From: Flavihumibacter cheonanensis
GTDB lineage: Bacteria > Bacteroidota > Bacteroidia > Chitinophagales > Chitinophagaceae
Reading direction: 5' to 3'
NCBI RefSeq assembly: GCF_022352215.1
Contig: NZ_JAKRWF010000005.1
Span: 1-64,000, forward strand
Length of the DNA stretch: 64,000 bases
Of the stretch, positions 1-64,000 are shown piece after piece. How positions within the stretch are numbered: the first letter of the stretch is position 1; each line of letters opens with the position of its first letter. The notes under the pieces are model-generated. The model was not told the origin of the DNA and did not search any database. It saw only the letters and a program-made list of their open reading frames with translations. The translations under genes and the position numbers were made by a program.

Positions 1-1
1 C

Positions 2-3000
2 AAACAAATGGCACCGGGAGAATCCTGGGTAGGTGCAGGAAGAGGAGTGGAATCAAAACGTTATTTTAATACTGCTGCGGATGCAATTAGAATTTGGAAT
101 GTGACTGAACAAGCAGGCTTCGGAAAAATTGGGTTGTATACGTCTCCGGGCATTTATCCTGCTGGCGCTTTGTATAAGAATAGTACCACTGACGAACAAG
201 GCAATCAGGTATTGGAGTTTACTGATAAGGAGGGGAGATTGATCTTAAAAAAACTGCAATGGACAGCTGGCGCTGATACTGGTCTGGGAAGGGCATACAC
301 AGGATTTATTAGTACGTATTACATTTATGATAATTTAGGACAACTGCGATGTGTGGTACAGCCACGTGGTGTGGAGATGTTAACTGGAAATGCCTGGAAC
401 TTATCTGATACCACTATCTCGAAATACCAGTGCTTCCACTACGTATATGATAAGCGTGGACGTCTGATTGTTAAAAAGGTACCTGGAGCCGGGGAGGTTC
501 GGATGGTGTATGATGCAAGAGATCGCCTGGTGATGGCTCAGGACTCGGTGATGCGTGCTCAAAAGCAATGGTTGTACACACTGTATGATAATTACAATCG
601 TCCGATTAAGACAGGCATGGTTACAGACAATACCAACTATTTAAACCACCAATACCACTGTGATCAGGCCTATGCAAGCACAACTTATCCCACGCCTTCC
701 AGTTTTACTGCAGATGAAGTGTTAACGGAAACAGGGTATGATGCCTATAACGTGTTTTACACTTGTTGTACTACCAGTACTCCTTATGTTGCTACGTACA
801 AAACAAGTGCTCTGATGGATCTAAGTTACCTGGCAAGTCCGGCGTATAGTGAGGAACCGTTGCCGGTGGTGATCTCATTGGGTAATCCCACCCGCACCAA
901 AACAAAAGTGTTAGGTAGTGCAACTGTGTTAAATGGGGTAATGCTGTATGATCACAAAGGGCGGATGATCCAATCCCAAACCAACAACCTGGTGGGTGGA
1001 TTAGATATTGTAAGCAATCAGTATAGCTGGAATGGAGCCTTGTTGAATAGCATCGTACGCCAGCAGGTAATCGGTAGCTCCGAACAGGCAACCCTCGTTG
1101 CAACAAAATACACATACGATGACCTGTGGCGGCAGTCGAGTATAGAAAAGAAGGTAAGTCATAGCCTGGTGAATAATGGGACGCTGCCTGCTGCCTATAA
1201 AACTACAGCAATACTAAAATATGATGGACTGGGGCAGCTTAAAGATAAAAATTTGGGGACTAAGCCATCCGGTTCAGGGGTACTTGCCAATAGCACCTAT
1301 TTGTATAATATCCGGGGTTGGTTATTGGGTATTAATCAAGAGCATGTGAACAGTATGGGGGCAGATCGTTATTTTGCTATGGAGCTTGGCTACGATCGAA
1401 ATACCAGTTGGCAGCAAAATACCAATTTGTATAATGGCAATATTGCTGTTATTAACTGGAAAACGGCAGGGGAAGATAATGTTATGAGGAAGTTGAAATT
1501 TACTTATGATCGGATTAATCGATTAATTAGTTCAACCTATCTTCAAAGTGTTACCTCAAAATTGGATTTTTCTACCAGTAATCTAAGTTATGATCCCAAT
1601 GGCAATATTCTTACCATGCGTCAGTTAGGCTGGATGCCCAATAATGTCGTAACAATAGATAGCCTTGCTTATACATACCGCCTAAACACCAATCAGTTAC
1701 TACAGGTAAAGGACAATAAAAACGATCCACAAAGTTTATTAGGTGATTTTAAGGTGTCTTCGAATCATACGCAATCTAAGACAACCGCAACAGTGGATTA
1801 TGAGTACGATGGGAATGGTAATCTGGTGAAGGATTTGAATAAAGATATTGCCGTGGCAGATGGCAGTGCCACAGGAACTGCTGGTATTGTGTATAATTAC
1901 TTAAACCTTCCGGCACAAATTACGGTCCGTAAAACAGCTACTACCAATCGGGGCGTTATTGTCTACACCTATGATGCAGCAGGCAATAAGCTGAGAAAAT
2001 ATACCGAAGATATTAGTACTACTGGTACCAAAGTGGAAACCACGACCGATTATGTGATGGGGCTGGTATATGAGAGTCGCAAGGTAAATAATGTGGAGGA
2101 GTATGCGTACCGGTTACAATTGATCGGTCATGAGGAAGGACGCATCCGCTTTACGGAAGCTCTGGGTGCTACACCAGCGCAGCTGCACTATGATTATTTT
2201 TTAAAGGATCACCTGGGCAATGTACGGATGGTGCTAACAGAAGAAACCAGTTCAGAAACCTATCCGACCTTAAGCTTCGAAGGGACGGCAGGCGGTGCAG
2301 AAGTACAAAATCAGGATAAGTTCTGGGAGAATAAATCTGGTCAAAGCATCAATGTGGTGGCCAGTAGAACCGCACACAGTACGGGCACCAATGCGATGCT
2401 GACCCGTAAGAGCCAGGGGGCCATTGGCGCTGCCAAACTACTGAAGGTAATGAGTGGTGATACGTTGCAGGCCAGCGTCCAGTTTTATTATACCACCACC
2501 AATGCCAATAATACAGGTGCCAATGGCATTAATAGCCTGGTGGCCAACCTGGCTACCTTGATCGCCACCTCGGCCTCCCCAAGTAGTGTAATCAAAAGTG
2601 GGGCAGCCAGCCTGGGATCGGACCTGTCTGCTCAAACAGCCCTGGTCAATGCACTGAATACGCCCAACAATACCAGTGGTTCCAACCAGGCTCCGAAAGC
2701 CTACCTGCATATTCTGTTGTTCAATGAGCAGTTCCAGTTTGATGCCACCAATAGTAAAGTGGTACCAGTAACCTACACGGTCGGTAGTTGGGGAACACTG
2801 TCACGGATGGGTGCCAATGCGGTGCAGGTCAAGAAAAACGGGTATGCCTATGTATACTTCAGCAATGAGTCGGATGAATTAGTATATTTTGATAACTTTA
2901 ACCTGACGCACGCGCGGGGCCCTATTCTGGAAGAGACGCATTATTATCCGTTTGGGTTGACCATGGCGGGTATCAGTTCTCGAGCCATGGGGAAATTGGA

Positions 3001-3934
3001 TAATAAGTATGAGTACAATGGAAAGGAAAAGCAGGAAAAGGAGTTTAGTGATGGAGCTAGTTTAGAGTGGTATGATTATGGAGCAAGGATGTATAATGCA
3101 CAGATCGGAAGATGGCATGTGATCGATCCATTGGCTGACCAGACTCCATCAGTATCGCCATATACTTATGTAATGAATAACCCTATCATGTTAATTGATC
3201 CAGATGGTAGGACAATAAGCGGAGATACTGCAATGGTGAGTAAATTAGAAAGTCAAGCAGGTAGAATTAAAAAAGGTGAAGAAGCGCGTCAAGCCAGAAT
3301 TCAGAAAAGAATTGATAAAAGAGAATCCAAGGGGAAAAATACGGATAGGCTACAGGGCAATTTAGCTGAATCAAAAGCCATAGTTAGTGAAATTGATGGC
3401 TTGCTATCGGATATATCAAGTTTGCGAAGTTCTACACAAAATTACCACGTAAACAGTAATTGGTCAAATACTTCTAATAGCGGTAATGATGGTGAAATTG
3501 CATATAATCCTGCTACTGGGTCTGTTGATATAAATATCTCTGCCTCATATGGCATGGCCGGTCTGGCACATGAATTAACACATGGTGCACAATTTGATCG
3601 AGGCGCGACGGATTTAAAAGCGAATGGATCAGGTCGGGGTTACTTGCATGATTTGACAGATGAGGTTTCTGCTTTTAAACGACAATATGCAATTGACAGG
3701 AGGACATTAAGTAATGTGAATAGTATATTAAATATTGATGGAGCTTTTGTGCGAAGTTTGGATCCAACTTATCAAATAATGCCATCAATATCACTAACTA
3801 CTGGCTCTTATTTACATCCAATTTTTATGTCTCACCGAATAGTAAACCCTGCAATTACGATTTATCCAGGCCATTCGCTTGTAAAATATAGAGATTCTAA
3901 AACATCAATGTTTAAAGGATTTGTATCAAAATAA
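2..3934 (+). CDS. Rhs/YD-repeat polymorphic toxin with C-terminal zinc metallopeptidase tip (5' end outside window)
   Basis: The frame is open to the left edge, so the gene starts upstream and the ATG at base 8 is internal. The visible 1308+ residues contain many YD repeats (YDxxGRL-like), then the Rhs-associated core ending around residue 1070 with [19 protein letters not shown] and [10 protein letters not shown] motifs. Everything beyond that is the variable tip. The tip has a Lys/Arg-rich linker and then HELTH at about residues 1188-1192, followed by a DEVSA segment that could supply a third zinc ligand, as in gluzincin-type effector peptidases. Rhs proteins form a shell that encloses and delivers the tip toxin. 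Its target is not visible. The adjacent lipoprotein gene is the likely immunity partner. Rhs identity is certain; the peptidase assignment rests on the motif. Confidence 0.9.
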
Positions 3935-3945
3935 AAATATTTTGA

Positions 3946-4308
3946 ATGAGAGTATATCTTTATGCTAGTCTAATTATTTTTTGCTCTTGCTCCTCTGGCA
4001 AGTTTTTAAAGGTCGGAAGAGATTATAAAAGTAAGCATAATAAAGGTTATGGGGGACAAAGTATTTTTAGTATTAATCCAGATAATTCGTTTGTTTACTA
4101 TGGCTCTGGGCCATCAGTATTTTTATCGAAAGGAAGCTGGGAATATGATTCAGTTAATAGAGAAATTGTGCTAATGACTGATAATGATTTAAAGCCAGTG
4201 TTTAGTAACCCAATTGATACAATATGGGTAGATTTGTCTAAGAAACGTATAAGAGTACTATCAGAGAAAAAAATTGTTTTTGAAAATATTACTTATTATG
4301 CACATTAA
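3946..4308 (+). CDS. Small lipoprotein, probable immunity protein of the upstream Rhs toxin
   Basis: This 120-residue protein starts 11 bases after the Rhs stop codon. It has a short hydrophobic leader (LYASLIIF) running into a CSC Cys cluster, as in lipoprotein signals, so it probably sits in the periplasm anchored to a membrane. The rest is a small, beta-rich-looking domain with no family I recognise; GSW and a motif pattern seen in lipocalin-like small lipoproteins are present but not diagnostic. Position directly behind the toxin tip, and AT-rich composition unlike the Rhs core, are the usual signs of a cognate immunity gene. The immunity role is inferred from context only. Confidence 0.7.
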   Translation: MRVYLYASLIIFCSCSSGKFLKVGRDYKSKHNKGYGGQSIFSINPDNSFVYYGSGPSVFLSKGSWEYDSVNREIVLMTDNDLKPVFSNPIDTIWVDLSKKRIRVLSEKKIVFENITYYAH

Positions 4309-4803
4309 TTGTATGTTCTATGTGGATATTTCCACCGAACTTGACAACTTTATTCCGGCGCAAATTGACCACTAAAATTTACTATAATTTTAGTGTTTAA
4401 AAGTTGTTTTATTTTATTTTCATCTTCATTAGTTTCGATTATCAGAATTCGGTTTTACATATGAAATGATGTCAAGTTGAGGTCGAAATGTAATTGTTTT
4501 TTACCCCGGAAACTATTACTCATTAAGCAGCGGAACATAGTGGTTGGGTGGCGCGGAATTTCCAGTCAAGATTTAGTGAACTTTCTACTTCCGAAAAGTT
4601 TGGCGTAGAGATTCGCGAAACCTCATTATCAAGTGATGCGAGTGAAGATATTACGGATGGAGATGGTAATATAATTGGAAATAAGATAAACTGGAAACCC
4701 AATGGTGATTTTGATGGCAGTGAAATATTTCCTGCAGTTGTCTTAGCCCCCTAAAAGACTGGACAGAATTGTAAAAACAATTAAGTCTGTAAATTTAGAA
4801 ACC
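4309..4803. other. Degenerate intergenic stretch with a possible Rhs-tip remnant and IS end-like sequence
   Basis: There is no convincing intact gene here. Bases 4548-4754 encode 68 residues (contains DGDGNIIGNKINW) that could be the tail of a lost Rhs tip; the only starts are non-ATG. Bases 4340-4374 contain a TTTATTCCGGCGCAAATTGA-like segment that reappears in similar form near 6390-6440, consistent with ends of a decayed insertion sequence. An AT-rich dyad with 9-base arms lies at 4371-4394. Confidence 0.35.
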
Positions 4804-5304
4804 ATGTCAAAGTCTAGAAGGAGTTTTTAAGCTTAAGAAAAACTCGCCATTATTAACGAAGCAGATCAGTTTGGTACGAGCCAAACATTACGGAAACATA
4901 ATCTATCCTACACCGTGTTACGTCGCTGGAGAGAAAGCTTTAATGAAGTCGGAGTTACCAACCTCCAGTCATATGCCCGGCAACGCAATCCGGAAGTCAA
5001 AGCCTTGGAAGAGCAAATCCGGTATTAAAAAATATTGAAGGAAGCAGCAAATTGAACGGGAGTTCAAGTCCGAGCTTTTAAAAAAAAGTCAATCCCACCA
5101 GCAGAAGCGGTTAAGGTGATACAGCAATTTGAAAAGAATCCCATGGTTCGCACAACGGAACTCTTGCAATGGTCAACCATTTCCTGGAGCACTTATTACT
5201 ATAAACGTGGTGAAGGATTGCGTGGACGCAAACCAAGTACTATAACGGCAACACAGGACGATGAACAGGTAGCAAATGAAATTTATAACACTCCCCAATA
5301 TTGA
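4804..5304 (+). pseudogene. IS3-family transposase remnant (OrfA and start of OrfB)
   Basis: One frame from the ATG at 4804 reads as an IS3-type OrfA (EKLAIINEADQFGTSQTLRKH, then LRRWRESF and a Leu-rich QIR segment), but it is broken by several in-frame stops. It continues into an OrfB-like stretch with VRTTELLQWSTISWSTYYY at 5140-5210. The helix-turn-helix and leader regions are recognisable and the catalytic DDE domain is missing, so it cannot function. It lies between two Rhs-associated genes, as part of a patch of several unrelated IS fragments. Confidence 0.7.
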
Positions 5305-5334
5305 GACCATTTGGGCTTCTCTTTAAGTTTTAAA

Positions 5335-5575
5335 TCAGGCTGCATTTTGCATTGATTTTTCATATCGGCTGTTGGGTGTTTCACGTGTGGTATGGTGGAT
5401 TTTATCGTAATTGTAGCTGATGTGGTTTTGAACTCTTTCATACAGTTCAAAACCATCATCAGCGGGATTTAAGTAAACATAGTCGGATTTCAGTGATCTC
5501 CAAAAACGTTCTATCCAAACATGATCAAGTGCTCTTCCCTTCCCGTCCATTGAGATTTGTATGCCGAGTGAAGCA
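5335..5575 (-). pseudogene. IS3-family transposase OrfB C-terminal fragment
   Basis: Read on the minus strand, this piece gives IQISMDGKGRALDHVWIERF, then SLKSDYVYLNP and a terminal ISYNYDKIHHTTRETP. This is the last third of an IS3/IS150-type integrase core, including the ER-W-SLK region with the final catalytic Glu. The beginning of OrfB is absent and no matching end is visible nearby. Its orientation is opposite to the IS3 remnant just to the left, so the two probably come from different copies. The C-terminus ends normally at 5335. Confidence 0.75.
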
Positions 5576-5710
5576 AGTTATTGGGTCCATAAGGAACTTG
5601 TATATTCAGATAAAATTTCTCTTATAGAGTGGTCAAACCGCTTCAACACTTACTGGGGCAATACCAGAATCTGATAAACTTAATATACTAAAGTCTAATA
5701 GGTTTAAAAC

Positions 5711-6325
5711 ATGGGTATCAAACAAAAAGCCATACAAATAATTTGCTTTTTATTTTTCATTCAATCATTAAAAGCTCAACTAAACTGTAAAGATTACGTT
5801 AAGCTTATCGACTCACTAAATTTAATAAAGTATAATAATTTGTATTATAGTGCAACTTCAGATTCTATTAACTTCGAACGAATAATAAGTTATGCTAATG
5901 TTAATGACACATCTATTTTAAAAGAAATTTCTATATCCGTTATTCAGCCTTCTAACCAAAATTTAAATTTTGAACATTGTTTTGATGTTAATTTGAATAA
6001 AATATATATCAATGATTTCTTGCTTTTAAAGGATACAATTGTTCTGACTAAATCTGAGAATAGAAAAATTAAACGTTATGAGGAACTTTTAAAAAAGTCT
6101 ATAGAATTGCTTGAAGATGAAAACTTTTCTGTTTCAAAGGAAAAAAGATTACATAAAAGAATAAATAAGATTGATTTAGAACTTATTAATAAAAAAAATG
6201 AATATGCGAAAAATACCTTAGTTATATTCCATCCAACAGTGCACTTCAAGAATTACAAACTAGTTGTTGTTTCGTTTATTTCTAATCGAATAAAAAAAAT
6301 AGTTTATACGCTGGAACGATTATAA
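5711..6325 (+). CDS. Secreted protein of unknown function, AT-rich, isolated among IS fragments
   Basis: This 204-residue protein starts at an ATG with a clear signal peptide (KAIQIICFLFFIQSLKAQ, cleavage after KAQ). The mature part is rich in Ile, Asn and Lys. It includes a Lys/Glu-rich central helix (about residues 115-160) with coiled-coil character and ends in a beta-rich segment. I recognise no family. Base composition is much more AT-rich than the Rhs cores. Its place between IS debris in an Rhs island suggests a leftover immunity or accessory gene, but nothing in the sequence proves this. Confidence 0.6.
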   Translation: MGIKQKAIQIICFLFFIQSLKAQLNCKDYVKLIDSLNLIKYNNLYYSATSDSINFERIISYANVNDTSILKEISISVIQPSNQNLNFEHCFDVNLNKIYINDFLLLKDTIVLTKSENRKIKRYEELLKKSIELLEDENFSVSKEKRLHKRINKIDLELINKKNEYAKNTLVIFHPTVHFKNYKLVVVSFISNRIKKIVYTLERL

Positions 6326-6758
6326 ATTTTAGCATAAATTATTTCGATATACTCGTTTAAGTATGGAAATTCCGCGCAATCTGAACACTTTATTCTACTT
6401 CTAACTGACCACTTGTTTCCGGGGCAAATTGACTGATTGTACGGAATTTCCAATCTGGCAAAACGGATTTGAAGGTTGTTTTGTCCTGAAATAGCTTGTC
6501 ACCAAACAATTTATTATGCAGAAAAAGAAAAAATCAAGACAAAGTCCTTTAAGTCGAAATCCACATGTTCGGCGCGATGTTTCTTAAACCCCTAAAAACT
6601 GGGGAAAAGATCTATGTTACTTGGACCATTTTAATTCCTTTTACCGCTCGCAGCAAAGGTAGCCCCGCCTCTAGAAAAGTAATGGCTACACGGAGCGGCG
6701 ATGGCTGGCGCTACCTGGCCCCCAATCGCCGGCCTTGACTTTTCCTCCAGCTTTGCGG
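6326..6758. other. Mobile-element debris without an intact gene
   Basis: Bases 6385-6440 carry repeated TTTATTC/CCGGGGCAAATTGA-like units in the same orientation as those near 4345, consistent with multiple terminal repeats of an IS21-type element. Bases 6640-6740 are locally GC-rich and read as ARSKGSPASRKVMATRSGDG on the plus strand, with no clear start or family. I see no promoter or complete reading frame. Confidence 0.35.
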
Positions 6759-7007
6759 CTAATGGTGGACTAGGCGGTTCAACACCAGTCCAGCCTCATA
6801 GATTGATTCAAATTCATATCGTTGTTCTATGGTGCGTTCAATCAAAAAATTATACGCTTCTATAAACGCATTTTCTTCTGGTACAGCCACATGTGTGAAT
6901 TCCTGATTAACGCCTTGTTCCTGTCGGTATTCCGGGATTACGGTATCAATAAATTGGCTTCCATTGTTATTACGTAGCGTAATACCTTCTACTTTGTGCT
7001 TGGCCAA
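6759..7007 (-). pseudogene. IS3-family transposase integrase-core fragment
   Basis: The minus strand encodes EGITLRNNNGSQFIDTVIPE, then HVAVPEENAFIEAYNFLIER and YEFESIYEAGL. This is the middle-to-late part of an rve integrase core, including the D-x-GSQF-like motif (here N replaces the usual catalytic Asp in NNGSQF) and the following Glu in PEENAFIEAY. Both ends are missing. The lost Asp and the truncation show that it is dead. It abuts the left end of the IS21 element. Confidence 0.75.
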
Positions 7008-7080
7008 ATTTCAGATGTTTCTACCAATCAGTATGGAGGGGATGGTAAACCAAACTTAACTAATTGTAATCAGGAACTAA

Positions 7081-7160
7081 TAATGCAGAAAAATTGGCAA
7101 TTAAAAATGCAGAAGAATTGGCAACAATAATACAGAGTTTTTGGCAACATAGAATGCAGA
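7081..7160. repeat. Left multiple terminal repeats of the IS21 element
   Basis: Three to four units follow one another: AATGCAGAAAAATTGGCAA, AATGCAGAAGAATTGGCAA, AATACAGAGTTTTTGGCAA and a shortened AATGCAGAATAAG. Such arrays are bound by the IstA transposase in IS21-family elements. The right end carries the same motif inverted. Confidence 0.75.
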
Positions 7161-7171
7161 ATAAGTAAAAA

Positions 7172-7588
7172 TTAATCAGAGAATATTGTCTTTCTATTTT
7201 GGATACGATAACTCTTTCCTGACAGGTTAATTATTTCACAGCGGTAGAGTAATCGATCCAGTAATGCGGTAGCAAGTACTTCATCGCCTAACATCTCAGC
7301 CCATTCAGCCGGTTTTTTGTTGGTAGTAATGATGAAGGATGTTTTTTCATAGAGTTGATTGATAAAGTTGAACAGGGTTACGGCAGTTGCTTTTTCTACC
7401 GGGAAGAGCATGATGTCATCAATAACAATAAGGTCTGCTTTACAGAGCCGTTTGTAATCGCCCTTCGCAGTTCGAGTAATCTCCTTCATCTTAAGCATGG
7501 TAATGAGTTCATCCATGGTCCGGAAGTAAGCCTTATACCCTTTGTTGACAGCTTCTGCGCAGAGGCCGGCTGCCAGGTATGTCTTACC
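7172..7588 (-). pseudogene. istB: istB, 3' part (IS21 transposition helper ATPase), separated from its 5' part by the RIT insertion
   Basis: The segment encodes the IstB AAA+ ATPase from just after the Walker A glycine (GKTYLAAG on the minus strand at about 7570-7588) to the C-terminus. It includes Walker [11 protein letters not shown], the [12 protein letters not shown] sensor region and [10 protein letters not shown]. Its N-terminal third, ending in GPSGTG, is at 11092-11426. The two parts add up to about 250 residues, the normal IstB length, so the gene was intact before the RIT insertion. IstB would regulate target capture and activate IstA. The C-terminal coding part looks undamaged apart from the split. 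Confidence 0.85.
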
Positions 7589-7619
7589 GCAATTATGTAA
7601 AGCTTTACATAATTGCGGT
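7586..7619. repeat. 34-base perfect palindrome at the left RIT/IS21 junction
   Basis: The arms are ACCGCAATTATGTAAAG and its reverse complement, centred at 7602/7603 with no spacer. It contains two copies, head to head, of the TTATGTAAAG core that begins the RIT terminal inverted repeat, so the left end holds three copies of this core and the right end only one. The outer ACC belongs to istB. It may be a recombinase core site or a scar of an inverted duplication during integration. Confidence 0.8.
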
Positions 7620-7640
7620 TATGTAAAGCAAATGATAATG
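7617..7640 (+). repeat. RIT left terminal inverted repeat
   Basis: The sequence begins GGTTATGTAAAGCAAATG and ends GATAATG. Its exact reverse complement is at 11070-11093. The match extends inward for a further six bases (AAAGTA) after one mismatch. Confidence 0.85.
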
Positions 7641-7703
7641 CAAAGTATTTTATTTAATCTCCTGATTATCAATTATACCTATTTTAAGTTACTTAGCATT
7701 ATG
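7634..7703. repeat. RIT left subterminal imperfect hairpin
   Basis: The arms GATAATGCAAAGTA (7634-7647) and TACTTAGCATTATG (7690-7703) match at 12 of 14 positions across a 42-base loop. The right end has a stronger version of the same arrangement at 11008-11076, so both ends share the architecture of terminal repeat plus hairpin. Confidence 0.55.
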
Positions 7704-7750
7704 TTTTTAAATTAAAGTAGACGATAGTGTCTACTAATTTTTAAAAACAT
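7701..7750. promoter_or_regulatory. Large imperfect dyad directly upstream of ritA
   Basis: Arms of 22 bases at 7701-7722 and 7729-7750 match at 18 positions around a 6-base centre (GATAGT). The inner GTAGAC/GTCTAC is perfect and the outer arms are TTTTTAAA-like. It ends 4 bases before the ritA start codon. It may be an operator for ritA expression, an mRNA hairpin that masks the start, or a recombinase binding site. Confidence 0.5.
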
Positions 7751-7754
7751 AACA

Positions 7755-9014
7755 ATGGATCTAAAAAAGCAAACCATTGATGAATTGACAGAAGACTTTC
7801 TCCTGTATTTAAGAAGCATCAAAAGGTCAGAGGGTACTATCAGGCGATACCTTACCGCCTGGGAAAGATTAAAGGCTTACATGGCCTTGCACAAGCATAA
7901 AATTTACACCCCTAAAATCGGAGAGGCGTTTCTTATATCGGAACTCGGAACTTATAGGTACGAAGACCTTCCCCTTAGCAAACAAAACTACGTTAGTAAA
8001 ATTGAAGCCCTGGTTGATTTTCAAAATACCGGCAAGGTGTTGTTGGGAATGAGAAAAAAAACGCCAAAGGAGTTTAATGGAGCCATCGGTAAGGCAATGC
8101 AGGTCTTTATAGATTTTAGGAAAAGAAATTACTGTCTTTCGCCTGTAACCATAAACAACTATGAGATATATCTTCATTCGTTCCTTTGCTTTTTAAATGA
8201 TAGAAGGATAGGATCGGCCAACAGAATAAACCATGCAGAGTATTTACAATTTATCACTCAACTCGATACATCAAAACCTGCGGCAAGGCACGTGGCCCTA
8301 TATATATTGAGGAACTTTGCCCTGTTCCTGTATCAAAATGGATTGGTCGCTAAGGATTACTCTGGAGTAATACCATCCGATAATTATAAACAGCAGTCTC
8401 GGCTTCCGTCCACCTTCACCAAAGATGAGATCGAACTGTTTTTAGGCGCCATTGACAGAGGCAACCCCAAGGGGAAAAGGGATTATGCCATGTTTTTACT
8501 TGCCCTAAAACTTGGCTTGAGAGCATCTGACATTGCGAACCTTAAATTTGAAAATATCTCCTGGATTACTAATGAGTTCAACTTTGAACAAAAGAAGACT
8601 GCGAAGCCAATCACCCTCCCAATCCTTCCAGAGGTGGGCAACGCACTCATTGATTATCTAAAATATGGCAGGCCTCAGTCCTTTGAAAAGCATTGTTTCC
8701 TGCAGGTAGTATACCCCTATAACCGTATAGCTTCTCATGACCTGGGAAACGCCGTTCAGTTTTATTTGAAACGTGCAGGGATCAATTTACAGAATCGAAA
8801 ACACGGGCCACATGCGCTTCGTCACAGTTTTGCATCACATCTGCTACAAGAGTCTACGCCATTGCCGGTGATATCAGAGGCCCTGGGTCACACCTCCAGC
8901 AACTCCACTATGTTTTATCTGCGTATAGACACCTCTGCGTTAAAGGAATGTTCGCTTGACGTTCCCCCAGTACCATTTTCTTTTTATGAACAAAAAGGAG
9001 GGTATCATGCCTAG
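7755..9014 (+). CDS. ritA: RitA tyrosine recombinase (first gene of RIT element)
   Basis: This 419-residue protein has an N-terminal SAM-like core-binding region (ELTEDFLLYLRSIKRSEGTI) and a C-terminal phage-integrase catalytic domain. The catalytic residues are in place: Arg in LKLGLRASDIANL, HxxR in HALRHSFASHLL, GH in EALGHTSSNST and the nucleophilic Tyr in MFYLRID. It would cleave and rejoin DNA at the element's ends together with RitB and RitC. The start ATG follows a strong dyad. Its stop (9012-9014) overlaps the start of ritB by 8 bases, suggesting translational coupling. It looks intact. Confidence 0.93.
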   Translation: MDLKKQTIDELTEDFLLYLRSIKRSEGTIRRYLTAWERLKAYMALHKHKIYTPKIGEAFLISELGTYRYEDLPLSKQNYVSKIEALVDFQNTGKVLLGMRKKTPKEFNGAIGKAMQVFIDFRKRNYCLSPVTINNYEIYLHSFLCFLNDRRIGSANRINHAEYLQFITQLDTSKPAARHVALYILRNFALFLYQNGLVAKDYSGVIPSDNYKQQSRLPSTFTKDEIELFLGAIDRGNPKGKRDYAMFLLALKLGLRASDIANLKFENISWITNEFNFEQKKTAKPITLPILPEVGNALIDYLKYGRPQSFEKHCFLQVVYPYNRIASHDLGNAVQFYLKRAGINLQNRKHGPHALRHSFASHLLQESTPLPVISEALGHTSSNSTMFYLRIDTSALKECSLDVPPVPFSFYEQKGGYHA

Positions 9015-9996
9015 ATATTTTTATAGCATTTACGGACCTTCAATATGCGACTTCCTTTCCTTGAAAAGGAGTTTAGGATTTAAATATCATGCAGGAGAAT
9101 ATGAGCTGGGAAAGCTGGATAAAATCGCACATGAACGAGAAGAAAGTTCTATTGGTATAACCAGAGAACTTGCCAACATTGTTGGAGCAAAGCAACTTAA
9201 TGAATCGGATAAGAGCAGAGTTAACCGAATACAGATCATCCGTCAGTTTGCCTTTTTCTTAAATAACACCGGCCATCCCAGCCATGTTCCAGATATGCCC
9301 AGTTTTAAGAGCTCTTATACTCCCTACATTTTTACCCAAGAAGAGATTTTACGGCTTTTAAAAGTCTGTGACGGAATTAAAACACCTATTAAAAATCCCA
9401 ATACAGGCATGTTCTTCCTACCTGTACTCATCAGGCTGCTATATGCTACAGGAATAAGGGTGGGTGAAGCCATGAGTCTTGCCATCAGTGATGTAGATGT
9501 AGAGTTGGGGCACCTAAAAGTGCGGGACAGTAAAAACGGTAAACAGCGGCTCATACCATTTATGCCCTCCATGGCACTGGTGTTGCAAGACTATTTAAAA
9601 TACAGAAGTCAACGACCGGTACTAAAGGGTGTGGATCATTTGTTTGTGAATCCGGCTGGCACCATCCCATCCCATTACATTGCATACAAATGGTTTAGAA
9701 GAATCCTATTTAAAGCAGGCATCTCTCACGGCGGCAGAAAAGCTGGACCCCGGCTGCATGACTTCCGCCATACTTTTGCTGTTCACTCTCTAGCAGCATT
9801 ATCACAAAAAGGAGTCGATCTTTATTATTCACTTCCAATACTCTCTACTTACCTGGGTCATCAATCCCTTAGCGCCACTGACAAATATGTGCGGCTGACA
9901 GCAGAAATGTATCCTTCAATTATTGCAGGTGTAAATAAAATCTGCCCGCATATCTTCCCTGACCACAGTAAAACCGACAGCTATGAAACCGACTGA
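9007..9996 (+). CDS. ritB: RitB tyrosine recombinase (second gene of RIT element)
   Basis: I chose the ATG at 9007 because it follows AAAGGAGGG, a good ribosome binding site at normal spacing, and gives the 8-base overlap with ritA usual for RIT operons; an in-frame TTG at 8956 and an ATG at 8986 are less likely. The 329-residue protein has the catalytic set Arg (YATGIRVGEAMSL), HxxR (LHDFRHTFAVHSL), GH (YLGHQSLSATDKY) with the Tyr in DKYVRL. The region between the two last motifs is longer than in RitA, as expected for RitB. No damage is visible. Its stop overlaps the ancestral ritC start at 9983. Confidence 0.93.
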   Translation: MPRYFYSIYGPSICDFLSLKRSLGFKYHAGEYELGKLDKIAHEREESSIGITRELANIVGAKQLNESDKSRVNRIQIIRQFAFFLNNTGHPSHVPDMPSFKSSYTPYIFTQEEILRLLKVCDGIKTPIKNPNTGMFFLPVLIRLLYATGIRVGEAMSLAISDVDVELGHLKVRDSKNGKQRLIPFMPSMALVLQDYLKYRSQRPVLKGVDHLFVNPAGTIPSHYIAYKWFRRILFKAGISHGGRKAGPRLHDFRHTFAVHSLAALSQKGVDLYYSLPILSTYLGHQSLSATDKYVRLTAEMYPSIIAGVNKICPHIFPDHSKTDSYETD

Positions 9997-10051
9997 TTTT
10001 GCCAAAGCACTTACCGATTTTTTATCAAAATAACTTCCGTGCGAAAGAGGC

Positions 10052-10999
10052 ATGAGCACGAATACAATCAGCTCTTACAGGTTTACATTTATTCTTTTTA
10101 TCAGCTTTATTGAGTCGCAAAAAAGTATCAAAGTAAACCGGCTCTTTCTAAAGGATATTACCAAAGAGTGTGTGGTTGAATTTTTAGACTGGCTGCAACA
10201 AGCAAGACACTGCAGTGATTCTACCCGAAATGTTCGTCTGGCGGCTATCCACTCTTTTTTTAATTTTTTACAGTACGAAGCTCCTGAAAAAATAAATGAG
10301 TGGCAACGAATACTCTCCATCAGGGTGAAGAAAGTAAAGAAGCGTTCTATGAACTATTTAACTGTGGAAGGTATTAAGCTATTGCTTGCGCAACCTGATC
10401 TATCAACAAAAAAAGGGAGGCGGGATCTGACTATGCTCGCGCTAATGTATGACTCGGCTGCAAGAGTGCAGGAGATTATTGATCTTACTCCTTCTTGCGT
10501 ACGGCTTACAAAACCTTTTACAATTAAACTGATGGGTAAGGGAAACAAAGCGAGAATAGTTCCCCTTATGGATGAAGAGGTTGCGCATTTAAAATGTTAC
10601 ATGGAGAAAAATCATTTACTACAGCCGAATGCAAACCTCTATCCATTATTTTATAACACTAGGAAGGAAAAACTAACACGTTCTGGTGTTCAGTATGTTC
10701 TTCAACATTATGCAAATATGGCAAGAAGCGAAGATCCCAAATTGATACCAGAAAAAATCAGTCCACATTCTCTGAGGCACTCTAAAGCAATGCATCTTTT
10801 ACAGGCCGGTGTAAATCTGGTCTACATACGAGATATACTTGGTCATGAGTCAGTGCAAACAACGGAAGTTTATGCTAGAGTAGACTCTAAACAAAAGCGT
10901 ATGGCAATAGAAAAAGCATATGCTGATGTTATTAAAAGAGAAGTACCTACATGGGTGGATAATGATAATCTTTTGGAATGGCTGAAAAACTTCCAGTAA
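10052..10999 (+). CDS. ritC: RitC tyrosine recombinase, N-terminus cut off by an in-frame stop
   Basis: The 315-residue frame contains a complete catalytic domain: Arg (YDSAARVQEIIDL), HxxR (SPHSLRHSKAMHLL), GH (DILGHESVQTTE) and Tyr (VYARVDS). The natural start is probably the ATG at 9983, which overlaps the ritB stop by 14 bases and reads MKPTDFAKALTDFLSK before a TAA at 10031-10033; after it the frame continues LPCERGMSTNTISSYR, which fits the expected N-terminal homology. So one nonsense codon (likely from a Tyr codon) separates 16 residues from the rest. Translation could restart at the ATG at 10052, losing about 23 residues of the DNA-binding arm. Whether this form works is unknown. Confidence 0.88.
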   Translation: MSTNTISSYRFTFILFISFIESQKSIKVNRLFLKDITKECVVEFLDWLQQARHCSDSTRNVRLAAIHSFFNFLQYEAPEKINEWQRILSIRVKKVKKRSMNYLTVEGIKLLLAQPDLSTKKGRRDLTMLALMYDSAARVQEIIDLTPSCVRLTKPFTIKLMGKGNKARIVPLMDEEVAHLKCYMEKNHLLQPNANLYPLFYNTRKEKLTRSGVQYVLQHYANMARSEDPKLIPEKISPHSLRHSKAMHLLQAGVNLVYIRDILGHESVQTTEVYARVDSKQKRMAIEKAYADVIKREVPTWVDNDNLLEWLKNFQ

Positions 11000-11007
11000 A
11001 TTAAAAA

Positions 11008-11076
11008 GATAATGTACAGTAGAATGCCTTAGAGTACTTGTCTGACAACGCTTTACCTATTCTACTTTACATTATC
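11008..11076. repeat. RIT right subterminal hairpin
   Basis: Arms of 18 bases (GATAATGTACAGTAGAAT at 11008-11025 and its near-complement at 11059-11076, one mismatch) flank a 33-base loop. The outer arm overlaps the right terminal inverted repeat. It begins 9 bases after the ritC stop, so it could also act as an RNA terminator or stabiliser, although it has no T tract. Confidence 0.65.
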
Positions 11077-11093
11077 ATTTGCTTTACATAACC
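11070..11093 (-). repeat. RIT right terminal inverted repeat
   Basis: This is the exact reverse complement of 7617-7640. Immediately outside it istB resumes with the codons for the Walker A glycine-rich loop. Confidence 0.85.
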
Positions 11094-11426
11094 TGTTCCG
11101 GATGGCCCCATCAGGATAACATTATACACCTGATCGAGCCAGTTGAGTTCTTTGAGCTGGTTCATGCGAGATTTAGTCAGGCCATTGTCTACGGCGTGGT
11201 CATACAAAGCGAGGTCACAGGAGGGCGGTAATTTGGCTACCCGGAGTCGGTTGGACAGGTCGTTTCGTTCGCGGTGTGTGACTTCTGCCTGCAACAGCTT
11301 GACCGTTAATTCCAGGTAACCGCTGTTGCGATCTTCAGCATCTCTGATGAGTTCATCGAGTTCGGATTGGATGCCATTCATGCGGAACTGTTGGCAATAG
11401 TGTCTGATTTGTTGTCTTGTTTCCAT
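11092..11426 (-). pseudogene. istB: istB, 5' part (IS21 helper ATPase N-terminus)
   Basis: The ATG at 11426 starts METRQQIRHYCQQFRMNG and the frame runs to the Walker A sequence ILMGPSGTG, where the RIT inverted repeat begins. If translated, the frame would run into the repeat for seven codons and stop at 11067. The rest of the ATPase is at 7172-7588. The N-terminal helical domain typical of IstB (ELTVKLLQAEVTHRERN) is complete. It starts 26 bases after the istA stop, the usual istA-istB arrangement. Confidence 0.85.
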
Positions 11427-11452
11427 TTGTCTGTATTATTGTTGATGCTGCA

Positions 11453-12968
11453 TTAAAATAGTTCGTAATAGTCGGCGATGGAGCTGGTAGCCGGTTGAAT
11501 AAAGGCTTCACTTGGCATTTTACCGGTGAAGGGATTCATGTGGATGATTCTTGCACCAGCTGATTCAGTTGCTTGTTGGGTGTGCAGATGTTCGGCTACG
11601 CTTCTAAAGTCTACCGCACTATTGAGTCGGTGCGTCGTACTGTATTGCAATGCCTGGTGAATGATGGACCGGGGATAACTTTCAATGACCTGGCGGAACA
11701 ATAGTACCTGGTCACGCAGGTAGCGGGGTTTGGCCTGCCGGACAGCTTCCATAAAAGCTACCCCAAGCTCAGGCTCCTCCAGCATATTGCAGACCTGGCG
11801 GATCAGTTCTTCCCCCCGTATACCTTTATCCCGTTTGTGATCGTTGTTGATGATCTTATGACCTTTGCTAACGGATAGCGGATGCGTACACAGCAGCACG
11901 CCTTGTTCATCAAAAACCAGCAGCTGACCTTCTTCTGCTTTCAAGTTTACCCGCGACCCTTTCCCCTTGTAGGTGCCCAGAGGAAGGGAATAAAAATTGC
12001 CTTTGAAGGAGATACTATTGTCTTTTCGAACCGTGTACCAGTGCTCGTCGGCTGGTGCTGCCAGAACAGCTGTCACCGGACGCAGGTAGTGCTTTTCAAT
12101 GTCCCATTCGGCTTGCGGCGACTTCCGGGTTACGGCATGCGCAAGACAATTTGCGGTGCGGCAGAGCCAGGCCAAGGCTTCCTGGTTCAGGGTTTCAATA
12201 TCATCAAAAGGACGGTTATACAGAAAGTTTTGCTTCACGTACTTCACTGCATTTTCAATCTTCCCTTTGCTTTCCGGATCTCCTTTCCGACAGAAGTGAA
12301 GGGCAAAACCGACAGCCCAACTGTAGAACCGGAACTTTTCAGTCAAAATAATATCGCCATAGTTTTCGCTGACCAAAAACAACCGGTCCTGATCATACAC
12401 CACCGTAGCTGGATTACCTTCCAGGTACGCAAACGCCTGCTGATGTGCCAGTATCGACAATTCAGTAGTGAAGCGTGTGGTCGTGCCTGCCCTGGCTGTT
12501 ACGAAGATTGTATTCACCAAAATCTGCCTGTGCCTGTGCACCATAGGCACTCTCAGCAACCATAGCATAATCACGCTGCACAACCACCTTTTGCAGATGA
12601 TATTTTTGACGAACCCAGCAAACAAAATTGAACACCGTTTTGCTGTCAACCGCTGGAAAATCAGGATAATGCTCTTTCAGCCAATCGTGCATTTGAGCAG
12701 CAGAAGTCTCCGGGTACTTCGTCAAACGGGCCTTTACAAACCCTTCATAGGGCTCCAGATCTTTTTTGCGTTCCGACTGGTTCTGCAGGAACTGTTCGTA
12801 GTCAGATTCCGTCATCGACAGGTACTTTTTGACTGTACGCCAATCCAGCACCAGTTCCTTACTGATCCGGGAGATTGATAATCCATCCCGATGCAATTGA
12901 TGTACCGTATGATAAGTCATGAGTTTTTTCGCATATGCATTCATAAATCCGGAGCAATTTTCCGGCAA
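11453..12968 (-). pseudogene. istA: istA transposase, broken by frameshift and internal deletion
   Basis: The N-terminal part (12968 down to about 12470) has the HTH TYHTVHQLHRDGLSISRISK and runs to AQADFGEYNLRNSQGR, which includes the first catalytic Asp. The C-terminal part (about 12480 down to 11453) resumes in another frame at RFTTELSILAHQQAFAYLEG and carries the remaining core (VVYDQDRLFLV, then GDPESKGKIENAVKYVKQNF with the catalytic Glu) and the C-terminal domain to DYYELF. Compared with a normal IstA, roughly 20-25 residues after ADFGEY are missing and the frame changes at about 12475-12490. The likely start is one of the Met codons ahead of TYHTVHQL. No functional transposase can be made without rescue. 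Confidence 0.85.
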
Positions 12969-12975
12969 ATCTCTT

Positions 12976-13011
12976 TTTTTCTTTCCCCGGCCGCGGCCGG
13001 GGAAAGAAAAA
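12976..13011. terminator. 36-base perfect GC-rich palindrome upstream of istA
   Basis: The inner arms are CTTTCCCCGGCCG and its complement, centred at 12993/12994, and are extended by T5 and A5. With T runs on one side and A runs on the other it would form a strong bidirectional intrinsic terminator. It lies between the IS21 right end repeats and istA, where it could block transcription entering the element from outside. It could also be a later insertion. Confidence 0.6.
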
Positions 13012-13014
13012 GTT

Positions 13015-13118
13015 CTGCATTCCTTGTTGCCAATTTCTCTGTATTCCCTGTTGCCAAAAGTTCTGCAGGCTTGTTGCCAAAAACTCTGTATTCTTATTTG
13101 CGAAAAACTCTGTATTCT
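13015..13118. repeat. Right multiple terminal repeats of the IS21 element
   Basis: Read on the minus strand, five units follow one another: GAATACAGAGTTTTTCGCAA, GAATACAGAGTTTTTGGCAA, CCTGCAGAACTTTTGGCAA, GAATACAGAGAAATTGGCAA and GAATGCAGAAC. They match the left-end units and define the IstA-binding end. Confidence 0.75.
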
Positions 13119-13219
13119 TATTTACCGATTACACTAATCTGGGTGGTTCTTCGGAACTGCCCTTTTTTATGCCCTGAATTCAATTACTTTAGTCGGACAA
13201 TAATGTTTAATTAATAAAT

Positions 13220-13687
13220 ATGAGAATAGTTAATTGCATAATTCTGCTACTATTTTTTATTGGTTGTATTAATTATTCAACGGAAAAACCTTGCGAGGAA
13301 AGCAATGAAGTTTATTTACTAATTAGGGGACCAGGAGAATGTGTACAGAAAATTTCATTTGATTCTCTAGGTTTTGGGATAGCGATGCAAGGTTTAAGTA
13401 AAGAATTCTATCAGGATAGCTTTGTCTCTTTCTATGAGATTCTAAAAAAAGACACATTTTCGGTTGATTCAATAAAAGATTTATTGTTTTTGAAAAGTGA
13501 AATTAAAAAGTATTCTGTTTCAGATAAAGATGTCGGAGGTTTTATTTATGATGCTCGTAGAGTTCAGCTTTTTATAAATGGAGAATTGAAAGTAGATATA
13601 TACAATAATAATAGGCATGAAATTGATGAATTATTAAAGATATTCTTTAAATACATTGAATATAATATTAATGAACAATGTGGATGA
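13220..13687 (+). CDS. Lipoprotein of unknown function, possible orphan immunity protein
   Basis: This 155-residue protein has a lipoprotein signal (IVNCIILLLFFIGC) placing the lipid-bearing Cys at residue 16. The mature domain includes LLIRGPGECVQKISFDSLGFG, an acidic helix-rich middle and a C-terminal Lys/Asn-rich helix. I recognise no family. It is AT-rich, lies just outside the IS21 element, and is followed by IS3 debris and a truncated Rhs gene, so it may have belonged to a toxin that was displaced. The role is inferred only from the neighbourhood. Confidence 0.6.
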   Translation: MRIVNCIILLLFFIGCINYSTEKPCEESNEVYLLIRGPGECVQKISFDSLGFGIAMQGLSKEFYQDSFVSFYEILKKDTFSVDSIKDLLFLKSEIKKYSVSDKDVGGFIYDARRVQLFINGELKVDIYNNNRHEIDELLKIFFKYIEYNINEQCG

Positions 13688-13842
13688 AAATGCTACTAAT
13701 GTGAATAAAAAATGAAGGCTTTCAAAATCATTTTTAAATAGTTTATAATACTCTTACAATATCAGACAACAGGCTTTGTTATAAAATATTCAATTCTTTA
13801 AGAAGCCAAGACGAAAAAACAAAAACGTCTTCAATTTATACC

Positions 13843-14068
13843 CGTTTCAAAGCTAAAGTTGCGTTGGAGGCCAAAAAAGGCCAGTACACCTAGCAGAACC
13901 GGCTTAGAAGTTAAAAGTTAACCAGGTACTTATTTCCAAATGGGAAGCTGAATTCCGTCCCAATTTGGCTGTTGTTTTTGAAATGGAAGGGTGGCCATCT
14001 GAATCTGATCTTGATACCCAAGAATTATTGACCCATGACAGCTTATTAAAAGTGATTCAACCAAGTAA
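13843..14068 (+). pseudogene. IS3-family OrfA remnant
   Basis: A frame beginning RFKAKVALEAKKGQYT and, after stop codons and a frame change, VLISKWEAEF then VFEMEGWPSESDLD resembles the OrfA of IS3 elements (Lys-Val-Ala-Leu-Glu-Ala opening, KWKAEF helix, leucine-zipper beginning). It is full of stops. Rhs homology starts directly after it, so this insertion or its imprecise decay probably removed the first half of the next Rhs gene. Confidence 0.55.
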
Positions 14069-14070
14069 GA

Positions 14071-16881
14071 TCTACAATTTGGTATGATCGCCTGGGACGG
14101 CTCGTCGTAAGTCAGAATGCCAAACAGCAGCTCGCGGGTAATGTCTATAGCTACACCTTATATGATGCATTGGGCAGAATCAGTCAGGTAGGACAGATTA
14201 CCGGAGGCTCATCCATGACGGATGCCATCGCCAAAAATGCTACCAGTCTTCAGAACTGGCTGAATACTGCAGCCAATAGCAGAAACCAGATAACGCAGAC
14301 GGTGTATGATTTACCGATGTCTTTATTGCCGGAGACCGCTTTAAAACAAAGAAACCTGCGTAACCGGGTCAGCTATACGGAAGTGATTAATCTTGCGACC
14401 CAAACCTTGCCGGCATCCGCTACTTACTATTCCTACGATATCCAGGGCAATGTAGATACCATTGTGCAGGACTTTGGGTCACCCAATGGCGTCAAAAATG
14501 GCATGAACAATATCCCCTCCGATCCGGGTTATCGTTATAAAAAAATTGCGTATGACTATGATCTTATTAGTGGTAAAGTGAATCAGGTCAGTTACCAACC
14601 GGGCAAGCCGGATGCTTATTATCATCGCTATGAGTACGATGCTGAAAACCGGCTGACCCAGGTATATAGTGGCAGAGACAGTATCATGCTGCTTCTTTTC
14701 CCAGAGCGGGAGGCAAGTTATGAGTACTATGCCCATGGCCCATTGGCCAGAACTATCCTGGGCAAACTCAATGTGCAGGGGCTGGATCACGCCTACACCT
14801 TACAGGGTTGGTTAAAGGGGATAAATCCTGCTATGGGAGGAAGTTTAACCAATGGCACTGATACCACCGAAGCCAAACCAGTAGCGCAAGATGTATTTGG
14901 GTTCAGTTTGCATTATTATAAAAGTGATTATAAGGCGATCTGGTTTAATCCCCAGGCAAGTTCGGTATTGAACGCCCTAACAACCTATGCTGCACCACTT
15001 TACAATGGAAACATTGCAGCGATGGCAGTAAATATTCCCATCTTAGGTACAACCAAGGTGTATAATTACAAGTATGATCAATTGAACCGATTGGTCATAA
15101 TGGATATGTTCAACGGGCTGAATCCGGTAGCTGGCAGTTTTACGGCCTCCATTAGCACGGACTACAGGGAGCGGATTAGTTATGATCCAAATGGGAATAT
15201 TCTGACCTACCAGCGGAATGCAGATGCTACAAGATCCGGCATGGATAATTTGACCTATTCCTACAAGCCGAATACCAATCAGGTGCATAAGGTAGTTGAT
15301 ATCACAGCTGATGCCAGTGCTGCCAATTATCCCAAGTATAATGATATCCGGACAGGCCAATTAGATAACAACTATGTGTACGATGCCATTGGCAACCTGA
15401 TTCAGGATGTGAAGGATACCATTACCAATATCACCTGGAATGTCTATGGCAAAATTGAAAGTATTACCCAGAATGCCAAGGTGATCCGGTACACCTATGA
15501 TGCAGCCGGCAATCGCATCATCAAGGCAACTACTACCGATACCACCTATTATGTGCGGGATGCCTCCGGAAATGTGCTGAGTGTGTATCGCAAGCCTGCA
15601 GCCGGACAAATCAACCAGGAAGAAGTGCATCTCTACGGCAGCAACCGGCTGGGTATAGTAACGCGGCACCTGGCCCCGGATTCCAGTTTTGCCCTGGCGA
15701 ATTCATTTGGTAAAATTTATAGTTATAAATTTACGAGAGGCGAGAAGCTCTTTGAATTAAGCAACCATCTGGGTAATGTACTGGTCACCCTATCCGATCG
15801 GGTGCAGCAGGTAAAAGTAACCAGCGATACCGTTCGCCATTACCTGGCAGACATCCGCAGCGCCAATGATTATTATCCTTTCGGCATGTTGATGCCAGGT
15901 AGGAAGTTTAATGCGGGTAGTTTTAGGTATGGGTTTAATGGGAAGGAGATGGATAATGAAATAGGTGGCATTGGAAATACAATACATTTTGAGTTTAGAG
16001 AGTATAGTCCACGAATTGGAAGAATGATGAGTATAGATCCCAAGGCATCTGAATATCCTTGGCAATCTCCTTATGTGTATCATAGGAACAGCCCGGTAAA
16101 CATTGTAGACTATCTGGGACTTGGAGATCCTCCTGTGACTGCTTATCATAATACATCGGTAGCCGATGGAATTAAAATTTTAGATGGGGGATTTAATGCA
16201 CCAAGTGGATGGAATTATTTTATGACGGACCCAAGTGGTACAAAAGCGGGTGCTGGAGTAGCAGATCAACCTGTTCAATTTAAAGCTGCGATCAATACTG
16301 ATGGTGCCAAGATCATTAAATATGAGCAATGGAGAGGTTTTTTCAATGAAGCAAAAGCTGAACTTGGCTTATCAAATATTGATAATGCTAAATTAAGTAA
16401 AGATGAATTGAAGCAATTAAATGCTATTCGAAATGAAAAAGCGCGTTTATTTATGAAAAATTCAGGTGATGATACTTTCATAATTGAGGCTGAGAACGCG
16501 AGCAAAACTAGCCAGAGATTTATTGTTCTTAAAGAGGATGCAGTAAAAAGTAGGGTTTCAAGTGTTTCAGTTCCAAAAGGTCAGGAATTATTGATTAGCG
16601 AAATGGAAAAATCTGGAGCGGCAGGCGGAAGTAGATTTTCTCGATCAAGTGTTGGAACCAAAATGTTTAGATATGGTAAAATGGCATTAAGATTTGTAGG
16701 AGAAGGGCTTATGATAGAAGGTGCTATATACGGAGTAAAAGCAAAAGGTGAGGCTGCACAACATTATGTAGAAAGAAAGAGTCTAAATGGTCATTCTCCA
16801 TTCTACAATTGGCTTATGGATACCTATTCAGATGTTGGCCTATATTATTGGTATAAATATTCGGTTGATTTAAATAAATAA
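14071..16881 (+). CDS. Rhs/YD-repeat protein, 5'-truncated, with an ADP-ribosyltransferase-like candidate tip
   Basis: Rhs coding sequence begins in mid-gene with WYDRLGRLVVSQNAKQQ next to an IS3 remnant; there is no signal, no N-terminal region and no ATG for the first part (a TTG at 14170 is the first start-like codon). The remaining ~930 residues include YD repeats and the core end (YYPFGMLMPGRKFN, RYGFNGKEMDNE, DPKASEYPWQSPYVYHRNSPVN, YLGLGDPP). The tip starts AYHNTSVADGIKILDGG and contains NYFMTDPSGTKAG; an initial H with downstream aromatic strands recalls ADP-ribosyltransferase-fold effectors, but that is a weak guess. As it stands it is probably not expressed as a working shell; the tip may be a cassette for recombination with other Rhs genes. 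Confidence 0.85.
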   Translation, partial: STIWYDRLGRLVVSQNAKQQLAGNVYSYTLYDALGRISQVGQITGGSSMTDAIAKNATSLQNWLNTAANSRNQITQTVYDLPMSLLPETALKQRNLRNRVSYTEVINLATQTLPASATYYSYDIQGNVDTIVQDFGSPNGVKNGMNNIPSDPGYRYKKIAYDYDLISGKVNQVSYQPGKPDAYYHRYEYDAENRLTQVYSGRDSIMLLLFPEREASYEYYAHGPLARTILGKLNVQGLDHAYTLQGWLKGINPAMGGSLTNGTDTTEAKPVAQDVFGFSLHYYKSDYKAIWFNPQASSVLNALTTYAAPLYNGNIAAMAVNIPILGTTKVYNYKYDQLNRLVIMDMFNGLNPVAGSFTASISTDYRERISYDPNGNILTYQRNADATRSGMDNLTYSYKPNTNQVHKVVDITADASAANYPKYNDIRTGQLDNNYVYDAIGNLIQDVKDTITNITWNVYGKIESITQNAKVIRYTYDAAGNRIIKATTTDTTYYVRDASGNVLSVYRKPAAGQINQEEVHLYGSNRLGIVTRHLAPDSSFALANSFGKIYSYKFTRGEKLFELSNHLGNVLVTLSDRVQQVKVTSDTVRHYLADIRSANDYYPFGMLMPGRKFNAGSFRYGFNGKEMDNEIGGIGNTIHFEFREYSPRIGRMMSIDPKASEYPWQSPYVYHRNSPVNIVDYLGLGDPPVTAYHNTSVADGIKILDGGFNAPSGWNYFMTDPSGTKAGAGVADQPVQFKAAINTDGAKIIKYEQWRGFFNEAKAELGLSNIDNAKLSKDELKQLNAIRNEKARLFMKNSGDDTFIIEAENASKTSQRFIVLKEDAVKSRVSSVSVPKGQELLISEMEKSGAAGGSRFSRSSVGTKMFRYGKMALRFVGEGLMIEGAIYGVKAKGEAAQHYVERKSLNGHSPFYNWLMDTYSDVGLYYWYKYSVDLNK

Positions 16882-16884
16882 CAT

Positions 16885-17277
16885 ATGGTTGGTGAAGTTA
16901 TTCAATGTGTTTATAAACCAAAAAGAGAAGATTTGGATTGGATTTTAATAAAGACCACTAATGACTTTTATTCAATGCGATTAGGTGGTTTTAAAAAAGA
17001 AACTAATTCAATTTCATTAATAGATTATGAGGAAATGGAAATTCCATTTAAGGGAGGACAAGTGAAAGAAATTTATACAGATGAAGAATGGGTCTATTTA
17101 ATTCTTAATGATGGAAATATTATCGTGTCTGGATGGACAGAAGGAGGATTTGGAGATATGAATTTAGGGATTAAATTTACTAGTTTAAGTAACTACGATG
17201 ATGGTTATTTTCAATCTCCTTTTCTGTTCAAATTAATTGTCGGGAGTGATAATTGGTCTCAAAAATTAACACAATAA
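16885..17277 (+). CDS. Probable immunity protein for the second Rhs tip
   Basis: This 130-residue soluble protein starts 3 bases after the Rhs stop codon, so the two would be translated together. It has no signal peptide and so acts in the cytoplasm, which suggests that the paired tip has a cytoplasmic target. It looks beta-rich, with repeated Trp/Tyr positions (DLDWILIKTTNDFYSMRLGG, EEWVYLILNDGN, SGWTEGGFGDMN). I recognise no family. The immunity role follows from position and small size. Confidence 0.65.
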   Translation: MVGEVIQCVYKPKREDLDWILIKTTNDFYSMRLGGFKKETNSISLIDYEEMEIPFKGGQVKEIYTDEEWVYLILNDGNIIVSGWTEGGFGDMNLGIKFTSLSNYDDGYFQSPFLFKLIVGSDNWSQKLTQ

Positions 17278-17429
17278 AAAATGTATCATTCTTGTTCAGT
17301 TAAAAATTGTAAATAATTCGATTCAATAAGCTGAGTTCAACAGATAAGTGCATTTTTTGAAAACAAATGACAAAATGATTTTGAGCTCATTTTGTCATTT
17401 GACTGAGTAGTGCAATCTTTGGATTGCTT
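17278..17429. repeat. Gap with a perfect 15-base inverted repeat, probably the IS30 left end
   Basis: The arms CAAATGACAAAATGA (17364-17378) and its exact complement (17387-17401) flank an 8-base loop. It lies 28 bases before the IS30-like start codon. It could be part of the element's terminal repeat or a terminator for the genes on its left. Confidence 0.55.
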
Positions 17430-17738
17430 ATGTCAAAAAATTACAAGCTACTCAGTTTGGTGCAAAGATACCAGATTGAAGCCTTGATTAAGGCAGGCAT
17501 TAAACAAAATAAAATCGCTGAACAGCTTGGCGTCGATGCCTCTACTATAAGTAGAGAATTAAAGAGAAATAAGGCAAAAAGGGGTCGAACAGCAGGTGTT
17601 TATGTCGCATCCAATGCCCAAAGGAAAACCGACTTAAGGCACAAGAACAAGCCGAAGTTGACTAAGTTTACTGATTCCATGAAAAAGCAGAATTCTTTCT
17701 GGCTTACAAAAAACAAGTGGAGTCCGGAGATCAGTTAG
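17430..17738 (+). pseudogene. IS30-family transposase, N-terminal fragment
   Basis: From the ATG at 17430 the protein begins MSKNYKLLSLVQRYQIEALI and contains the IS30 helix-turn-helix (KQNKIAEQLGVDASTISREL) and the KWSPEIS segment. It then stops at about residue 102, where intact IS30 transposases continue with KGW and the DDE core for another 200 residues. No core homology is visible downstream. It is truncated and inactive. Confidence 0.75.
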
Positions 17739-18132
17739 TGCCATTTTAGTATTTAAAAAAATTAGTCTTGTTTTGTTGACAGATGAAAAATGGGATCTGA
17801 ATTCGCCTCGTTCATATCACCAACAATTATTAATTAGCCTTGTAAATCGGTAATCAATTTAGACCAGAATCGATTTATCAATTATTTGCGGAATTTAGTG
17901 CTCAGTTTATCCGGAATTTCCTCATACAGGTTAATGATAAATTTTGAATCTGGGGAAGGTGCGGAAAATTACAATTTTCCAACCAATGGCATAATCAGTA
18001 GTAAATTTTTAAATCAGATGTTTTAAAAGATGCTCTTTAAAATTCAGAAATGGTGAAATAAAGGATGGTGAGTCGTACTAATCCCCATTTGGTGGCAAAG
18101 AGTTAACAAAAGATATTCTGAGGACAGGAACT
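17739..18132. other. Gap without a recognisable gene
   Basis: This AT-rich stretch has stops in all frames. From 18082 a frame opens (SPFGGKELTKDIL) that leads into the small reading frame at 18133. Nothing else was identified. Confidence 0.3.
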
Positions 18133-18381
18133 ATGTTCTCATCAATAAGAGGATTTGTTTGCTCATTATCGATAACAATAAAAAAGACCGATGCTATTAT
18201 GTTGCAAGTTTCAATATTTAATATTACTAGTTTAACATCGGGCGCTTTGTGGAAAGCCATATGGGTAGAAAAAGATAATTTAAATTGGCCAAAATCCTAT
18301 TCAAGGGTTCCTCAAAATCTAACGCCATTTGGGAATATTAGTCAAACTTTTAATTTATTAACTCCAAATACAATTGAATGA
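18133..18381 (+). CDS. Short unknown reading frame, possibly the tail of a deleted toxin gene
   Basis: This is an 82-residue frame, open in fact from 18082. Its stop codon overlaps the ATG of the next lipoprotein gene (ATGA), as in toxin-immunity pairs. The sequence (for example LWKAIWVEKDNLNWPKSY) matches nothing I recognise. Because the downstream gene is a lipoprotein of the immunity-like kind, this frame may be the last part of an Rhs tip whose front has been deleted. It may equally be non-coding. Confidence 0.3.
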   Translation: MFSSIRGFVCSLSITIKKTDAIMLQVSIFNITSLTSGALWKAIWVEKDNLNWPKSYSRVPQNLTPFGNISQTFNLLTPNTIE

Positions 18382-18860
18382 AATTAAATAGAAAGTTGAG
18401 TTTTTATTATTTGCAATTTTTATTATTAATGAGTCTCTTTAGTTGCAGTGACGGAACAGATGTAAGTAGGCAGCAAACATTCAGACAAGTGTTAGGTGAT
18501 TATAGACTTGACTTAAGTAGAACTAAATTGAGTGATGGTTATATTAACGACTCGGATGTATACAAGAATTTAATTTTGACTTTTTATTCAGATTCTACAT
18601 TTAGAATGAATTTTGAAGTCCCATTTTTGTATGATACTTCTGGTAGATGGAAAGCTGGAACTATAAATGAATGGTGTTGGATTCTTTTTGATAGTTTTAA
18701 ATATATAAACGAAAATAATTATTCAGGTTCTCAATTCACTCGACCATTTCAAGAAAACGGAGATACTTTGATTTTAATAAATGCAGCAACACCTAGAAAA
18801 AATCAACAAACCTTATCAGATATTTATTTCAAGAAAATAAAGTCTAATGCAGAATTGTGA
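18378..18860 (+). CDS. Lipoprotein of unknown function, immunity-like
   Basis: This 160-residue protein has a lipoprotein signal (FLLLMSLFSC, lipid Cys about residue 23). The mature domain has LILTFYSDSTFRMNFEVPF, SGRWKAG and WCWILFDSF. That alternation of TFYSDSTF and GRWK strands resembles small lipocalin-like Bacteroidota lipoproteins found behind polymorphic toxins, and the general plan matches the lipoprotein at 3946-4308. The start overlaps the stop of the preceding frame by 4 bases. Its immunity role is inferred. Confidence 0.65.
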   Translation: MKLNRKLSFYYLQFLLLMSLFSCSDGTDVSRQQTFRQVLGDYRLDLSRTKLSDGYINDSDVYKNLILTFYSDSTFRMNFEVPFLYDTSGRWKAGTINEWCWILFDSFKYINENNYSGSQFTRPFQENGDTLILINAATPRKNQQTLSDIYFKKIKSNAEL

Positions 18861-18957
18861 TGATTATTTATATCGAATATTTCTCTCAAAATCCGAATAA
18901 TTGAGTACTATTTCCTCCTATTATATTTTTTTGTTGACAAATATTCGGGATTTTGCC

Positions 18958-19727
18958 ACAAAAAAATTGGCTATAACTATGACCTGATCAGTGGCAAGGT
19001 GAAACATGTTAATTACGAACCCGGTAAGTCGGATGCTTATTATCACCGCTACGAGTACGATGCTGAATACTGGCTGACACAGGTATATAGTGGCAGAGAC
19101 AGTATCATGCCCATGGACCATTGGCCAGGACTATCCTGGGCAAACTCAATGTGCAGGGGCTGGATCATGCCTATACCCTGCAGGGGTGGTTAAAAGGGAT
19201 AAATCCTGCTATGGGAGGAAGTTTAACCAATGGCACTGATACCACCGAAGCCAAACCAGTAGCACAGGATGTATTTGGGCCGATCTTAGGTACAACCAAG
19301 GTGTATAATTACAAGTATGATCAATTGAACCGATTGGTCATAATGGATATGTTCAACGGGCTGAATCCGTCAGCTGGCAGTTTTACGGCCTCCTTAAGCC
19401 CGGACTACAGGGGGCGGAGTAGGTATGATCCACATGGGAATATTCTGACCTGCCAGCGGAATGCAGATGCCACAAGATCCGGCATGGATAATTTGACCTA
19501 TTCCTACAAGCCGAATACGAATCAGGTACATAAGGTAGTTGATATCACAGCTGATGCCAACGCTGCCAATTATCCCAAGTATAATGATATCCGGACAGGC
19601 CAATTAGATAACAACTATGTGTACGATGCCAATGGGAACCTGATTCAGGATGTGAAGGATACCATTACTAATATCACCTGGAATGTCTATGGCAAAATTG
19701 AAAGTATTACCCAAAATGCCAAAGTGT
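18958..19727 (+). pseudogene. Decayed partial copy of the second Rhs core
   Basis: This segment is a near-identical copy of 14536-15485, covering YD repeats from GKVKHVNYEPGKSDAYYHRY to KIESITQNAKV. Compared with the longer copy it has a deletion and frameshift at about 19110 and lacks about 130 bases after VFG (the SLHYYKSDYKAIW to MAVNI segment), joining directly to PILGTTKVYN. No start, core end or tip is present. It ends abruptly at about 19727 in unrelated sequence. Such displaced Rhs fragments may act as recombination partners for tip exchange. Confidence 0.85.
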
Positions 19728-19912
19728 TCCGGGATAAAAGTATGGTCATGCTTGCAGGATTGTTAGGGAATAGGTATATTGTTGGTACTTGTCCTGTGTT
19801 TCCCAGAAATGGGACTCATGTGGCGAAGCAATGAGGAGATGTGATGTATTGAGCCCGTTGGTGGCAAGGCTAATTTAGACACTCCGCCGATGACAACAGC
19901 GATAATTGAACT
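19728..19912. other. Junction sequence with no gene
   Basis: The Rhs homology ends at about 19727. The reading frame runs on for 30 codons of unrelated sequence to 19834. No family or repeat was recognised. Confidence 0.3.
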
Positions 19913-21010
19913 ATGAGTATTTTAAAAAACATCTTCAAGAGAAAAGACGAACCCATTAATTCATACAACGATTTCTGGAACTGGTTTAAGAAAAACGCAA
20001 ATACGTTTTATAAAGTCGTAAATGGACATGGAAATGTGGAGGAGGATTTTTTTGATAAACTTTCTCCTAAGCTTAATGAACTAAAGGATGGTTTTTGGTT
20101 TTTGATAGGCAAGTACAATGACAATACCGCTGAACTGGTGATTACAGCTGAAGGAGCCGTCAAAAACATTATTTTTGTTGAAGAACTTATTCAGACAGCC
20201 CCAAAGATCGAAGGATGGAAATTCACGGCTCTTAAACCTGCATTAAACATCAATGACATTTATATCGAAATGACAGGTTTCAAATTCAATGATCAGAATA
20301 TACTCTTTTATGCAACTGATCATTCTGAATACCCTGACCTGATTGATATTACCATTGTACATATTGATTACACAGAAGAAAATAAATCTACGATAACCAA
20401 CGGTGTTTACCTTTTCCTTGATAACTACCTTGGAGAATTAGATTTTGCTGTATCCATAGATACTCTAAACGTTATCGGGAAAAATGAAGCAGAGAAAGAG
20501 TTAATTCCAATCGATAAGCTAAAAGATTATTTGAGGTGGCGGCAAAAGGAATTTATTGAAAAGTATGAAGGATTAAGACACAGCACCGAAAATGATCAGT
20601 ACTCTATTTTGGAGGCTCAACTTGAAAGTGGAAATGCCTTAATTGCCGTCGTCAATACCGATTTACTTCAGTGGGACAGAAAAGCTTCTCACCCATGGAT
20701 TTTATTGGTAGAAATTCTTTATGATGGTAGCAAAAACAATGGCATGCCTGAGGAGGACACGTATAAACTGCTTGACGAAATTGAAGAGCAGATTATGGCA
20801 GAGCTTAGAGATTTTGAAGGCTATTTAAACATCGGCAGACAAACTGCTAATAACATCAGAAAGATTTACTTTGCTTGCAAAGATTTCAGAAAACCTTCAA
20901 AAGTTCTATTTGAACTCCAAAAGCACTATGAAGACCCAGTTGAAATATCTTATGATATTTATAAAGACAAGTATTGGCAATCGTTTAACCGATTCAGCCC
21001 AGTTGCGTAA
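19913..21010 (+). CDS. DUF695 domain-containing protein
   Basis: This 365-residue cytoplasmic protein (no signal peptide) has an N-terminal segment common to DUF695 neighbours (NSYNDFWNWFKKNANTFYKV). The C-terminal DUF695 domain shows VEILYDGSKNNGMPEEDTY, LNIGRQTANNIRKIYFACKD and the terminal YEISYD-like, DKYWQSFNRFSP motif. The biochemical role of DUF695 is not known to me; in several genomes such genes sit beside polymorphic toxins. Here it opens the series of orphan genes behind the Rhs fragments. Length and domain limits look normal and no damage is visible. Confidence 0.75.
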   Translation: MSILKNIFKRKDEPINSYNDFWNWFKKNANTFYKVVNGHGNVEEDFFDKLSPKLNELKDGFWFLIGKYNDNTAELVITAEGAVKNIIFVEELIQTAPKIEGWKFTALKPALNINDIYIEMTGFKFNDQNILFYATDHSEYPDLIDITIVHIDYTEENKSTITNGVYLFLDNYLGELDFAVSIDTLNVIGKNEAEKELIPIDKLKDYLRWRQKEFIEKYEGLRHSTENDQYSILEAQLESGNALIAVVNTDLLQWDRKASHPWILLVEILYDGSKNNGMPEEDTYKLLDEIEEQIMAELRDFEGYLNIGRQTANNIRKIYFACKDFRKPSKVLFELQKHYEDPVEISYDIYKDKYWQSFNRFSPVA

Positions 21011-21268
21011 TTAAGTCCATACTTCAATAGTTCATTGCCTAACTTTCGGCAATACTTTTCCATTACGGGCCATTTTAATGTTAGCCACCTATATGAAAGC
21101 TCCAATACGGCTAATAGTTATTAAACACACTGAAATTGAAATATCTATAGGATATTCCAGGTATGGAGGACCGGTGCTTCATTACTTGCACATCGCCAAA
21201 GTACCGGCCAACATTGGTCAGTTTAGGCATCGACACAGAAAGGACAACCAAAATATAATAGTTTAACT
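21011..21268. other. Gap without a supported gene
   Basis: A 62-codon frame at 21078-21266 exists but has no family resemblance and an unusual His/Ile/Arg composition. I see no promoter or repeat worth naming. Confidence 0.3.
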
Positions 21269-21766
21269 ATGGCAACATTAAGGGAAGACATCAAATCTCA
21301 ATCAGATTGGATAGTAAAAGCATTTGCGGCTGACGGCTTCAAACTTGATTACTCAATTGATAGTATAATTGAAGTGGATAGGTTTTTTGCCGTAAATATG
21401 AAGAATGGAGTACCTAAAAAAGGTGGACGCCTTTATGGAAAAGGGTTTGGTCCAATACTTTTTTCAATTGGATCATATGTTGGTGAGACAATTATTAAAA
21501 ATGTAAAAGGTGCTGATTGGGTAACTGACGAAAGCGACCCAAATGCTGAAATAAATGTTCTTTTAAAACTTCCTAATGACGGTCAAATTTGGCCTATTCA
21601 AAAAGTAATCAAAAGATTTAAAAATGGAAGCGAAGACGCAATTTATCCATATGTGCATCTGGTGACAAAGGAATTTACAAATTTGCCCTTTAAAGAGGAG
21701 TTTTGGGCAGTAACAGCAGGGACTGACAAATCCGAACAAACAAAACCCTGGTGGAAAATTTGGTAG
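21269..21766 (+). CDS. Small cytoplasmic protein of unknown function
   Basis: This 165-residue protein starts at an ATG without a signal peptide. It contains DWIVKAFAADGFKLDYSIDS, GPILFSIGSYVGETIIKNV and GADWVTDESDPNAEINV, and ends in a Trp-rich WWKIW. The GSYxGExI pattern resembles small DUF3806-like proteins, but I cannot confirm this. Its location in the row of orphan small genes suggests an immunity or immunity-derived protein. The reading frame is well formed and probably real. Confidence 0.6.
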   Translation: MATLREDIKSQSDWIVKAFAADGFKLDYSIDSIIEVDRFFAVNMKNGVPKKGGRLYGKGFGPILFSIGSYVGETIIKNVKGADWVTDESDPNAEINVLLKLPNDGQIWPIQKVIKRFKNGSEDAIYPYVHLVTKEFTNLPFKEEFWAVTAGTDKSEQTKPWWKIW

Positions 21767-21785
21767 CCAATCCTTTAAATTAGTT

Positions 21786-22229
21786 ATGCTTAAATACAAA
21801 ATTCTTGGTTTTGCAGTAATTGGTTTGACTAAAAGAATTGTTGCCATATTAACTATTTTAATTCTTTGGTTTAATCCACTTATTGCACAGGTGGGAATAA
21901 TTGAAGATGAAGTTGAACTTGCGAGAATAATTGGCAATAAAGATTTTGGTTTGTTGGTTAAAGAACGCTTCAAAGATTCAATTTCAGGATTAGATACGAT
22001 GATGTTCCGAATGAGAATAAGTAGAAATGGAAAGGTTAAAAAAATGCAATATATAAATAATTATTATGCTCCTATAATTTCAAAAAAAAATCTCATTCGG
22101 ATTTCTGATTTTGTAAGGGATTCCATTGCATGGGAGGCGGCTATTGTTAAAGTTAAGAGCAGATGGAAAAAGGTGAGTTCATGGGTAATTGTTTCTGTTA
22201 ATCCGGATTTAATTGATAGAATAGAATAG
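21786..22229 (+). CDS. Secreted small protein of unknown function
   Basis: This 147-residue protein has an N-terminal hydrophobic signal (RIVAILTILILWFNPLIAQ, cleavage after IAQ). The mature part includes TMMFRMRISRNGKVKKMQYI, suggesting a beta-hairpin domain like the periplasmic TonB-C-type or energy-transducing small domains, but the match is too weak to name. The gene lies 19 bases after the previous one on the same strand. I infer periplasmic location only. Confidence 0.55.
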   Translation: MLKYKILGFAVIGLTKRIVAILTILILWFNPLIAQVGIIEDEVELARIIGNKDFGLLVKERFKDSISGLDTMMFRMRISRNGKVKKMQYINNYYAPIISKKNLIRISDFVRDSIAWEAAIVKVKSRWKKVSSWVIVSVNPDLIDRIE

Positions 22230-22253
22230 ACAGAATAGCGCTAAATTTATTTC

Positions 22254-23159
22254 ATGAAAATTTACCGGATATATCTATTGGCGTGGTTAATTTTTATTTT
22301 GTCTGCAAATTTGTATGCTACTGGGAATACGGATTCTTTGTATAGAATAGTAGGGATTCAAACAAGAGGCGACTATTATGTCATAAGGGCGCAGAGAAAT
22401 GATTCTTTATTTAAGATTGTTTCCAGAATAGTTAGTTTAGATAGTAATTCTAATCTGGAGCTTATTAGAAAGGGAAACAAGTATAATTTTATTTGGGGTA
22501 TACATGATAGAAATACATCTGCTATTGTAGAGCCATTAGTTGGAAACGCAAGTTATTTACATGTTAAGAAAAGGCGATACTGGGATGACAATAAAATTAA
22601 ATTTACAAAACGCTTTCACTATCGTTTATACAATACTAGAAATCTAATTGGATTGTATTATGTTCCATCTGCTTTTATTTATTGCAGAGAAAAATATTTA
22701 AATAGAGTTTTAGATAGCGATAGCAATAGCCGTTATTTTGTTGTCATAAAGGCTAAAATAAACGAGGTCGAAAAAGAGATAGTCGTTCTTAATAAGAGTT
22801 TGCTTGATATCATGAATTTAAGAGATCCGAAATATAAGGATAAAGAAGTTTACAAAAATTATTTAAAGCAAATTATTCTTACTAATAAATCCATTTGTTT
22901 TACAGAATCGGAGTATAAAAAAATGGATGCTGGAACAATTGTTTCTGAAAGTATTTTAGTAGACTCTTTACAATTACAGAAAGGTGATTTATTGAATAAC
23001 TATTTTTATGTTTCTGAAAAGTATAATTATGCCGTATTAAAACATGATGTTCAGCAATACAAGATTGGAGCTATTATGAAATTGATGTTTGAATCCAATT
23101 ACTTAATGTCTATGGTTGAAGGAAGACTTACTATTGAAGATCTCAAATATTGTAGATAA
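22254..23159 (+). CDS. Secreted protein of unknown function
   Basis: This 301-residue protein begins with a signal peptide (IYRIYLLAWLIFILSANLYA). The mature region is rich in Asn, Lys and Tyr, contains NTDSLYRIVGIQTRGDYYVI near the start, a DSDSNSRYFVVIKAKINEVE segment, and ends with GRLTIEDLKYC. No known domain is apparent. It is AT-rich like its neighbours and follows the preceding gene by 24 bases, so it may be cotranscribed. The function is unknown. Confidence 0.6.
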   Translation: MKIYRIYLLAWLIFILSANLYATGNTDSLYRIVGIQTRGDYYVIRAQRNDSLFKIVSRIVSLDSNSNLELIRKGNKYNFIWGIHDRNTSAIVEPLVGNASYLHVKKRRYWDDNKIKFTKRFHYRLYNTRNLIGLYYVPSAFIYCREKYLNRVLDSDSNSRYFVVIKAKINEVEKEIVVLNKSLLDIMNLRDPKYKDKEVYKNYLKQIILTNKSICFTESEYKKMDAGTIVSESILVDSLQLQKGDLLNNYFYVSEKYNYAVLKHDVQQYKIGAIMKLMFESNYLMSMVEGRLTIEDLKYCR

Positions 23160-23310
23160 TAAATCCAGTTATTTATGGTTGTTTGGAGCCCGGCGCATGC
23201 CATGATTGCCTAATATTAGAGGAAATGGCGCATGGAAATTAAAAGGCGAATTGATTTAGGATGATGACGCAATTATCCCATATTTTATATATTCTATAAA
23301 TTTATTAGAG

Positions 23311-23609
23311 ATGTTTTCAGAAATGGATTACTCGAAAATTGAAACCATGTGGTTTGAGATTAAGAATATTTCATCGAGCACATCTGGCTGTACATACGAC
23401 CAAGTGAAACATTTGGAGAAACAATGCTTAGTCCGCAAAGGGGGATTGAAATTCGGATGGCTATGGAATATCTCCGTACAAATAAGATGGATGTTGATAA
23501 TTACTTTAATTTAGATGAGTTGGAGAATTTGAATATTTATAAGCAACTAATAAATATTCCTATTTATAGATCAATTTCAAAAGATATTCGAGGTAAGGTA
23601 TTGTGTTAG
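23311..23609 (+). pseudogene. Frameshifted small gene of unknown function
   Basis: Two overlapping frames join into a plausible protein if one frameshift near 23425 is allowed: MFSEMDYSKIETMWFEIKNI from 23311 and then SPQRGIEIRMAMEYLRTNKM to 23609. The second part reads smoothly as a helical C-terminus (DVDNYFNLDELENLNIYKQL). I know of no family. It may be the remnant of an immunity-type gene. Confidence 0.4.
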
Positions 23610-23635
23610 TTTAATGCTTATCAACAAATGATAGA

Positions 23636-23959
23636 TTGATAAATAATAATTTGGTAAGTTGGAAACGATATTGTTTTGATATTGATAAGAAGGCGTTGTC
23701 TTCCTTCATAATATTTTGTATTGTTATAGTAAAGGATATTCTCGTTAGAGATTTAGAAATAATTCCAATAAGATCGCCGGCAAATAGAATGATAAGCTGG
23801 TTTATTATTCTGCCAATATTCGTAATTGGTAGTATATATTCTTTTCAATATCTATATAGAACATTTGTTGTTGATAAGCAACAAGTTTCTAAAAAAGGAC
23901 TTATTAATTTATTTTTGACGCTACCATTTTTCTTATACCTTTTCTATGTATTATTTTAA
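23636..23959 (+). CDS. Small membrane protein of unknown function
   Basis: This 107-residue frame has three hydrophobic stretches: ALSSFIIFCIVIV, MISWFIILPIFVIGSIYSF and LINLFLTLPFFLYLFYVLF. That is typical of small inner-membrane immunity proteins against membrane-targeted toxins, but the assignment is only contextual. The start is a TTG at 23636 with no ATG available ahead of the first membrane segment, so the true start is uncertain and the gene may be truncated. Confidence 0.45.
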   Translation: MINNNLVSWKRYCFDIDKKALSSFIIFCIVIVKDILVRDLEIIPIRSPANRMISWFIILPIFVIGSIYSFQYLYRTFVVDKQQVSKKGLINLFLTLPFFLYLFYVLF

Positions 23960-24141
23960 CTTAAATTGTTTTTTTACCCATTAATTTCAAAGGCATTATC
24001 ACTCAACAAATATTTACTTCTTGTACAAAGAAAGGTGAATATATCTTTACGGTTTTAATGTTTCAGCAGTATAAATGGCTTCCAGTTTAGCTTCTGATTA
24101 TCTATCAAAATTTATCAATAATATTGTTGAAAGCTATACAA

Positions 24142-24861
24142 ATGCAAAAGGTTGCTTTCTTAATACTATACTTATTGCCAACTATTTTGATTGCTCAACC
24201 TAAGTTGGCTTCCCTTCCTGGCATAAAAGAGTACCTGAAACCGATTAAGGAAGAACTTATAAAGGAGTGGCCGAATAACCACACTATTAATCTGGTTTTC
24301 CATGGTCATAGTGTTCCGGCCGGGTATTTTAAAACGCCGGTTGTTAATACGATGGATGCGTATCCCTATCAGGTACTGCGCTTATTAAAAGAGAAATATC
24401 CCTACGCGGTTATTAATGTGATTAATATGGCCATTGGGGGTGAAAATTCGCAAAGTGGGCAAAAACGTTTTGAGTCCGACGTACTGTGCCACAAACCGGA
24501 TGTACTGTTCATTGATTATGCTCTAAATGATCGGGGGCTCGGACTAGTTACAGCGAAAACCGCCTGGGAGAAAATGATTGTAGAGGCACAAAAACGAGGA
24601 ATAAAAATTTTGCTGTTAACACCCTCCCCGGATCTTTCGGTTGATTTATTGGATCCGAATACTAATTTGGAACAACATGCGAAACAGATTAGATCACTTG
24701 CGAATAAATACCAACTCGGCCTGGTTGACAGTTATGCTCAATTCCGGGATATTAAAGCTGCCGGGGGCAATATCGAAGATTATATGTCGCAGATTAATCA
24801 TCCGAATGCAAAAGGCCATGCTGTAATTGCGAATGAGATACTGAAGTATTTTTTAGATTAG
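24142..24861 (+). CDS. Secreted SGNH/GDSL-type hydrolase
   Basis: The ATG at 24142 gives a proper signal peptide (QKVAFLILYLLPTILIAQ) and a 239-residue protein; a TTG 18 bases upstream is less likely. SGNH blocks are visible in order: GHSVPAG (block I, Ser nucleophile), MAIGGENS (block II Gly), DYALNDRG (block III, Asn) and NHPNAKGH (block V, with the Asp-His replaced by Asn-His). It would hydrolyse an ester, perhaps an acyl group on a polysaccharide, in the periplasm. The change of D to N in block V is odd. It lies among orphan accessory genes rather than in an obvious pathway. Confidence 0.8.
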   Translation: MQKVAFLILYLLPTILIAQPKLASLPGIKEYLKPIKEELIKEWPNNHTINLVFHGHSVPAGYFKTPVVNTMDAYPYQVLRLLKEKYPYAVINVINMAIGGENSQSGQKRFESDVLCHKPDVLFIDYALNDRGLGLVTAKTAWEKMIVEAQKRGIKILLLTPSPDLSVDLLDPNTNLEQHAKQIRSLANKYQLGLVDSYAQFRDIKAAGGNIEDYMSQINHPNAKGHAVIANEILKYFLD

Positions 24862-24882
24862 GTGACACTTGACTTAGTAATT

Positions 24883-25278
24883 ATGAAATTAGTTGGTTTT
24901 ATTTACGAGTATAATCCAATTCCCTCAGCCGTTCCAATCAAATCAATTTCGAAAAATAATGGTAATAGTGCTATTGACCTTGATAAGATTGTACAATATT
25001 TAAATGCAGGTGAATTGGTGTTTGGATGGATGGGGTATTTTCAAGATTTCAAAACAAAAGCATGGATTGCACCAGACAGTTATGTAACTGATGGTGATTG
25101 GGTTTGGCCATCCTATTTGCCCTATTACCTGCAAAAGGGATTTGATAGCTTACTGGATATTCATTTTCTTGATCATATTCAGCAGAAGAATTTCAAAATA
25201 GATGTCGGTCCTGAACTAACCAATGCTGCAAAAGTACATGAGAAGGAATTGTCGGATCTGCTTACAAAATACCCGTAA
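24883..25278 (+). CDS. Small cytoplasmic protein of unknown function, immunity-like
   Basis: The ATG at 24883 gives 131 residues; a GTG at 24862 is also possible. It has no signal peptide. The sequence has IYEYNPIPSAVPIKSISKNN, a GWMGYFQDFKTKAWIAPDSY segment with repeated aromatic residues, and DGDWVWPSYLPYYLQKGF. This looks like a compact alpha/beta domain such as those next to polymorphic toxins. No family is recognised. The next gene starts 9 bases after its stop. Confidence 0.55.
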   Translation: MKLVGFIYEYNPIPSAVPIKSISKNNGNSAIDLDKIVQYLNAGELVFGWMGYFQDFKTKAWIAPDSYVTDGDWVWPSYLPYYLQKGFDSLLDIHFLDHIQQKNFKIDVGPELTNAAKVHEKELSDLLTKYP

Positions 25279-25287
25279 AAGCTCAAT

Positions 25288-25842
25288 ATGTGGTCTAGAT
25301 GTTTCGCCTTAATTATTACTTTATTTCTATTTAATATGAATTTGTTTTCACAATTCTGTATAGATACAATAACTGGATCCAAATTCAAAAACACCTTAAA
25401 TCCTTCTATTCAATTTTCTAATTACGCTAATCAGTTTTTGAAATTTGCTGAAATAGAGAGCATTGAAAATATAGATTTTAATTGTAAAGGGGTTTCCCAT
25501 GGTAGAGCAATAATAAAATATTTAGATAAAGGGTTAAAAACATCAATATTTTCAAAGAACGAGTTAGCTTTTTCTATAGATAGCTATTTTTTATTGGATT
25601 CGAACACGGTTAATTTTGGTTTGTTAGAAATAGTATTTAAGAAGGAAGCAGAAGCGATCAGGAGTTATGAAATATTCAAGGGCCTAAGGTCATTTCATCA
25701 TTCTGATGAGATATTGAGAATATTTCATTTAATAGTAAATGAAAATAGATTGCTACTATTTCATACAGCAACTCCGGAGAGTAATTTTCTTAGGAAGTAT
25801 TTTAAATCTTTAGGGATTACTGATTTTATTTTTGATGAATGA
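25288..25842 (+). CDS. Secreted protein of unknown function
   Basis: This 184-residue protein has a signal peptide (CFALIITLFLFNMNLFSQ). The mature part contains FCIDTITGSKFKNTLN, an NFGLLEIVFKKEAEAIRSYE segment and HTATPESNFLRKYF; it reads as an alternating beta/alpha protein. I recognise no family. It begins 9 bases after the preceding gene and is AT-rich, so it likely belongs to the same transcriptional unit. The role is unknown. Confidence 0.55.
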   Translation: MWSRCFALIITLFLFNMNLFSQFCIDTITGSKFKNTLNPSIQFSNYANQFLKFAEIESIENIDFNCKGVSHGRAIIKYLDKGLKTSIFSKNELAFSIDSYFLLDSNTVNFGLLEIVFKKEAEAIRSYEIFKGLRSFHHSDEILRIFHLIVNENRLLLFHTATPESNFLRKYFKSLGITDFIFDE

Positions 25843-25893
25843 TCTATCTAATTTGCCAACCATTTTGGGAATTAGGCGAACCTTTTAAGAACT

Positions 25894-26397
25894 ATGAATA
25901 AGCAAATAGTAGTCGCTCTTTTAATTTTATTTTCCTGTTTGACCTGTTATTCCCAGGATTCAGAAATTAGGAAATTTGCTTATCTAAATCATTTGGATGC
26001 ATCAACCCGGAATTTACAATGTGACACAATTCATATAACTTCTCCAAAAACAGCTTTTAAAACTATTCAATGTCATTTGCCCGGAGATACGTTAATATTG
26101 AAGGCTATAACGGTATATGATGATAGTTATGGCAAATATAAAAATGTTTATATACGGACTGAATATTTTAATGACAGGAATCAATTGCTTGCTTATACCC
26201 ACAAGGAAAATAATTCTGGAGTTTTTTTAGCGGGACAAATTAATTACTATTCAACGGATCATAAACTATCTGAATCTTTTGTTTGGGGATCCGGCGAAAT
26301 CGGTTTACGCACTCGGTATTATTATAATAAGGGAGGCAGATTGGCAAAGGCAGTTCAATATCGTGGAAATATGAAGGTTGGAAGTAAAAGATTTTAA
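25894..26397 (+). CDS. Secreted protein with toxin-antitoxin-like YwqK/MORN-type repeats (weak)
   Basis: This 167-residue protein has a signal peptide (IVVALLILFSCLTCYSQ). The mature part has short strand-turn units such as NVYIRTEYFNDRNQLLAYTH, GQINYYSTDHKLSES and TRYYYNKGGRLAKAVQYRG, which resemble the YxxG-like antitoxin repeats of the YwqK/MORN family, although only about three units are visible. It is exported and perhaps periplasmic. The next gene starts 8 bases downstream. Confidence 0.5.
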   Translation: MNKQIVVALLILFSCLTCYSQDSEIRKFAYLNHLDASTRNLQCDTIHITSPKTAFKTIQCHLPGDTLILKAITVYDDSYGKYKNVYIRTEYFNDRNQLLAYTHKENNSGVFLAGQINYYSTDHKLSESFVWGSGEIGLRTRYYYNKGGRLAKAVQYRGNMKVGSKRF

Positions 26398-26405
26398 ACC
26401 GTACA

Positions 26406-26855
26406 ATGAGTAACAAAATTGAATTAAATGGTCCGATTATACCTGGCAAGGGTGCAGCAGGGCTAGTGTTGGGAACATTGCTGGAGGATATTGAAAGTGT
26501 AGAATTAGCCGGATTAAATCACCATTCAGTTCAGGCTGGGTTGCTTAATGAATCAATTTGTTGGGAAACGTACACTTCAGGCGACCTTTATTTTCGTTTT
26601 AAGGGAGGGAAATTGGATATGATTGGAGTGATGGGTGCATACCGTGGTTTGACTCAGCAAGGCCTGGGGATTGGTGCCAGGGTTTCGGATTTTGAACTGG
26701 TATATGGATGCCTAATTGAGGGGCCTGATGATGCACTGACTTTTGAACGGGTAGTAGATTCTCTCTGGTTTGATGTAGATTGTACTGATCTCAATTCTGC
26801 TAACTGGCATTCCCAGGTTCGTCTGAGAAAGGTTAAGGCTTTGTATGTATATTGA
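26406..26855 (+). CDS. Small cytoplasmic protein of unknown function, immunity-like
   Basis: This 149-residue protein without a signal peptide starts 8 bases after the previous gene. It contains NGPIIPGKGAAGLVLGT, LYFRFKGGKLDMIGVMGAYRG and a C-terminal beta segment VRLRKVKALYVY. The repeated Gly and strand pattern recalls small beta-rich immunity proteins, but I cannot name the family. It closes a short set of closely spaced genes. Confidence 0.55.
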   Translation: MSNKIELNGPIIPGKGAAGLVLGTLLEDIESVELAGLNHHSVQAGLLNESICWETYTSGDLYFRFKGGKLDMIGVMGAYRGLTQQGLGIGARVSDFELVYGCLIEGPDDALTFERVVDSLWFDVDCTDLNSANWHSQVRLRKVKALYVY

Positions 26856-27001
26856 AAAGGTCGCCAGTAAGGTGTAAAGAATTGTCCTTTATTTAATCGG
26901 CGGAAATGGCTTTCGGAGTATAATGAAACTGTCTTTATAGGATGCGCGCTATTGAATATGAATATTACATTGGAATTATAAATTATAATCGAGTTTAAAC
27001 A

Positions 27002-27478
27002 TTGCCTACACTAGTACATTTAGCAGATGAGCGGGATGCAGCTATGATACTTAAAAATGGTATTGTTATCAGTAAGCATTCTATTGGAATTTATTGCATG
27101 CCGGTTCTGCCAAACTTTTATGTGACTCATCAGTGGCTGCGGGAACTTAAGCGCGGAGGTGCGAAAACCTTTGTTGGCGTTTATTTTAAAGTGTCTTCAA
27201 AAGAAGTCGTTTTTGCTGGTAAGTATGGTCTAGATCATCACCAAATGAAGCTCGGTGAATCCATTGCAGAGATTTTAAATATGGAGGATCCACTCGGTTA
27301 TGAACTTATCATTGATAGAAAAATTATGCCCTCAGAAATTTTACGAATAAAACACATTCCTCAGGTCCTTGGGTGGCGCTATATGCCTAATAGTCACAAT
27401 CGCCGACCCTGTTCATGTGAGCTCTGTTTGAAGGGTACTATAAAAGGAAGGCGAACTAAAAATAGACTCGATTCCTGA
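27002..27478 (+). CDS. Unknown protein with C-terminal Cys cluster, possible ADP-ribosyltransferase-like fold
   Basis: The only usable start is a TTG at 27002, just after an in-frame stop. The 158-residue product opens LVHLADERDAAMILKNGI, a His-led pattern like the beginning of ADP-ribosyltransferase-type domains, and ends with RRPCSCELCLKG, a CxCxxC cluster that could bind zinc. There is no signal peptide. The fold suggestion is weak. It is separated by 146 bases from the gene before it. Confidence 0.5.
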   Translation: MPTLVHLADERDAAMILKNGIVISKHSIGIYCMPVLPNFYVTHQWLRELKRGGAKTFVGVYFKVSSKEVVFAGKYGLDHHQMKLGESIAEILNMEDPLGYELIIDRKIMPSEILRIKHIPQVLGWRYMPNSHNRRPCSCELCLKGTIKGRRTKNRLDS

Positions 27479-27546
27479 TAAACAAATTAATTTGGACTCA
27501 AATTGGAAAACTTCCTTCTATAGTAAATACCAAAGTAAGCATCTAA

Positions 27547-28266
27547 ATGAACGAGGAAAAACTCATAGAAGATATTAAAAAGTATGGACTTGCAGTTATC
27601 ATGATGGAAGCAACGGATTACCTGCCATCATTTGCCTTTACTATTGGATTGTGGAAGAACTTCAATCACCCTGAGCTTATTAGTTTTGGATTGCCCATAA
27701 ATACATTGCATTCTATTTTAAATCTTGGTGGGGCCTTGGTTAAAAAGGGTGTCTGCTTCCAGGTTGAGGTAAACTATGATGACTTTTTTGAAAATGGGAG
27801 TTCTCAATTTGTGCAGGTTGATCCCGAATGTATAAAAGACTATTTCGGATATGCCATATGGTTTAATCAAACCAGTAATTTCCCTGCCATGCAACTGGTA
27901 TGGACTGACCGCCAGAATCGATATCCCTGGGAAGATGGTTTTGAAGAAGAATTTAAATTTATTCAACCTCTATTGGATCGAAATGCTGCTTTTAAATTTT
28001 TGGAAGAGAAGAACCTGGGCGTTTTTACAACCCGACAATGGCTGGAAGAGAAGAAGCCGATACTAAGAGTAGTTCATGAGGAGGATGGAGACTGGCAGTT
28101 CCTTACAGGTGACCAAATTCCGGAGGATATAAGAATCGTGGCACTGGAACAAATGACAATTCATGATCCAACAATTAATGAGTTATTCAATCTGGAATAT
28201 GGCCAGGTTGCGGAAAGGGCGTTCGTTGGGGACAAGTGGATTAGGAGTTTTCTTCCCCAAAACTGA
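27547..28266 (+). CDS. DUF4262 domain-containing protein
   Basis: This 239-residue cytoplasmic protein has the DUF4262 signature: IKKYGLAVIMMEAT, PSFAFTIGLWKNFNHPELIS and FGLPINTLHSILNLGGALVKK. These cover residues 8-75 and are followed by FQVEV and FNQTSNFPAMQLVWTD. A second, C-terminal region (about 165-239) is an extra domain ending near an acidic DGDWQFLTGDQIPED segment. DUF4262 proteins are common near polymorphic toxins, but their activity is unknown to me. The gene looks complete and marks the right edge of the accessory region. Confidence 0.8.
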   Translation: MNEEKLIEDIKKYGLAVIMMEATDYLPSFAFTIGLWKNFNHPELISFGLPINTLHSILNLGGALVKKGVCFQVEVNYDDFFENGSSQFVQVDPECIKDYFGYAIWFNQTSNFPAMQLVWTDRQNRYPWEDGFEEEFKFIQPLLDRNAAFKFLEEKNLGVFTTRQWLEEKKPILRVVHEEDGDWQFLTGDQIPEDIRIVALEQMTIHDPTINELFNLEYGQVAERAFVGDKWIRSFLPQN

Positions 28267-28629
28267 CCTGTAGGAGTGGTTTCAAATCGCAATTGATAAA
28301 ACAAATCGATACTGGTTGTATGAGTTTTTAATGGATCCTGGTTTTTTCCAACAACCTGGAAGAAGTTTGTTGTGAATCTTTTAAAATTGGATACGGTTAT
28401 TGAATCGGTATCAATAAAGGCCAATCTTGATGAAATATTTGGAGCGTATCATTACTAGTTTGGAGAAAAAAGCTACAACAGGTACCTTGAGTTCACCAGG
28501 GTAAACGCTAATAAAGCAACTTTCCATATTTTATCTCTTAGCAATGTAGAGAGAGGTCCCAATGTTGCTGAGTTCGATCAGGATACTATTACCTTTATGG
28601 TTGATATACATTATTATATCTAATGAATC
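28267..28629. other. Gap with a decayed gene end
   Basis: Bases 28460-28623 contain a plus-strand frame (GEKSYNRYLEFTRVNANKAT to TFMVDIHYYI) without a start, which looks like the last 50 residues of a lost gene. No terminator hairpin was identified between it and the convergent serine hydrolase gene. Confidence 0.35.
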
Positions 28630-30099
28630 TTACTTAGTGCTCAACCTGTCTTTGTATAATTCTTTAAGTAAGGCATCCGCTTCCTCCACAAGATGGGGAG
28701 CCTTTTTCTCTGCTGCAAACTTTTTTGTAGTAATGTAATAAAATGCTGCTACTGCAGTTCGGCCCTGCTTTTTCGCCACATTACCGTTTGTAATTAACAA
28801 ATCAGGGGAATTAGGGAAGAGCTGATGGCCAACCTGTAAAACCACCTCAGCAGTGGATAGATCGTTTAGTCGAATCAGACTTTCGGCAGTTCGCAACAGC
28901 ACAAATTCAGTTTTGGGGACAGCTGCTTGTTCAAAGATTTCTTCAGGATTTTGAATAAATGCATCCGTGCCCTTTTTTCTGATAGCATCTACCAAACGTA
29001 CTGTTACCTGGGCTTGTGGTTTAGCTGTTATTGGTTTGTTGAGCAGTTGGCTAAACACCTGGGAAGTTATCTGATAACCGGTGCCCCACATGTTGGAACA
29101 CATTACTACAATGTACCCGGTTGCTGGTTCAAAGAACATATCTACACTATATCCCCTTCCTCCTCCATTATGCCCGTATACTGGCACAGCTTTACTCAGG
29201 CTTTGTAAAATCATCATGCCATATCGAAATCCCGGTATGCTGTCGGCCATAGTCCTATTGGCACTCTGCTGAACCTGCATCATTTTTTTTGATAGGTACC
29301 TGCCTTTCAAATAGGTCTGCAAAAATTGATAGAGGTCCCCTGCATTGGACAACCATCCTCCAGCGCCCATATCACTATTGGCTAAGAAGCTGGTATCGTC
29401 CCGAACAAACTCGGTACTTGAGACCTGGTAATAGGGTAGGGCTGCATCCGATGGCAAGCCCCGGGTTTTAAAATAGGTCGTATGCAGCATACCTGCTGGT
29501 TTGAAAATATAGTTTTCTATGGCCTGATGAAAGGGCATTTTATCTATTTTTTCAATGATAGCAGCTAAAATAAAATAGGCTGTATTGCTGTAATAAGTTC
29601 TTAAACCCGGAGGAGAAAACCGGATCGGGGTGTTCTCGATCTTTTCTTCCAGGCTATATAGTTTAGTAGGATCATAGTTTGGATGTTCCCAATGACTCGA
29701 TAAGCCAGATGTGTGATTCAACAGATGATGGATGGTTATACTGTCTGCATTGGCTAGTGTAAGGTTCGGCAGAAGCTGGGAAATTGTTTCGGTTAGTTTC
29801 AGTTTCCCCTTTTCCACCAACTGCAGGATCCTGACCGCAGTAAACATTTTTCCGACGGATTCCGTTTTGAATAGGGTGTTGAGCTCCATGGGTACTTTTT
29901 CTTCAACATTCCGGAATCCAATTGCTTTTTTATAAAATGGACCTTCTTTTGTACCTGCTAGCAGCACAAAATTCCATTTGTAGGTTTCATAGCAGGTTAC
30001 AATACTGTCAAGTTTGGAAGTTATGTCTTGCCCGTTGGTAGAAATAGTATTCACTGCCAGTATGAATACCAATAATGGAACCTTAACTAATTTTCTCAT
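28630..30099 (-). CDS. Serine hydrolase, class C beta-lactamase/AmpH-like, exported
   Basis: The ATG at 30099 gives a 489-residue protein with a signal peptide (RKLVKVPLLVFILAVNTIST). Motifs of the class C beta-lactamase/penicillin-binding family are all present: SxxK in TESVGKMFTA, YxN in TYYSNTAYF, and HxG in VYGHNGGGRGY. The C-terminal 130 residues (after about residue 360) form a helical, TPR-like extension (LRTAESLIRLNDLSTAEVVL). It probably acts on peptidoglycan peptides, D-amino acid peptides or esters in the periplasm, not necessarily as an antibiotic-resistance enzyme. It is divergent from the sigma factor gene at 30258. Confidence 0.88.
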   Translation of the reverse strand: MRKLVKVPLLVFILAVNTISTNGQDITSKLDSIVTCYETYKWNFVLLAGTKEGPFYKKAIGFRNVEEKVPMELNTLFKTESVGKMFTAVRILQLVEKGKLKLTETISQLLPNLTLANADSITIHHLLNHTSGLSSHWEHPNYDPTKLYSLEEKIENTPIRFSPPGLRTYYSNTAYFILAAIIEKIDKMPFHQAIENYIFKPAGMLHTTYFKTRGLPSDAALPYYQVSSTEFVRDDTSFLANSDMGAGGWLSNAGDLYQFLQTYLKGRYLSKKMMQVQQSANRTMADSIPGFRYGMMILQSLSKAVPVYGHNGGGRGYSVDMFFEPATGYIVVMCSNMWGTGYQITSQVFSQLLNKPITAKPQAQVTVRLVDAIRKKGTDAFIQNPEEIFEQAAVPKTEFVLLRTAESLIRLNDLSTAEVVLQVGHQLFPNSPDLLITNGNVAKKQGRTAVAAFYYITTKKFAAEKKAPHLVEEADALLKELYKDRLSTK

Positions 30100-30257
30100 A
30101 CCAAACAAACCAATGAAAATAGTTGGATGGATTGGGTATTATTTATACAGTAATTGACTTTAATTGGATGAATGGTTGTTTGTTAAAAAGTTCGCAAGGC
30201 TTAGTTTGAACATACTCTTAACAGTTTTTGGATTTAATTTTATTGCCTATTCTTATG

Positions 30258-30743
30258 AACAAGCAAATTCAGGATATCTGGAACGACCTGCACCAGGAAT
30301 TGAAAAAATTCATTTTTACTAAGCTAGGAGACCCAACTATAACAGATGATATATTGCAGGAGGTATTTATTAAAATTCAACTTCAGTTACATACGTTAAA
30401 AGATGCTTCTAAATTAACTTCCTGGGTGTATCAAATAACAAGAAATACAGTTACAGATCATTATCGTAAAAACAGGTGGATGACCGGAATAGAAGGCTTA
30501 GATCTTGCAGAGCAGGCCTATGAGGAACCCCAATTTGCGGCTCTGAGTACCTGTATAAATCAGAAAATTAACCAGCTACCTGAAAACTATAAACAGGCTA
30601 TTTTATTGACCTATTTCGATCAGTTTTCACAAAAGGAACTTGCTGAAAAATTGAATATTTCTCATTCCGGCGCAAAAACCAGAGTTCAAAGAGGCCGGGA
30701 ACAGTTGAAGGACCAATTGCTGGCATGTAAAAATTTGTCTTGA
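30258..30743 (+). CDS. RNA polymerase sigma factor, ECF type, SigZ-like
   Basis: The ATG at 30258 gives MNKQIQDIWNDLHQELKKFI, the usual SigZ opening. Sigma region 2 is present (DDILQEVFIKIQLQ, TSWVYQITRNTVTDHYRKNR), followed by region 4 with LPENYKQAILLTYFDQFSQK and helix-turn-helix SQKELAEKLNISHSGAKTRV. The length of 161 residues is normal. No anti-sigma gene is adjacent. It may control the PhzF and hydrolase genes that follow on the same strand, but there is no direct evidence. An in-frame TTG at 30228 is less likely as the start. Confidence 0.88.
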   Translation, partial: NKQIQDIWNDLHQELKKFIFTKLGDPTITDDILQEVFIKIQLQLHTLKDASKLTSWVYQITRNTVTDHYRKNRWMTGIEGLDLAEQAYEEPQFAALSTCINQKINQLPENYKQAILLTYFDQFSQKELAEKLNISHSGAKTRVQRGREQLKDQLLACKNLS

Positions 30744-30812
30744 GCCTGCGTCTTTTTTTCAATTGCTGCGTCTATAGGTGGTACGTATTGTAACAAATAA
30801 ACTAGAACTACC

Positions 30813-31694
30813 ATGGATAATCCCAAAACAATTGAAGTTCAACTCATTAATGCTTTTGTTGACAATGAACAGGGTGGAAATCCCGCAGGGGTGGTATTGC
30901 AGGCCGATAACCTAACTTCTGAACAAAAATTGCAAATTGCAAGGAAAGTTGGCCTGTCTGAAACCGCCTTCGTTTCAAACTCTGTTGTGGCTGATTGTAA
31001 GCTGGATTTCTTCACCCCGACCCGTCAAATCGCACATTGCGGTCATGCCACCATTGCCACTTTTTCTTACCTCTCCCAACAAGGATTTATTGGAAATGGC
31101 CCCTCCTCAAAAGAAACGATCGATGGCAGACGCGAAATACTGGTACAAGGTGATATGGCTTTTATGGAGCAGCAGCCGCCCGTGTATAGGGAGGTGGAAG
31201 ACTATTCAACGCGTATCTTAGATTCACTGGGATTAAAGGGTGCCGATCGTTTAATGAATGCCCCGCTTTCAATTGTAAATACAGGTAACTCCTTTCTTCT
31301 CCTGGCAGTAACAGGTATCGAAGTTTTAAAAAGAATACAGCCAGATTTTGATTTGATCACCCAACTTAGTGAGGAGTTGGATTTAGTAGGGTACTATGTT
31401 TTTACAACAGCTACGGAGAATCCAGTGAGGGATGCGGCATCCCGGATGTTTGCTCCCCGTTATGGAATTAAGGAAGAGGCTGGAACCGGTATGGCAGCTG
31501 GGCCCCTTGCCTGTTATTTGTATGATCAGTTGGCTATCCGAAAGGAGCGCTTTCTTATTCAACAGGGGGCTTTTATGAATCCTGCCTCAACCAGTTTGAT
31601 TATGGTGGAACTATCGGCGGAAAAGGGGCTGATTACAAAAGTTATGGCAGGAGGTAAGGGAATCCCAAAAGCCTCGATGATAGTAGAACTATAG
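30813..31694 (+). CDS. PhzF family isomerase-like protein
   Basis: This 293-residue protein has the PhzF signatures: NAFVDNEQGGNPAGVV, the GLSETAFV segment with the catalytic Glu, TPTRQIAHCGHATIA, and the second-half mirror RMFAPRYGIKEEAGTGMAAG. The family has two diaminopimelate-epimerase-like halves; PhzF itself isomerises a phenazine precursor, while most family members have unknown substrates. No phenazine genes lie nearby, so a role in phenazine synthesis is unlikely here. It starts 70 bases after the sigma factor gene. Confidence 0.9.
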   Translation: MDNPKTIEVQLINAFVDNEQGGNPAGVVLQADNLTSEQKLQIARKVGLSETAFVSNSVVADCKLDFFTPTRQIAHCGHATIATFSYLSQQGFIGNGPSSKETIDGRREILVQGDMAFMEQQPPVYREVEDYSTRILDSLGLKGADRLMNAPLSIVNTGNSFLLLAVTGIEVLKRIQPDFDLITQLSEELDLVGYYVFTTATENPVRDAASRMFAPRYGIKEEAGTGMAAGPLACYLYDQLAIRKERFLIQQGAFMNPASTSLIMVELSAEKGLITKVMAGGKGIPKASMIVEL

Positions 31695-31712
31695 AAGCTA
31701 TTTTTATGGAAT

Positions 31713-32567
31713 ATGTTTACAGAAATGAAGACAAGGTTGATAATTTTATTCCTGTTGATTATTTACGGACAATCAGCCAGCACTCAGGTAAAGAATTATG
31801 GAAACAACCCTCAGGCAGGTAAGTACCTGCAAGTAGCTGATGCTACCTTATATTATGAAGTTTATGGGGAAGGCAGCCCCCTGCTCTTATTACATGGTGA
31901 TACCTTTGGATATATTGCTGAATTTGAACAATATATTCCCTTGCTGGCAAAACAGTTTAGAGTAATTGTGCCTGCAATGCGGGGCCATGGCAAATCAGCA
32001 ATTGGTTCAAAAATATATTCGTACCAATTATTTGCGGAAGATGTATTGGCCATTGCAGAGAAAGAAAAGATGGATCGTTTTTCAGTGATGGGTTTTAGTG
32101 CCGGTGCCACCATAGCATATTATTTGGCTGCTCATTATCCAAATCGGGTAAACAAGCTGGTTGCCCTCGCCGGTGCCATTGATACGGCAAGCTATCGACC
32201 CGGTGTATTGGAAGGATTAAAAAAGAGAACAGGGGATGATTACGAACAAATGGCTCCGCAGCTGGTCAAGGAACGAAAGCAATTGATGCCCCAACCCAAT
32301 AGCTATAATCTTCTCATAGAAAAGCTGAAAGCGGCCTGGTTACAGCCCGTATATGTTGAAAAGGAAAAGTTGGAAAAGATAAACTGTCCCGTGTTGATAG
32401 TAGGAGGGGACCGGGATGAATACATGGCAGTGGAAGGTTTTGATCGGATTCATCAGTTAATTCCTGGTTCTCAGTTGGCAATTATGCCGAATTGTAATCA
32501 TGTTGGATTATTGTTTTACCCGGAAATGGTTTCGTTGATTGTACTTCCATTTTTGCAGACGAAGTAG
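31713..32567 (+). CDS. Alpha/beta hydrolase, exported
   Basis: This 284-residue protein has a signal peptide (RLIILFLLIIYGQSASTQ). Alpha/beta hydrolase features in order are LLLHGDTFG (oxyanion loop), the nucleophile elbow GFSAGA, Asp in IVGGDRDEYMA and His in PNCNHVGLLF, so the catalytic triad is complete. An ATG at 31725 gives a shorter, equally plausible start. It lies 18 bases after the PhzF gene and is probably cotranscribed. Substrate unknown; periplasmic or secreted esterase or epoxide-hydrolase-type activity is possible. Confidence 0.88.
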   Translation: MFTEMKTRLIILFLLIIYGQSASTQVKNYGNNPQAGKYLQVADATLYYEVYGEGSPLLLLHGDTFGYIAEFEQYIPLLAKQFRVIVPAMRGHGKSAIGSKIYSYQLFAEDVLAIAEKEKMDRFSVMGFSAGATIAYYLAAHYPNRVNKLVALAGAIDTASYRPGVLEGLKKRTGDDYEQMAPQLVKERKQLMPQPNSYNLLIEKLKAAWLQPVYVEKEKLEKINCPVLIVGGDRDEYMAVEGFDRIHQLIPGSQLAIMPNCNHVGLLFYPEMVSLIVLPFLQTK

Positions 32568-32609
32568 TAACTCCTACTAGATAAGTTTATAAGTCCGTTT
32601 GACGTTAGG

Positions 32610-32675
32610 ATGAGGTTTCCATGAGGTTTCTATGAGGTAAGAAAAAGGTAAGAAAAAGGTAAGAATGAGGTAAGG
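32610..32675. repeat. Six 11-base tandem direct repeats upstream of the threonine aldolase gene
   Basis: Exact 11-base units follow without gaps: ATGAGGTTTCC, ATGAGGTTTCT, ATGAGGTAAGA, AAAAGGTAAGA, AAAAGGTAAGA and ATGAGGTAAGG. All share AGGT at the same position. One helical turn per unit puts every AGGT on the same face of the DNA. They end 98 bases before the next start codon. They may be a multisite regulator binding array or a variable-number repeat. Confidence 0.8.
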
Positions 32676-32773
32676 ATACAACAAGCAATGGGATTACCAA
32701 TCCTGGGAAATAATTCTTTTGTTTGTCGGGTTTATTTCATTCCTTGTAATTTCTTCTTTAATACGTAAGAAAA

Positions 32774-33949
32774 ATGAGTAACACCAGGCGTTCTTTTCTA
32801 AAATCATCCGGTCTCGGCTTAGTGCCGGCACTGTTTCCTGGCTTGCCTGCTATGGCCGGAGATTTCAATTCGGGAAATTTTGATCCGTCTAACAGGTTTG
32901 TCAAATTTTATGGAGATGGCGAGCTTCTCGAACCAAAGGAGTATCTGGAAATTCTGGACCAGCTGCAAATCAAGGGCTTGATTGAAAAAGACCGGTATGG
33001 AACAGGTGGTTCGGTAGAAGCACTGGAGAAAGAAATGGCTCGACGTACCGGTAAAGAAAAAGCGATCTTCCTGCCTAGCGGTACCATGGCCAATCAACTG
33101 GCAATCTCCCTGCTCAGTCAGCAACGATCCAAGGTATTTGTGCAGGATCTCAGTCATGTTTACCGGGATGAAGCGGATGCCGCACAAACTGTGTTTGGTA
33201 AACGGCTGGTTCCCCTTGGCATAAACACCTCCCATTTTACGGCAAAGGAGTTGATCGATGCTATCAATGAGCTTCCTAAACAAGAAGTCTTTGATGCAGG
33301 GATCGGTGCTGTTTCTATAGAAAACCCTGTCAGACGAGCAGATGGCCGGATGGTGCCCCTGGAAGAAATAAAAGCTATCAGTTCCTTTTGTAAATCAAAA
33401 CAAATTCCGCTGCACCTGGATGGTGCAAGACTCTTCATGGCATCTGCCTGGACTGGTACTTCCATCGAAGCGTATTCCCAGTATTTCGATACTGTTTATA
33501 TCTCGCTTTATAAATACCTGGGTGCCGCTGCTGGTGCTGTGCTTTGTGGTCCGGCTACCCTTATCAACCAGGTTCCCCATCTGATCAAAGTACATGGTGG
33601 TGCAATGTATGGCAACTGGACCAATGCTGCTATGGCACTGCATCGCCTGGAAGGTTTTGAAAATCGGTTAGAGAAATCTATCCAGGTTTTTAATGTTTTT
33701 AAGGCAGGGGTTGAGCAAATCAAGGAAGTACAGATCACTGCTTATCCCGATGGTACCAATATATATTCACTTTCCCTTCCAGCGGGTACTGATGGAGTGG
33801 CCTTTCAAAAGAAAATGCGGGAACGTCATAAAATTATTCTTGGAAGACCTGATGCTGCCGGAAAACTGCAACTGACTGTCAATGAAACTATATTGTACAG
33901 GAGAACAGAAGAGCTCATTTCAGCGTTTAAGGATGGATTAAAAGTCTAG
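32774..33949 (+). CDS. Threonine aldolase/beta-eliminating lyase family protein with twin-arginine signal
   Basis: This 391-residue fold-type I PLP enzyme begins NTRRSFLKSSGLGLVPALFP, a good twin-arginine (Tat) signal, with cleavage after AMA near residue 28. The aldolase family features are DRYGTGGSVEALEKEMA, PSGTMANQLA, HLDGAR at about 214-219 (PLP ring contact) and the likely PLP lysine at about 247 in SLYKYLGAA. Threonine aldolases split beta-hydroxy amino acids into glycine and an aldehyde; usual members are cytoplasmic. Export by Tat fits a cofactor-containing enzyme folded before transport. The substrate outside the cytoplasm is unknown. Confidence 0.9.
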   Translation: MSNTRRSFLKSSGLGLVPALFPGLPAMAGDFNSGNFDPSNRFVKFYGDGELLEPKEYLEILDQLQIKGLIEKDRYGTGGSVEALEKEMARRTGKEKAIFLPSGTMANQLAISLLSQQRSKVFVQDLSHVYRDEADAAQTVFGKRLVPLGINTSHFTAKELIDAINELPKQEVFDAGIGAVSIENPVRRADGRMVPLEEIKAISSFCKSKQIPLHLDGARLFMASAWTGTSIEAYSQYFDTVYISLYKYLGAAAGAVLCGPATLINQVPHLIKVHGGAMYGNWTNAAMALHRLEGFENRLEKSIQVFNVFKAGVEQIKEVQITAYPDGTNIYSLSLPAGTDGVAFQKKMRERHKIILGRPDAAGKLQLTVNETILYRRTEELISAFKDGLKV

Positions 33950-34047
33950 TTGATGTGAATTAATGAGCAATGGTCTACACCGCCTATGGTTTCTGGGGTT
34001 CCACTTCCAACTGGATTTTTACCAACCTGTATGAACTGTGAGAAAAA
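33950..34047. other. Short convergent gap
   Basis: This is the space between two genes that converge. No strong hairpin with a T tract was found. Confidence 0.3.
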
Positions 34048-35862
34048 TTATACCTGTGGTTCTCCTCTTTTTGATATCCGGTTCCACCATGCCTTGCTGT
34101 TATCCCGTAGTTTGAGCATATGCTGGGAAGAGAGGTAATGGATGACTTTGTGTTCCACCCAATGATGCAAGGGAACGAGGATCGCGGCAATCAGAATCAT
34201 CATGCCCAGGTCTTTCCAGGGTTCCCCTTGTGTTATGCCGAATATGCTCTTCTTAAATACCAGGAAAATAAATTCAAAGAACATCAGGAAGGCGAAAAAG
34301 CCAATGATGCGTATGGTGGTAGCCGATACCCTGAATAAGCCCAGTAATACCAATAACAAAAAAATGGTAGCTATGGCAATGACGATTGCCATATACTGAA
34401 TACGATTGCGTTTTTCGATTTTTTCTTTCTCTGCAACCGCCAGGCGGTCCCGTCTTTTTTCCTCATCTGTAATTTGCAATTGTAGAATTTCATCTTCTTT
34501 TCCCAATTTGTCCAGGCTATCCTTATACCGGTTATACAGCTTGTTGTAATGTAAGGCCTGTGCATAATTTCCAACGTTAGTATATGAAGAGTCCAGTAGT
34601 CTGGAGTATACCCGCATCCAGTCCAGGTTTTTGGTTGCATCGGCTATTTGTTTGCCTTTTTCGTAAATGGCAATGGCTCCGGTTTTATCGGATTTTTGGT
34701 TCAGGTATTCCGCATAATAGAAATAAAAATTGAGTTTAGAGGCCGGGTTTACACTGTTTTCAAAAAAGGGCAAACAGCGTGCATAATAATAACTGGCGGA
34801 GTCCAGCTTATTCAGTCGGGTATATATGAGCGCATAGGCCTGGTCGATTACACTGGCCATACCAAAGCCAGCTATATATTTTTTGAGATCTTCTTTGGTG
34901 TTGAAAAAATCAAGTGCTTTTACAGGGTCATTTTTTGCGAGGTAGAGGTTCATCAAACCCAGGTATCCCTGCATTTTAAGTGGCTGAAAGTTGATGGTAT
35001 CTGCATACTGAATCGATTTGTTGAAAAAGGATTCGGCCATCGAATAATTCTTTTTGTACTGGTAAATACTCGCGATGGAGGTATAGACTTGCGCTCTTCC
35101 ATACTTTGATTCATCTGATTGGCTGGCCAGATCGAGTTGCAGCACTTTGAAGGTGAAATCGAGCGCTTTGTCGTAGTTTTTTATAGAGGAATAAAATTGA
35201 GCTAATTGCAAATAGCCTGTTCGAAGCAGCGCGTGGTTGTTGATGTTTTCCGCAATGGATACCGCCTCAAACGTATTTTTAAGCATTTGTAGTTTTTCTC
35301 CTTTGCCTTCATGGCATTTGGAAAAGGAATAATAACAGGCGGCCAGCAAACTATCGTTCCCTACACTCTGCGCCAATGCAAAGGCTTGTGTTGTTTGAGC
35401 CATTGCCTGGTCAATTTCTGAGTTGGTCTGATATACATAGGCCTTCCATAATAAACTTTCCGATTGTTCTTTTTCCAGTTTGTTTTCTTTGGCCATCCGA
35501 AAGGCATTGTCCAGGTATTCCAGGGATTTAGCCGTATAGCCTTTTCTGGCGGCTACATAGGCCAGTCGGATGCCATTATCCAGTTGCGAACGAAACATCG
35601 CTTTTCGGTCTCTCGAAATTTCCGCATCCTCAATTGCCTGGGTTCCCCATTTTTCTGAGCTTAAAGTGTCAATGGCCATGAAGATCTGCGACAGTTCCCC
35701 GGCCAGTCTGGCTTTTTCGGGTAAGCTGGTTTCTTTGTGGTAGCGTTGAATGATGCTGTCAGTAACCTGCGACTGTTGCCCGGATACCTGGCAAAAGCTG
35801 GAAAGGATAAGTAGAGCGGTCATGAGGAGAGAAAGGAGGCCTGCACAGTTATCTGAGCGCAT
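34048..35862 (-). CDS. TPR-repeat membrane protein, signalling-type architecture
   Basis: This 604-residue protein has an N-terminal signal (LLSLLMTALLILSSFCQVSG), then about eight helical TPR-like repeats (for example GYLQLAQFYSSIKNYDKALD, and the AYALIYTRLNKLDSASYYYA unit) up to residue 450. A coiled Lys/Glu-rich segment (EEKRRDRLAVAEKEKIEKRN) follows, and then two to three transmembrane helices (YMAIVIAIATIFLLLVLLGL, IIGFFAFLMFFEFIFLVF, LGMMILIAAILVPLH). It ends with a short basic tail and has no kinase, LytTR or HTH domain. The plan is like Bacteroidota TPR sensor proteins that have lost their output domain. Confidence 0.75.
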   Translation of the reverse strand: MRSDNCAGLLSLLMTALLILSSFCQVSGQQSQVTDSIIQRYHKETSLPEKARLAGELSQIFMAIDTLSSEKWGTQAIEDAEISRDRKAMFRSQLDNGIRLAYVAARKGYTAKSLEYLDNAFRMAKENKLEKEQSESLLWKAYVYQTNSEIDQAMAQTTQAFALAQSVGNDSLLAACYYSFSKCHEGKGEKLQMLKNTFEAVSIAENINNHALLRTGYLQLAQFYSSIKNYDKALDFTFKVLQLDLASQSDESKYGRAQVYTSIASIYQYKKNYSMAESFFNKSIQYADTINFQPLKMQGYLGLMNLYLAKNDPVKALDFFNTKEDLKKYIAGFGMASVIDQAYALIYTRLNKLDSASYYYARCLPFFENSVNPASKLNFYFYYAEYLNQKSDKTGAIAIYEKGKQIADATKNLDWMRVYSRLLDSSYTNVGNYAQALHYNKLYNRYKDSLDKLGKEDEILQLQITDEEKRRDRLAVAEKEKIEKRNRIQYMAIVIAIATIFLLLVLLGLFRVSATTIRIIGFFAFLMFFEFIFLVFKKSIFGITQGEPWKDLGMMILIAAILVPLHHWVEHKVIHYLSSQHMLKLRDNSKAWWNRISKRGEPQV

Positions 35863-36048
35863 AAGATGGGTGTTAGTTGAGGTTGAGATAAAGATAGAAA
35901 TTCAGGGTTGTAATTATTCAATAGGAACGCATCACTAATCCGAATTCCATACTTCCCTCTAGTTTTTAAATTGAAAGGGCGTTCCATACTTTTCCTGGTC
36001 AGCTTTCTGCTGATACCCCCGCTTATTGACATCAACTTTCTAGTTGAT

Positions 36049-36186
36049 TCACAGTATAATGTGATTTATATTGGTTATTGGGGTATCTCAGCAAAAAAAT
36101 ATCAAATAATCACAGTATGATGTGATTAGGACTAATTTTTTCAGTTATTTTTACTAAATTAACTCGAAAATCACACTATAGTGTTA
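36049..36186 (+). promoter_or_regulatory. Three operator dyads of the hipBST promoter
   Basis: Three copies of a 16-base dyad occur: TCACAGTATAATGTGA at 36049-36064, TCACAGTATGATGTGA at 36110-36125 and TCACACTATAGTGTTA at 36171-36186. The consensus is TCACA-N-TAT-N2-TGTGA. They are spaced 61 bases centre to centre, about six helical turns, so a looped complex could form. The third covers the GTG start codon of hipB at 36181. HipB-like antitoxins bind such sites as dimers. Confidence 0.8.
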
Positions 36187-36393
36187 AAAGAGGATATTGG
36201 GAAAGTCATTCGGGAAAGGAGAAAATCACTCCGGATTACTCAGCCTGATTTAGCTGAACTGGCAGGCATTAGTGTCAACTCGCTATACAAATTAGAACGG
36301 GGTGAATCCAATCCGACAGTTGATCTGATTGAAAAAGTTATTGCTGTTTTAGGATTGGAAATGAAGCTGGAGGTTAAAAAGATAGTTAAGTAA
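36181..36393 (+). CDS. hipB: HipB-like XRE antitoxin
   Basis: This 70-residue DNA-binding protein starts at a GTG; no nearby ATG fits. A single HTH_3 domain spans residues 5-60 (IGKVIRERRKSLRITQPDLA, SVNSLYKLERGESNPTVDLI), ending with a basic tail LEVKKIVK. It is shorter than E. coli HipB. It represses its own operon, presumably through the three dyads, and would help to neutralise HipT through complex formation with HipS. hipS starts 4 bases after its stop. Confidence 0.87.
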   Translation: MLKEDIGKVIRERRKSLRITQPDLAELAGISVNSLYKLERGESNPTVDLIEKVIAVLGLEMKLEVKKIVK

Positions 36394-36397
36394 GTGT

Positions 36398-36721
36398 ATG
36401 AGAGCATTGGAGATATATTGGAATAAGTCCCTCGCTGGTATTCTTACCGAGGAAAACAAGCAACGCTACACATTTCGATATACCAATGAATATTTTGCTG
36501 ATTCCTCCAAACCTCCAATTAGTCTTACCCTTCCCAAGATAAAACAGTTACATGTAGCCGATCATCTTTTCCCATTTTTCTTTAATATGCTGTCTGAAGG
36601 GGTCAACCGAAAACTTCAATGCCGGACCTTAAAAATTGATGAAGCTGATGATTTTGGTTTATTGGAAGCAACTGCGCAATATGATACAATAGGTGCAATA
36701 ACAGTGAAACCGATCAGTTGA
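36398..36721 (+). CDS. hipS: HipS: HipA N-terminal subdomain-1 as a separate protein, antitoxin of HipT
   Basis: This 107-residue protein is the part that normally precedes the kinase in HipA: LEIYWNKSLAGILTEENK, RYTFRYTNEYFADSSKPPIS, LTLPKIKQLHVADHLFPFFF and LPEG-like MLSEGVNRKL. As a free protein it corresponds to HipS of the tripartite HipBST system, where it and not HipB neutralises HipT. The stop overlaps the hipT ATG by one base (TGATG), so the two are translationally coupled. The length fits E. coli HipS closely. Confidence 0.85.
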   Translation: MRALEIYWNKSLAGILTEENKQRYTFRYTNEYFADSSKPPISLTLPKIKQLHVADHLFPFFFNMLSEGVNRKLQCRTLKIDEADDFGLLEATAQYDTIGAITVKPIS

Positions 36722-37737
36722 TGAGCATGCCTGAAATAAAATATTGCCCCGGGAGTTTAGCTGAAGGCTACTCAACCTACAGTCCTGCTTTTTTACGCAG
36801 GATGTTTGATGGTAAAAAGGTGAGTCATATTTTGCCGTACGATACTCCTCAAAAAAATGAAGAAGAAACTGAGCAGTTCCTGGAGAACAGGAAACGTATT
36901 TCGATATCTGGCGTACAGGAAAAATTATCCTTACTGCTTGAAAAGAATCAGCTTCGATTGACTCGGCAGGGCGAACAGGGAACTTACATCTTAAAGCCCA
37001 TACCGCGGGATCTTAAAAAAGTTGACCAGGTTCCTGCTAATGAACATTTGACCATGCAAATCGCATCCCAGGTGTTCGGAATTAATACAGCAGAAAATGG
37101 GCTCATCTTTTTTAAAGATGGAACGCCAGCTTATATCACCCGGAGGTTCGATGTTAAGCAAGATGGGAGTAAATGGGGAAAGGAAGATTTTGCAACTCTT
37201 GCTGGCCTTACAAGCCAAACCGGTGGTCCCAATTTTAAGTATGGCTATTCATATGAAGAAGCAGCTCAACTTATCAGAAGGTACGTTCCTGCCTGGCAAA
37301 TAGAAATTGAGAAATTCTTTACTTTAATCGTTTTTAATTATTTATTTTCCAACGGAGATGCCCATCTGAAGAATTTTGCTTTGCTTGAAACCATCAGCGG
37401 GGATCATTTTCTTAGTCCCGCTTATGATCTTATTAATACCAGGATACATGTTGATGATACTGATTTCGCGCTGGACAAAGGACTGTTTTCAGATGATTTT
37501 GCATCTGCCGATTATAAAAAGACCTTACATAGGAGCCTTGATGATTTTTTAGAGTTTGGGCGCAGAATTGGCATAGAAACTATAAGAATAGAAAAACTAA
37601 TTGCTCCTTTTTTAGTCAAGCAGGATAAAGTGAAAAGCCTGATAAGCCGCTCCTTTCTTTCTGAACAAACCAAAAGAGGCTATATGCACATATTAAGTAC
37701 AAAGAGAAACTGGTTTTTACGAAAAAATAAAAACTGA
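36721..37737 (+). CDS. hipT: HipT: HipA-like serine/threonine kinase toxin without the N-terminal subdomain
   Basis: The ATG at 36721 (overlapping the hipS stop) gives 338 residues. The motif RISISGVQEKL has the paired Ser residues S61 and S63 (SxS) of the Gly-rich loop that are autophosphorylated in HipT. The kinase motifs NGDAHLKNFAL (catalytic loop, Asp and metal Asn) and SPAYDLINT (DFG-like metal site) are intact. In E. coli, HipT phosphorylates tryptophanyl-tRNA synthetase and stops translation; the target here is not known. There is no sign of damage, so the system is probably active. Confidence 0.88.
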   Translation: MSMPEIKYCPGSLAEGYSTYSPAFLRRMFDGKKVSHILPYDTPQKNEEETEQFLENRKRISISGVQEKLSLLLEKNQLRLTRQGEQGTYILKPIPRDLKKVDQVPANEHLTMQIASQVFGINTAENGLIFFKDGTPAYITRRFDVKQDGSKWGKEDFATLAGLTSQTGGPNFKYGYSYEEAAQLIRRYVPAWQIEIEKFFTLIVFNYLFSNGDAHLKNFALLETISGDHFLSPAYDLINTRIHVDDTDFALDKGLFSDDFASADYKKTLHRSLDDFLEFGRRIGIETIRIEKLIAPFLVKQDKVKSLISRSFLSEQTKRGYMHILSTKRNWFLRKNKN

Positions 37738-37740
37738 CAA

Positions 37741-38223
37741 ATGAAATACCTATACCTTCTTTTATCTCTCCTCGCAGTTAACCTCGCCACTGCGCAAACC
37801 AAGTCTCCAAAAGACTCCGCTGTTGGGAACCCCCACTACGATAAGGCCCTTGCCGAAAAACTCGGTGCCGATGACTACGGAATGAAAAGTTATTTTCTGG
37901 TCATTCTGAAAACGGGCAGCAATACAACTGCTGATAAAACAATGGTTAGTGAAAGTTTTAGAGGGCATATGGAGAATATGAACAAATTGGTGGCAGCGGG
38001 TAAACTCATCGTAGCCGGACCTTTTGGCAAAAATGAATTAGGGTACAGAGGTATTTTTATCCTGGACAAGGTCAAAACAGTGGAGGAAGCCAGGGAGCTG
38101 TTGCAAACAGATCCTGCTATAAAAGCCAACCTACTCGCCTATGACCTGCTTCCCTGGTATGGATCTGCGGCCCTGCCCGAATACCTGCCTTTCTCAGATA
38201 AAATCTGGAAAATCAATCCCTGA
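37741..38223 (+). CDS. YciI-like (YCII-related) secreted protein
   Basis: This 160-residue protein has a signal peptide (YLYLLLSLLAVNLATAQ) followed by a YCII/dabb-like ferredoxin fold: MKSYFLVILKTGSN, FRGHMENMNKLVAAGKLIVA, GPFGKNELGYRGIFIL and VEEARELLQTDPAI. These are the classical motifs of the family, including the His in RGHMENM and the TDPxI ending. The reaction of most YciI proteins is unknown; a few are dehalogenase or dioxygenase relatives. It starts 3 bases after hipT, but this is probably a chance junction. Confidence 0.8.
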   Translation: MKYLYLLLSLLAVNLATAQTKSPKDSAVGNPHYDKALAEKLGADDYGMKSYFLVILKTGSNTTADKTMVSESFRGHMENMNKLVAAGKLIVAGPFGKNELGYRGIFILDKVKTVEEARELLQTDPAIKANLLAYDLLPWYGSAALPEYLPFSDKIWKINP

Positions 38224-38347
38224 TTAGAAATTAGCTATTAGGGTAGAAACTGCCACATTAAATTGAGGTTAAAATACCCCGTTTTTCAAATAGGCTGTCT
38301 ATATTTTCCTTAACTGTTGCTGGCACAATTCTTTGGGTGTAGTTAGC

Positions 38348-38878
38348 ATGAGAAACAGCGCTATCTTATCCAATGAAGCCCGCCTTGCCTTGCCAGGTTC
38401 GTTCACCCTTGGTGATATTCAATTCATCTCCGGCGAACGCCGTGATTATCGAAGTATCAATTTTGTGCCGATGGATCGTATCCAGGCCAGGCAGGCATTG
38501 GGTATCCCAGCCAATGATTTCATTCTGATGATCCAGGATGATTTTTCAAAACCCGAAGCTACTATTCAGTTATTGCCTGAAATTCTGCAGTGCCTGCCAC
38601 CAACAGGAAAGGGACAATTGTATTTCATGGGTGGCACAATGGATTTGCCGGATTCATCCTTCTGCAAAGGACTTGCGGAGCTGGATCTGCATATGGAAAA
38701 TTCGCGCTGTAGCTGGAAATGGTTGTTTACCGGGAAGAAACCAGAGCGCCTGATGAAATACTATTATTCGGCAGCGAACCTGGTAGTCCTGTCCATTCAT
38801 TCCAATACACAGAAGTTGAAGGAGTTGCTTCAGTCGATGCTCAATCCAGTATCGGCACATCAATTGCCAGCCCTCTAA
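38348..38878 (+). CDS. Degenerate or partial glycosyltransferase family 4-like protein
   Basis: This 176-residue protein looks like the C-terminal half of a GT4/GT-B enzyme: ARQALGIPANDFILMIQDDF (nucleotide-sugar-site lead-in), LYFMGGTMDLPDSS, a WLFTGKKPERLMKYYYSAAN segment and NLVVLSIHS. The E-x7-E signature and the acceptor half are missing, and the usual PSxxEP after the last motif is absent. It may be a relic gene or a small protein of unknown role. It is preceded by about 110 bases of gap. Confidence 0.5.
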   Translation: MRNSAILSNEARLALPGSFTLGDIQFISGERRDYRSINFVPMDRIQARQALGIPANDFILMIQDDFSKPEATIQLLPEILQCLPPTGKGQLYFMGGTMDLPDSSFCKGLAELDLHMENSRCSWKWLFTGKKPERLMKYYYSAANLVVLSIHSNTQKLKELLQSMLNPVSAHQLPAL

Positions 38879-38949
38879 GCGCTTCAGATTAACGCTTCTT
38901 TAATAGCGGCTGGCAGGATTTTTTTACTGTAAGGATAAAACACAACAAC

Positions 38950-39285
38950 ATGGATAATCTTCACGTAAAATACAAAGCCTGTGTAGATGCCTGTTTAAGG
39001 GCCTATGCAGCTTCCAGCTACTGCGCAGCCAGTTGTTTGAAAGAAGAACAGCTGCATCATATGCGGAATTGCATTCAATTAGATATGGAATGTTCTACTA
39101 TTTGTAAGGCAATGGCGGAACTGCTTTCTATGCAAAGTCCGTTTGTGTTTTCACTCTTACCCTTATGCGCAGAAATCTGTGAGTCCTGCGCTATGGAATG
39201 TGAAAAGCACGAACATGATCATTGTAAGGAATGTGCTACGCTCTGCCGGCATTGTGCAGAAGAATGTCGCCTATTACTTTCCTGA
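38950..39285 (+). CDS. Cys-rich four-helix-bundle copper-binding protein (Csp/DUF326-like)
   Basis: This 111-residue protein has about 15 Cys residues arranged in CxxxC and CxxC helices (KACVDACLRAY, YCAASCL, ECSTICKAM, CAEICESCAMECEKHEHDHC, CATLCRHCAEEC). The pattern is that of the bacterial copper storage proteins, which hold Cu(I) inside a four-helix bundle. There is no signal peptide, so it is a cytoplasmic form. It is followed 14 bases downstream by a small Lys-rich protein gene. Confidence 0.88.
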   Translation: MDNLHVKYKACVDACLRAYAASSYCAASCLKEEQLHHMRNCIQLDMECSTICKAMAELLSMQSPFVFSLLPLCAEICESCAMECEKHEHDHCKECATLCRHCAEECRLLLS

Positions 39286-39299
39286 TAAAATATAAGCAT

Positions 39300-39491
39300 A
39301 TGGAAAAGTCAACCAACTCCTCCACATTGGACAAAAAGAAAAAAGTAGCAAGAGCTACGAAACCCCGCTCTACTTCCAAAAAGCCTCCATACAAGGAGAA
39401 CCAGAATGAGGAAAAGGGGTCCTATGAAAAGTCGAAGGATGGATACCCGGAGAATAATCCTACTTCGTCAACGAAAAAATCCGGCCAATGA
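39300..39491 (+). CDS. Small Lys/Ser-rich disordered protein
   Basis: This 63-residue, strongly basic protein has no hydrophobic segment. It is composed mainly of Lys, Ser, Pro, Asn and Glu (for example KKKKVARATKPRSTSKKPPY). It starts 14 bases after the Csp-like gene, so it is likely cotranscribed. Its last 32 bases overlap the end of the convergent SGNH hydrolase gene. The role is unknown; basic disordered peptides of this type sometimes bind nucleic acids. Confidence 0.5.
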   Translation: MEKSTNSSTLDKKKKVARATKPRSTSKKPPYKENQNEEKGSYEKSKDGYPENNPTSSTKKSGQ

Positions 39492-40575
39492 GTTGTTCAT
39501 AGGCCTCCGCATATTTCATCATACCTATATCGTTGGGGTGGGTGCCATCAACTGTGCTTTCCTGATCAAAATTCATGGTTGGAGCGGTTAGCAGATAAAG
39601 TTGTTGGTGCCCCTCCTTTTGTAATTGCTGATAGATGGATGCGATGGTTTCACTGGCCTGCTGGTAGGCAGCTCGTTGTTCGCTATCCAGGTTGGTGCCA
39701 GGCAATCCGCAGCAATGTTCTACTAACAGGATGGGCAGTTTGGGGTTGCCCGCCCGGAGTTTTTCCACCGCATACCGGTAACGTTTCAATAGTTCTTCTT
39801 TTGGATAAGTGACCAGGTTACTGAGATTTGGCATGCAATCCAGTACTACCAGTTTCGCGGGCTTTTCTGCTATCAGATCAATCAATTCTTTCTCCATTCT
39901 TCCATTACCCGAGAATCCCAGGTTGACCAGCGGCTGGGAGATTTTTCTGCCCAAAATATTGGTCCATGCAAGTCCGGCTCTGCTGGCGCAGGCTCCCTGC
40001 AATATAGAAGTTCCATATAAAACAACAGGTGCTTCATTGGTAGCGGCTATCCATTGCAGTGAATGCTTTTCAGGCACTCCCAGTTCCATCCATCTAACAG
40101 TATTGTATAGTGGTAAATAAAGCCTGAATTCTTTTAGTTGAATGGTGGAATCAACCGGACTGAAATTATATCGAATGGTATCACCAAAGGAATACTTCCC
40201 GCGTATCCAATGCCAGTTGCCTTTCTGATCTACTGCATACAGATCTACTCCGCTTACACCAGTAGCCGGCATGTGTGGAAACTGTAAACCTCCTGCTACC
40301 TGGTATCGTACTGTGATGCTATTGGACCTGGTAGTAAACCGGATATAGGTACCAGCTGAGTTTCTTGCCAGGTTCATGACTTCTTTTCTCACCACCGGAA
40401 TGGCATGGGCAGGTAATCTGTCATATGGTTGATCAAGCCCCGATTGCCACAACCTGCCTTCAATAACAGGGATGCCCGCAGTGAGCGGGTTATACCAACT
40501 GGTGCCTTTATCGCCCTGGGCAAAACAAATAGTAACTACAATTGCCAATACAATAGAGAGGAGAAACTGCTTCAT
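39460..40575 (-). CDS. Exported SGNH/GDSL hydrolase with N-terminal beta-sandwich
   Basis: The ATG at 40575 gives MKQFLLSIVLAIVVTICFAQ, a good signal peptide, and 371 residues. An N-terminal jelly-roll-like domain (to about residue 170; YIRFTTRSNSITVRYQVAG) precedes the SGNH domain with VVLYGTSILQGACAS (Ser block I), GFSGNGRME (block II), VLDCMPN (block III) and VDGTHPNDIGM (block V, Asp-His). Such two-domain enzymes remove acetyl groups from polysaccharides. It is the longer relative of the SGNH protein at 24142. Its gene ends inside a convergent small gene. Confidence 0.88.
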   Translation of the reverse strand: MKQFLLSIVLAIVVTICFAQGDKGTSWYNPLTAGIPVIEGRLWQSGLDQPYDRLPAHAIPVVRKEVMNLARNSAGTYIRFTTRSNSITVRYQVAGGLQFPHMPATGVSGVDLYAVDQKGNWHWIRGKYSFGDTIRYNFSPVDSTIQLKEFRLYLPLYNTVRWMELGVPEKHSLQWIAATNEAPVVLYGTSILQGACASRAGLAWTNILGRKISQPLVNLGFSGNGRMEKELIDLIAEKPAKLVVLDCMPNLSNLVTYPKEELLKRYRYAVEKLRAGNPKLPILLVEHCCGLPGTNLDSEQRAAYQQASETIASIYQQLQKEGHQQLYLLTAPTMNFDQESTVDGTHPNDIGMMKYAEAYEQLIGRIFSLTK

Positions 40576-40692
40576 AAGGATGAAAATAGCCAATCTTTTA
40601 GCGATTTTTATCCATTTCTTAACTGGCTTTGCTGCTGACCGTAAAAAGCGTAATTTTTACATCTATTCCTAACATCCAACAATGCGCTGTCT

Positions 40693-43600
40693 ATGAAATA
40701 TGGTTGCCTTGCCGCCGGTTTGCTCTTTTTTGTGTATGCCTGTAAGGAAAAAACGGATCAGCTTCCTGTAAAAGAGTTTGAACCTTCCTATACCAACCGA
40801 TTTGCTGATTCTGTAGCTAAACTCATCAATCCGCCGGTGGACAGTGGCAGTACCCTGACCATGAAGCTCTGGGGTATTGATTCACTGGTAATTTCACCGG
40901 TGGCAATTGATGTGGACGACCTGGGCAGAGTGTATTACAATAAAACCAACCGGCAGGTAAACTCCGAGTTTGATATCCGGGGGCATCGTGATTGGGAGAT
41001 TGCTTCCATCTCTTTACAAACGGTGGAGGATAGACGAAAATTCCTGCATACGGAACTGGCTCCGGAGAACAGTGCTCGCAATAGCTGGCTGACTGATGTA
41101 AATGGGGATAGTTCCCGCGATTGGCGAGACCTGACAGTAGAAACAGAAGTAGTCTATCGCCTGGAAGATGCTGATGGAGATGGAGTGGCGGATCGTTCCA
41201 GGATGGTGGTGAATGATTTTCATGATGAAGTTACTGATGTGGCAGGTGGTGTGCTGGCTGATGGCAATGATCTCTATGTAGCCGTAGCACCGGATCTGTG
41301 GAGAATGAAAGATAAAAATGGCGATGGGATTCCAGATGAAAAGACCTCCATCTCAACCGGCTATGGAATTCATATCGGATTCAGCGGACATGGTATGTCG
41401 GGAGTGGAAATGGGCCCCGATGGTAAGATCTACTGGCAGATCGGGGATATCGGTTTCAATGGCAAGGGTCCTGATGGTACCAAATATGAGCATCCAAACA
41501 GTGGGGTGATTTGCCGGTCTAATCCGGATGGTTCAGACTTTGAAGTTTTTGCGCACGGACTGCGTAACACCCATGAATTTGCCTTTGATAAGTATGGGAA
41601 TCTGATCAGTGAAGACAATGATGGTGATCATGCCGGTGAGCGCGAACGCCTGGTGTATATCGTGAATGGTTCAGATGCAGGCTGGCGATCCAACTGGCAA
41701 TATGGTAAATACAATGACCCGGATAACAATACCTATAAAGTTTGGATGGATGAGAAAATGTACCTGCCTCGTTGGGAGGGACAAGCTGCCTATATCACCC
41801 CTTGTATTACGAATTATGTTAGCGGTCCGGCTGGTTTTGTTTACAACCCTGGTACGGCCCTGAGTCCGGAGTATAAAAATCATTTTTTTGTAGCAGAGTT
41901 TGTGGGCAATGCAGCTGGATCCGGTGTGCATGGATTTACGCTGAAACCCAAGGGCGCCAGCTTTGAATTGGGAAGCACGAAAAAAGTAGTGGGAGGGGTA
42001 TTGCCAACGGGACTCGATTTTGGTCCGGATGGGGCATTGTACATCGCCGACTGGATCGATGGCTGGGGCACCGGATTGTTTGGCCGGATCTGGAAACTGG
42101 ATGATGAAAAGCTGCCGGCAACAGAAATAAGAAAGCAGGTAAAAGCCTTGCTGGCGGCAGATTTCAGTAAAGAGGGAGAACAAAAATTGAGTGAGTTGCT
42201 GAGTCATGAAGATATGCGGGTACGCATGAAGGCACAGTTTGAGCTGGCAAAAAGAGGCGAGGGTTCCATGAAAGTTTTTGAAGCGGCGCTGAAACAAACC
42301 GGAAACCAACTGGCACGTATACACGCAGTTTGGGGTATCTGTCAACTGGCCAGGAAGAAGGATAGTCATGCACAGGTATTGCTGCCTTACTTAAAAGATA
42401 CAGATCCCGAGATCCGCAGCCAGGCAGCAAAATGGCTGGGAGATATCAAATACAAAGCAGCAGGAGCTGCATTGCTTCCTCTATTGAAAGATGAGCAGGC
42501 AAGAGTACGGTTCTTTGCAGCCGAAGCATTGGGAAGAATAGCACATGCACCTGCTGTGCAGCCAATCATTGACATGCTGCGTGCAAACAATGATGAAGAT
42601 GCTTATCTAAGACATGCGGGTAGTTTAGCGTTGGCAAGAATCGGAGATGCAAAGCCTGTTTTGGCTTTGGCGAATGATACTTCCACAGCCTTGCGCATTG
42701 CAGCAGTAGTAGCTTTACGTCGGATGGCGAACCCGGGTATCGCGGTCTTCTTAAAAGACAAGAATGAATTTATTGTAACAGAAACTGCCCGTGCGATCAA
42801 TGATGATTTATCTATTCCCGAAGCTTTACCTGCCTTGGGAGATTTGTTGGCAACAACCAGTTTTAAAAATGAAGCCTTGATCCGCAGAGCGATCAATGCC
42901 AACCTGAGGGTAGGAACAGAGAAAGCGATGCAAAACCTGTTGGCCTATGCTGCCATGGAGGCACAGCCTGCATCGATGCGGGTGGAAGCCATCACGGCCC
43001 TGAGTACCTGGGTGAAGCCCTCGGTGCTGGACAGAGTAGATGGCCGGTTAAGAGGAGAAGTGAAACGTGATCCGGCTCCTGTTCAGCAGCTGGCCGGACA
43101 GCCCTTAATAACGTTAATGACTAACCGGGATGCGGCTGTGCGATTAGCAGCCACACAGGCGGTGAGCAAGTTGCAGATTCGTCCGGCTACCCAGGTATTG
43201 GGTTCTGTGCTCAAAAAAGATACCGATCCCAAAGTGCGGAGGGCTGCCCTCTTATCATTGGCTGAGCTGAAATATGAAAACATGGGCGATGCTATCAAGC
43301 AGGCACTGTCTGATAAAGAAAAAGAAGTACGGGTGGCGGGCATTGATTTGTTAGGCAAAGCAACCTTGCCAGCTGATCTGATGGCAAGCCTCTTGTCGGA
43401 TGTGATCAATACCAGATCCACAGAAGAAAAGCAGGCGGCTTTACTTACCCTGGGTAAAGTGCCGGTGGCGCAATCGCAGCCGGTATTTGAGCAGCAGCTT
43501 AGCAAACTGGAAGCAGGTAGCTTGTCGCCGGATATACGTATTGAATTAGAAGAAGCTATTGATAGTACCGGATCTGCGGCATTAAAGGATCGCTTAAAAA

Positions 43601-44073
43601 GCGTTACTGCCAAACTGGACCAGGGCAATGCGCTGGCAGCTTATTCAGCAGCCATGTATGGCGGACAGGCGGAACGAGGTAGAAGAATCTTTTATCGCAA
43701 CCAGGCAGCACAGTGTATAAGATGTCATGCGATAGATGATTATGGCGGGAATGCGGGTCCAAGGTTGAATGATATCTCCAAACGAATTACGAGGGTGCAG
43801 ATCCTGGAAGCCCTGGTGAATCCGGGAGCGCGACTCGCACCTGGTTATGGAATGGTTACCCTGAAATTGAAAGGAGGAGAAACGGTTTCGGGCATTTTGC
43901 AGGAGGAAAAAGAAAAATACCTGGTGGTAAAGTCGGGAGATGCTGCACCGGTCAACTATGATAAGGCACAAATCGAAAAGCGGATAGACGCTGCTTCCAG
44001 TATGCCGAATATGGGAGATATACTTTCTAAAAAAGAAATCCGGGATCTCGTGAGTTTCCTTTCAGAGTTGTAA
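40693..44073 (+). CDS. Lipoprotein dehydrogenase with beta-propeller, HEAT repeats and cytochrome c domain (PVC-type CxxCH protein)
   Basis: This 1126-residue protein has a lipoprotein signal (FFVYACKEK). The N-terminal half is a sugar-dehydrogenase-like propeller (NSWLTDVNGDSSRDWRDLTV, YLEDADGDGVADRSRMV, MGPDGKIYWQIGDIG, DFGPDGALYIADWIDGWG). It is followed by HEAT repeats between about residues 490 and 960 (LKDTDPEIRSQAAKWLGD) and a C-terminal cytochrome c with CIRCH and MPNM as heme ligands. Related PVC-type genes oxidise sugars or alcohols on the periplasmic side. The substrate is unknown. It precedes the XRE-cupin gene by only 8 bases. Confidence 0.88.
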   Translation: MKYGCLAAGLLFFVYACKEKTDQLPVKEFEPSYTNRFADSVAKLINPPVDSGSTLTMKLWGIDSLVISPVAIDVDDLGRVYYNKTNRQVNSEFDIRGHRDWEIASISLQTVEDRRKFLHTELAPENSARNSWLTDVNGDSSRDWRDLTVETEVVYRLEDADGDGVADRSRMVVNDFHDEVTDVAGGVLADGNDLYVAVAPDLWRMKDKNGDGIPDEKTSISTGYGIHIGFSGHGMSGVEMGPDGKIYWQIGDIGFNGKGPDGTKYEHPNSGVICRSNPDGSDFEVFAHGLRNTHEFAFDKYGNLISEDNDGDHAGERERLVYIVNGSDAGWRSNWQYGKYNDPDNNTYKVWMDEKMYLPRWEGQAAYITPCITNYVSGPAGFVYNPGTALSPEYKNHFFVAEFVGNAAGSGVHGFTLKPKGASFELGSTKKVVGGVLPTGLDFGPDGALYIADWIDGWGTGLFGRIWKLDDEKLPATEIRKQVKALLAADFSKEGEQKLSELLSHEDMRVRMKAQFELAKRGEGSMKVFEAALKQTGNQLARIHAVWGICQLARKKDSHAQVLLPYLKDTDPEIRSQAAKWLGDIKYKAAGAALLPLLKDEQARVRFFAAEALGRIAHAPAVQPIIDMLRANNDEDAYLRHAGSLALARIGDAKPVLALANDTSTALRIAAVVALRRMANPGIAVFLKDKNEFIVTETARAINDDLSIPEALPALGDLLATTSFKNEALIRRAINANLRVGTEKAMQNLLAYAAMEAQPASMRVEAITALSTWVKPSVLDRVDGRLRGEVKRDPAPVQQLAGQPLITLMTNRDAAVRLAATQAVSKLQIRPATQVLGSVLKKDTDPKVRRAALLSLAELKYENMGDAIKQALSDKEKEVRVAGIDLLGKATLPADLMASLLSDVINTRSTEEKQAALLTLGKVPVAQSQPVFEQQLSKLEAGSLSPDIRIELEEAIDSTGSAALKDRLKSVTAKLDQGNALAAYSAAMYGGQAERGRRIFYRNQAAQCIRCHAIDDYGGNAGPRLNDISKRITRVQILEALVNPGARLAPGYGMVTLKLKGGETVSGILQEEKEKYLVVKSGDAAPVNYDKAQIEKRIDAASSMPNMGDILSKKEIRDLVSFLSEL

Positions 44074-44081
44074 TTTGAACG

Positions 44082-44660
44082 ATGCAAGAAGACCTGCTCA
44101 TTCAGATTGGCAATAAGATCAAGGAAGTTCGTAAGGCAAAAGGAATTACGGTACAGGCCCTGGCGGATCGCGCGGAGGTAAGCAAGGGATTGATTTCCCA
44201 GATTGAGAACAACCGGGCGATCCCATCTTTGCCTGTTTTAATGAAAGTGATTTTATCGCTGCAAATCAATCTGCCTGATTTTTTTGAAGAGCTACGATCC
44301 GTGTCAGGGGAGGCGCCGGTATTGATTGTGAAAAAATTCGACTACCGCACGATTCAAAAAGAAGCCGACAAAGGATTTGAATACAAACGTATACTCACGC
44401 GCACCATTGCTGGTGGAAGCACTGATATTGTATTGCTGGAATTGAAAAAAGGGGCCTCGCGGAAACACCTGGTACATACAGAAGCCTTTGAATATAAATA
44501 CATCATCCGGGGCAGTCTGAAATATGAAATTGATGGCAAAGACTACCTGCTGGAAGAGGGGGATTCTATCTTCTTTGATGGGCGCCTGGGGCATCGGCTC
44601 TCCAACCCCGGTACCAGCGATACCCTGATGCTGGTGATTTATTTCTTCATAAGCCGCTAA
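44082..44660 (+). CDS. XRE-family transcriptional regulator with cupin sensor domain
   Basis: This 192-residue protein has an HTH_3 domain (IKEVRKAKGITVQALADRAE, VSKGLISQIENNRAIPSLPV) and a C-terminal cupin (KHLVHTEAFEYKYIIRGSLK, YLLEEGDSIFFDGRLGHRLS) that senses a small molecule. It lies 8 bases behind the large dehydrogenase gene and 111 bases ahead of phnA, so it is the likely regulator of the phosphonate operon. A perfect 11-base inverted repeat at 44708-44747 is the candidate binding site. The effector could be a phosphonate intermediate. Confidence 0.88.
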   Translation: MQEDLLIQIGNKIKEVRKAKGITVQALADRAEVSKGLISQIENNRAIPSLPVLMKVILSLQINLPDFFEELRSVSGEAPVLIVKKFDYRTIQKEADKGFEYKRILTRTIAGGSTDIVLLELKKGASRKHLVHTEAFEYKYIIRGSLKYEIDGKDYLLEEGDSIFFDGRLGHRLSNPGTSDTLMLVIYFFISR

Positions 44661-44707
44661 TCCTTCCTTAATAATTAGCTAACAGAAAAAACTTGTGTAT
44701 TCCGGAG

Positions 44708-44747
44708 CTTTTTGTTTATTTGCTGTATATTTATACTAAACAAAAAG
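44708..44747 (+). promoter_or_regulatory. Candidate operator in the phnA promoter
   Basis: The arms CTTTTTGTTTA (44708-44718) and TAAACAAAAAG (44737-44747) are perfect complements around 18 bases. The site is 24 bases before the phnA start, in a position to overlap the promoter. It lies between the XRE-cupin gene and the operon, which makes it a good repressor site. Confidence 0.55.
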
Positions 44748-44771
44748 TTTTATATCACTAAACAACCCAAC

Positions 44772-46010
44772 ATGAATACCAAGTCCTTTGAGGTAAATGG
44801 ACGGCAGTACGATCCACCTGCCAAACCTATAGTGGTGATTTGTATGGATGGATCTGCTGATGAATACCTGGATATCACCATGGCACATGGCAGGCTGCCG
44901 AATATCCAGAAAATGAGCGTGTCCGGCTACCGGGGCATGGTAAGAGGTGCACTTCCCTCTTTTACCAACGTGAATAACTCATCCATCGTAACGGGTGTGA
45001 GTCCCAAAGTGCATGGAATCTGTGGGAACTATCTCTATGATACCCAGCTGAAGCAGGAAGTGATGATGAATTCCGCTTCCTATTTGAGAAGTGGCACCAT
45101 ACTGGCGGCCGCGGCAGATGCGGGCAGAAAAGTAGCGGTAGTTACAGCCAAAGAAAAACTGCGGGATATACTTTCTTATAAGATGAAGGGCATCGCGATC
45201 TCTGCAGAGAAAGCCAACCTTGCACAACTGGAAACCCATGGAATTGAAAATGTGGAAGCAATCGTAGGAACAGCTACTCCTGCCATTTACAGTGCAGATG
45301 CGAGCTTGTTTGTGCTGAAAGCAGGTGTGGCCTTTATCAAGGCGGGATTAGCAGATTTTCTGTATCTCTCTCTTACCGATTACATGCAGCATACCTATGC
45401 ACCGGAAGCGCCGGAATCATTGGCCTTCTATGAAGCGCAGGATAAACTCATTGGCGAACTCATGGAGCTGGGAGCAGTGGTAGGTGCAACCGCGGATCAT
45501 GGTATGAATGCCAAGGTGAAAGCAGATGGAAGTCCGCAGGTATTGTTCGTAGAAGAGATGCTGGAGCAACAATTCGGCGACCTGGGATTCCGGGTAATTT
45601 GTCCGATTACCGATCCTTATGTGAAACACCACGGCGCATTGGGTTCCTATGTGGTGGTACACCTGGATGCCATCGATAGAGTAGAAGAAGTGAAAAACTG
45701 GCTGATGCAACAGCAAGGTATAACCGAAGTATACGACCGGGCGATGGCAGTACATGTGCTGGAGCAACCCGAAGACCGGATTGGTGATTTGGTGGTATTG
45801 TCTGCGCGTGATGTGGTACTCGGTCGCAGGGCCTCCTATCATGATCTGGCTGCCCTGGATGGTACCTTACGTTCCCATGGTGGCCGCTATGAGGAAATGG
45901 TACCGATGGTGCTTTCTCATCCCTTGAAGCCAGCTTATCGGATCAAGGCCGGCGGCGATCCCCGCAACTTTGACATTTTTGATTTTACCATCAACGGTAC
46001 AATAGTTTAA
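44772..46010 (+). CDS. phnA: Phosphonoacetate hydrolase
   Basis: The ATG at 44772 gives 412 residues. It is an alkaline-phosphatase superfamily enzyme with the metal-binding motifs CMDGSADEYLD, the Thr in SFTNVNNSSIVTG (nucleophile), LSLTDYMQHTYAPE and TADHGMN, plus RSHGGRYEEMVP near the end. It splits phosphonoacetate to acetate and phosphate, the last step of the PhnW-PhnY-PhnA route from 2-aminoethylphosphonate. It is the first gene of the operon behind the candidate operator. An upstream TTG-led frame from 44712 has a non-coding look and was not used. Confidence 0.92.
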   Translation: MNTKSFEVNGRQYDPPAKPIVVICMDGSADEYLDITMAHGRLPNIQKMSVSGYRGMVRGALPSFTNVNNSSIVTGVSPKVHGICGNYLYDTQLKQEVMMNSASYLRSGTILAAAADAGRKVAVVTAKEKLRDILSYKMKGIAISAEKANLAQLETHGIENVEAIVGTATPAIYSADASLFVLKAGVAFIKAGLADFLYLSLTDYMQHTYAPEAPESLAFYEAQDKLIGELMELGAVVGATADHGMNAKVKADGSPQVLFVEEMLEQQFGDLGFRVICPITDPYVKHHGALGSYVVVHLDAIDRVEEVKNWLMQQQGITEVYDRAMAVHVLEQPEDRIGDLVVLSARDVVLGRRASYHDLAALDGTLRSHGGRYEEMVPMVLSHPLKPAYRIKAGGDPRNFDIFDFTINGTIV

Positions 46011-46028
46011 ACCTTACAAATCCTATAT

Positions 46029-47465
46029 ATGAGTGCAAATACAACCCAGTTGAAAGACTGGTATGGGTATGTGGCAGGAGAAAAAGTGGTATCAGATACG
46101 TTTCACGAAGTAAAATCTCCTTATGATAACCGGGTAGTTGGAAGAGTTGTGCTGGCCGGTAAAAAGGATGGCGAAAGAGCTATAGAAAAAGCCCTTGCCG
46201 GAGGTAAAAAACTGAATCGGTATGATCGCTATACTATTATTGATCGTACCCGCCTCTTACTGGTAGAACGAAAAGAAGAGTTTGCACAACTGATCAGTGC
46301 AGAATCCGGTCTTTGTATCCGGGATGCCAGGTATGAAACCGGTCGCGCGCACGATGTATTACTCTTTGCAGCAATGGAGGCACTCAAAGACGACGGACAG
46401 ATTTTCAGTTGTGATATTTCTCCCAATGGCAAAGCGCGAAAGATCTTTACCTTGCGGGAGCCCCTGACCCTGGCCCTTTGCATCACTCCCTTTAATCACC
46501 CCTTGAACCAGGTGGTGCATAAAATTATTCCGGCGATTGCTGTAGGTACACCTGTGATTTTGAAGCCATCCGAAAAAACTCCACTCACTGCTATCAAGCT
46601 GGTGGAATTATTGTACGAAGCCGGATTACCTCCATATATGTTGAGTGTGTTATTAGGTCCCACTAAGGAAATCGCAGAACCCCTTACGCAGGATCCGAGA
46701 ATTGAGCTGGTTTCCTTTACAGGAAGTGTAGCAGTAGGTAAACATATCGCATCAACTGCCGGCTATAAAAAAGTAATCCTTGAATTGGGTGGCAATGATC
46801 CATTGATTGTACTGGAAGATGCAGATATGAAACTGGCAGTAACCCTGGCGGCAGAGGGCTCTTTCAAAAACAGCGGACAACGTTGTACAGCGGTGAAGCG
46901 CATCCTGGTGCAGGAATCTATTTATGATCGCTTTGTGGAAGAGTTGGTGAAAAAAGCAGCAGACTATGTATCAGGAGATCCTGCTGATGAAAATACCATT
47001 GTAGGTACGGTGATTGATGAAGCTTCCGCCATTTACCTGGAAACTGTTGCGAAGGAAGCAGTTGCACTGGGTGCTAAAATTGTTTTTGGTGGCAAAAGGT
47101 CCGGTGCTTTACTGCAACCAACTGTTATTGCAGATGTGCCTCCAACAGCCCGGATGGTAGTGCAGGAATCTTTTGGTCCGCTGGCTCCTGTGATCAAATT
47201 CAAAACCATTGAAGAAGCTATTGAAATCAGTAATTCAACAGCCTTTGGTTTGTCTTCAGGTGTAGTTACCAATAATATGCAACACGCCATCAGGTTGGTG
47301 AAGGAATTACGAATGGGTACGGTAAACATCAATGAGGTGCCTGGCTATCGGATTGAGTCATCTCCCTTTGGTGGTGTGAAGGATTCCGGTCTTGGTATTA
47401 AAGAAGGCGTAATTGAAGCAATGAAATGTTTCAGTTACGTGAAAACCTATTCCTTACCCTGGTAA
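46029..47465 (+). CDS. phnY: Phosphonoacetaldehyde dehydrogenase
   Basis: This 478-residue NAD(P)-dependent aldehyde dehydrogenase carries the catalytic Cys in FKNSGQRCTAVKR, the Glu in ILELGGNDPLIV and the fold markers SFTGSVAVGK and FGGVKDSGLG. It would convert phosphonoacetaldehyde to phosphonoacetate. The specificity is inferred from its place between phnA and phnW; other family members would have the same motifs. It starts 18 bases after phnA and ends 8 bases before the transporter. Confidence 0.88.
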   Translation: MSANTTQLKDWYGYVAGEKVVSDTFHEVKSPYDNRVVGRVVLAGKKDGERAIEKALAGGKKLNRYDRYTIIDRTRLLLVERKEEFAQLISAESGLCIRDARYETGRAHDVLLFAAMEALKDDGQIFSCDISPNGKARKIFTLREPLTLALCITPFNHPLNQVVHKIIPAIAVGTPVILKPSEKTPLTAIKLVELLYEAGLPPYMLSVLLGPTKEIAEPLTQDPRIELVSFTGSVAVGKHIASTAGYKKVILELGGNDPLIVLEDADMKLAVTLAAEGSFKNSGQRCTAVKRILVQESIYDRFVEELVKKAADYVSGDPADENTIVGTVIDEASAIYLETVAKEAVALGAKIVFGGKRSGALLQPTVIADVPPTARMVVQESFGPLAPVIKFKTIEEAIEISNSTAFGLSSGVVTNNMQHAIRLVKELRMGTVNINEVPGYRIESSPFGGVKDSGLGIKEGVIEAMKCFSYVKTYSLPW

Positions 47466-47473
47466 TATTCTAG

Positions 47474-48781
47474 ATGCAGGCACTCACACGTAAATTGGAA
47501 AGTTCCAAACTCTTATTCATAACCTGGTCGATGGTGGCGGCTTTTGGTGCATACTTCTGTGTGTATGCCTTTCGCAAACCCTTTAATGCAGGTACCTATG
47601 CCGGACTGGAATGGATGGGCATGAATTACAAGGCGGTGCTGATCATTGCACAGGTATTGGGTTATATGCTGAGTAAGTTTATCGGGATCAAAGTGATTTC
47701 AGAGCTGACCGCTTCAAAGCGGATAGTCCTGATCGTTAGTCTGATCTTGATTGCAGAGATCAGCCTGGTAGCATTCGGACTGGTACCGCCACCCTATAAT
47801 TTCATCTTTTTGTTTTTTAATGGTCTACCCCTTGGAATGGTATGGGGAATTGTTTTCAGCTACCTGGAGGGAAGGCGGTTTACCGAAACGCTCGGCATGG
47901 GACTTAGCATCAGCCTGATTGTATCTTCCGGTATTCTGAAGACCATTTACCTGTTCATTGCCAAACTGTTTCCGGGGATTTCTGAATTCTGGATGCCGGC
48001 ATTTATTGGTGCTTTGTTCCTGCCACTGTTTTTGTTTTTTGTATGGATGTTATCACGCATACCGCCACCTTCTGATACCGACAAGTTGTTGCGCGTAGAG
48101 CGACTCCCCATGACACAGGAGGACAAAAGAAAAGTAGTGCGCGAATTGGGATGGGGCATTGGTTCAATGGTAGCTTTGTATTCCTTGTTGGCAACCCTGC
48201 GTGATTTCAGGGATAATTTTTCCGTCGAAATATGGGAGGAAATTCAACCCAGCCGGGATATCACGGTGTTCAGTCAGACAGAATTGGTAACCGGGGCCGT
48301 GGTTATACTGATGGCAGGTTCTCTTTCTTTCTTCCGGAGTAATATCAAAGGTTTCTGGTTTACCTTACAATTAATGGGATTTGGGATCCTGTTAAGCGGA
48401 CTTTCCTCGCTCTTGTTTCAGTACAAACTGATTGAACCCTACTGGTGGATGCTCTTATTAGGAATGGGACTTTTTCTTGCTTATATCCCCATACAGGTGG
48501 CAGTGTTTGAACGCATCATCGCCTTGTTCAAACTGAAAGCCAATGCCGGATTTTTTATTTATATCTGTGATTCCATCGGTTACCTGGGAAGTGTGGGATT
48601 ACTCTTGTACAAACAATTCTTCATGCGCGATCTGCAATGGAGTAAGGTATTGCTGAACTTCAGTTATTTCACTACGCTGTTTTGTTTCGCGCTCTTATTG
48701 TTGCTCTCTTTTTTCTTCAATCGCAAGCTGGGGATACAGTCGCCGGTTGCAAAAAAATTACAGGACTTTTCAATTTATTAA
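47474..48781 (+). CDS. DUF5690 family membrane protein, MFS-like transporter
   Basis: This 435-residue protein has about 12 transmembrane segments. The conserved opening is VAAFGAYFCVYAFRKPFNAGTY and the GLPLGMVWGIVFSYLEGR segment resembles the motif between helices in MFS proteins. Long cytoplasmic stretches (about residues 195-225) separate the two halves. Placed between phnY and phnW, it is the most likely importer of 2-aminoethylphosphonate, as no ABC or PhnCDE genes are present. The substrate is inferred. Confidence 0.82.
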   Translation: MQALTRKLESSKLLFITWSMVAAFGAYFCVYAFRKPFNAGTYAGLEWMGMNYKAVLIIAQVLGYMLSKFIGIKVISELTASKRIVLIVSLILIAEISLVAFGLVPPPYNFIFLFFNGLPLGMVWGIVFSYLEGRRFTETLGMGLSISLIVSSGILKTIYLFIAKLFPGISEFWMPAFIGALFLPLFLFFVWMLSRIPPPSDTDKLLRVERLPMTQEDKRKVVRELGWGIGSMVALYSLLATLRDFRDNFSVEIWEEIQPSRDITVFSQTELVTGAVVILMAGSLSFFRSNIKGFWFTLQLMGFGILLSGLSSLLFQYKLIEPYWWMLLLGMGLFLAYIPIQVAVFERIIALFKLKANAGFFIYICDSIGYLGSVGLLLYKQFFMRDLQWSKVLLNFSYFTTLFCFALLLLLSFFFNRKLGIQSPVAKKLQDFSIY

Positions 48782-48792
48782 ACTGAATAAAA

Positions 48793-49899
48793 ATGGCTGA
48801 TAAATTATTATTTACACCCGGACCGCTATCTACTTCTCCAACTGTAAAAGAAGCCATGTTGCATGATCTGGGATCAAGAGATGATGCATTCATTGGAGTA
48901 GTAAAAGAAATCCGCTCAGAATTACTGCGACTGGGTGGTGTTTCGCAGCAGGAAGGATATGAAACCGTATTGATGCAGGGTTCCGGAACCTTTGGTGTAG
49001 AGTCGGTGATCAGCTCCGTAGTTGGTAAAAATGATCAATTACTGGTATTGGTAAATGGAGCTTATGGTGAACGCATTGTGAAAATGGCTAAGGTTCATGG
49101 AATAACTCATATCGTAAAAACATTTCCGGAAAATGAGATAGTAACTCCGAATGCGGTGCAGGAGGTATTGTTGCAGCATCCAGGTGTTACGCATGTTGCC
49201 TGTATTCATAGTGAAACCACCACCGGGCTTTTTAATCCGATTACTGAAATTGGTGCGATTTGTAAGCAGGCCGGTAAAGTGTTTATCGTGGATGCCATGA
49301 GTAGTTTTGGCGGTGTACAGATGGATATAAAAGTCATGCAGATTGATTTTCTGGTTTCTTCTTCAAATAAATGTATTGAGGGCGTACCGGGATTCTCTTT
49401 TGTATTGTGTAAAAAATCAGAACTGCTGAAAGCACAGGGACAGGCCAGGAGTCTGAGTCTGGATCTGTATGATCAGTGGAATGGTTTGGAGAAAAATGGA
49501 CAGTTTCGGTTTACGCCTCCCACCCATAGTTTGCTGGCTTTTCGCCAGGCGATCCGGGAACTGGATACAGAGGGTGGAATTGTTGCACGCGAAGCCAGGT
49601 ACAAGAAAAACAAAGCCATGCTGGATGCGGGCATGCAGGCGATGGGTTTCAACTATTACCTCGAGCATGATATACAGGGACATATTATCAGTTCCTTCCT
49701 CTACCCGCAGGATCCGAACTTTGATTTCATGAAGTTTTACCAGGCATTGAGTGATCGCGGACTGGTAATTTATCCGGGTAAATTAAGTCTCATGGATGCT
49801 TTCCGGATTGGCAATATTGGTTATATATTCCCAAAAGACATAGAGGCCCTGCTCAGCGCAATACAGGAAGTACTAACGGAAATGAATGTACATATCTAA
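48793..49899 (+). CDS. phnW: 2-Aminoethylphosphonate--pyruvate transaminase
   Basis: This 368-residue class V aminotransferase begins LLFTPGPLSTSPTVKEAMLH and DLGSRDDAF, the signature of PhnW. The PLP lysine is in SSSNKCIEGVPG. It turns 2-aminoethylphosphonate and pyruvate into phosphonoacetaldehyde and alanine, the first step of the route completed by phnY and phnA. The 3' end is followed directly by a strong terminator. Identification is firm. Confidence 0.94.
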   Translation: MADKLLFTPGPLSTSPTVKEAMLHDLGSRDDAFIGVVKEIRSELLRLGGVSQQEGYETVLMQGSGTFGVESVISSVVGKNDQLLVLVNGAYGERIVKMAKVHGITHIVKTFPENEIVTPNAVQEVLLQHPGVTHVACIHSETTTGLFNPITEIGAICKQAGKVFIVDAMSSFGGVQMDIKVMQIDFLVSSSNKCIEGVPGFSFVLCKKSELLKAQGQARSLSLDLYDQWNGLEKNGQFRFTPPTHSLLAFRQAIRELDTEGGIVAREARYKKNKAMLDAGMQAMGFNYYLEHDIQGHIISSFLYPQDPNFDFMKFYQALSDRGLVIYPGKLSLMDAFRIGNIGYIFPKDIEALLSAIQEVLTEMNVHI

Positions 49900-49900
49900 C

Positions 49901-49933
49901 AAAAAGGCTGCCGGATAAAGGGCAGCCTTTTTT
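49901..49933 (+). terminator. Rho-independent terminator of the phn operon
   Basis: The stem AAAAAGGCTGCC pairs with GGCAGCCTTTTTT across an 8-base loop (GGATAAAG). It begins 2 bases after the phnW stop and serves both converging genes, since the A run gives a T tract in the other direction. Confidence 0.9.
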
Positions 49934-49948
49934 GTAAACTGAAAACAA

Positions 49949-50776
49949 CTATGGAGCGGTAGTCAGCTGAACAGCAGCTGCTGTTGCTGGCGGATTTATA
50001 TCAAAGGGTTCAGAGGAGGAACGTGGAACTGGCGCGTTGCTGAATAATTTCAGGGGTAAGCCTTTTACGGATTCTACACTCAGGATTTTTACTTTTACTA
50101 CCGGTAAGGAACCACTGGATCCATTGGTACGTTTGGTTACTTGTTCTACTTTTAATGCTACCATGCCCAGGTTAGCGCCCTGTAGGTTTCCATTGAGCGG
50201 ACCGTAATTAATACTGATATCACTGTCATACACAACCGCTAATACAGTTTGTCCGATTAACATTTTTAAGCCGGTTGCTCTAAGGGGTGTTACATTCGGG
50301 ATTTTGTCCAGCAATACCTCTCGGTCATCGTTGCCGCCACCGAGTCCGGGGCCGGCCTTGAGGAAATTTTGTGATCCGTTGCTGGTTGGTCCGGCTGCTT
50401 TCCAGCTATTGGGAATGCTTTTCAGTGCATGCCAGCCTTCATCTCCAACTTCTCCGGTGTAGAGATTAATGGATTTGCCCACATTGCTTTGGAAATAACG
50501 CAGGGTGCTTCTTTGTCCTACTGTTGCGATCTGGTCGTTTACATCTCTTTCTGAGAAATTATTGGGTGGGTTGCCGTTGTCGATGCTTTCTTCATCAATC
50601 ACTAAAAGAATAGCAGAGGACCCATTACCTGTGGAGGAATTATTGCCTCTTTCTCCGGAACCGTTTAACACTTCATCGAGCGGAGCCCATTCTTCTTTCT
50701 GACAACTGCTGAAAAGGAAAGTTCCTGCGAATGCGATGGCTATCAGGGAGATTGGTTTTTTACAAACTAGTCTCAT
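49949..50776 (-). CDS. Lipoprotein of unknown function
   Basis: The ATG at 50776 gives a lipoprotein signal (LIAIAFAGTFLFSSCQK) and 275 residues. The mature part starts with a Gly/Asn/Ser-rich linker (GERGNNSSTGNGSS), then ILLVIDEESIDNGNPPNNFS and a beta-rich domain with GKSINLYTGEVGDEGWHALK and KMLIGQTVLAVVYDSDI. No enzyme motif is recognisable. It resembles short outer-membrane-associated proteins of Bacteroidota; the function is unknown. It is divergent from the GH32 gene. Confidence 0.65.
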   Translation of the reverse strand: MRLVCKKPISLIAIAFAGTFLFSSCQKEEWAPLDEVLNGSGERGNNSSTGNGSSAILLVIDEESIDNGNPPNNFSERDVNDQIATVGQRSTLRYFQSNVGKSINLYTGEVGDEGWHALKSIPNSWKAAGPTSNGSQNFLKAGPGLGGGNDDREVLLDKIPNVTPLRATGLKMLIGQTVLAVVYDSDISINYGPLNGNLQGANLGMVALKVEQVTKRTNGSSGSLPVVKVKILSVESVKGLPLKLFSNAPVPRSSSEPFDINPPATAAAVQLTTAP

Positions 50777-50884
50777 ATCGGTAAATTTTGAAGTAATACA
50801 ATTGGTATACTTACTATTTGCCGATAGAGAATAAAATGTAACCACAGTTTAATAAATGGGTATATTAGGATTAATATTAATGCC

Positions 50885-52375
50885 ATGAGATTCCGGACTT
50901 TTTTTGTTTCAGTTGTTTTCCTGTTTTGCCTGGGTAAACTCAGTTCCTGCGGAGAAGCTGCTGCGCCGGAAGCTGGTCAGGTGTCTTCCGTTTATGAGGA
51001 GCCCTATCGCCCCCAACTCCATTTCACGCCCAAATCAGGTTGGATGAATGATCCCAATGGAATGGTGTATATCAATGGGGTATATCATCTCTTCTTTCAG
51101 CATTATCCGGATAGTACGGTATGGGGACCTATGCATTGGGGACATGCTACCAGTGCCGACCTGGTGCATTGGGAGGAACAGTCTATTAAACTTTTCCCGG
51201 ATAGTCTGGGTTGGATTTTCTCCGGCAGTGCGGTATATGATCAACAGAATACTTCAGGATTAGGCAAAGATGGAAAAGGGCCACTGGTCGCCATCTTTAC
51301 CCACCATTCTTCGGATGGAGAAAAAAGCCGGGGTAAAGATTTTCAATACCAAAGTCTGGCCTATAGCAACGATGAGGGTAAAACCTGGACCAAATACGAA
51401 GGCAATCCGGTACTGCGAAAACCGGAGGGTACTGATTTCCGGGACCCCAAAGTGTTTTGGATGGCGGGTGTCAACAAATGGATCATGACTCTGGCCGTGA
51501 AAGATCATATCGAATTTTATTCCTCACCGGATCTTAAAAGCTGGAGCTATGAATCATCCTTTGGTGCGGATAGAGGTGCGCATGGTGGCGTGTGGGAATG
51601 TCCGGACCTGGTTTCATTTCGTGCAGATGGAAAAGAAAAATGGGTATTAATCGTAAACATGAATCCGGGTGCACCTAATGGGGGATCCGGTACCCAATAT
51701 TTTGTCGGAGATTTTGATGGCAGGAATTTCACTGCTTCGCATACAGATACCCGTTGGATGGATTTTGGTCCGGATAATTATGCCGGTGTAACCTGGTCCA
51801 ATACTGCTAATCGTACATTATTGATTGGCTGGATGAGTAACTGGGCTTATGCCAACCAGGTGCCTACTCAAAACTGGAGAAGTGCAACTACGCTGGTACG
51901 GGAACTGGCACTTCAAAAAGTTGGCAATGAGTATTACCTGCAATCAACTTTGTTGAACGAGTTGAATCAATTGGCGGGATCAACTACTACAGCGCCAGCA
52001 ACCCTTCAATTACCTGCCCGGTTTGAATTGGATGCCACCCCGCTGCAACCGGTAGAATGGATTTTTTCCAATGAAGCAGGAGAAGAACTCAGATTGGGTT
52101 TTGACAAGGTGAGCAATCGTTATTACATAGACCGGACGAAAGCAGGAGTTTCTGATTTTCATCCGGATTTTGCAAAACGGCTATACGCGCCACGCATAGC
52201 AGCCGGAGATTCATTGAAGTGGACGGTAGTGATGGATCATAGTTCAGTTGAACTGCTGGCGGATGATGGTCTCACTGTTATGACGGCGCTGTTTTTCCCG
52301 ACCAGCTTGTATTCCAGCCTGAATGCACCTGCTGTTCGGTATACACCACTAGAGAGCATTTGGAAAAAGAAATAA
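50885..52375 (+). CDS. Glycoside hydrolase family 32 lipoprotein (levanase or beta-fructosidase type)
   Basis: This 496-residue protein has a lipoprotein-like signal (VVFLFCLGKLSSCGEA). The five-bladed propeller has the GH32 motifs: WMNDPNG with the nucleophile Asp, FRDPKVFW (RDP) with the transition-state Asp, and WECPDL with the acid-base Glu, in order. The C-terminal beta-sandwich continues to the end. It hydrolyses fructans or sucrose-like fructosides on the cell surface. No SusC/SusD genes are next to it, unlike most polysaccharide loci of this phylum. Confidence 0.93.
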   Translation: MRFRTFFVSVVFLFCLGKLSSCGEAAAPEAGQVSSVYEEPYRPQLHFTPKSGWMNDPNGMVYINGVYHLFFQHYPDSTVWGPMHWGHATSADLVHWEEQSIKLFPDSLGWIFSGSAVYDQQNTSGLGKDGKGPLVAIFTHHSSDGEKSRGKDFQYQSLAYSNDEGKTWTKYEGNPVLRKPEGTDFRDPKVFWMAGVNKWIMTLAVKDHIEFYSSPDLKSWSYESSFGADRGAHGGVWECPDLVSFRADGKEKWVLIVNMNPGAPNGGSGTQYFVGDFDGRNFTASHTDTRWMDFGPDNYAGVTWSNTANRTLLIGWMSNWAYANQVPTQNWRSATTLVRELALQKVGNEYYLQSTLLNELNQLAGSTTTAPATLQLPARFELDATPLQPVEWIFSNEAGEELRLGFDKVSNRYYIDRTKAGVSDFHPDFAKRLYAPRIAAGDSLKWTVVMDHSSVELLADDGLTVMTALFFPTSLYSSLNAPAVRYTPLESIWKKK

Positions 52376-52600
52376 GAGAATAGGGATAGTTTATGTTTTC
52401 TGCTTATGTGAAATACTAGGTGAATCAGCGGAATATAAAATCCTAAAAATAAAGTAGGGGATTAGCCCTATTTCGGACTCCTAGGGTGGATTGTTGCCAT
52501 TTGTATTCCTCAGGAGATTTATCGATTTACCTGATTACAAAACAAGGCTTCCTGTAACATACCTATGGCACGCCTGTTCCAAAATTAAATTGCTCCCAAC
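52376..52600. other. Intergenic region before the exported-enzyme operon
   Basis: The stretch probably holds the promoter for the genes starting at 52601. No clear TTG/TAnnTTTG pair or operator was seen. A small GC-rich dyad lies around 52460-52490. Confidence 0.35.
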
Positions 52601-54337
52601 ATGCCGCGGATCAAATTGCTCGGATTAGTAGTATTGCTGATATGTACTTCGGGTATCAATCCCACCACTATGCCCAAAGCCGATCCTGAAAATGGTGGAC
52701 TCTTTCTGCCGGATGGATTTGAAGCTCTTGTAGTGGTGGACAGCCTGCGTGAACGAGCCCGCCACATTACGGTGAATACTAACGGTGATATCTATGTGAA
52801 ACTTCGGTTCCCGGACAGTATTGGTGGGAACGCTGCCATACGTGATGCCAATGGCGATGGCAAAGCTGATCAGGTAGTTAAATTTGGTAATTACGAGGAT
52901 AAGGGTAGTTATGGCACTGCCATGAAAGTGCACAACGGTTATATTTATTTCAGTTCAGAATTATATGTATTCCGCCAGAAACTGGAACCTGGTAAACTGG
53001 TGCCAACCGGGCCCATTGAAACAGTGGTAATTGATGATCATGCGCACGGTCGGCATGAACATATCGCCAAACCAATTGCATTTGACAAAAAAGGGAATAT
53101 CTATGTGGCATTTGGTGCACCCAACAACAATTGCCAGGAAAAAAACCGGGTACCAGGATCACCAGGTATCAATCCCTGTCCCTGGCTCGACGACCATGGT
53201 GGTGTCTGGAAATTTGATGCCAATAAACTCAACCAGCGCCAGGAAGATGGTGTACGATATGCTACCGGCTTACGCAGCATCGTAGGCATGGATTGGAACA
53301 ATGCGGATGACGCACTCTATGTGGTGCATCATGGCAGGGATGATCTCTATCGCCTTTACCCTGATATTTATACACCCTGGCAAAGTGCCATGTTGCCATC
53401 TGAGGAGTTTCTTAAAATAAAAGAAGGCGATGACGCCGGCTGGCCATATTACTACTATGATCAACTGGTTGGAAAGCGCATACTCGCACCGGAGTATGGG
53501 GGCGATGGAAAAATTGCCGACAGCTCCGGTAAATATGTAGATCCTCTTATCGGTTTTCCCGGTCACTGGGCTCCAAACGATTTGTTCTTTTATACAGGTA
53601 ATCAGTTTCCTTCACACTATAAGAATGGAGCTTTCATAGCCTTTCATGGTTCTACTAACAGGGCCCCTTATCCGCAGTCGGGTTATATCATTGTTTTTGT
53701 TCCCTTCAAAAACAATCAGCCTACCGGTGATTGGGAAGTATTTGCCGATGGTTTTGCAGAAGTGGATCCAATCGTCAATGTAAATAATGCACGCTATCGC
53801 CCTATGGGCATCAGTATGGGGCCGGATGGTTCCATGTATTTCAGTGATACCGAACACGGAAAAATCTGGCGGGTAATGTATACCGGCAAAAAGAAGTTTG
53901 GCAAAAAGCAGCTGGCTTCCATGGAAGCAAGAAAACTACAGGCGCATATTCGTACACCGGATATAAAGAAAGATGATCTCGAAGCCGGACTGGTTTCCAA
54001 TAGTGAAAAAATATACAACCGGTATTGCAGTGGCTGTCACCAGAAAAATGGCCAGGGAGATGGAAACCGCTTTCCTCCTTTAGGAAATACCGATTGGGTG
54101 ACTGGTGATAAGAATCGCCTGATACGCCTGGTATTGATGGGAATGGATGGCCCCATCGAGGTAAATGGCAAACCCTATAATTCCAATATGCCGCAACACC
54201 GGTTTTTGAAAGATGAGGACATCGCACAAGTGCTGACCTATATACGTTCCCAATTTGGTAATTCAGCCAGTGCGATCAGTCCGGATGAAGTAAGTGAAGT
54301 GAGAAAAGAAATCAATACTCAAACAGGATCCAAATAA
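52601..54337 (+). CDS. Sorbosone dehydrogenase-like protein with C-terminal cytochrome c
   Basis: This 578-residue exported protein (signal LLGLVVLLICTSG) has a PQQ/glucose-dehydrogenase-type propeller: GFEALVVVDSLRERARHITV, AIRDANGDGKADQVVKFG, RYATGLRSIVGMDWNNADDA and MGISMGPDGSMYFSDTEHGK. The cytochrome c domain at the C-terminus has YCSGCHQKNGQGDG and the distal Met in SNMPQH. It would oxidise an aldose or lactol in the periplasm and pass electrons to the respiratory chain. It starts the tightly packed operon that follows (17 bases to the sigma factor gene). Confidence 0.88.
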   Translation: MPRIKLLGLVVLLICTSGINPTTMPKADPENGGLFLPDGFEALVVVDSLRERARHITVNTNGDIYVKLRFPDSIGGNAAIRDANGDGKADQVVKFGNYEDKGSYGTAMKVHNGYIYFSSELYVFRQKLEPGKLVPTGPIETVVIDDHAHGRHEHIAKPIAFDKKGNIYVAFGAPNNNCQEKNRVPGSPGINPCPWLDDHGGVWKFDANKLNQRQEDGVRYATGLRSIVGMDWNNADDALYVVHHGRDDLYRLYPDIYTPWQSAMLPSEEFLKIKEGDDAGWPYYYYDQLVGKRILAPEYGGDGKIADSSGKYVDPLIGFPGHWAPNDLFFYTGNQFPSHYKNGAFIAFHGSTNRAPYPQSGYIIVFVPFKNNQPTGDWEVFADGFAEVDPIVNVNNARYRPMGISMGPDGSMYFSDTEHGKIWRVMYTGKKKFGKKQLASMEARKLQAHIRTPDIKKDDLEAGLVSNSEKIYNRYCSGCHQKNGQGDGNRFPPLGNTDWVTGDKNRLIRLVLMGMDGPIEVNGKPYNSNMPQHRFLKDEDIAQVLTYIRSQFGNSASAISPDEVSEVRKEINTQTGSK

Positions 54338-54354
54338 CGCTTAAACTAAAACTC

Positions 54355-54924
54355 ATGGAGGAGGCAACTATTCGGGATGAAGAACTGCTGATCCGGATGC
54401 GGAATAACAATGAGGAAGCACTGGCTATCTTGTATCGCCGGTACTGGGAGATTTTATTTCGCAAAGCGTATGCCCTCTTGAAGGATGAACCTGCATGTGA
54501 GGATATTATCCAGGAAATTTTTGTGCGTATCTGGAATAACCGGCATTCATTGGTGATCACTGCTTCCTTAGCTGCTTACCTTTCTGCATCGGTTCGGTAT
54601 GAAGTGATTCGGAAAATTAAAACAGGTAAAGTTCATGCAGATGTTTTTGCTGCATTGGCCCATCAATACCAACAAGTCAGCAGCCAGGACCAGATGGAAG
54701 AGAAGGAATTATTGCATCATATCAATTCCATCGTGAATCAGTTATCTACAAAATGCAAACAAGTATATAAGCTGAGCAGGGAAGAACAATTAAGTCATAA
54801 GGAAATTGCAGCACTTCTTCAGATATCACCTAAAACAGTAGAAAATCATTTAACCAAAGCACTCAGAGAACTAAGATATTCATTGGGTTATACCCTGCTG
54901 ATTATTTTCCTGCATATTTTTTAA
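54355..54924 (+). CDS. ECF RNA polymerase sigma factor, Bacteroidota expansion family
   Basis: This 189-residue protein has sigma region 2 (ALAILYRRYWEILFRKAYAL, CEDIIQEIFVRIWNNRHS) and region 4 (LSTKCKQVYKLSREEQLSHK, EIAALLQISPKTVENHLTKA), then a hydrophobic C-terminal tail (LGYTLLIIFLHIF). Such sigma factors are normally held by a FecR-type membrane protein; the FecR-like gene follows 10 bases downstream. It is placed inside the exported-enzyme operon and probably drives that operon. Confidence 0.9.
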   Translation: MEEATIRDEELLIRMRNNNEEALAILYRRYWEILFRKAYALLKDEPACEDIIQEIFVRIWNNRHSLVITASLAAYLSASVRYEVIRKIKTGKVHADVFAALAHQYQQVSSQDQMEEKELLHHINSIVNQLSTKCKQVYKLSREEQLSHKEIAALLQISPKTVENHLTKALRELRYSLGYTLLIIFLHIF

Positions 54925-54934
54925 GCACATACCT

Positions 54935-55672
54935 ATGCCGGATAAACAATCCTTCCAATCTGTCATTGACCGCTTTTTAAGTGGAGAACTGGATGAAGCA
55001 TCCCTGCTTCAACTGATGGAAACTATGGAGCGAAGTGAATTGGATGGGGATACAAATCCTGGTATCACTAACCTGGAAACAAGAAGGGAACAACAGCTCG
55101 AAAAATTATTGAATAAAGTACAACAGGCTGAAAAATCATCTTATCGCAAACCTTCCATTAATTGGGTAAGACATTTTGCCATAACCTGTTTTGGATTGCT
55201 GTTTACTGCTTCCCTCTATTTTTACCTGAAACCTGCTTCCCTGGTGCATCGCTGTACCCAGGCGGATCTGCGGGTAGGAGAGGAGCCGGTTTCTGCCATG
55301 CTGGCGGCACTTTATGTAGAGCCCAAACTGCAACAGTTGTCCAAAGTCAGTTTTGTAAATACCACCGAAGATGGCTACCTGCGGTTTGAATCCAAATTGA
55401 TTGAATCAGAATTGCTGCTGAAAGAAATAACGCAGGATCAGGATGCCCGTTACCTGGTTTTTGAGGATCAGGATATCAACCAGCTCCTGGCAGTGTTGAA
55501 AGAAAAGTACCAGGTTGATTTTACGGTTACCGGTCAGCTTCCCGAACAACAATTTTCCGGATTTATATCAACGGGCCTGAATCTTAAAATGGTAGTGAAG
55601 TTGCTGGTTTCCTCCGGCCTCTTTGAAGTGAGTATAGAGGGGAAACAAGTGCTGCTGAGCTCGAGGATTTAA
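54935..55672 (+). CDS. FecR/DUF4974-like anti-sigma membrane protein, atypical
   Basis: This 245-residue protein has an N-terminal cytoplasmic part (residues 1-78, with FLSGELDEASLLQLMETMER), one transmembrane helix (WVRHFAITCFGLLFTASLYF) and a periplasmic end. The last 75 residues (DINQLLAVLKEKYQVDFTVT, then FSGFISTGLNLKMVVKLL and FEVSIEGKQVLL) match the STN-like DUF4974 domain. The central FecR domain of about 100 residues that usually lies between them is largely absent. It would hold the preceding sigma factor and respond to a periplasmic signal. No partner TonB-dependent receptor is visible nearby. Confidence 0.65.
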   Translation: MPDKQSFQSVIDRFLSGELDEASLLQLMETMERSELDGDTNPGITNLETRREQQLEKLLNKVQQAEKSSYRKPSINWVRHFAITCFGLLFTASLYFYLKPASLVHRCTQADLRVGEEPVSAMLAALYVEPKLQQLSKVSFVNTTEDGYLRFESKLIESELLLKEITQDQDARYLVFEDQDINQLLAVLKEKYQVDFTVTGQLPEQQFSGFISTGLNLKMVVKLLVSSGLFEVSIEGKQVLLSSRI

Positions 55673-55689
55673 CTATTAAAAATGCCAAC

Positions 55690-56877
55690 ATGAAAAGAAG
55701 AGAGTTACTGAAATATTTATCTGTTGCGCCAGCAGGAGCCGCTTTGCCGCTCGGTGGATTTGCCATGCCGGCGCCTAAGAAGGATTATATAACCGAGTTG
55801 GGATTGCGATCCTTTATCAATGCTGCAGGAACCTATACGGCCATGACAGCCTCCCTGATGTATCCGGAAGTGATGGAAGCCATCAATGCGGTTTCAAAAT
55901 CCTATGTAATGCTGGATGAAGTACAGGATAAAGTGGGAGAGCGGATTGCTAAAATATGTCGCGCAGAAGCGGCAACTGTTACCGCCGGCTGCTGGTCGGC
56001 AATGGTGCTTGGAACTGCAGGTGTGCTCACCGGAACCGATCCCAAAAAGATTGCCCAATTGCCCCGCCTGGATGGAATGAAATCAGTGGTGCTGGTTCAA
56101 AAATCACATAACAGCGGATATGTGCATGCACTAACGAATACGGGTGTACGAATTGTTGAAATTGAAACATTGGAGGAGCTGCATAATGCCATCAATGAGC
56201 AGACCGCAATGCTCTGGTTTCTGAATGCCCACGCCAACCTGGGAAAGATCTCCCATGAAGAATGGGTGGCTGCAGGTAAGAAACACGGGATCCCAACCAT
56301 GATTGATATCGCGGCGGATGTACCACCGGTGGAGAATCTCTGGCGCTTTAACGAGATGGGATTTGACCTGGTTTGTATTTCCGGTGGAAAGGCATTACGA
56401 GGTCCCCAGAGTGCCGGCATCCTCATGGGAAGAAAGGACCTGATCAAGGCAGCGCGGTTAAGTGCTCCTCCAAGAGGCGGAACCATTGGAAGAGGCATGA
56501 AAGTAAACAAGGAAGAAATTGTAGGCATGCTGGCCGCACTGGAAAAATATGTCAGCATTGATCACGATAAGGAATGGAAAGACTGGATGCACCAGGTAGA
56601 ATACATTGCAGCACAGGCCAAACAGCGCAAGGGCATCCAGACAGAAATTGTGATTCCGCCTTTGGCCAATCATACGCCCACGCTGAATATTCAATGGAGT
56701 ACAGGTGATATCTCTCTCAAGCCTGCTGAATTGCAGCTTGCTCTTCGTAATGGTGCTCCCTCTATTGAAGTGCTGGCAAATGACAAAGGCATCAGCCTCA
56801 CTGTTTTTATGCTGCGCGAAGGGGAATATAAAATCGTGGCCAAACGCATCCTGGAAGAATTAAAAAAATCAGTATGA
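55690..56877 (+). CDS. SelA-like PLP-dependent enzyme with twin-arginine-like signal, copy 1
   Basis: This 395-residue fold-type I PLP enzyme is related to the SelA family group that includes the amino-sugar-acid ammonia lyase DgaE. It begins MKRRELLKYLSVAPAGAALP, a Tat-like signal with RR. Key segments are LRSFINAAGTYTAMTASLMY, EAATVTAGCWSAM, PTMIDIAADVPPVENLWRF (with the Asp that contacts the PLP nitrogen) and the PLP lysine in SGGKALRGPQSAG. It would eliminate ammonia from a 2-amino acid in the periplasm. Its stop overlaps the next start by 4 bases (ATGA). The substrate is inferred. Confidence 0.85.
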   Translation: MKRRELLKYLSVAPAGAALPLGGFAMPAPKKDYITELGLRSFINAAGTYTAMTASLMYPEVMEAINAVSKSYVMLDEVQDKVGERIAKICRAEAATVTAGCWSAMVLGTAGVLTGTDPKKIAQLPRLDGMKSVVLVQKSHNSGYVHALTNTGVRIVEIETLEELHNAINEQTAMLWFLNAHANLGKISHEEWVAAGKKHGIPTMIDIAADVPPVENLWRFNEMGFDLVCISGGKALRGPQSAGILMGRKDLIKAARLSAPPRGGTIGRGMKVNKEEIVGMLAALEKYVSIDHDKEWKDWMHQVEYIAAQAKQRKGIQTEIVIPPLANHTPTLNIQWSTGDISLKPAELQLALRNGAPSIEVLANDKGISLTVFMLREGEYKIVAKRILEELKKSV

Positions 56878-58127
56878 GAAAAAGTATTCAACTCCTGATT
56901 GGCCTGTTGCTTTTTTCCGGCTGGGTGCAGGCTCAATCCTATTCCATCGTAATTAAAGGTGGGAGGGTAATCGATCCCAAAAATGGCATTGATGCCATAC
57001 TGGATGTGGGCATCCGCGATGGTAAAATTGTGGCGGTTCAAAAACAGTTGGATACGACAGGCGCCAAACAGGTGGTGATGGCTGCGGGTATGCTGGTGGT
57101 ACCCGGACTCATAGACATTCATGGTCATTATTTCTTTGGAACGGAACCTGATCATTATTTGAGCAATGGCTTAACAGCAGTGGCTCCGGATGGCTTCACC
57201 CTGCGTAATGGAGTTACTACTTCCGTTGATTGTGGTGGTGCAGGATGGAAAAATTTTACTGTTTTCAAACGAAATATTATTGATAACAGTAAAACACGGA
57301 TCCTCTCTTTTCTGAACATCGTGGGAGAGGGGATGCGGGGTGGTGCCTGGGAACAGGATACCACTGATATGAATGCCCGAATGGCGGCTGCAGTTGCCAA
57401 ACAATTCCCGGATCATATCGTAGGTTTTAAAGTAGCTCACTATGAACGAAGAGAATGGATCCCGGTGGATCGGGCTGTGGAAGCAGGCCGACTGACCAAC
57501 CTGCCGGTGATCATTGACTTTGGTGGCAGTGATCCTCCGCCCCTCTCCATTGAAGAATTGTTCTTTCAGCATTTGCGTCCGGGTGATATCTATACCCATG
57601 CTTTTACAGAGCTTAACAGACGTGAACCCATTGTAGATCCAGCAACCCGGAAGCTCAAGCCCTTTGTAAAAAAAGCACAGGAACGCGGGATCATTTTCGA
57701 TGTGGGTTATGGCGGTGCCAGTTTTGTGCTATCACAGGCGCAACCAGCCGCGGCAGCAGGGTTCTATCCCAATACCATCAGTACCGATTTGCATATCGGC
57801 AGTATGAATGCTTCCATGAAAGATATGCTTAATGTGATGAATACGTTTCTTGCCCTGAAAATGGATTTGAAAGAACTAATTAAAGCCAGTACCTGGTCGC
57901 CTGCATTGGCGATTCAGCGTAAAGATCTGGGGCATCTCAGTGTTGGCGCAGAAGCGGATGTGGCAATATTGCAACAGATGCCCGGGAACTTTGGATTCTG
58001 GGATCGGAGCGGTGCAAAGATCACCTCCAACCAAAAACTGGTTTGCGAGATGACGATCCTTGGAGGAAAGATTGTATACGACCTGAACGGAATTGCACGA
58101 CCTATTGTGTTATCTTATTCGAAATAA
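56874..58127 (+). CDS. Amidohydrolase/deacetylase family metallohydrolase, exported, copy 1
   Basis: This 417-residue enzyme has a signal peptide (LLIGLLLFSGWVQAQ). The metal site comprises HGH in LIDIHGHYF, the Lys in HIVGFKVAHYE (carbamylated in the family), HAF and the His of STDLHIGSMN. The family (EF_0837-like) contains N-acyl amino acid and amino-sugar-acid deacylases. It overlaps the SelA-like gene by 4 bases, so the two products are made together. Two related members are encoded in this window. It would act in the periplasm. Confidence 0.87.
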   Translation: MRKSIQLLIGLLLFSGWVQAQSYSIVIKGGRVIDPKNGIDAILDVGIRDGKIVAVQKQLDTTGAKQVVMAAGMLVVPGLIDIHGHYFFGTEPDHYLSNGLTAVAPDGFTLRNGVTTSVDCGGAGWKNFTVFKRNIIDNSKTRILSFLNIVGEGMRGGAWEQDTTDMNARMAAAVAKQFPDHIVGFKVAHYERREWIPVDRAVEAGRLTNLPVIIDFGGSDPPPLSIEELFFQHLRPGDIYTHAFTELNRREPIVDPATRKLKPFVKKAQERGIIFDVGYGGASFVLSQAQPAAAAGFYPNTISTDLHIGSMNASMKDMLNVMNTFLALKMDLKELIKASTWSPALAIQRKDLGHLSVGAEADVAILQQMPGNFGFWDRSGAKITSNQKLVCEMTILGGKIVYDLNGIARPIVLSYSK

Positions 58128-58133
58128 AGCCAG

Positions 58134-59231
58134 TTGAAAAAAACAATCATAAATCAATTGCTGGCGGTATGTCTTTTCTTCGTTTGTACAGTACCGGTAG
58201 CTGCACAAAAAGCGGCCTATTTGCCGGATGGAGTAACCGAGGAAAAATTAAAGCCGCTGTTAACTTCACCTCCGCAATACCGGGCTGTTAAAACAAACCA
58301 GCCGATTCAGGTAGATGGAGTTGCCAATGAAACAATTTGGCAGAAAATTCCGTTCACATCGAATTTCCGGGATATTGCAGGTGGTCCGACAGGGAACAAA
58401 TCAGCACTCAAGCTCTGCTGGGATGAACAGTATCTCTATGTGTTTGCACAATTGGAGCAGCCACAGTTATGGGCAAGTCTGACTAAAAAAGACACCGCCG
58501 TATTTATGGATAACGCACTGGAGTTTTTCATAGATATGGACGGGGATATGCAGCAGTATATTGAATTCCAGATTAATGCATTTGGTACCACCTGGGATTT
58601 AATGCTATCCAAAGCTTACCGCGATGGAGGAAAGGGGGATTCCGATTTTGAATTTCCCGGATTAAAAAAAGCAGTTCGACTGCGCGGAACATTGAATCAG
58701 CCTGGTGATATTGATGAAGGATGGGATGTGGAATTGGCTATACCACTGGCACCGCGTAACGGACAAATTGCGCGTATGAATTTTTCTCATGTAAACTGGA
58801 AACTGGATGTCGTGAATGGAGTGTATCAAAAACAGAAGGATGCATCCGGCCGCATAGCGCAACCTCATTACATTGTTTGGTCACCCCAGGGTAGAGTGGA
58901 TCTGCATATGCCGGAACGCTGGGGATATGTACTGTTTTCAGAAGAGGCTGGTCCCGCTGCCTTTATTTCTGCTGAAACACTTGAAATGCAGCAATCGCTT
59001 TGGAAATATTATTACCTTCAGAGAGATCACCGGGAACAACACAAACAATATGCATCTGGGATGGAAGAGCTTAGAAAAAAATATCCGGGCCTCAACTGGA
59101 AGGATGCAAAGCAGGTGCAACTATTGAAAGATCCTACCGGTTTTGTGTTGGTTGGTAAAGAAAGAAAATCCGGTAGGGAATGGCGACTGGATGCAGAAGG
59201 CCGATTGCAACAGATTAAAATCAGTAACTAA
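58134..59231 (+). CDS. CBM9-like carbohydrate-binding protein, exported
   Basis: The start is a TTG at 58134, 6 bases after the preceding stop; no ATG is available before the signal peptide (LLAVCLFFVCTVPVAAQ). The 365-residue protein has a CBM9-like domain (QPIQVDGVANETIWQKIPFT, SALKLCWDEQYLYVFAQLEQ, ALEFFIDMDGDMQQYIEFQI, DEGWDVELAIPL) followed by a C-terminal helical and charged part. CBM9 modules bind the reducing ends of sugar chains. It belongs to the operon and may capture substrate. Confidence 0.82.
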   Translation: MKKTIINQLLAVCLFFVCTVPVAAQKAAYLPDGVTEEKLKPLLTSPPQYRAVKTNQPIQVDGVANETIWQKIPFTSNFRDIAGGPTGNKSALKLCWDEQYLYVFAQLEQPQLWASLTKKDTAVFMDNALEFFIDMDGDMQQYIEFQINAFGTTWDLMLSKAYRDGGKGDSDFEFPGLKKAVRLRGTLNQPGDIDEGWDVELAIPLAPRNGQIARMNFSHVNWKLDVVNGVYQKQKDASGRIAQPHYIVWSPQGRVDLHMPERWGYVLFSEEAGPAAFISAETLEMQQSLWKYYYLQRDHREQHKQYASGMEELRKKYPGLNWKDAKQVQLLKDPTGFVLVGKERKSGREWRLDAEGRLQQIKISN

Positions 59232-59233
59232 CT

Positions 59234-59252
59234 AGGGGAAAATAGTTCCCCT
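59234..59252 (+). terminator. Hairpin between the CBM9-like and SMP-30 genes
   Basis: The stem AGGGGAA/TTCCCCT is perfect with a 5-base loop. It lacks a T tract, so it is more likely an mRNA stabilising or attenuating hairpin than a full terminator. It lies in the 38-base gap before the SMP-30 gene. Confidence 0.4.
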
Positions 59253-59269
59253 GTACTCAGTAAGAAATA

Positions 59270-60184
59270 ATGAAAGGAAAAGCAAAGACAGGTTTATTGG
59301 TAGCAGCGTTGTTGATTACAATCTCAGCAACAGCGCAGCCTGAAGTATTGCATAAATCAACCCTGCTTACACCGGTGAATTCCTTTACCAGCGGAGTTGA
59401 AGGTCCTGCAGTAGATAGCAAGGGAAATCTTTATGCTGTGAATTATGAAAGACAGGGCACGATTGGCCAGGTGAAACCAGATGGTACAGCAACCGTTTGG
59501 CTGGTGCTTCCGGAAGGCAGTATCGCCAATGGGATCCGGATTAACAGCAAAGGCCAATTAGTACTGGCTGATTATACGAAACACAATGTGTGGAAAGTGG
59601 ATCCGCGTACCAAAAAGATCAGTCTGCTGGCGCATGAGCCACGCATGAACCAGCCCAACGACCTGGCGATTGATAATAAAGACCGGATATATGCAAGTGA
59701 TCCCAACTGGAAAAATGGTACCGGGCAACTGTGGAGAATCGATCCAAATGGTACTACGCATTTGCTGGATACTATGGGTACAACCAATGGGGTAGAAGTG
59801 AGTCCGGATAATAAAAAACTATATGTAGGAGAATCCTTACAGCGTAAAATATGGGTCTATGATCTGGCTACCGACGGCTCTGTCAAAAACAAACAATTGT
59901 TTTATGAGTTTACCGATCATGGCCTGGATGGCATGCGCTGCGATCAGATGGGAAATCTCTATGTGACAAGATTTGGAAAAGGTACGATCCTGCTGCTGGC
60001 TCCGGATGGCACTAAACTGGAGGAGATAACGCTGATGGGTAAACGCCCGACGAATATCGCCTTTGGTGGGCCGGATGGCAGAACAGCGTATGTTACCATG
60101 CAAGATCAGGGAAATGTAGAACAGTTTCGGGTGGAATTTCCGGGAAGGGAATTTAAAGGAGGCAATAAACAAACATCAAAATAA
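59270..60184 (+). CDS. SMP-30/gluconolactonase family protein, exported
   Basis: This 304-residue protein has a signal peptide (TGLLVAALLITISATAQ) and a six-bladed SMP-30 propeller: VEGPAVDSKGNLYAVN (metal Glu), ANGIRINSKGQLVLADYTKH, NQPNDLAIDNKDRIYASDP (NxPND motif) and GLDGMRCDQMGNLYVTRFGK (DGMRxD motif). It would open a sugar lactone, the product expected from the dehydrogenase at 52601. It starts 38 bases after the CBM9-like gene and ends 7 bases before ridA. Confidence 0.9.
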   Translation: MKGKAKTGLLVAALLITISATAQPEVLHKSTLLTPVNSFTSGVEGPAVDSKGNLYAVNYERQGTIGQVKPDGTATVWLVLPEGSIANGIRINSKGQLVLADYTKHNVWKVDPRTKKISLLAHEPRMNQPNDLAIDNKDRIYASDPNWKNGTGQLWRIDPNGTTHLLDTMGTTNGVEVSPDNKKLYVGESLQRKIWVYDLATDGSVKNKQLFYEFTDHGLDGMRCDQMGNLYVTRFGKGTILLLAPDGTKLEEITLMGKRPTNIAFGGPDGRTAYVTMQDQGNVEQFRVEFPGREFKGGNKQTSK

Positions 60185-60191
60185 TAATACC

Positions 60192-60653
60192 ATGGCTACA
60201 CAAAGAAGATCTGTATTAAAATCGCTGTTTGCATCCATTCTGGGTGTTACCGGTATATCTGCTGCAGCTAAAGCTGCTGGGAACAGTGCCCCTGAAAAGG
60301 AAGTTAAAAATGTAACGGATTTTCAGGGGGTGCCCCTGTTTTCCGGATCTACCACCTATAATGGTTTGGTTTTCATTGCCGGTAAGGGCGCCCATTTCGA
60401 TGGAGATGTAAAAGCACATACAGACCATGTATTAAAAGAACTGGAAAAAGAACTGATTAAAGCAGGCTCCTCCATGGAAAAAGTGCTGAAGGTGAATGTA
60501 TACCTGAATGATATCGCTGATTATAAAGCGATGAATGAAGTGTATATGGGCCGGTTTGGCAAAAATCCTCCGGTTCGTACAACCGTTGCAGTTGCAAAAG
60601 GTGGTGTACCTGGAGATTCTTTAGTAGAAATCGATTGTATCGCATATAAATAA
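60192..60653 (+). CDS. RidA family protein with twin-arginine signal
   Basis: This 153-residue protein starts ATQRRSVLKSLFASILGVTG, a Tat signal with RR, and then the RidA fold: LFSGSTTYNGLVFIAGKGAH, KVLKVNVYLNDIADYKAMNE and PPVRTTVAVAKGGVPGDSLV (catalytic Arg in VRTT). RidA proteins hydrolyse the enamine or imine released by PLP lyases, giving 2-oxo acids and ammonia. Placed between two exported SelA-like lyases, it fits this job in the periplasm. Cytoplasmic RidA is the norm; an exported one is unusual. Confidence 0.9.
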   Translation: MATQRRSVLKSLFASILGVTGISAAAKAAGNSAPEKEVKNVTDFQGVPLFSGSTTYNGLVFIAGKGAHFDGDVKAHTDHVLKELEKELIKAGSSMEKVLKVNVYLNDIADYKAMNEVYMGRFGKNPPVRTTVAVAKGGVPGDSLVEIDCIAYK

Positions 60654-60670
60654 CCCCACAATAACAACCC

Positions 60671-61882
60671 ATGAAAAGAAGGGATGTAATTAAAGGCCTT
60701 GGCCTTCTGCCAGTAGGCGGATTAGCAGGTGGTCTGGACGCTTTTGCAGGAACCGGTTCTCCATTGGCAGCACCAAAGCGGGATCTGTTCAAAGAACTTG
60801 GTGTACGTACGTTTATCAATGCAACCGGTACCCTTACGTATATGACGGGTTCATTGATGCATGATTATGTACTGGATGCCATCAATTATGGAGCTGACCA
60901 GTTCTGCATGCTGGATGAATTGCAGGATAAAGTGGGTGAACGCATCGCGAAGATGGTGCACTCCGAATCAGCTGTTGTAACATCCGGAGCTTTCTCGGCA
61001 ATGACGCTTGGTCTGGCAGGTATCCTTACCGGAATGGATCAGAAAAAAGTGGAAGCCCTTCCTCATATTGAAGGCACTGGTATGAAATCGGAAGTGATTT
61101 GCCAGAAAGCCCACGACATCGTGTACAATCATGCCTTTATCAATACCGGTTGCAAGATTGTGGCCATTGAAACGGTAGAAGAACTGGAGCGTGCTATCAA
61201 TGAAAAAACAGCCCTGATGCATTTTCTGAACATCTCACAGGGAGGTAAGATTTCGCAGGAAGAATGGGTAGCCCTGGGTAAAAAACATGGTATCCCCACC
61301 AGTATTGATATCGCTGCAGATGTGCCTCCGGTTTCGAATCTCTGGAAGTTCAATGATATGGGTTTTGATATGGTGCAGATTTCTGGTGGTAAAGCAATTC
61401 GCGGTCCGCAAAGCGCAGGTTTATTAATGGGACGTAAGTCCATCATACAGGCTGCCCGCCTGCATATGCCACCACGTGGTTTCAACATCGGCCGGGGTAT
61501 GAAAGTGAACAAGGAAGAAATCCTGGGCATGTATGTAGCACTGGAGCAATACATTGCCAGAGACCACGATAAGGAATGGAAGCAGTGGGAAAAAAGCATT
61601 GCGCTGATTGAAGCTGCTGCGAAATCTGTGAAGGATGTGGAAACAAAAATCTGGGTTCCTCAGGGTGGTAATATCACACCGAATCTTTCCATTAGCTGGG
61701 AGAAATCCGGCAAAACACCGGAAGGAAAAGAGTTGCAGGAACGGCTTAGGAATGGAAGTCCCTCTATTGAAGTAGGTGGTGGTAAAAAAGGTATCAATGT
61801 TACTGCCTGGATGCTCAAGCCGGGAGAAGACAAGATCGTTGCCCGTAGAATTAAAGAAGAATTACAAAGCCTCTTAGCATGA
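60671..61882 (+). CDS. SelA-like PLP-dependent enzyme with twin-arginine-like signal, copy 2
   Basis: This 403-residue protein is a paralogue of the one at 55690 (shared PTSIDIAADVPPVSNLWKFN, IGRGMKVNKEEI and the PLP lysine in SGGKAIRGPQSAG). It begins MKRRDVIKGLGLLPVGGLAG, a Tat-like signal. Differences lie at the substrate end: VRTFINATGTLTYMTGSLMH and the extended EGTGMKSEVICQKAHDIVYN. The two copies may take different substrates. It overlaps the next amidohydrolase gene by 4 bases (ATGATG). Confidence 0.86.
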   Translation: MKRRDVIKGLGLLPVGGLAGGLDAFAGTGSPLAAPKRDLFKELGVRTFINATGTLTYMTGSLMHDYVLDAINYGADQFCMLDELQDKVGERIAKMVHSESAVVTSGAFSAMTLGLAGILTGMDQKKVEALPHIEGTGMKSEVICQKAHDIVYNHAFINTGCKIVAIETVEELERAINEKTALMHFLNISQGGKISQEEWVALGKKHGIPTSIDIAADVPPVSNLWKFNDMGFDMVQISGGKAIRGPQSAGLLMGRKSIIQAARLHMPPRGFNIGRGMKVNKEEILGMYVALEQYIARDHDKEWKQWEKSIALIEAAAKSVKDVETKIWVPQGGNITPNLSISWEKSGKTPEGKELQERLRNGSPSIEVGGGKKGINVTAWMLKPGEDKIVARRIKEELQSLLA

Positions 61883-63141
61883 TGAAAAAATTGCTTGCCC
61901 TTTGCCTGTCCGGACTGATAATTTCTTCCGCGATTCAGGCGCAGACTTATGCCATTGTGATCAAAGGTGGACATGTGATTGATCCTAAGAATGGAATCAA
62001 TGGAATCATGGATATCGCTATTGATAAAGGAAAGATTGTAAAAATAGCCAAATCAATTCCAACCGATGCGGTGCAGGTGATTGATGCCAAAGGGCTGTAT
62101 GTTACACCCGGACTCATCGATATGCATACGCATAATTTCTGGGGAAATAATGCAGATCAGGCTTATATGAATGCGCCCAGTGCGTTACCTCCGGATGGGT
62201 TCACCTTTCGGGTAGGTGTTACAACCGTAGTGGATGCAGGATCTCCTGGCTGGAGAAACTTTGATCTGTACAAAAAACAGACCATCCAGCAATCGCAAAC
62301 CAGGGTGCTGGCTTTTCTGAATATTGTTGGTCATGGTATGCGCGGGGGCAAATACGAGTCAGATACAACTGATATGATTCCGGAAGAAGCGGCACGCGTG
62401 GCACTTGCCAATAAAGAACATATTGTCGGATTTAAAGTGGCGCATTACAGTCGCCCTGACTGGATACCGGTTGACAACGCTGTGAAAGCAGGTAATCTGG
62501 CAGGTGGTATTCCGGTAATGATCGACTTTGGTGGTGCCGAACCGCCGCTCTCACTTAAGTCGCTGTTCCTCGAACATTTGCGTCCGGGTGATATTTTTAC
62601 GCACTGTTATGCACAAGTGAACGGACGTGAATTCATTGCAGATACGACTACCAAAAAAGTCAAATCCTTTGTGTATGACGCACGAAAAAGAGGGATTGTG
62701 TTTGATGTAGGTTATGGTGGTATCAGTTTCTCTTACTCACAGGCACTGATAGCCGCAAAGGAGAAATTTTTCCCAACCACCATTTCAACGGACCTGCATG
62801 TGGGCAGTATGAATGCCGCAATGAAGGATCAGCTTACCTGCATGTCGAAGTTTTTGCAAATGGGTATGCCACTGCAGGAGGTAATCAAAGCCAGTACCTG
62901 GACACCCGCACAGGTAATCAAACGCGAGGAGCTGGGGCATCTGTCAGAAGGTGCTGTAGCAGATATTGCGATCCTGGGTGTGCGCAAAGGAAATTTCGGG
63001 CTCTTTGATTATACCGGTTATAAAGTAAAGGCAACTGATAAACTCGAATGTGAACTTACGATTCGCGCCGGACGAATTGTATACGACCTGAATGCCCGGG
63101 CAACCCCGGTAACCCTGCATGGATTACCGCCCCGGAAATAA
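61879..63141 (+). CDS. Amidohydrolase/deacetylase family metallohydrolase, exported, copy 2
   Basis: This 420-residue paralogue of the protein at 56874 has a signal peptide (LLALCLSGLIISSAIQAQ). The metal motifs are HTH in LIDMHTHNF, Lys in HIVGFKVAHYS and His in STDLHVGSMN. The HTH in place of HGH is the more usual form of the superfamily. It overlaps the preceding SelA-like gene by 4 bases and is followed 18 bases later by the RraA-like gene. Confidence 0.88.
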   Translation: MMKKLLALCLSGLIISSAIQAQTYAIVIKGGHVIDPKNGINGIMDIAIDKGKIVKIAKSIPTDAVQVIDAKGLYVTPGLIDMHTHNFWGNNADQAYMNAPSALPPDGFTFRVGVTTVVDAGSPGWRNFDLYKKQTIQQSQTRVLAFLNIVGHGMRGGKYESDTTDMIPEEAARVALANKEHIVGFKVAHYSRPDWIPVDNAVKAGNLAGGIPVMIDFGGAEPPLSLKSLFLEHLRPGDIFTHCYAQVNGREFIADTTTKKVKSFVYDARKRGIVFDVGYGGISFSYSQALIAAKEKFFPTTISTDLHVGSMNAAMKDQLTCMSKFLQMGMPLQEVIKASTWTPAQVIKREELGHLSEGAVADIAILGVRKGNFGLFDYTGYKVKATDKLECELTIRAGRIVYDLNARATPVTLHGLPPRK

Positions 63142-63159
63142 GAACTCTAAATTTTTAGC

Positions 63160-64000
63160 ATGCTCCTGAACAAGTTTAATAAAATCCTTGCTTTCGGTTG
63201 TGTTTTACTGTTAGCACAACAAACGCAGGGACAAACCATCCCGAAAGAAGAATTGATTTACCTGACATCCGAATGGAAGGGGGAACGTTTTGCCGATGGT
63301 CGCCCCAAGGTAAGTGATGACCTGATGGAACGCGCCAAAAAGATCGGTATTGAAGAAGCCTGGCAGGTACTCATGAACGAGGGATATGTGAATCAGTTTG
63401 AACGCAACTGGAAAATGATTCATGATGATGTGCCGGTGGTGGGTAGAGCGGTAACAGCTATGTATATGCCATCGCGGCCGGATATTGAAAAAAAGATCAA
63501 AGAAAGAGGTGCTAAACAAGGTAGGGTAGGTAATACTAATGCCTGGCCAATTGAAACCCTGGTGAAAGGAGATGTATATGTAGCGGATGGATTTGGTAAG
63601 ATCGAGGGCGGTACTCTCATTGGCGATAACCTGGGAACTGCCATCTTTAATAAAACCGGAACCGGTGTCATTTTTGATGGTAGTGCGCGCGATTTAAGCG
63701 GACTTGCAAAGATCAAAGGATTCAATGCCTTTGTACGTGATTTTGATCCTTCCTTCCTGAAAGAAATGGTATTGATGGGATTGAATACACCGATCCGGAT
63801 AGGCAAAGCCATTGTATTGCCTGGTGACCTGGTGATTTCAGAAAGAGAAGGGGTGCTCTTTATACCGGCTCACATGGCGGAGCAGGTAATATTGACCGCC
63901 GAGTTTATTGGTCGCAAAGACAAGTTTGGCAAAGAGATGCTGAAAACGGGTCGCTATAATACCGGACAAATCGATAGCCAGTGGACCGAGGAAATCAAAC
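63160..64000 (+). CDS. RraA family aldolase-like protein, exported (3' end outside window)
   Basis: The frame from the ATG at 63160 runs open to the right edge. It starts with a signal peptide (FNKILAFGCVLLLAQQTQG) and contains the RraA core: VKGDVYVADGFGKIEGGTLI, GDNLGTAIFNKTGTGVIFDG and SARDLSGLAKIKGF. Members bind a divalent metal and act as aldolases or decarboxylases on 2-oxo acids such as hydroxymethylglutarate; others only bind RNase E. In this operon an aldolase acting on the 2-oxo acid formed by the lyase and RidA steps is the likelier role. Confidence 0.87.
   Translation, partial: MLLNKFNKILAFGCVLLLAQQTQGQTIPKEELIYLTSEWKGERFADGRPKVSDDLMERAKKIGIEEAWQVLMNEGYVNQFERNWKMIHDDVPVVGRAVTAMYMPSRPDIEKKIKERGAKQGRVGNTNAWPIETLVKGDVYVADGFGKIEGGTLIGDNLGTAIFNKTGTGVIFDGSARDLSGLAKIKGFNAFVRDFDPSFLKEMVLMGLNTPIRIGKAIVLPGDLVISEREGVLFIPAHMAEQVILTAEFIGRKDKFGKEMLKTGRYNTGQIDSQWTEEIK

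Follow-up and report, generated by a model that had tools for sequence, protein, structure and literature searches.

A gene run of Flavihumibacter cheonanensis encoding a candidate exported pathway for N-acylated amino-sugar acids

Gene content of the run

The window, that is, the whole stretch of 64,000 nucleotides of contig NZ_JAKRWF010000005.1 that was analysed, ends in a single tight plus-strand run. According to the ORF coordinates, this run comprises 11 genes between positions 52601 and 64092 (Table 1), rather than the ten counted in the initial annotation. The gaps between them are, in order, 17, 10, 17, -4, 6, 38, 7, 17, -4 and 18 bases, in agreement with the former description of one run with overlaps or gaps of at most 38 bases, and profile searches gave named families for the 11 genes that match those assigned earlier. 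The RraA gene passes the end of the window; its profile was scored on a near-identical copy from a related locus (L063). Four further genes extend the run to about 68023 (locus L008), and the importer that had been suggested as something to look for beyond position 64000 is present among them as a BASS-type gene. A tRNA-Pro gene and a terminator-like hairpin come after the end of the run. No SusC/D partner for the ECF/FecR pair was found within the run. ECF/FecR genes precede SusC/D genes in several related loci.

Table 1 Genes of the run, their positions and their profile scores
Gene product	Position	Strand	Profile score	Remark
GSDH/AA12-type six-bladed propeller with C-terminal cytochrome c, putative PQQ sugar dehydrogenase	52601..54337	+		578 aa
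ECF sigma factor, Bacteroidota type	54355..54924	+	TIGR02985, 132 bits (cut-off 126)	
FecR-like anti-sigma	54935..55672	+	PF16344, 37.6 bits	FecR_C is the sole domain recognised
SelA1, SelA/DgaE-like PLP enzyme	55690..56877	+	TIGR01437, 163 bits (cut-off 385)	twin-arginine N-terminus, predicted exported
AH1, amidohydrolase/deacylase, NF006689 (COG3964) type	56874..58127	+	NF006689, 410 bits (cut-off 371)	predicted exported
CBM9-like protein (CBM9_1)	58134..59231	+	PF06452, 35.7 bits	predicted exported
SMP-30/gluconolactonase-type (SGL) lactonase	59270..60184	+	PF08450, 154 bits	predicted exported
RidA	60192..60653	+	PF01042, 74 bits (cut-off 27)	twin-arginine N-terminus
SelA2, SelA/DgaE-like PLP enzyme	60671..61882	+	TIGR01437, 167 bits (cut-off 385)	twin-arginine N-terminus, predicted exported
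AH2, amidohydrolase/deacylase, NF006689 (COG3964) type	61879..63141	+	NF006689, 433 bits (cut-off 371)	predicted exported
RraA-like aldolase candidate	63160..64000 in window (end 64092)	+	PF03737, 57.9 bits (cut-off 24.5), L063 copy	predicted exported
BASS-type importer	64089-65222			outside window, same run
DUF4440	65228-65653			outside window, same run
MFS	65666-66853			outside window, same run
GSDH	66896-68023			outside window, last of run

Occurrence of the gene set in related genomes

Related loci were fetched on SelA alone. The best 80 of at least 576 matches correspond to 78 loci, 77 of them from Bacteroidota. Flanking genes were counted in the 63 loci whose flanks each reach 4 kb or more, the other 15 having less than 4 kb on either side. 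Among these well-flanked loci, again drawn from the best 80 of at least 576 SelA matches, an amidohydrolase (AH) is found in 55, RidA in 44, a GSDH-type dehydrogenase in 43 and all three in 35; SelA lacks an AH in 8, and all 44 loci bearing RidA hold an AH too. When the loci are grouped at the genus level (n = 34), the respective figures are 33, 28, 25 and 22. The lactonase and RraA are restricted to 14/63 and 13/63 loci, respectively, and this, like the 8 loci without AH, counts against the pathway proposed below. The genome has seven RidA-domain matches in 4.84 Mb, which corresponds to about 0.03 expected per 21 kb, to be compared with the 44/63 loci in which RidA is seen. Chance clustering is ruled out by the 63-locus counts and the 34 genus-level groups, and the co-occurrence across related genomes, proposed earlier as a check, is supported for AH, RidA and GSDH around SelA.

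The evolution of the pairs was studied in alignments and trees of AH and SelA proteins longer than 330 aa. The 46 adjacent SelA-AH pairs give a Mantel r of 0.59, a correlation to which shared species history contributes; in none of 1000 shuffles did r exceed 0.37. Two-pair congruence is found in 44 of 56 comparisons; it is clean within the Spirosoma/Larkinella loci but not for distant ones. The second pair of the window is congruent with the Spirosoma/Larkinella loci, whereas the first agrees with Larkinella and not with Spirosoma.

Predicted export

The window proteins were judged by inspection, according to which every enzyme of the run starts with an export-type N-terminus, and families from the related loci were scored with a home-made rule. 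In the 78 loci (best 80 of at least 576 matches), the rule recognised a signal in 93/94 SelA, 85/89 amidohydrolases, 42/42 RidA, 36/37 GSDH-cytochromes, 15/15 RraA, 9/11 SMP-30 and 17/21 CBM9 proteins, and in none of the negative controls from these loci (ECF sigma 0/20, DGOK 0/5, KDPG aldolase 0/5). Since 141 of 279 singleton ORFs of more than 150 aa, a mixed background, were also positive, the rule is meaningful only beside these controls. Twin arginines, defined by the same kind of rule as RR followed by a hydrophobic stretch, are conserved in 87/94 SelA and 40/42 RidA relatives, and the genome encodes TatC. A cytoplasmic location of SelA and AH was rejected in view of their N-termini, as scored by this rule. 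SelA, AH, RidA and the other enzymes of the run appear to be sent out of the cytoplasm together, in line with the earlier proposal of exported enzymes with twin-arginine-like signals on RidA and the PLP enzymes. Nevertheless, the exported set does not include the sigma/FecR-like pair, which are regulators and not exported enzymes. A search of the openly licensed literature on PvdN, an exported PLP protein and Tat substrate, returned nothing.

Active sites of the exported enzymes

Both SelA-like proteins score below the cut-offs of the curated SelA-family profiles (Table 1; a further profile gives 145 and 123 bits against 600). The predicted model of SelA2 (pLDDT 86) has the lyase 7lc0 as its first Foldseek match (TM 0.83, rmsd 3.1). 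The exported SelA share with DgaE-type lyases the fold, the PLP lysine (SGxK), which is present in 94/94 sequences, and a basic residue at the carboxylate site (K/R in 91/94, Q in 3), and a beta-elimination from a 2-amino-3-hydroxy sugar acid would be expected of them. Yet the comparison with the DgaE active site that had been called for reveals differences. The exported proteins carry an export signal, have 24% identity in Foldseek and, at the three phosphate-site positions of the HMM alignment, never show Arg (0/19). They also lack the His162-His163 pair: a His occupies the 162 position in only 1/19, namely SelA1 of the window, and His163 lies in an insert that is absent from the exported family; in some members, a His sits a little further upstream in this loop. 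The alignment further shows two four-residue inserts, at DVPP and PPRG. The H163A mutant of the lyase gives off an enamine of the kind cleared by RidA (PMC9529869). However, a histidine in the proton-donor loop is found in 18/62 SelA from RidA loci and in 3/32 from loci without RidA, which does not support, as a simple rule, the presence of RidA as a consequence of the loss of the lyase histidine.

The two amidohydrolases pass the NF006689 cut-off but not that of TIGR03583 (185 and 215 against 432 bits). The best PDB relatives of AH2 are 8je0, 2ogj and 2ics, a group that includes Atu3266 and EF0837. As in these COG3964-type proteins, the HxH, Lys, His and Asp columns are conserved (86/86 rows); together with the beta-5 His, we take them to be metal ligands. 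The AH family differs in having a signal peptide and in the beta-5 position, where the His of 2ogj and 8je0 is replaced by Asp (85/86) or Glu (1/86), so that its chemistry may differ from that of the known relatives. The substrates of characterised COG3964-type enzymes are D-amino or hydroxy acids in N-acylated or esterified form. In RidA, R129, presumably the active-site Arg, is invariant (42/42), and the cut-off of the TIGR00004 subfamily was not reached (67.7 against 106 bits). In RraA, R177-D178, which we equate with the R-D motif of the family, is invariant (15/15), and the search for a CHA aldolase with NF006731 stayed below its cut-off (46 against 179 bits). In SMP-30, E44, N130, N173 and D220 (numbering of the L063 copy) are invariant (11/11). 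The active sites of deacylase, RidA, RraA and SMP-30 thus hold up in the relatives, if these conserved positions are, as we assume, the catalytic ones.

The dehydrogenase of the window has the PQQ-dehydrogenase propeller fold. It differs from the AA12 and soluble PQQ aldose dehydrogenases (6i1q, 6jt5, 2g8s) by an additional C-terminal cytochrome c, at about 20% identity. Its R225, H322 and H349, invariant in 16 rows, coincide in the alignment with Arg/His residues of the AA12 protein from T. reesei and, read by motif, may be the counterparts of Arg430, His539 and His560, the PQQ ligands of the C. cinerea enzyme (PMC6881789). GlcNAc and glucosamine were tested on the characterised AA12 enzyme that is closest in fold and are absent from the list of active substrates in the accessible portion of that report (PMC4133262), so these data count against an amino-sugar oxidation step. 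PQQ synthesis, likewise a point against this step, was not traced in the genome: the search for pqqC gave no match, but neither did the controls, and the pqqE matches are below cut-off.

Neighbouring genes and the likely product

Four loci (L096, L097, L105 and L106) share the order SusC-SusD-SelA-AH-DGOK-KDPG aldolase-MFS-SelA, the AH of L106 being split in two ORFs. The kinase (PF05035, 173 bits) and the aldolase (TIGR01182, 175 bits, cut-off 156) were scored in L096, and the top model for the L106 carrier is a D-galactonate transporter (250 bits, below the cut-off of 395). A fifth locus, L126, holds DGOK, the KDPG aldolase, a sulfatase and a protein resembling galactonate dehydratase, the N-terminus of which is twin-arginine-like. 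RidA is absent from the DNA examined around these five loci, which speaks against the pathway proposed below. Carboxylate-type importers, tallied on either strand with one or two members per cluster scored by profile, occur in at least 32/78 loci (BASS 19, galactonate-type MFS 5, TRAP 4, SSF/ActP-like 4, TctA 1, DctA 1). Because of these kinase, aldolase, carrier, dehydratase-like and importer neighbours, the deamination product is likely to be a 2-keto-3-deoxy-aldonate. DGOK was not found in the genome of the window, while two control genomes were positive in the same search; a KdgK-like/Eda-like/MFS set is present elsewhere in this genome. A sulfatase cluster occurs in 6 loci, with an SGSH_C domain in both members tested.

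Proposed pathway and alternative interpretations

The balance tips slightly towards the run encoding a catabolic module that is exported, most likely to the periplasm, and whose substrates would be unphosphorylated, N-acylated 2-amino-2-deoxy sugar acids (gluco/galacto type). The PQQ-type GSDH-cytochrome c would oxidise an N-acyl amino sugar at C1, SMP-30 would open the lactone, and the amidohydrolase would likely take off the acyl group to leave the free 2-amino-aldonate. The SelA-like enzyme, folded and PLP-loaded before twin-arginine export, would then likely eliminate the 3-OH of the unphosphorylated amino-aldonate, and hydrolysis of the enamine/imine would likely give the 2-keto-3-deoxy-aldonate and ammonia, a step in which the co-exported RidA may help. 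The keto-acid could be imported by a carboxylate carrier towards KDG kinase and KDPG aldolase; in RraA operons such as this one, it could first be cut outside the cytoplasm, a keto-acid fragment entering via BASS. The presence of a second SelA/amidohydrolase pair probably reflects a second, related substrate; the two could be epimers or differently acylated acids. The pathway of the initial annotation survives as regards co-occurrence, export signals and conserved catalytic-type positions, but not as a complete periplasmic breakdown: RraA and the lactonase are present in only 15/78 and 16/78 loci, and in some other loci the keto-acid seems to be taken up and its breakdown completed in the cytoplasm. 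A more far-reaching version, which we regard as possible but doubtful, is that oxidation, lactone opening, deacylation and PLP deamination all are extracytoplasmic, that a lyase devoid of a built-in proton donor passes its enamine to the co-exported RidA, and that the nitrogen-free keto-acid alone is imported. In that case, the toxic enamine and the ammonia would be kept outside the cytoplasm.

Other interpretations concern the substrate. Instead of sugar acids, the pairs could process D-amino acids in N-acylated form (D-Ser, D-Thr or other beta-hydroxy-D-amino acids from peptidoglycan or lipopeptides), the dehydrogenase and the lactonase forming a separate sugar pathway that shares the operon by chance. 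The substrates of the COG3964-type deacylases are compatible with this scenario, the CBM9 and sulfatase genes nearby say nothing decisive and, in the ong pathway, the PLP deaminase OngC takes D-serine and D-threonine too (PMC9537276). Nevertheless, the frequent association of GSDH with SelA, the fact that DGOK and KDPG aldolase lie within the run formed by SelA and AH in four loci and the galactonate-dehydratase-like protein of L126 make it unlikely. Alternatively, the chemistry could be the same and the entry substrate an N-acyl amino uronic acid or a sulfated amino sugar, with RraA cleaving a dicarboxylic intermediate in the manner of a 4-hydroxy-2-oxo-acid aldolase. Its named relatives include 4-carboxy-4-hydroxy-2-oxoadipate aldolases (hypothetical and other entries score higher), and TRAP, TctA or DctA-type importers and the sulfatase cluster are found in some loci; yet a galactonate-type carrier together with DGOK suggests aldonates with a single carboxyl group, at least in the DGOK loci, and we consider this option improbable.

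The chemistry itself may also be questioned. Aerobic genera are among the carriers of such loci, and oxygen would readily enter the periplasm; together with the missing lyase histidines, this suits SelA-like proteins that would be oxygen-using PLP enzymes rather than ammonia-lyases, in a module making a carboxamide or an aldehyde. Their model would be Cap15, which acts as a monooxygenase-decarboxylase towards a sugar-borne beta-hydroxy-alpha-amino acid (PMC7497351), and the geometry of the second Foldseek match, 8t7j (TM 0.87 to the target, rmsd 2.3), is slightly above that of 7lc0. Still, the sequence score prefers the lyase (E 1.2e-50 against 3e-41), and the DGOK/KDPG aldolase neighbours and RidA suit a keto-acid plus ammonia and not a carboxamide, which makes this scenario quite improbable.

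Relation to known systems

Amino-sugar catabolism is usually described as proceeding by import, phosphorylation and then cytoplasmic deacetylation and deamination. The proposed N-acyl amino-sugar acid module is reminiscent of the ong pathway of Pseudoalteromonas, in which an unphosphorylated N-acetyl sugar acid (N-acetylglucosaminate) is deacetylated and then deaminated to KDG, with an essential RidA (OngD) encoded in the cluster (PMC9537276). Contrary to the run, the ong pathway takes place in the cytoplasm, following SSS import, with a D-aminoacylase-like OngB and an OngC of fold-type III, whereas here an NF006689-type deacylase and enzymes of SelA-type fold all bear export signals. The glucosaminate route predicted in chitin-using haloarchaea also combines a glucose dehydrogenase and a DgaE homologue, both proposed to serve amino-sugar oxidation, with a RutC-type gene in the clusters, but its intermediate is phosphorylated and the accessible sections of that report name no exported enzyme in this part of the route (PMC12343721). 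Among the matches listed, no description of an exported PLP lyase/deacylase/RidA set was found in the openly licensed literature.

If the proposed module is real, nitrogen-removing chemistry of amino sugars so far known inside cells would be placed outside the cytoplasm, providing a function for the exported SelA-like family, a rationale for exported RidA proteins and, for glycan-degrading Bacteroidota, a second route to the KDG pool. The DGOK-linked loci make the question of the substrate testable with a few sugar acids.

Further downstream (L008 9641-10993) lies a Gfo/Idh protein that was considered as GH109-like; 2ixa is one of the weaker matches among 55 and the top NCBIfam model, a glycoside 3-dehydrogenase, is far under its cut-off, so the GH109-like reading was dropped. 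Some 5-10 kb past the run are genes for NagA (above cut-off) and for NagP-like and NagB-like proteins (both below cut-off).

Gene run and surroundings

The initial annotation had described a tightly packed run of ten plus-strand genes; the arrangement stands, with intergenic gaps of 38 bases or less throughout, and the number is corrected to 11. The run extends past the window, and the importer sought beyond position 64000 is present there as a BASS-family symporter, together with a DUF4440 protein, a nucleoside-type MFS carrier and a second GSDH (AA12/PQQ-dehydrogenase-type) protein. The genome encodes TatC and just two copies of the SelA family, and belongs to a close relative of Flavihumibacter fluminis, since SelA2 (its second SelA/DgaE-like PLP enzyme) is 100% identical in both.

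Coordinates of the run and of other features (L008, DNA extending beyond the window end; L126, a related locus)
Feature	DNA	Position	Strand	Remark
Three tandem tyrosine recombinases	Window	7755-10999	+	RHS-repeat ORF near
RHS-repeat ORF	Window	14170-16881		
PLP protein of a second kind	Window	32774-33949	+	Beta-eliminating lyase/threonine-aldolase-like (PF01212, 163 bits); N-terminus twin-arginine-like
Protein with HipA-like C-terminal domain	Window	36718-37737	+	
DUF7133 propeller protein	Window	40693-44073	+	1126 aa; HEAT repeats, C-terminal cytochrome c
Phosphonate genes: phosphonoacetate hydrolase, phosphonoacetaldehyde dehydrogenase, DUF5690 protein, 2-aminoethylphosphonate transaminase	Window	44712-49899	+	Outside the claim; all three enzymes exceed NCBIfam cut-offs
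GH32 gene	Window	50885-52375		Upstream of run; outside the claim
Run of 11 genes	Window/L008	52601-64092	+	
End of extended run	L008	~68023 (window frame)		Then tRNA-Pro and 14-pair terminator-like hairpin
Separate amino-sugar run: Gfo/Idh protein, NagP-like carrier, PF16490 protein, NagA, NagB-like, LacI-type regulator	L008	9641-16648 (window frame ~71641-78648)		NagA over cut-off; Gfo/Idh start twin-arginine-like
Enolase-superfamily protein, galactonate-dehydratase-like	L126	17101-18339	+	Beside SelA/AH genes; N-terminus twin-arginine-like

Conservation and export

One scan with the SelA profile gave at least 576 encoding places among the matches listed, of which the best 78 distinct loci were chosen on SelA similarity alone, their neighbours disregarded. 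Among the 63 of these 78 with at least 4 kb on each side, the NF006689-type amidohydrolase (AH) is found in 55, RidA (counting two families) in 44 and a GSDH-type protein in 43, whereas CBM9 (21), BASS (17), the lactonase (14) and RraA (13) are rarer. The co-occurrence anticipated for relatives thus holds for AH, RidA and GSDH, which are found together in 35/63 loci and, over 34 genus-level groups, in 33, 28 and 25 groups respectively, all three in 22. Candidate lactonase propellers occur in 16 of the 78 loci, 11 of which have the SMP-30 type and 8 the PF10282 type (assignment checked on the L111 member); two different families could fill this role, which fits a lactone step but does not prove it. 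The distribution of the SelA family is sparse: at E <= 2e-100, homologues occur in 14/147 genomes of the same family and 7/296 of the phylum, the window's own included, and relaxing to E 0.001 gives 17/147 and 18/296, the extras being mostly remote. SelA copies of L069, L073, L076, L078, L080, L081, L086 and L130 have flanks without AH, and all of these except that of L130 form a Dyadobacter/Larkinella clade.

For export, ORF clusters of the 78 loci were scored with a rule devised for this analysis, which considers the charge of the n-region, a hydrophobic nonamer free of charged residues, and RR. Signals were scored in SelA (93/94, RR in 87/94), AH (85/89), RidA (42/42, RR in 40/42), GSDH with cytochrome c (36/37), RraA (15/15), SMP-30 (9/11), CBM9 (17/21), a second RidA-like family (14/18) and the 7-bladed lactonase (6/8), but in none of the negative controls, namely ECF sigma factors (0/20), 2-keto-3-deoxygalactonokinases (DGOK, 0/5) and KDPG aldolases (0/5); mixed singletons score in 141/279. 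The twin arginines are invariant in an alignment of 19 SelA sequences. The export signals initially annotated recur at high rates in the related loci. The same logic exists in the cytoplasm in Dga, in the ong pathway for N-acetylglucosaminate and in a predicted haloarchaeal route (PMC12343721), whereas the present set is exported according to its predicted signals. The available part of PMC13260240 adds nothing further on the haloarchaeal-route step. Our literature search, at the level of listings from an openly licensed collection, found no description of an exported set, of a SelA-fold enzyme acting without phosphate or of a twin-arginine RidA.

Active sites

The SelA AlphaFold model (pLDDT 86) matches the lyase DGL (7lc0) first and the oxygen-using PLP enzyme Cap15 (8t7j) second. 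In a docked DGL model R226 is close to the carboxylate, and R301/R332/R346 are close to the phosphate; H163 is the proton donor, and the H163A variant releases the enamine (PMC9529869). The likeness to DgaE is partial: the PLP lysine (94/94) and a K/R at the carboxylate position (91/94) are kept in exported SelA, and the phosphate-site arginines and lyase histidines are not. In a sequence-profile alignment at ~24% identity, in which loop positions are uncertain, the arginines are absent from 19/19 exported SelA, H162 is matched by His in 1/19 and H163 has no counterpart. From the missing arginines an unphosphorylated substrate would follow naturally. SelA might pass a released enamine to RidA, an attractive idea that agrees with the essential OngD, the RidA of the ong pathway, whose requirement is unexplained in the available text (PMC9537276). 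Yet RidA presence does not track the pattern of His in the proton-donor loop (His in 18/62 SelA from RidA loci vs 3/32 from RidA-less loci), and no RidA was seen in the DNA examined around DGOK loci, so the hand-over is kept as a hypothesis.

The metal-ligand columns of AH are invariant, but the beta-5 metal His of 2ogj and 8je0 is Asp in 85/86 of the exported clade (Asp216 in AH2, the window's second AH). RidA R129, RraA R177-D178 and SMP-30 E44/N130/N173/D220, which we take to be family active-site residues, are invariant within their clusters. The GSDH domain belongs to the AA12/PQQ-dehydrogenase propellers; three of its residues (one Arg, two His) line up with the T. reesei AA12 protein, do not vary across a 16-row alignment and are taken by motif as putative PQQ ligands (PMC6881789). 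In the portion of PMC4133262 available, GlcNAc and glucosamine were tested on a characterised AA12 enzyme and neither is among the active substrates, which counts against an amino-sugar substrate for GSDH.

Substrates, product and importers

Over 46 adjacent SelA-AH pairs the distances are correlated (r 0.59 vs <=0.37 in 1000 shuffles), which partly reflects shared species history. Pair 2 of the window, placed via a near-identical copy in L063, goes with the second pair of Spirosoma and Larkinella, and SelA1 is placed near a DGOK-linked clade with weak support. The simplest reading of two pairs is two related substrates.

Carboxylate-type importers of several unrelated families accompany at least 32/78 loci, strand ignored: BASS 19, TRAP 2 further without BASS, galactonate-type MFS 5, SSF/ActP-like 4, TctA 1 and DctA 1 (L138, with UxuA). 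In L096, L097, L105 and L106 the order is SusC-SusD-SelA-AH-DGOK-KDPG/KDPGal aldolase-MFS-SelA, the AH of L106 being split into two ORFs (profiles: kinase and aldolase of L096, carrier of L106). The common denominator of neighbours and importers is a predicted 2-keto-3-deoxy-aldonate. RraA (15 loci) and DGOK (5 loci) never share a locus, which suggests alternative onward routes. In L126, which also has a sulfatase, DGOK and KDPG/KDPGal aldolase, the best match of the enolase-superfamily protein is galactonate dehydratase, at 205 bits and below the cut-off of 311. A PIG-L deacetylase-like protein occurs in L082 (the one profiled), L123 and L128.
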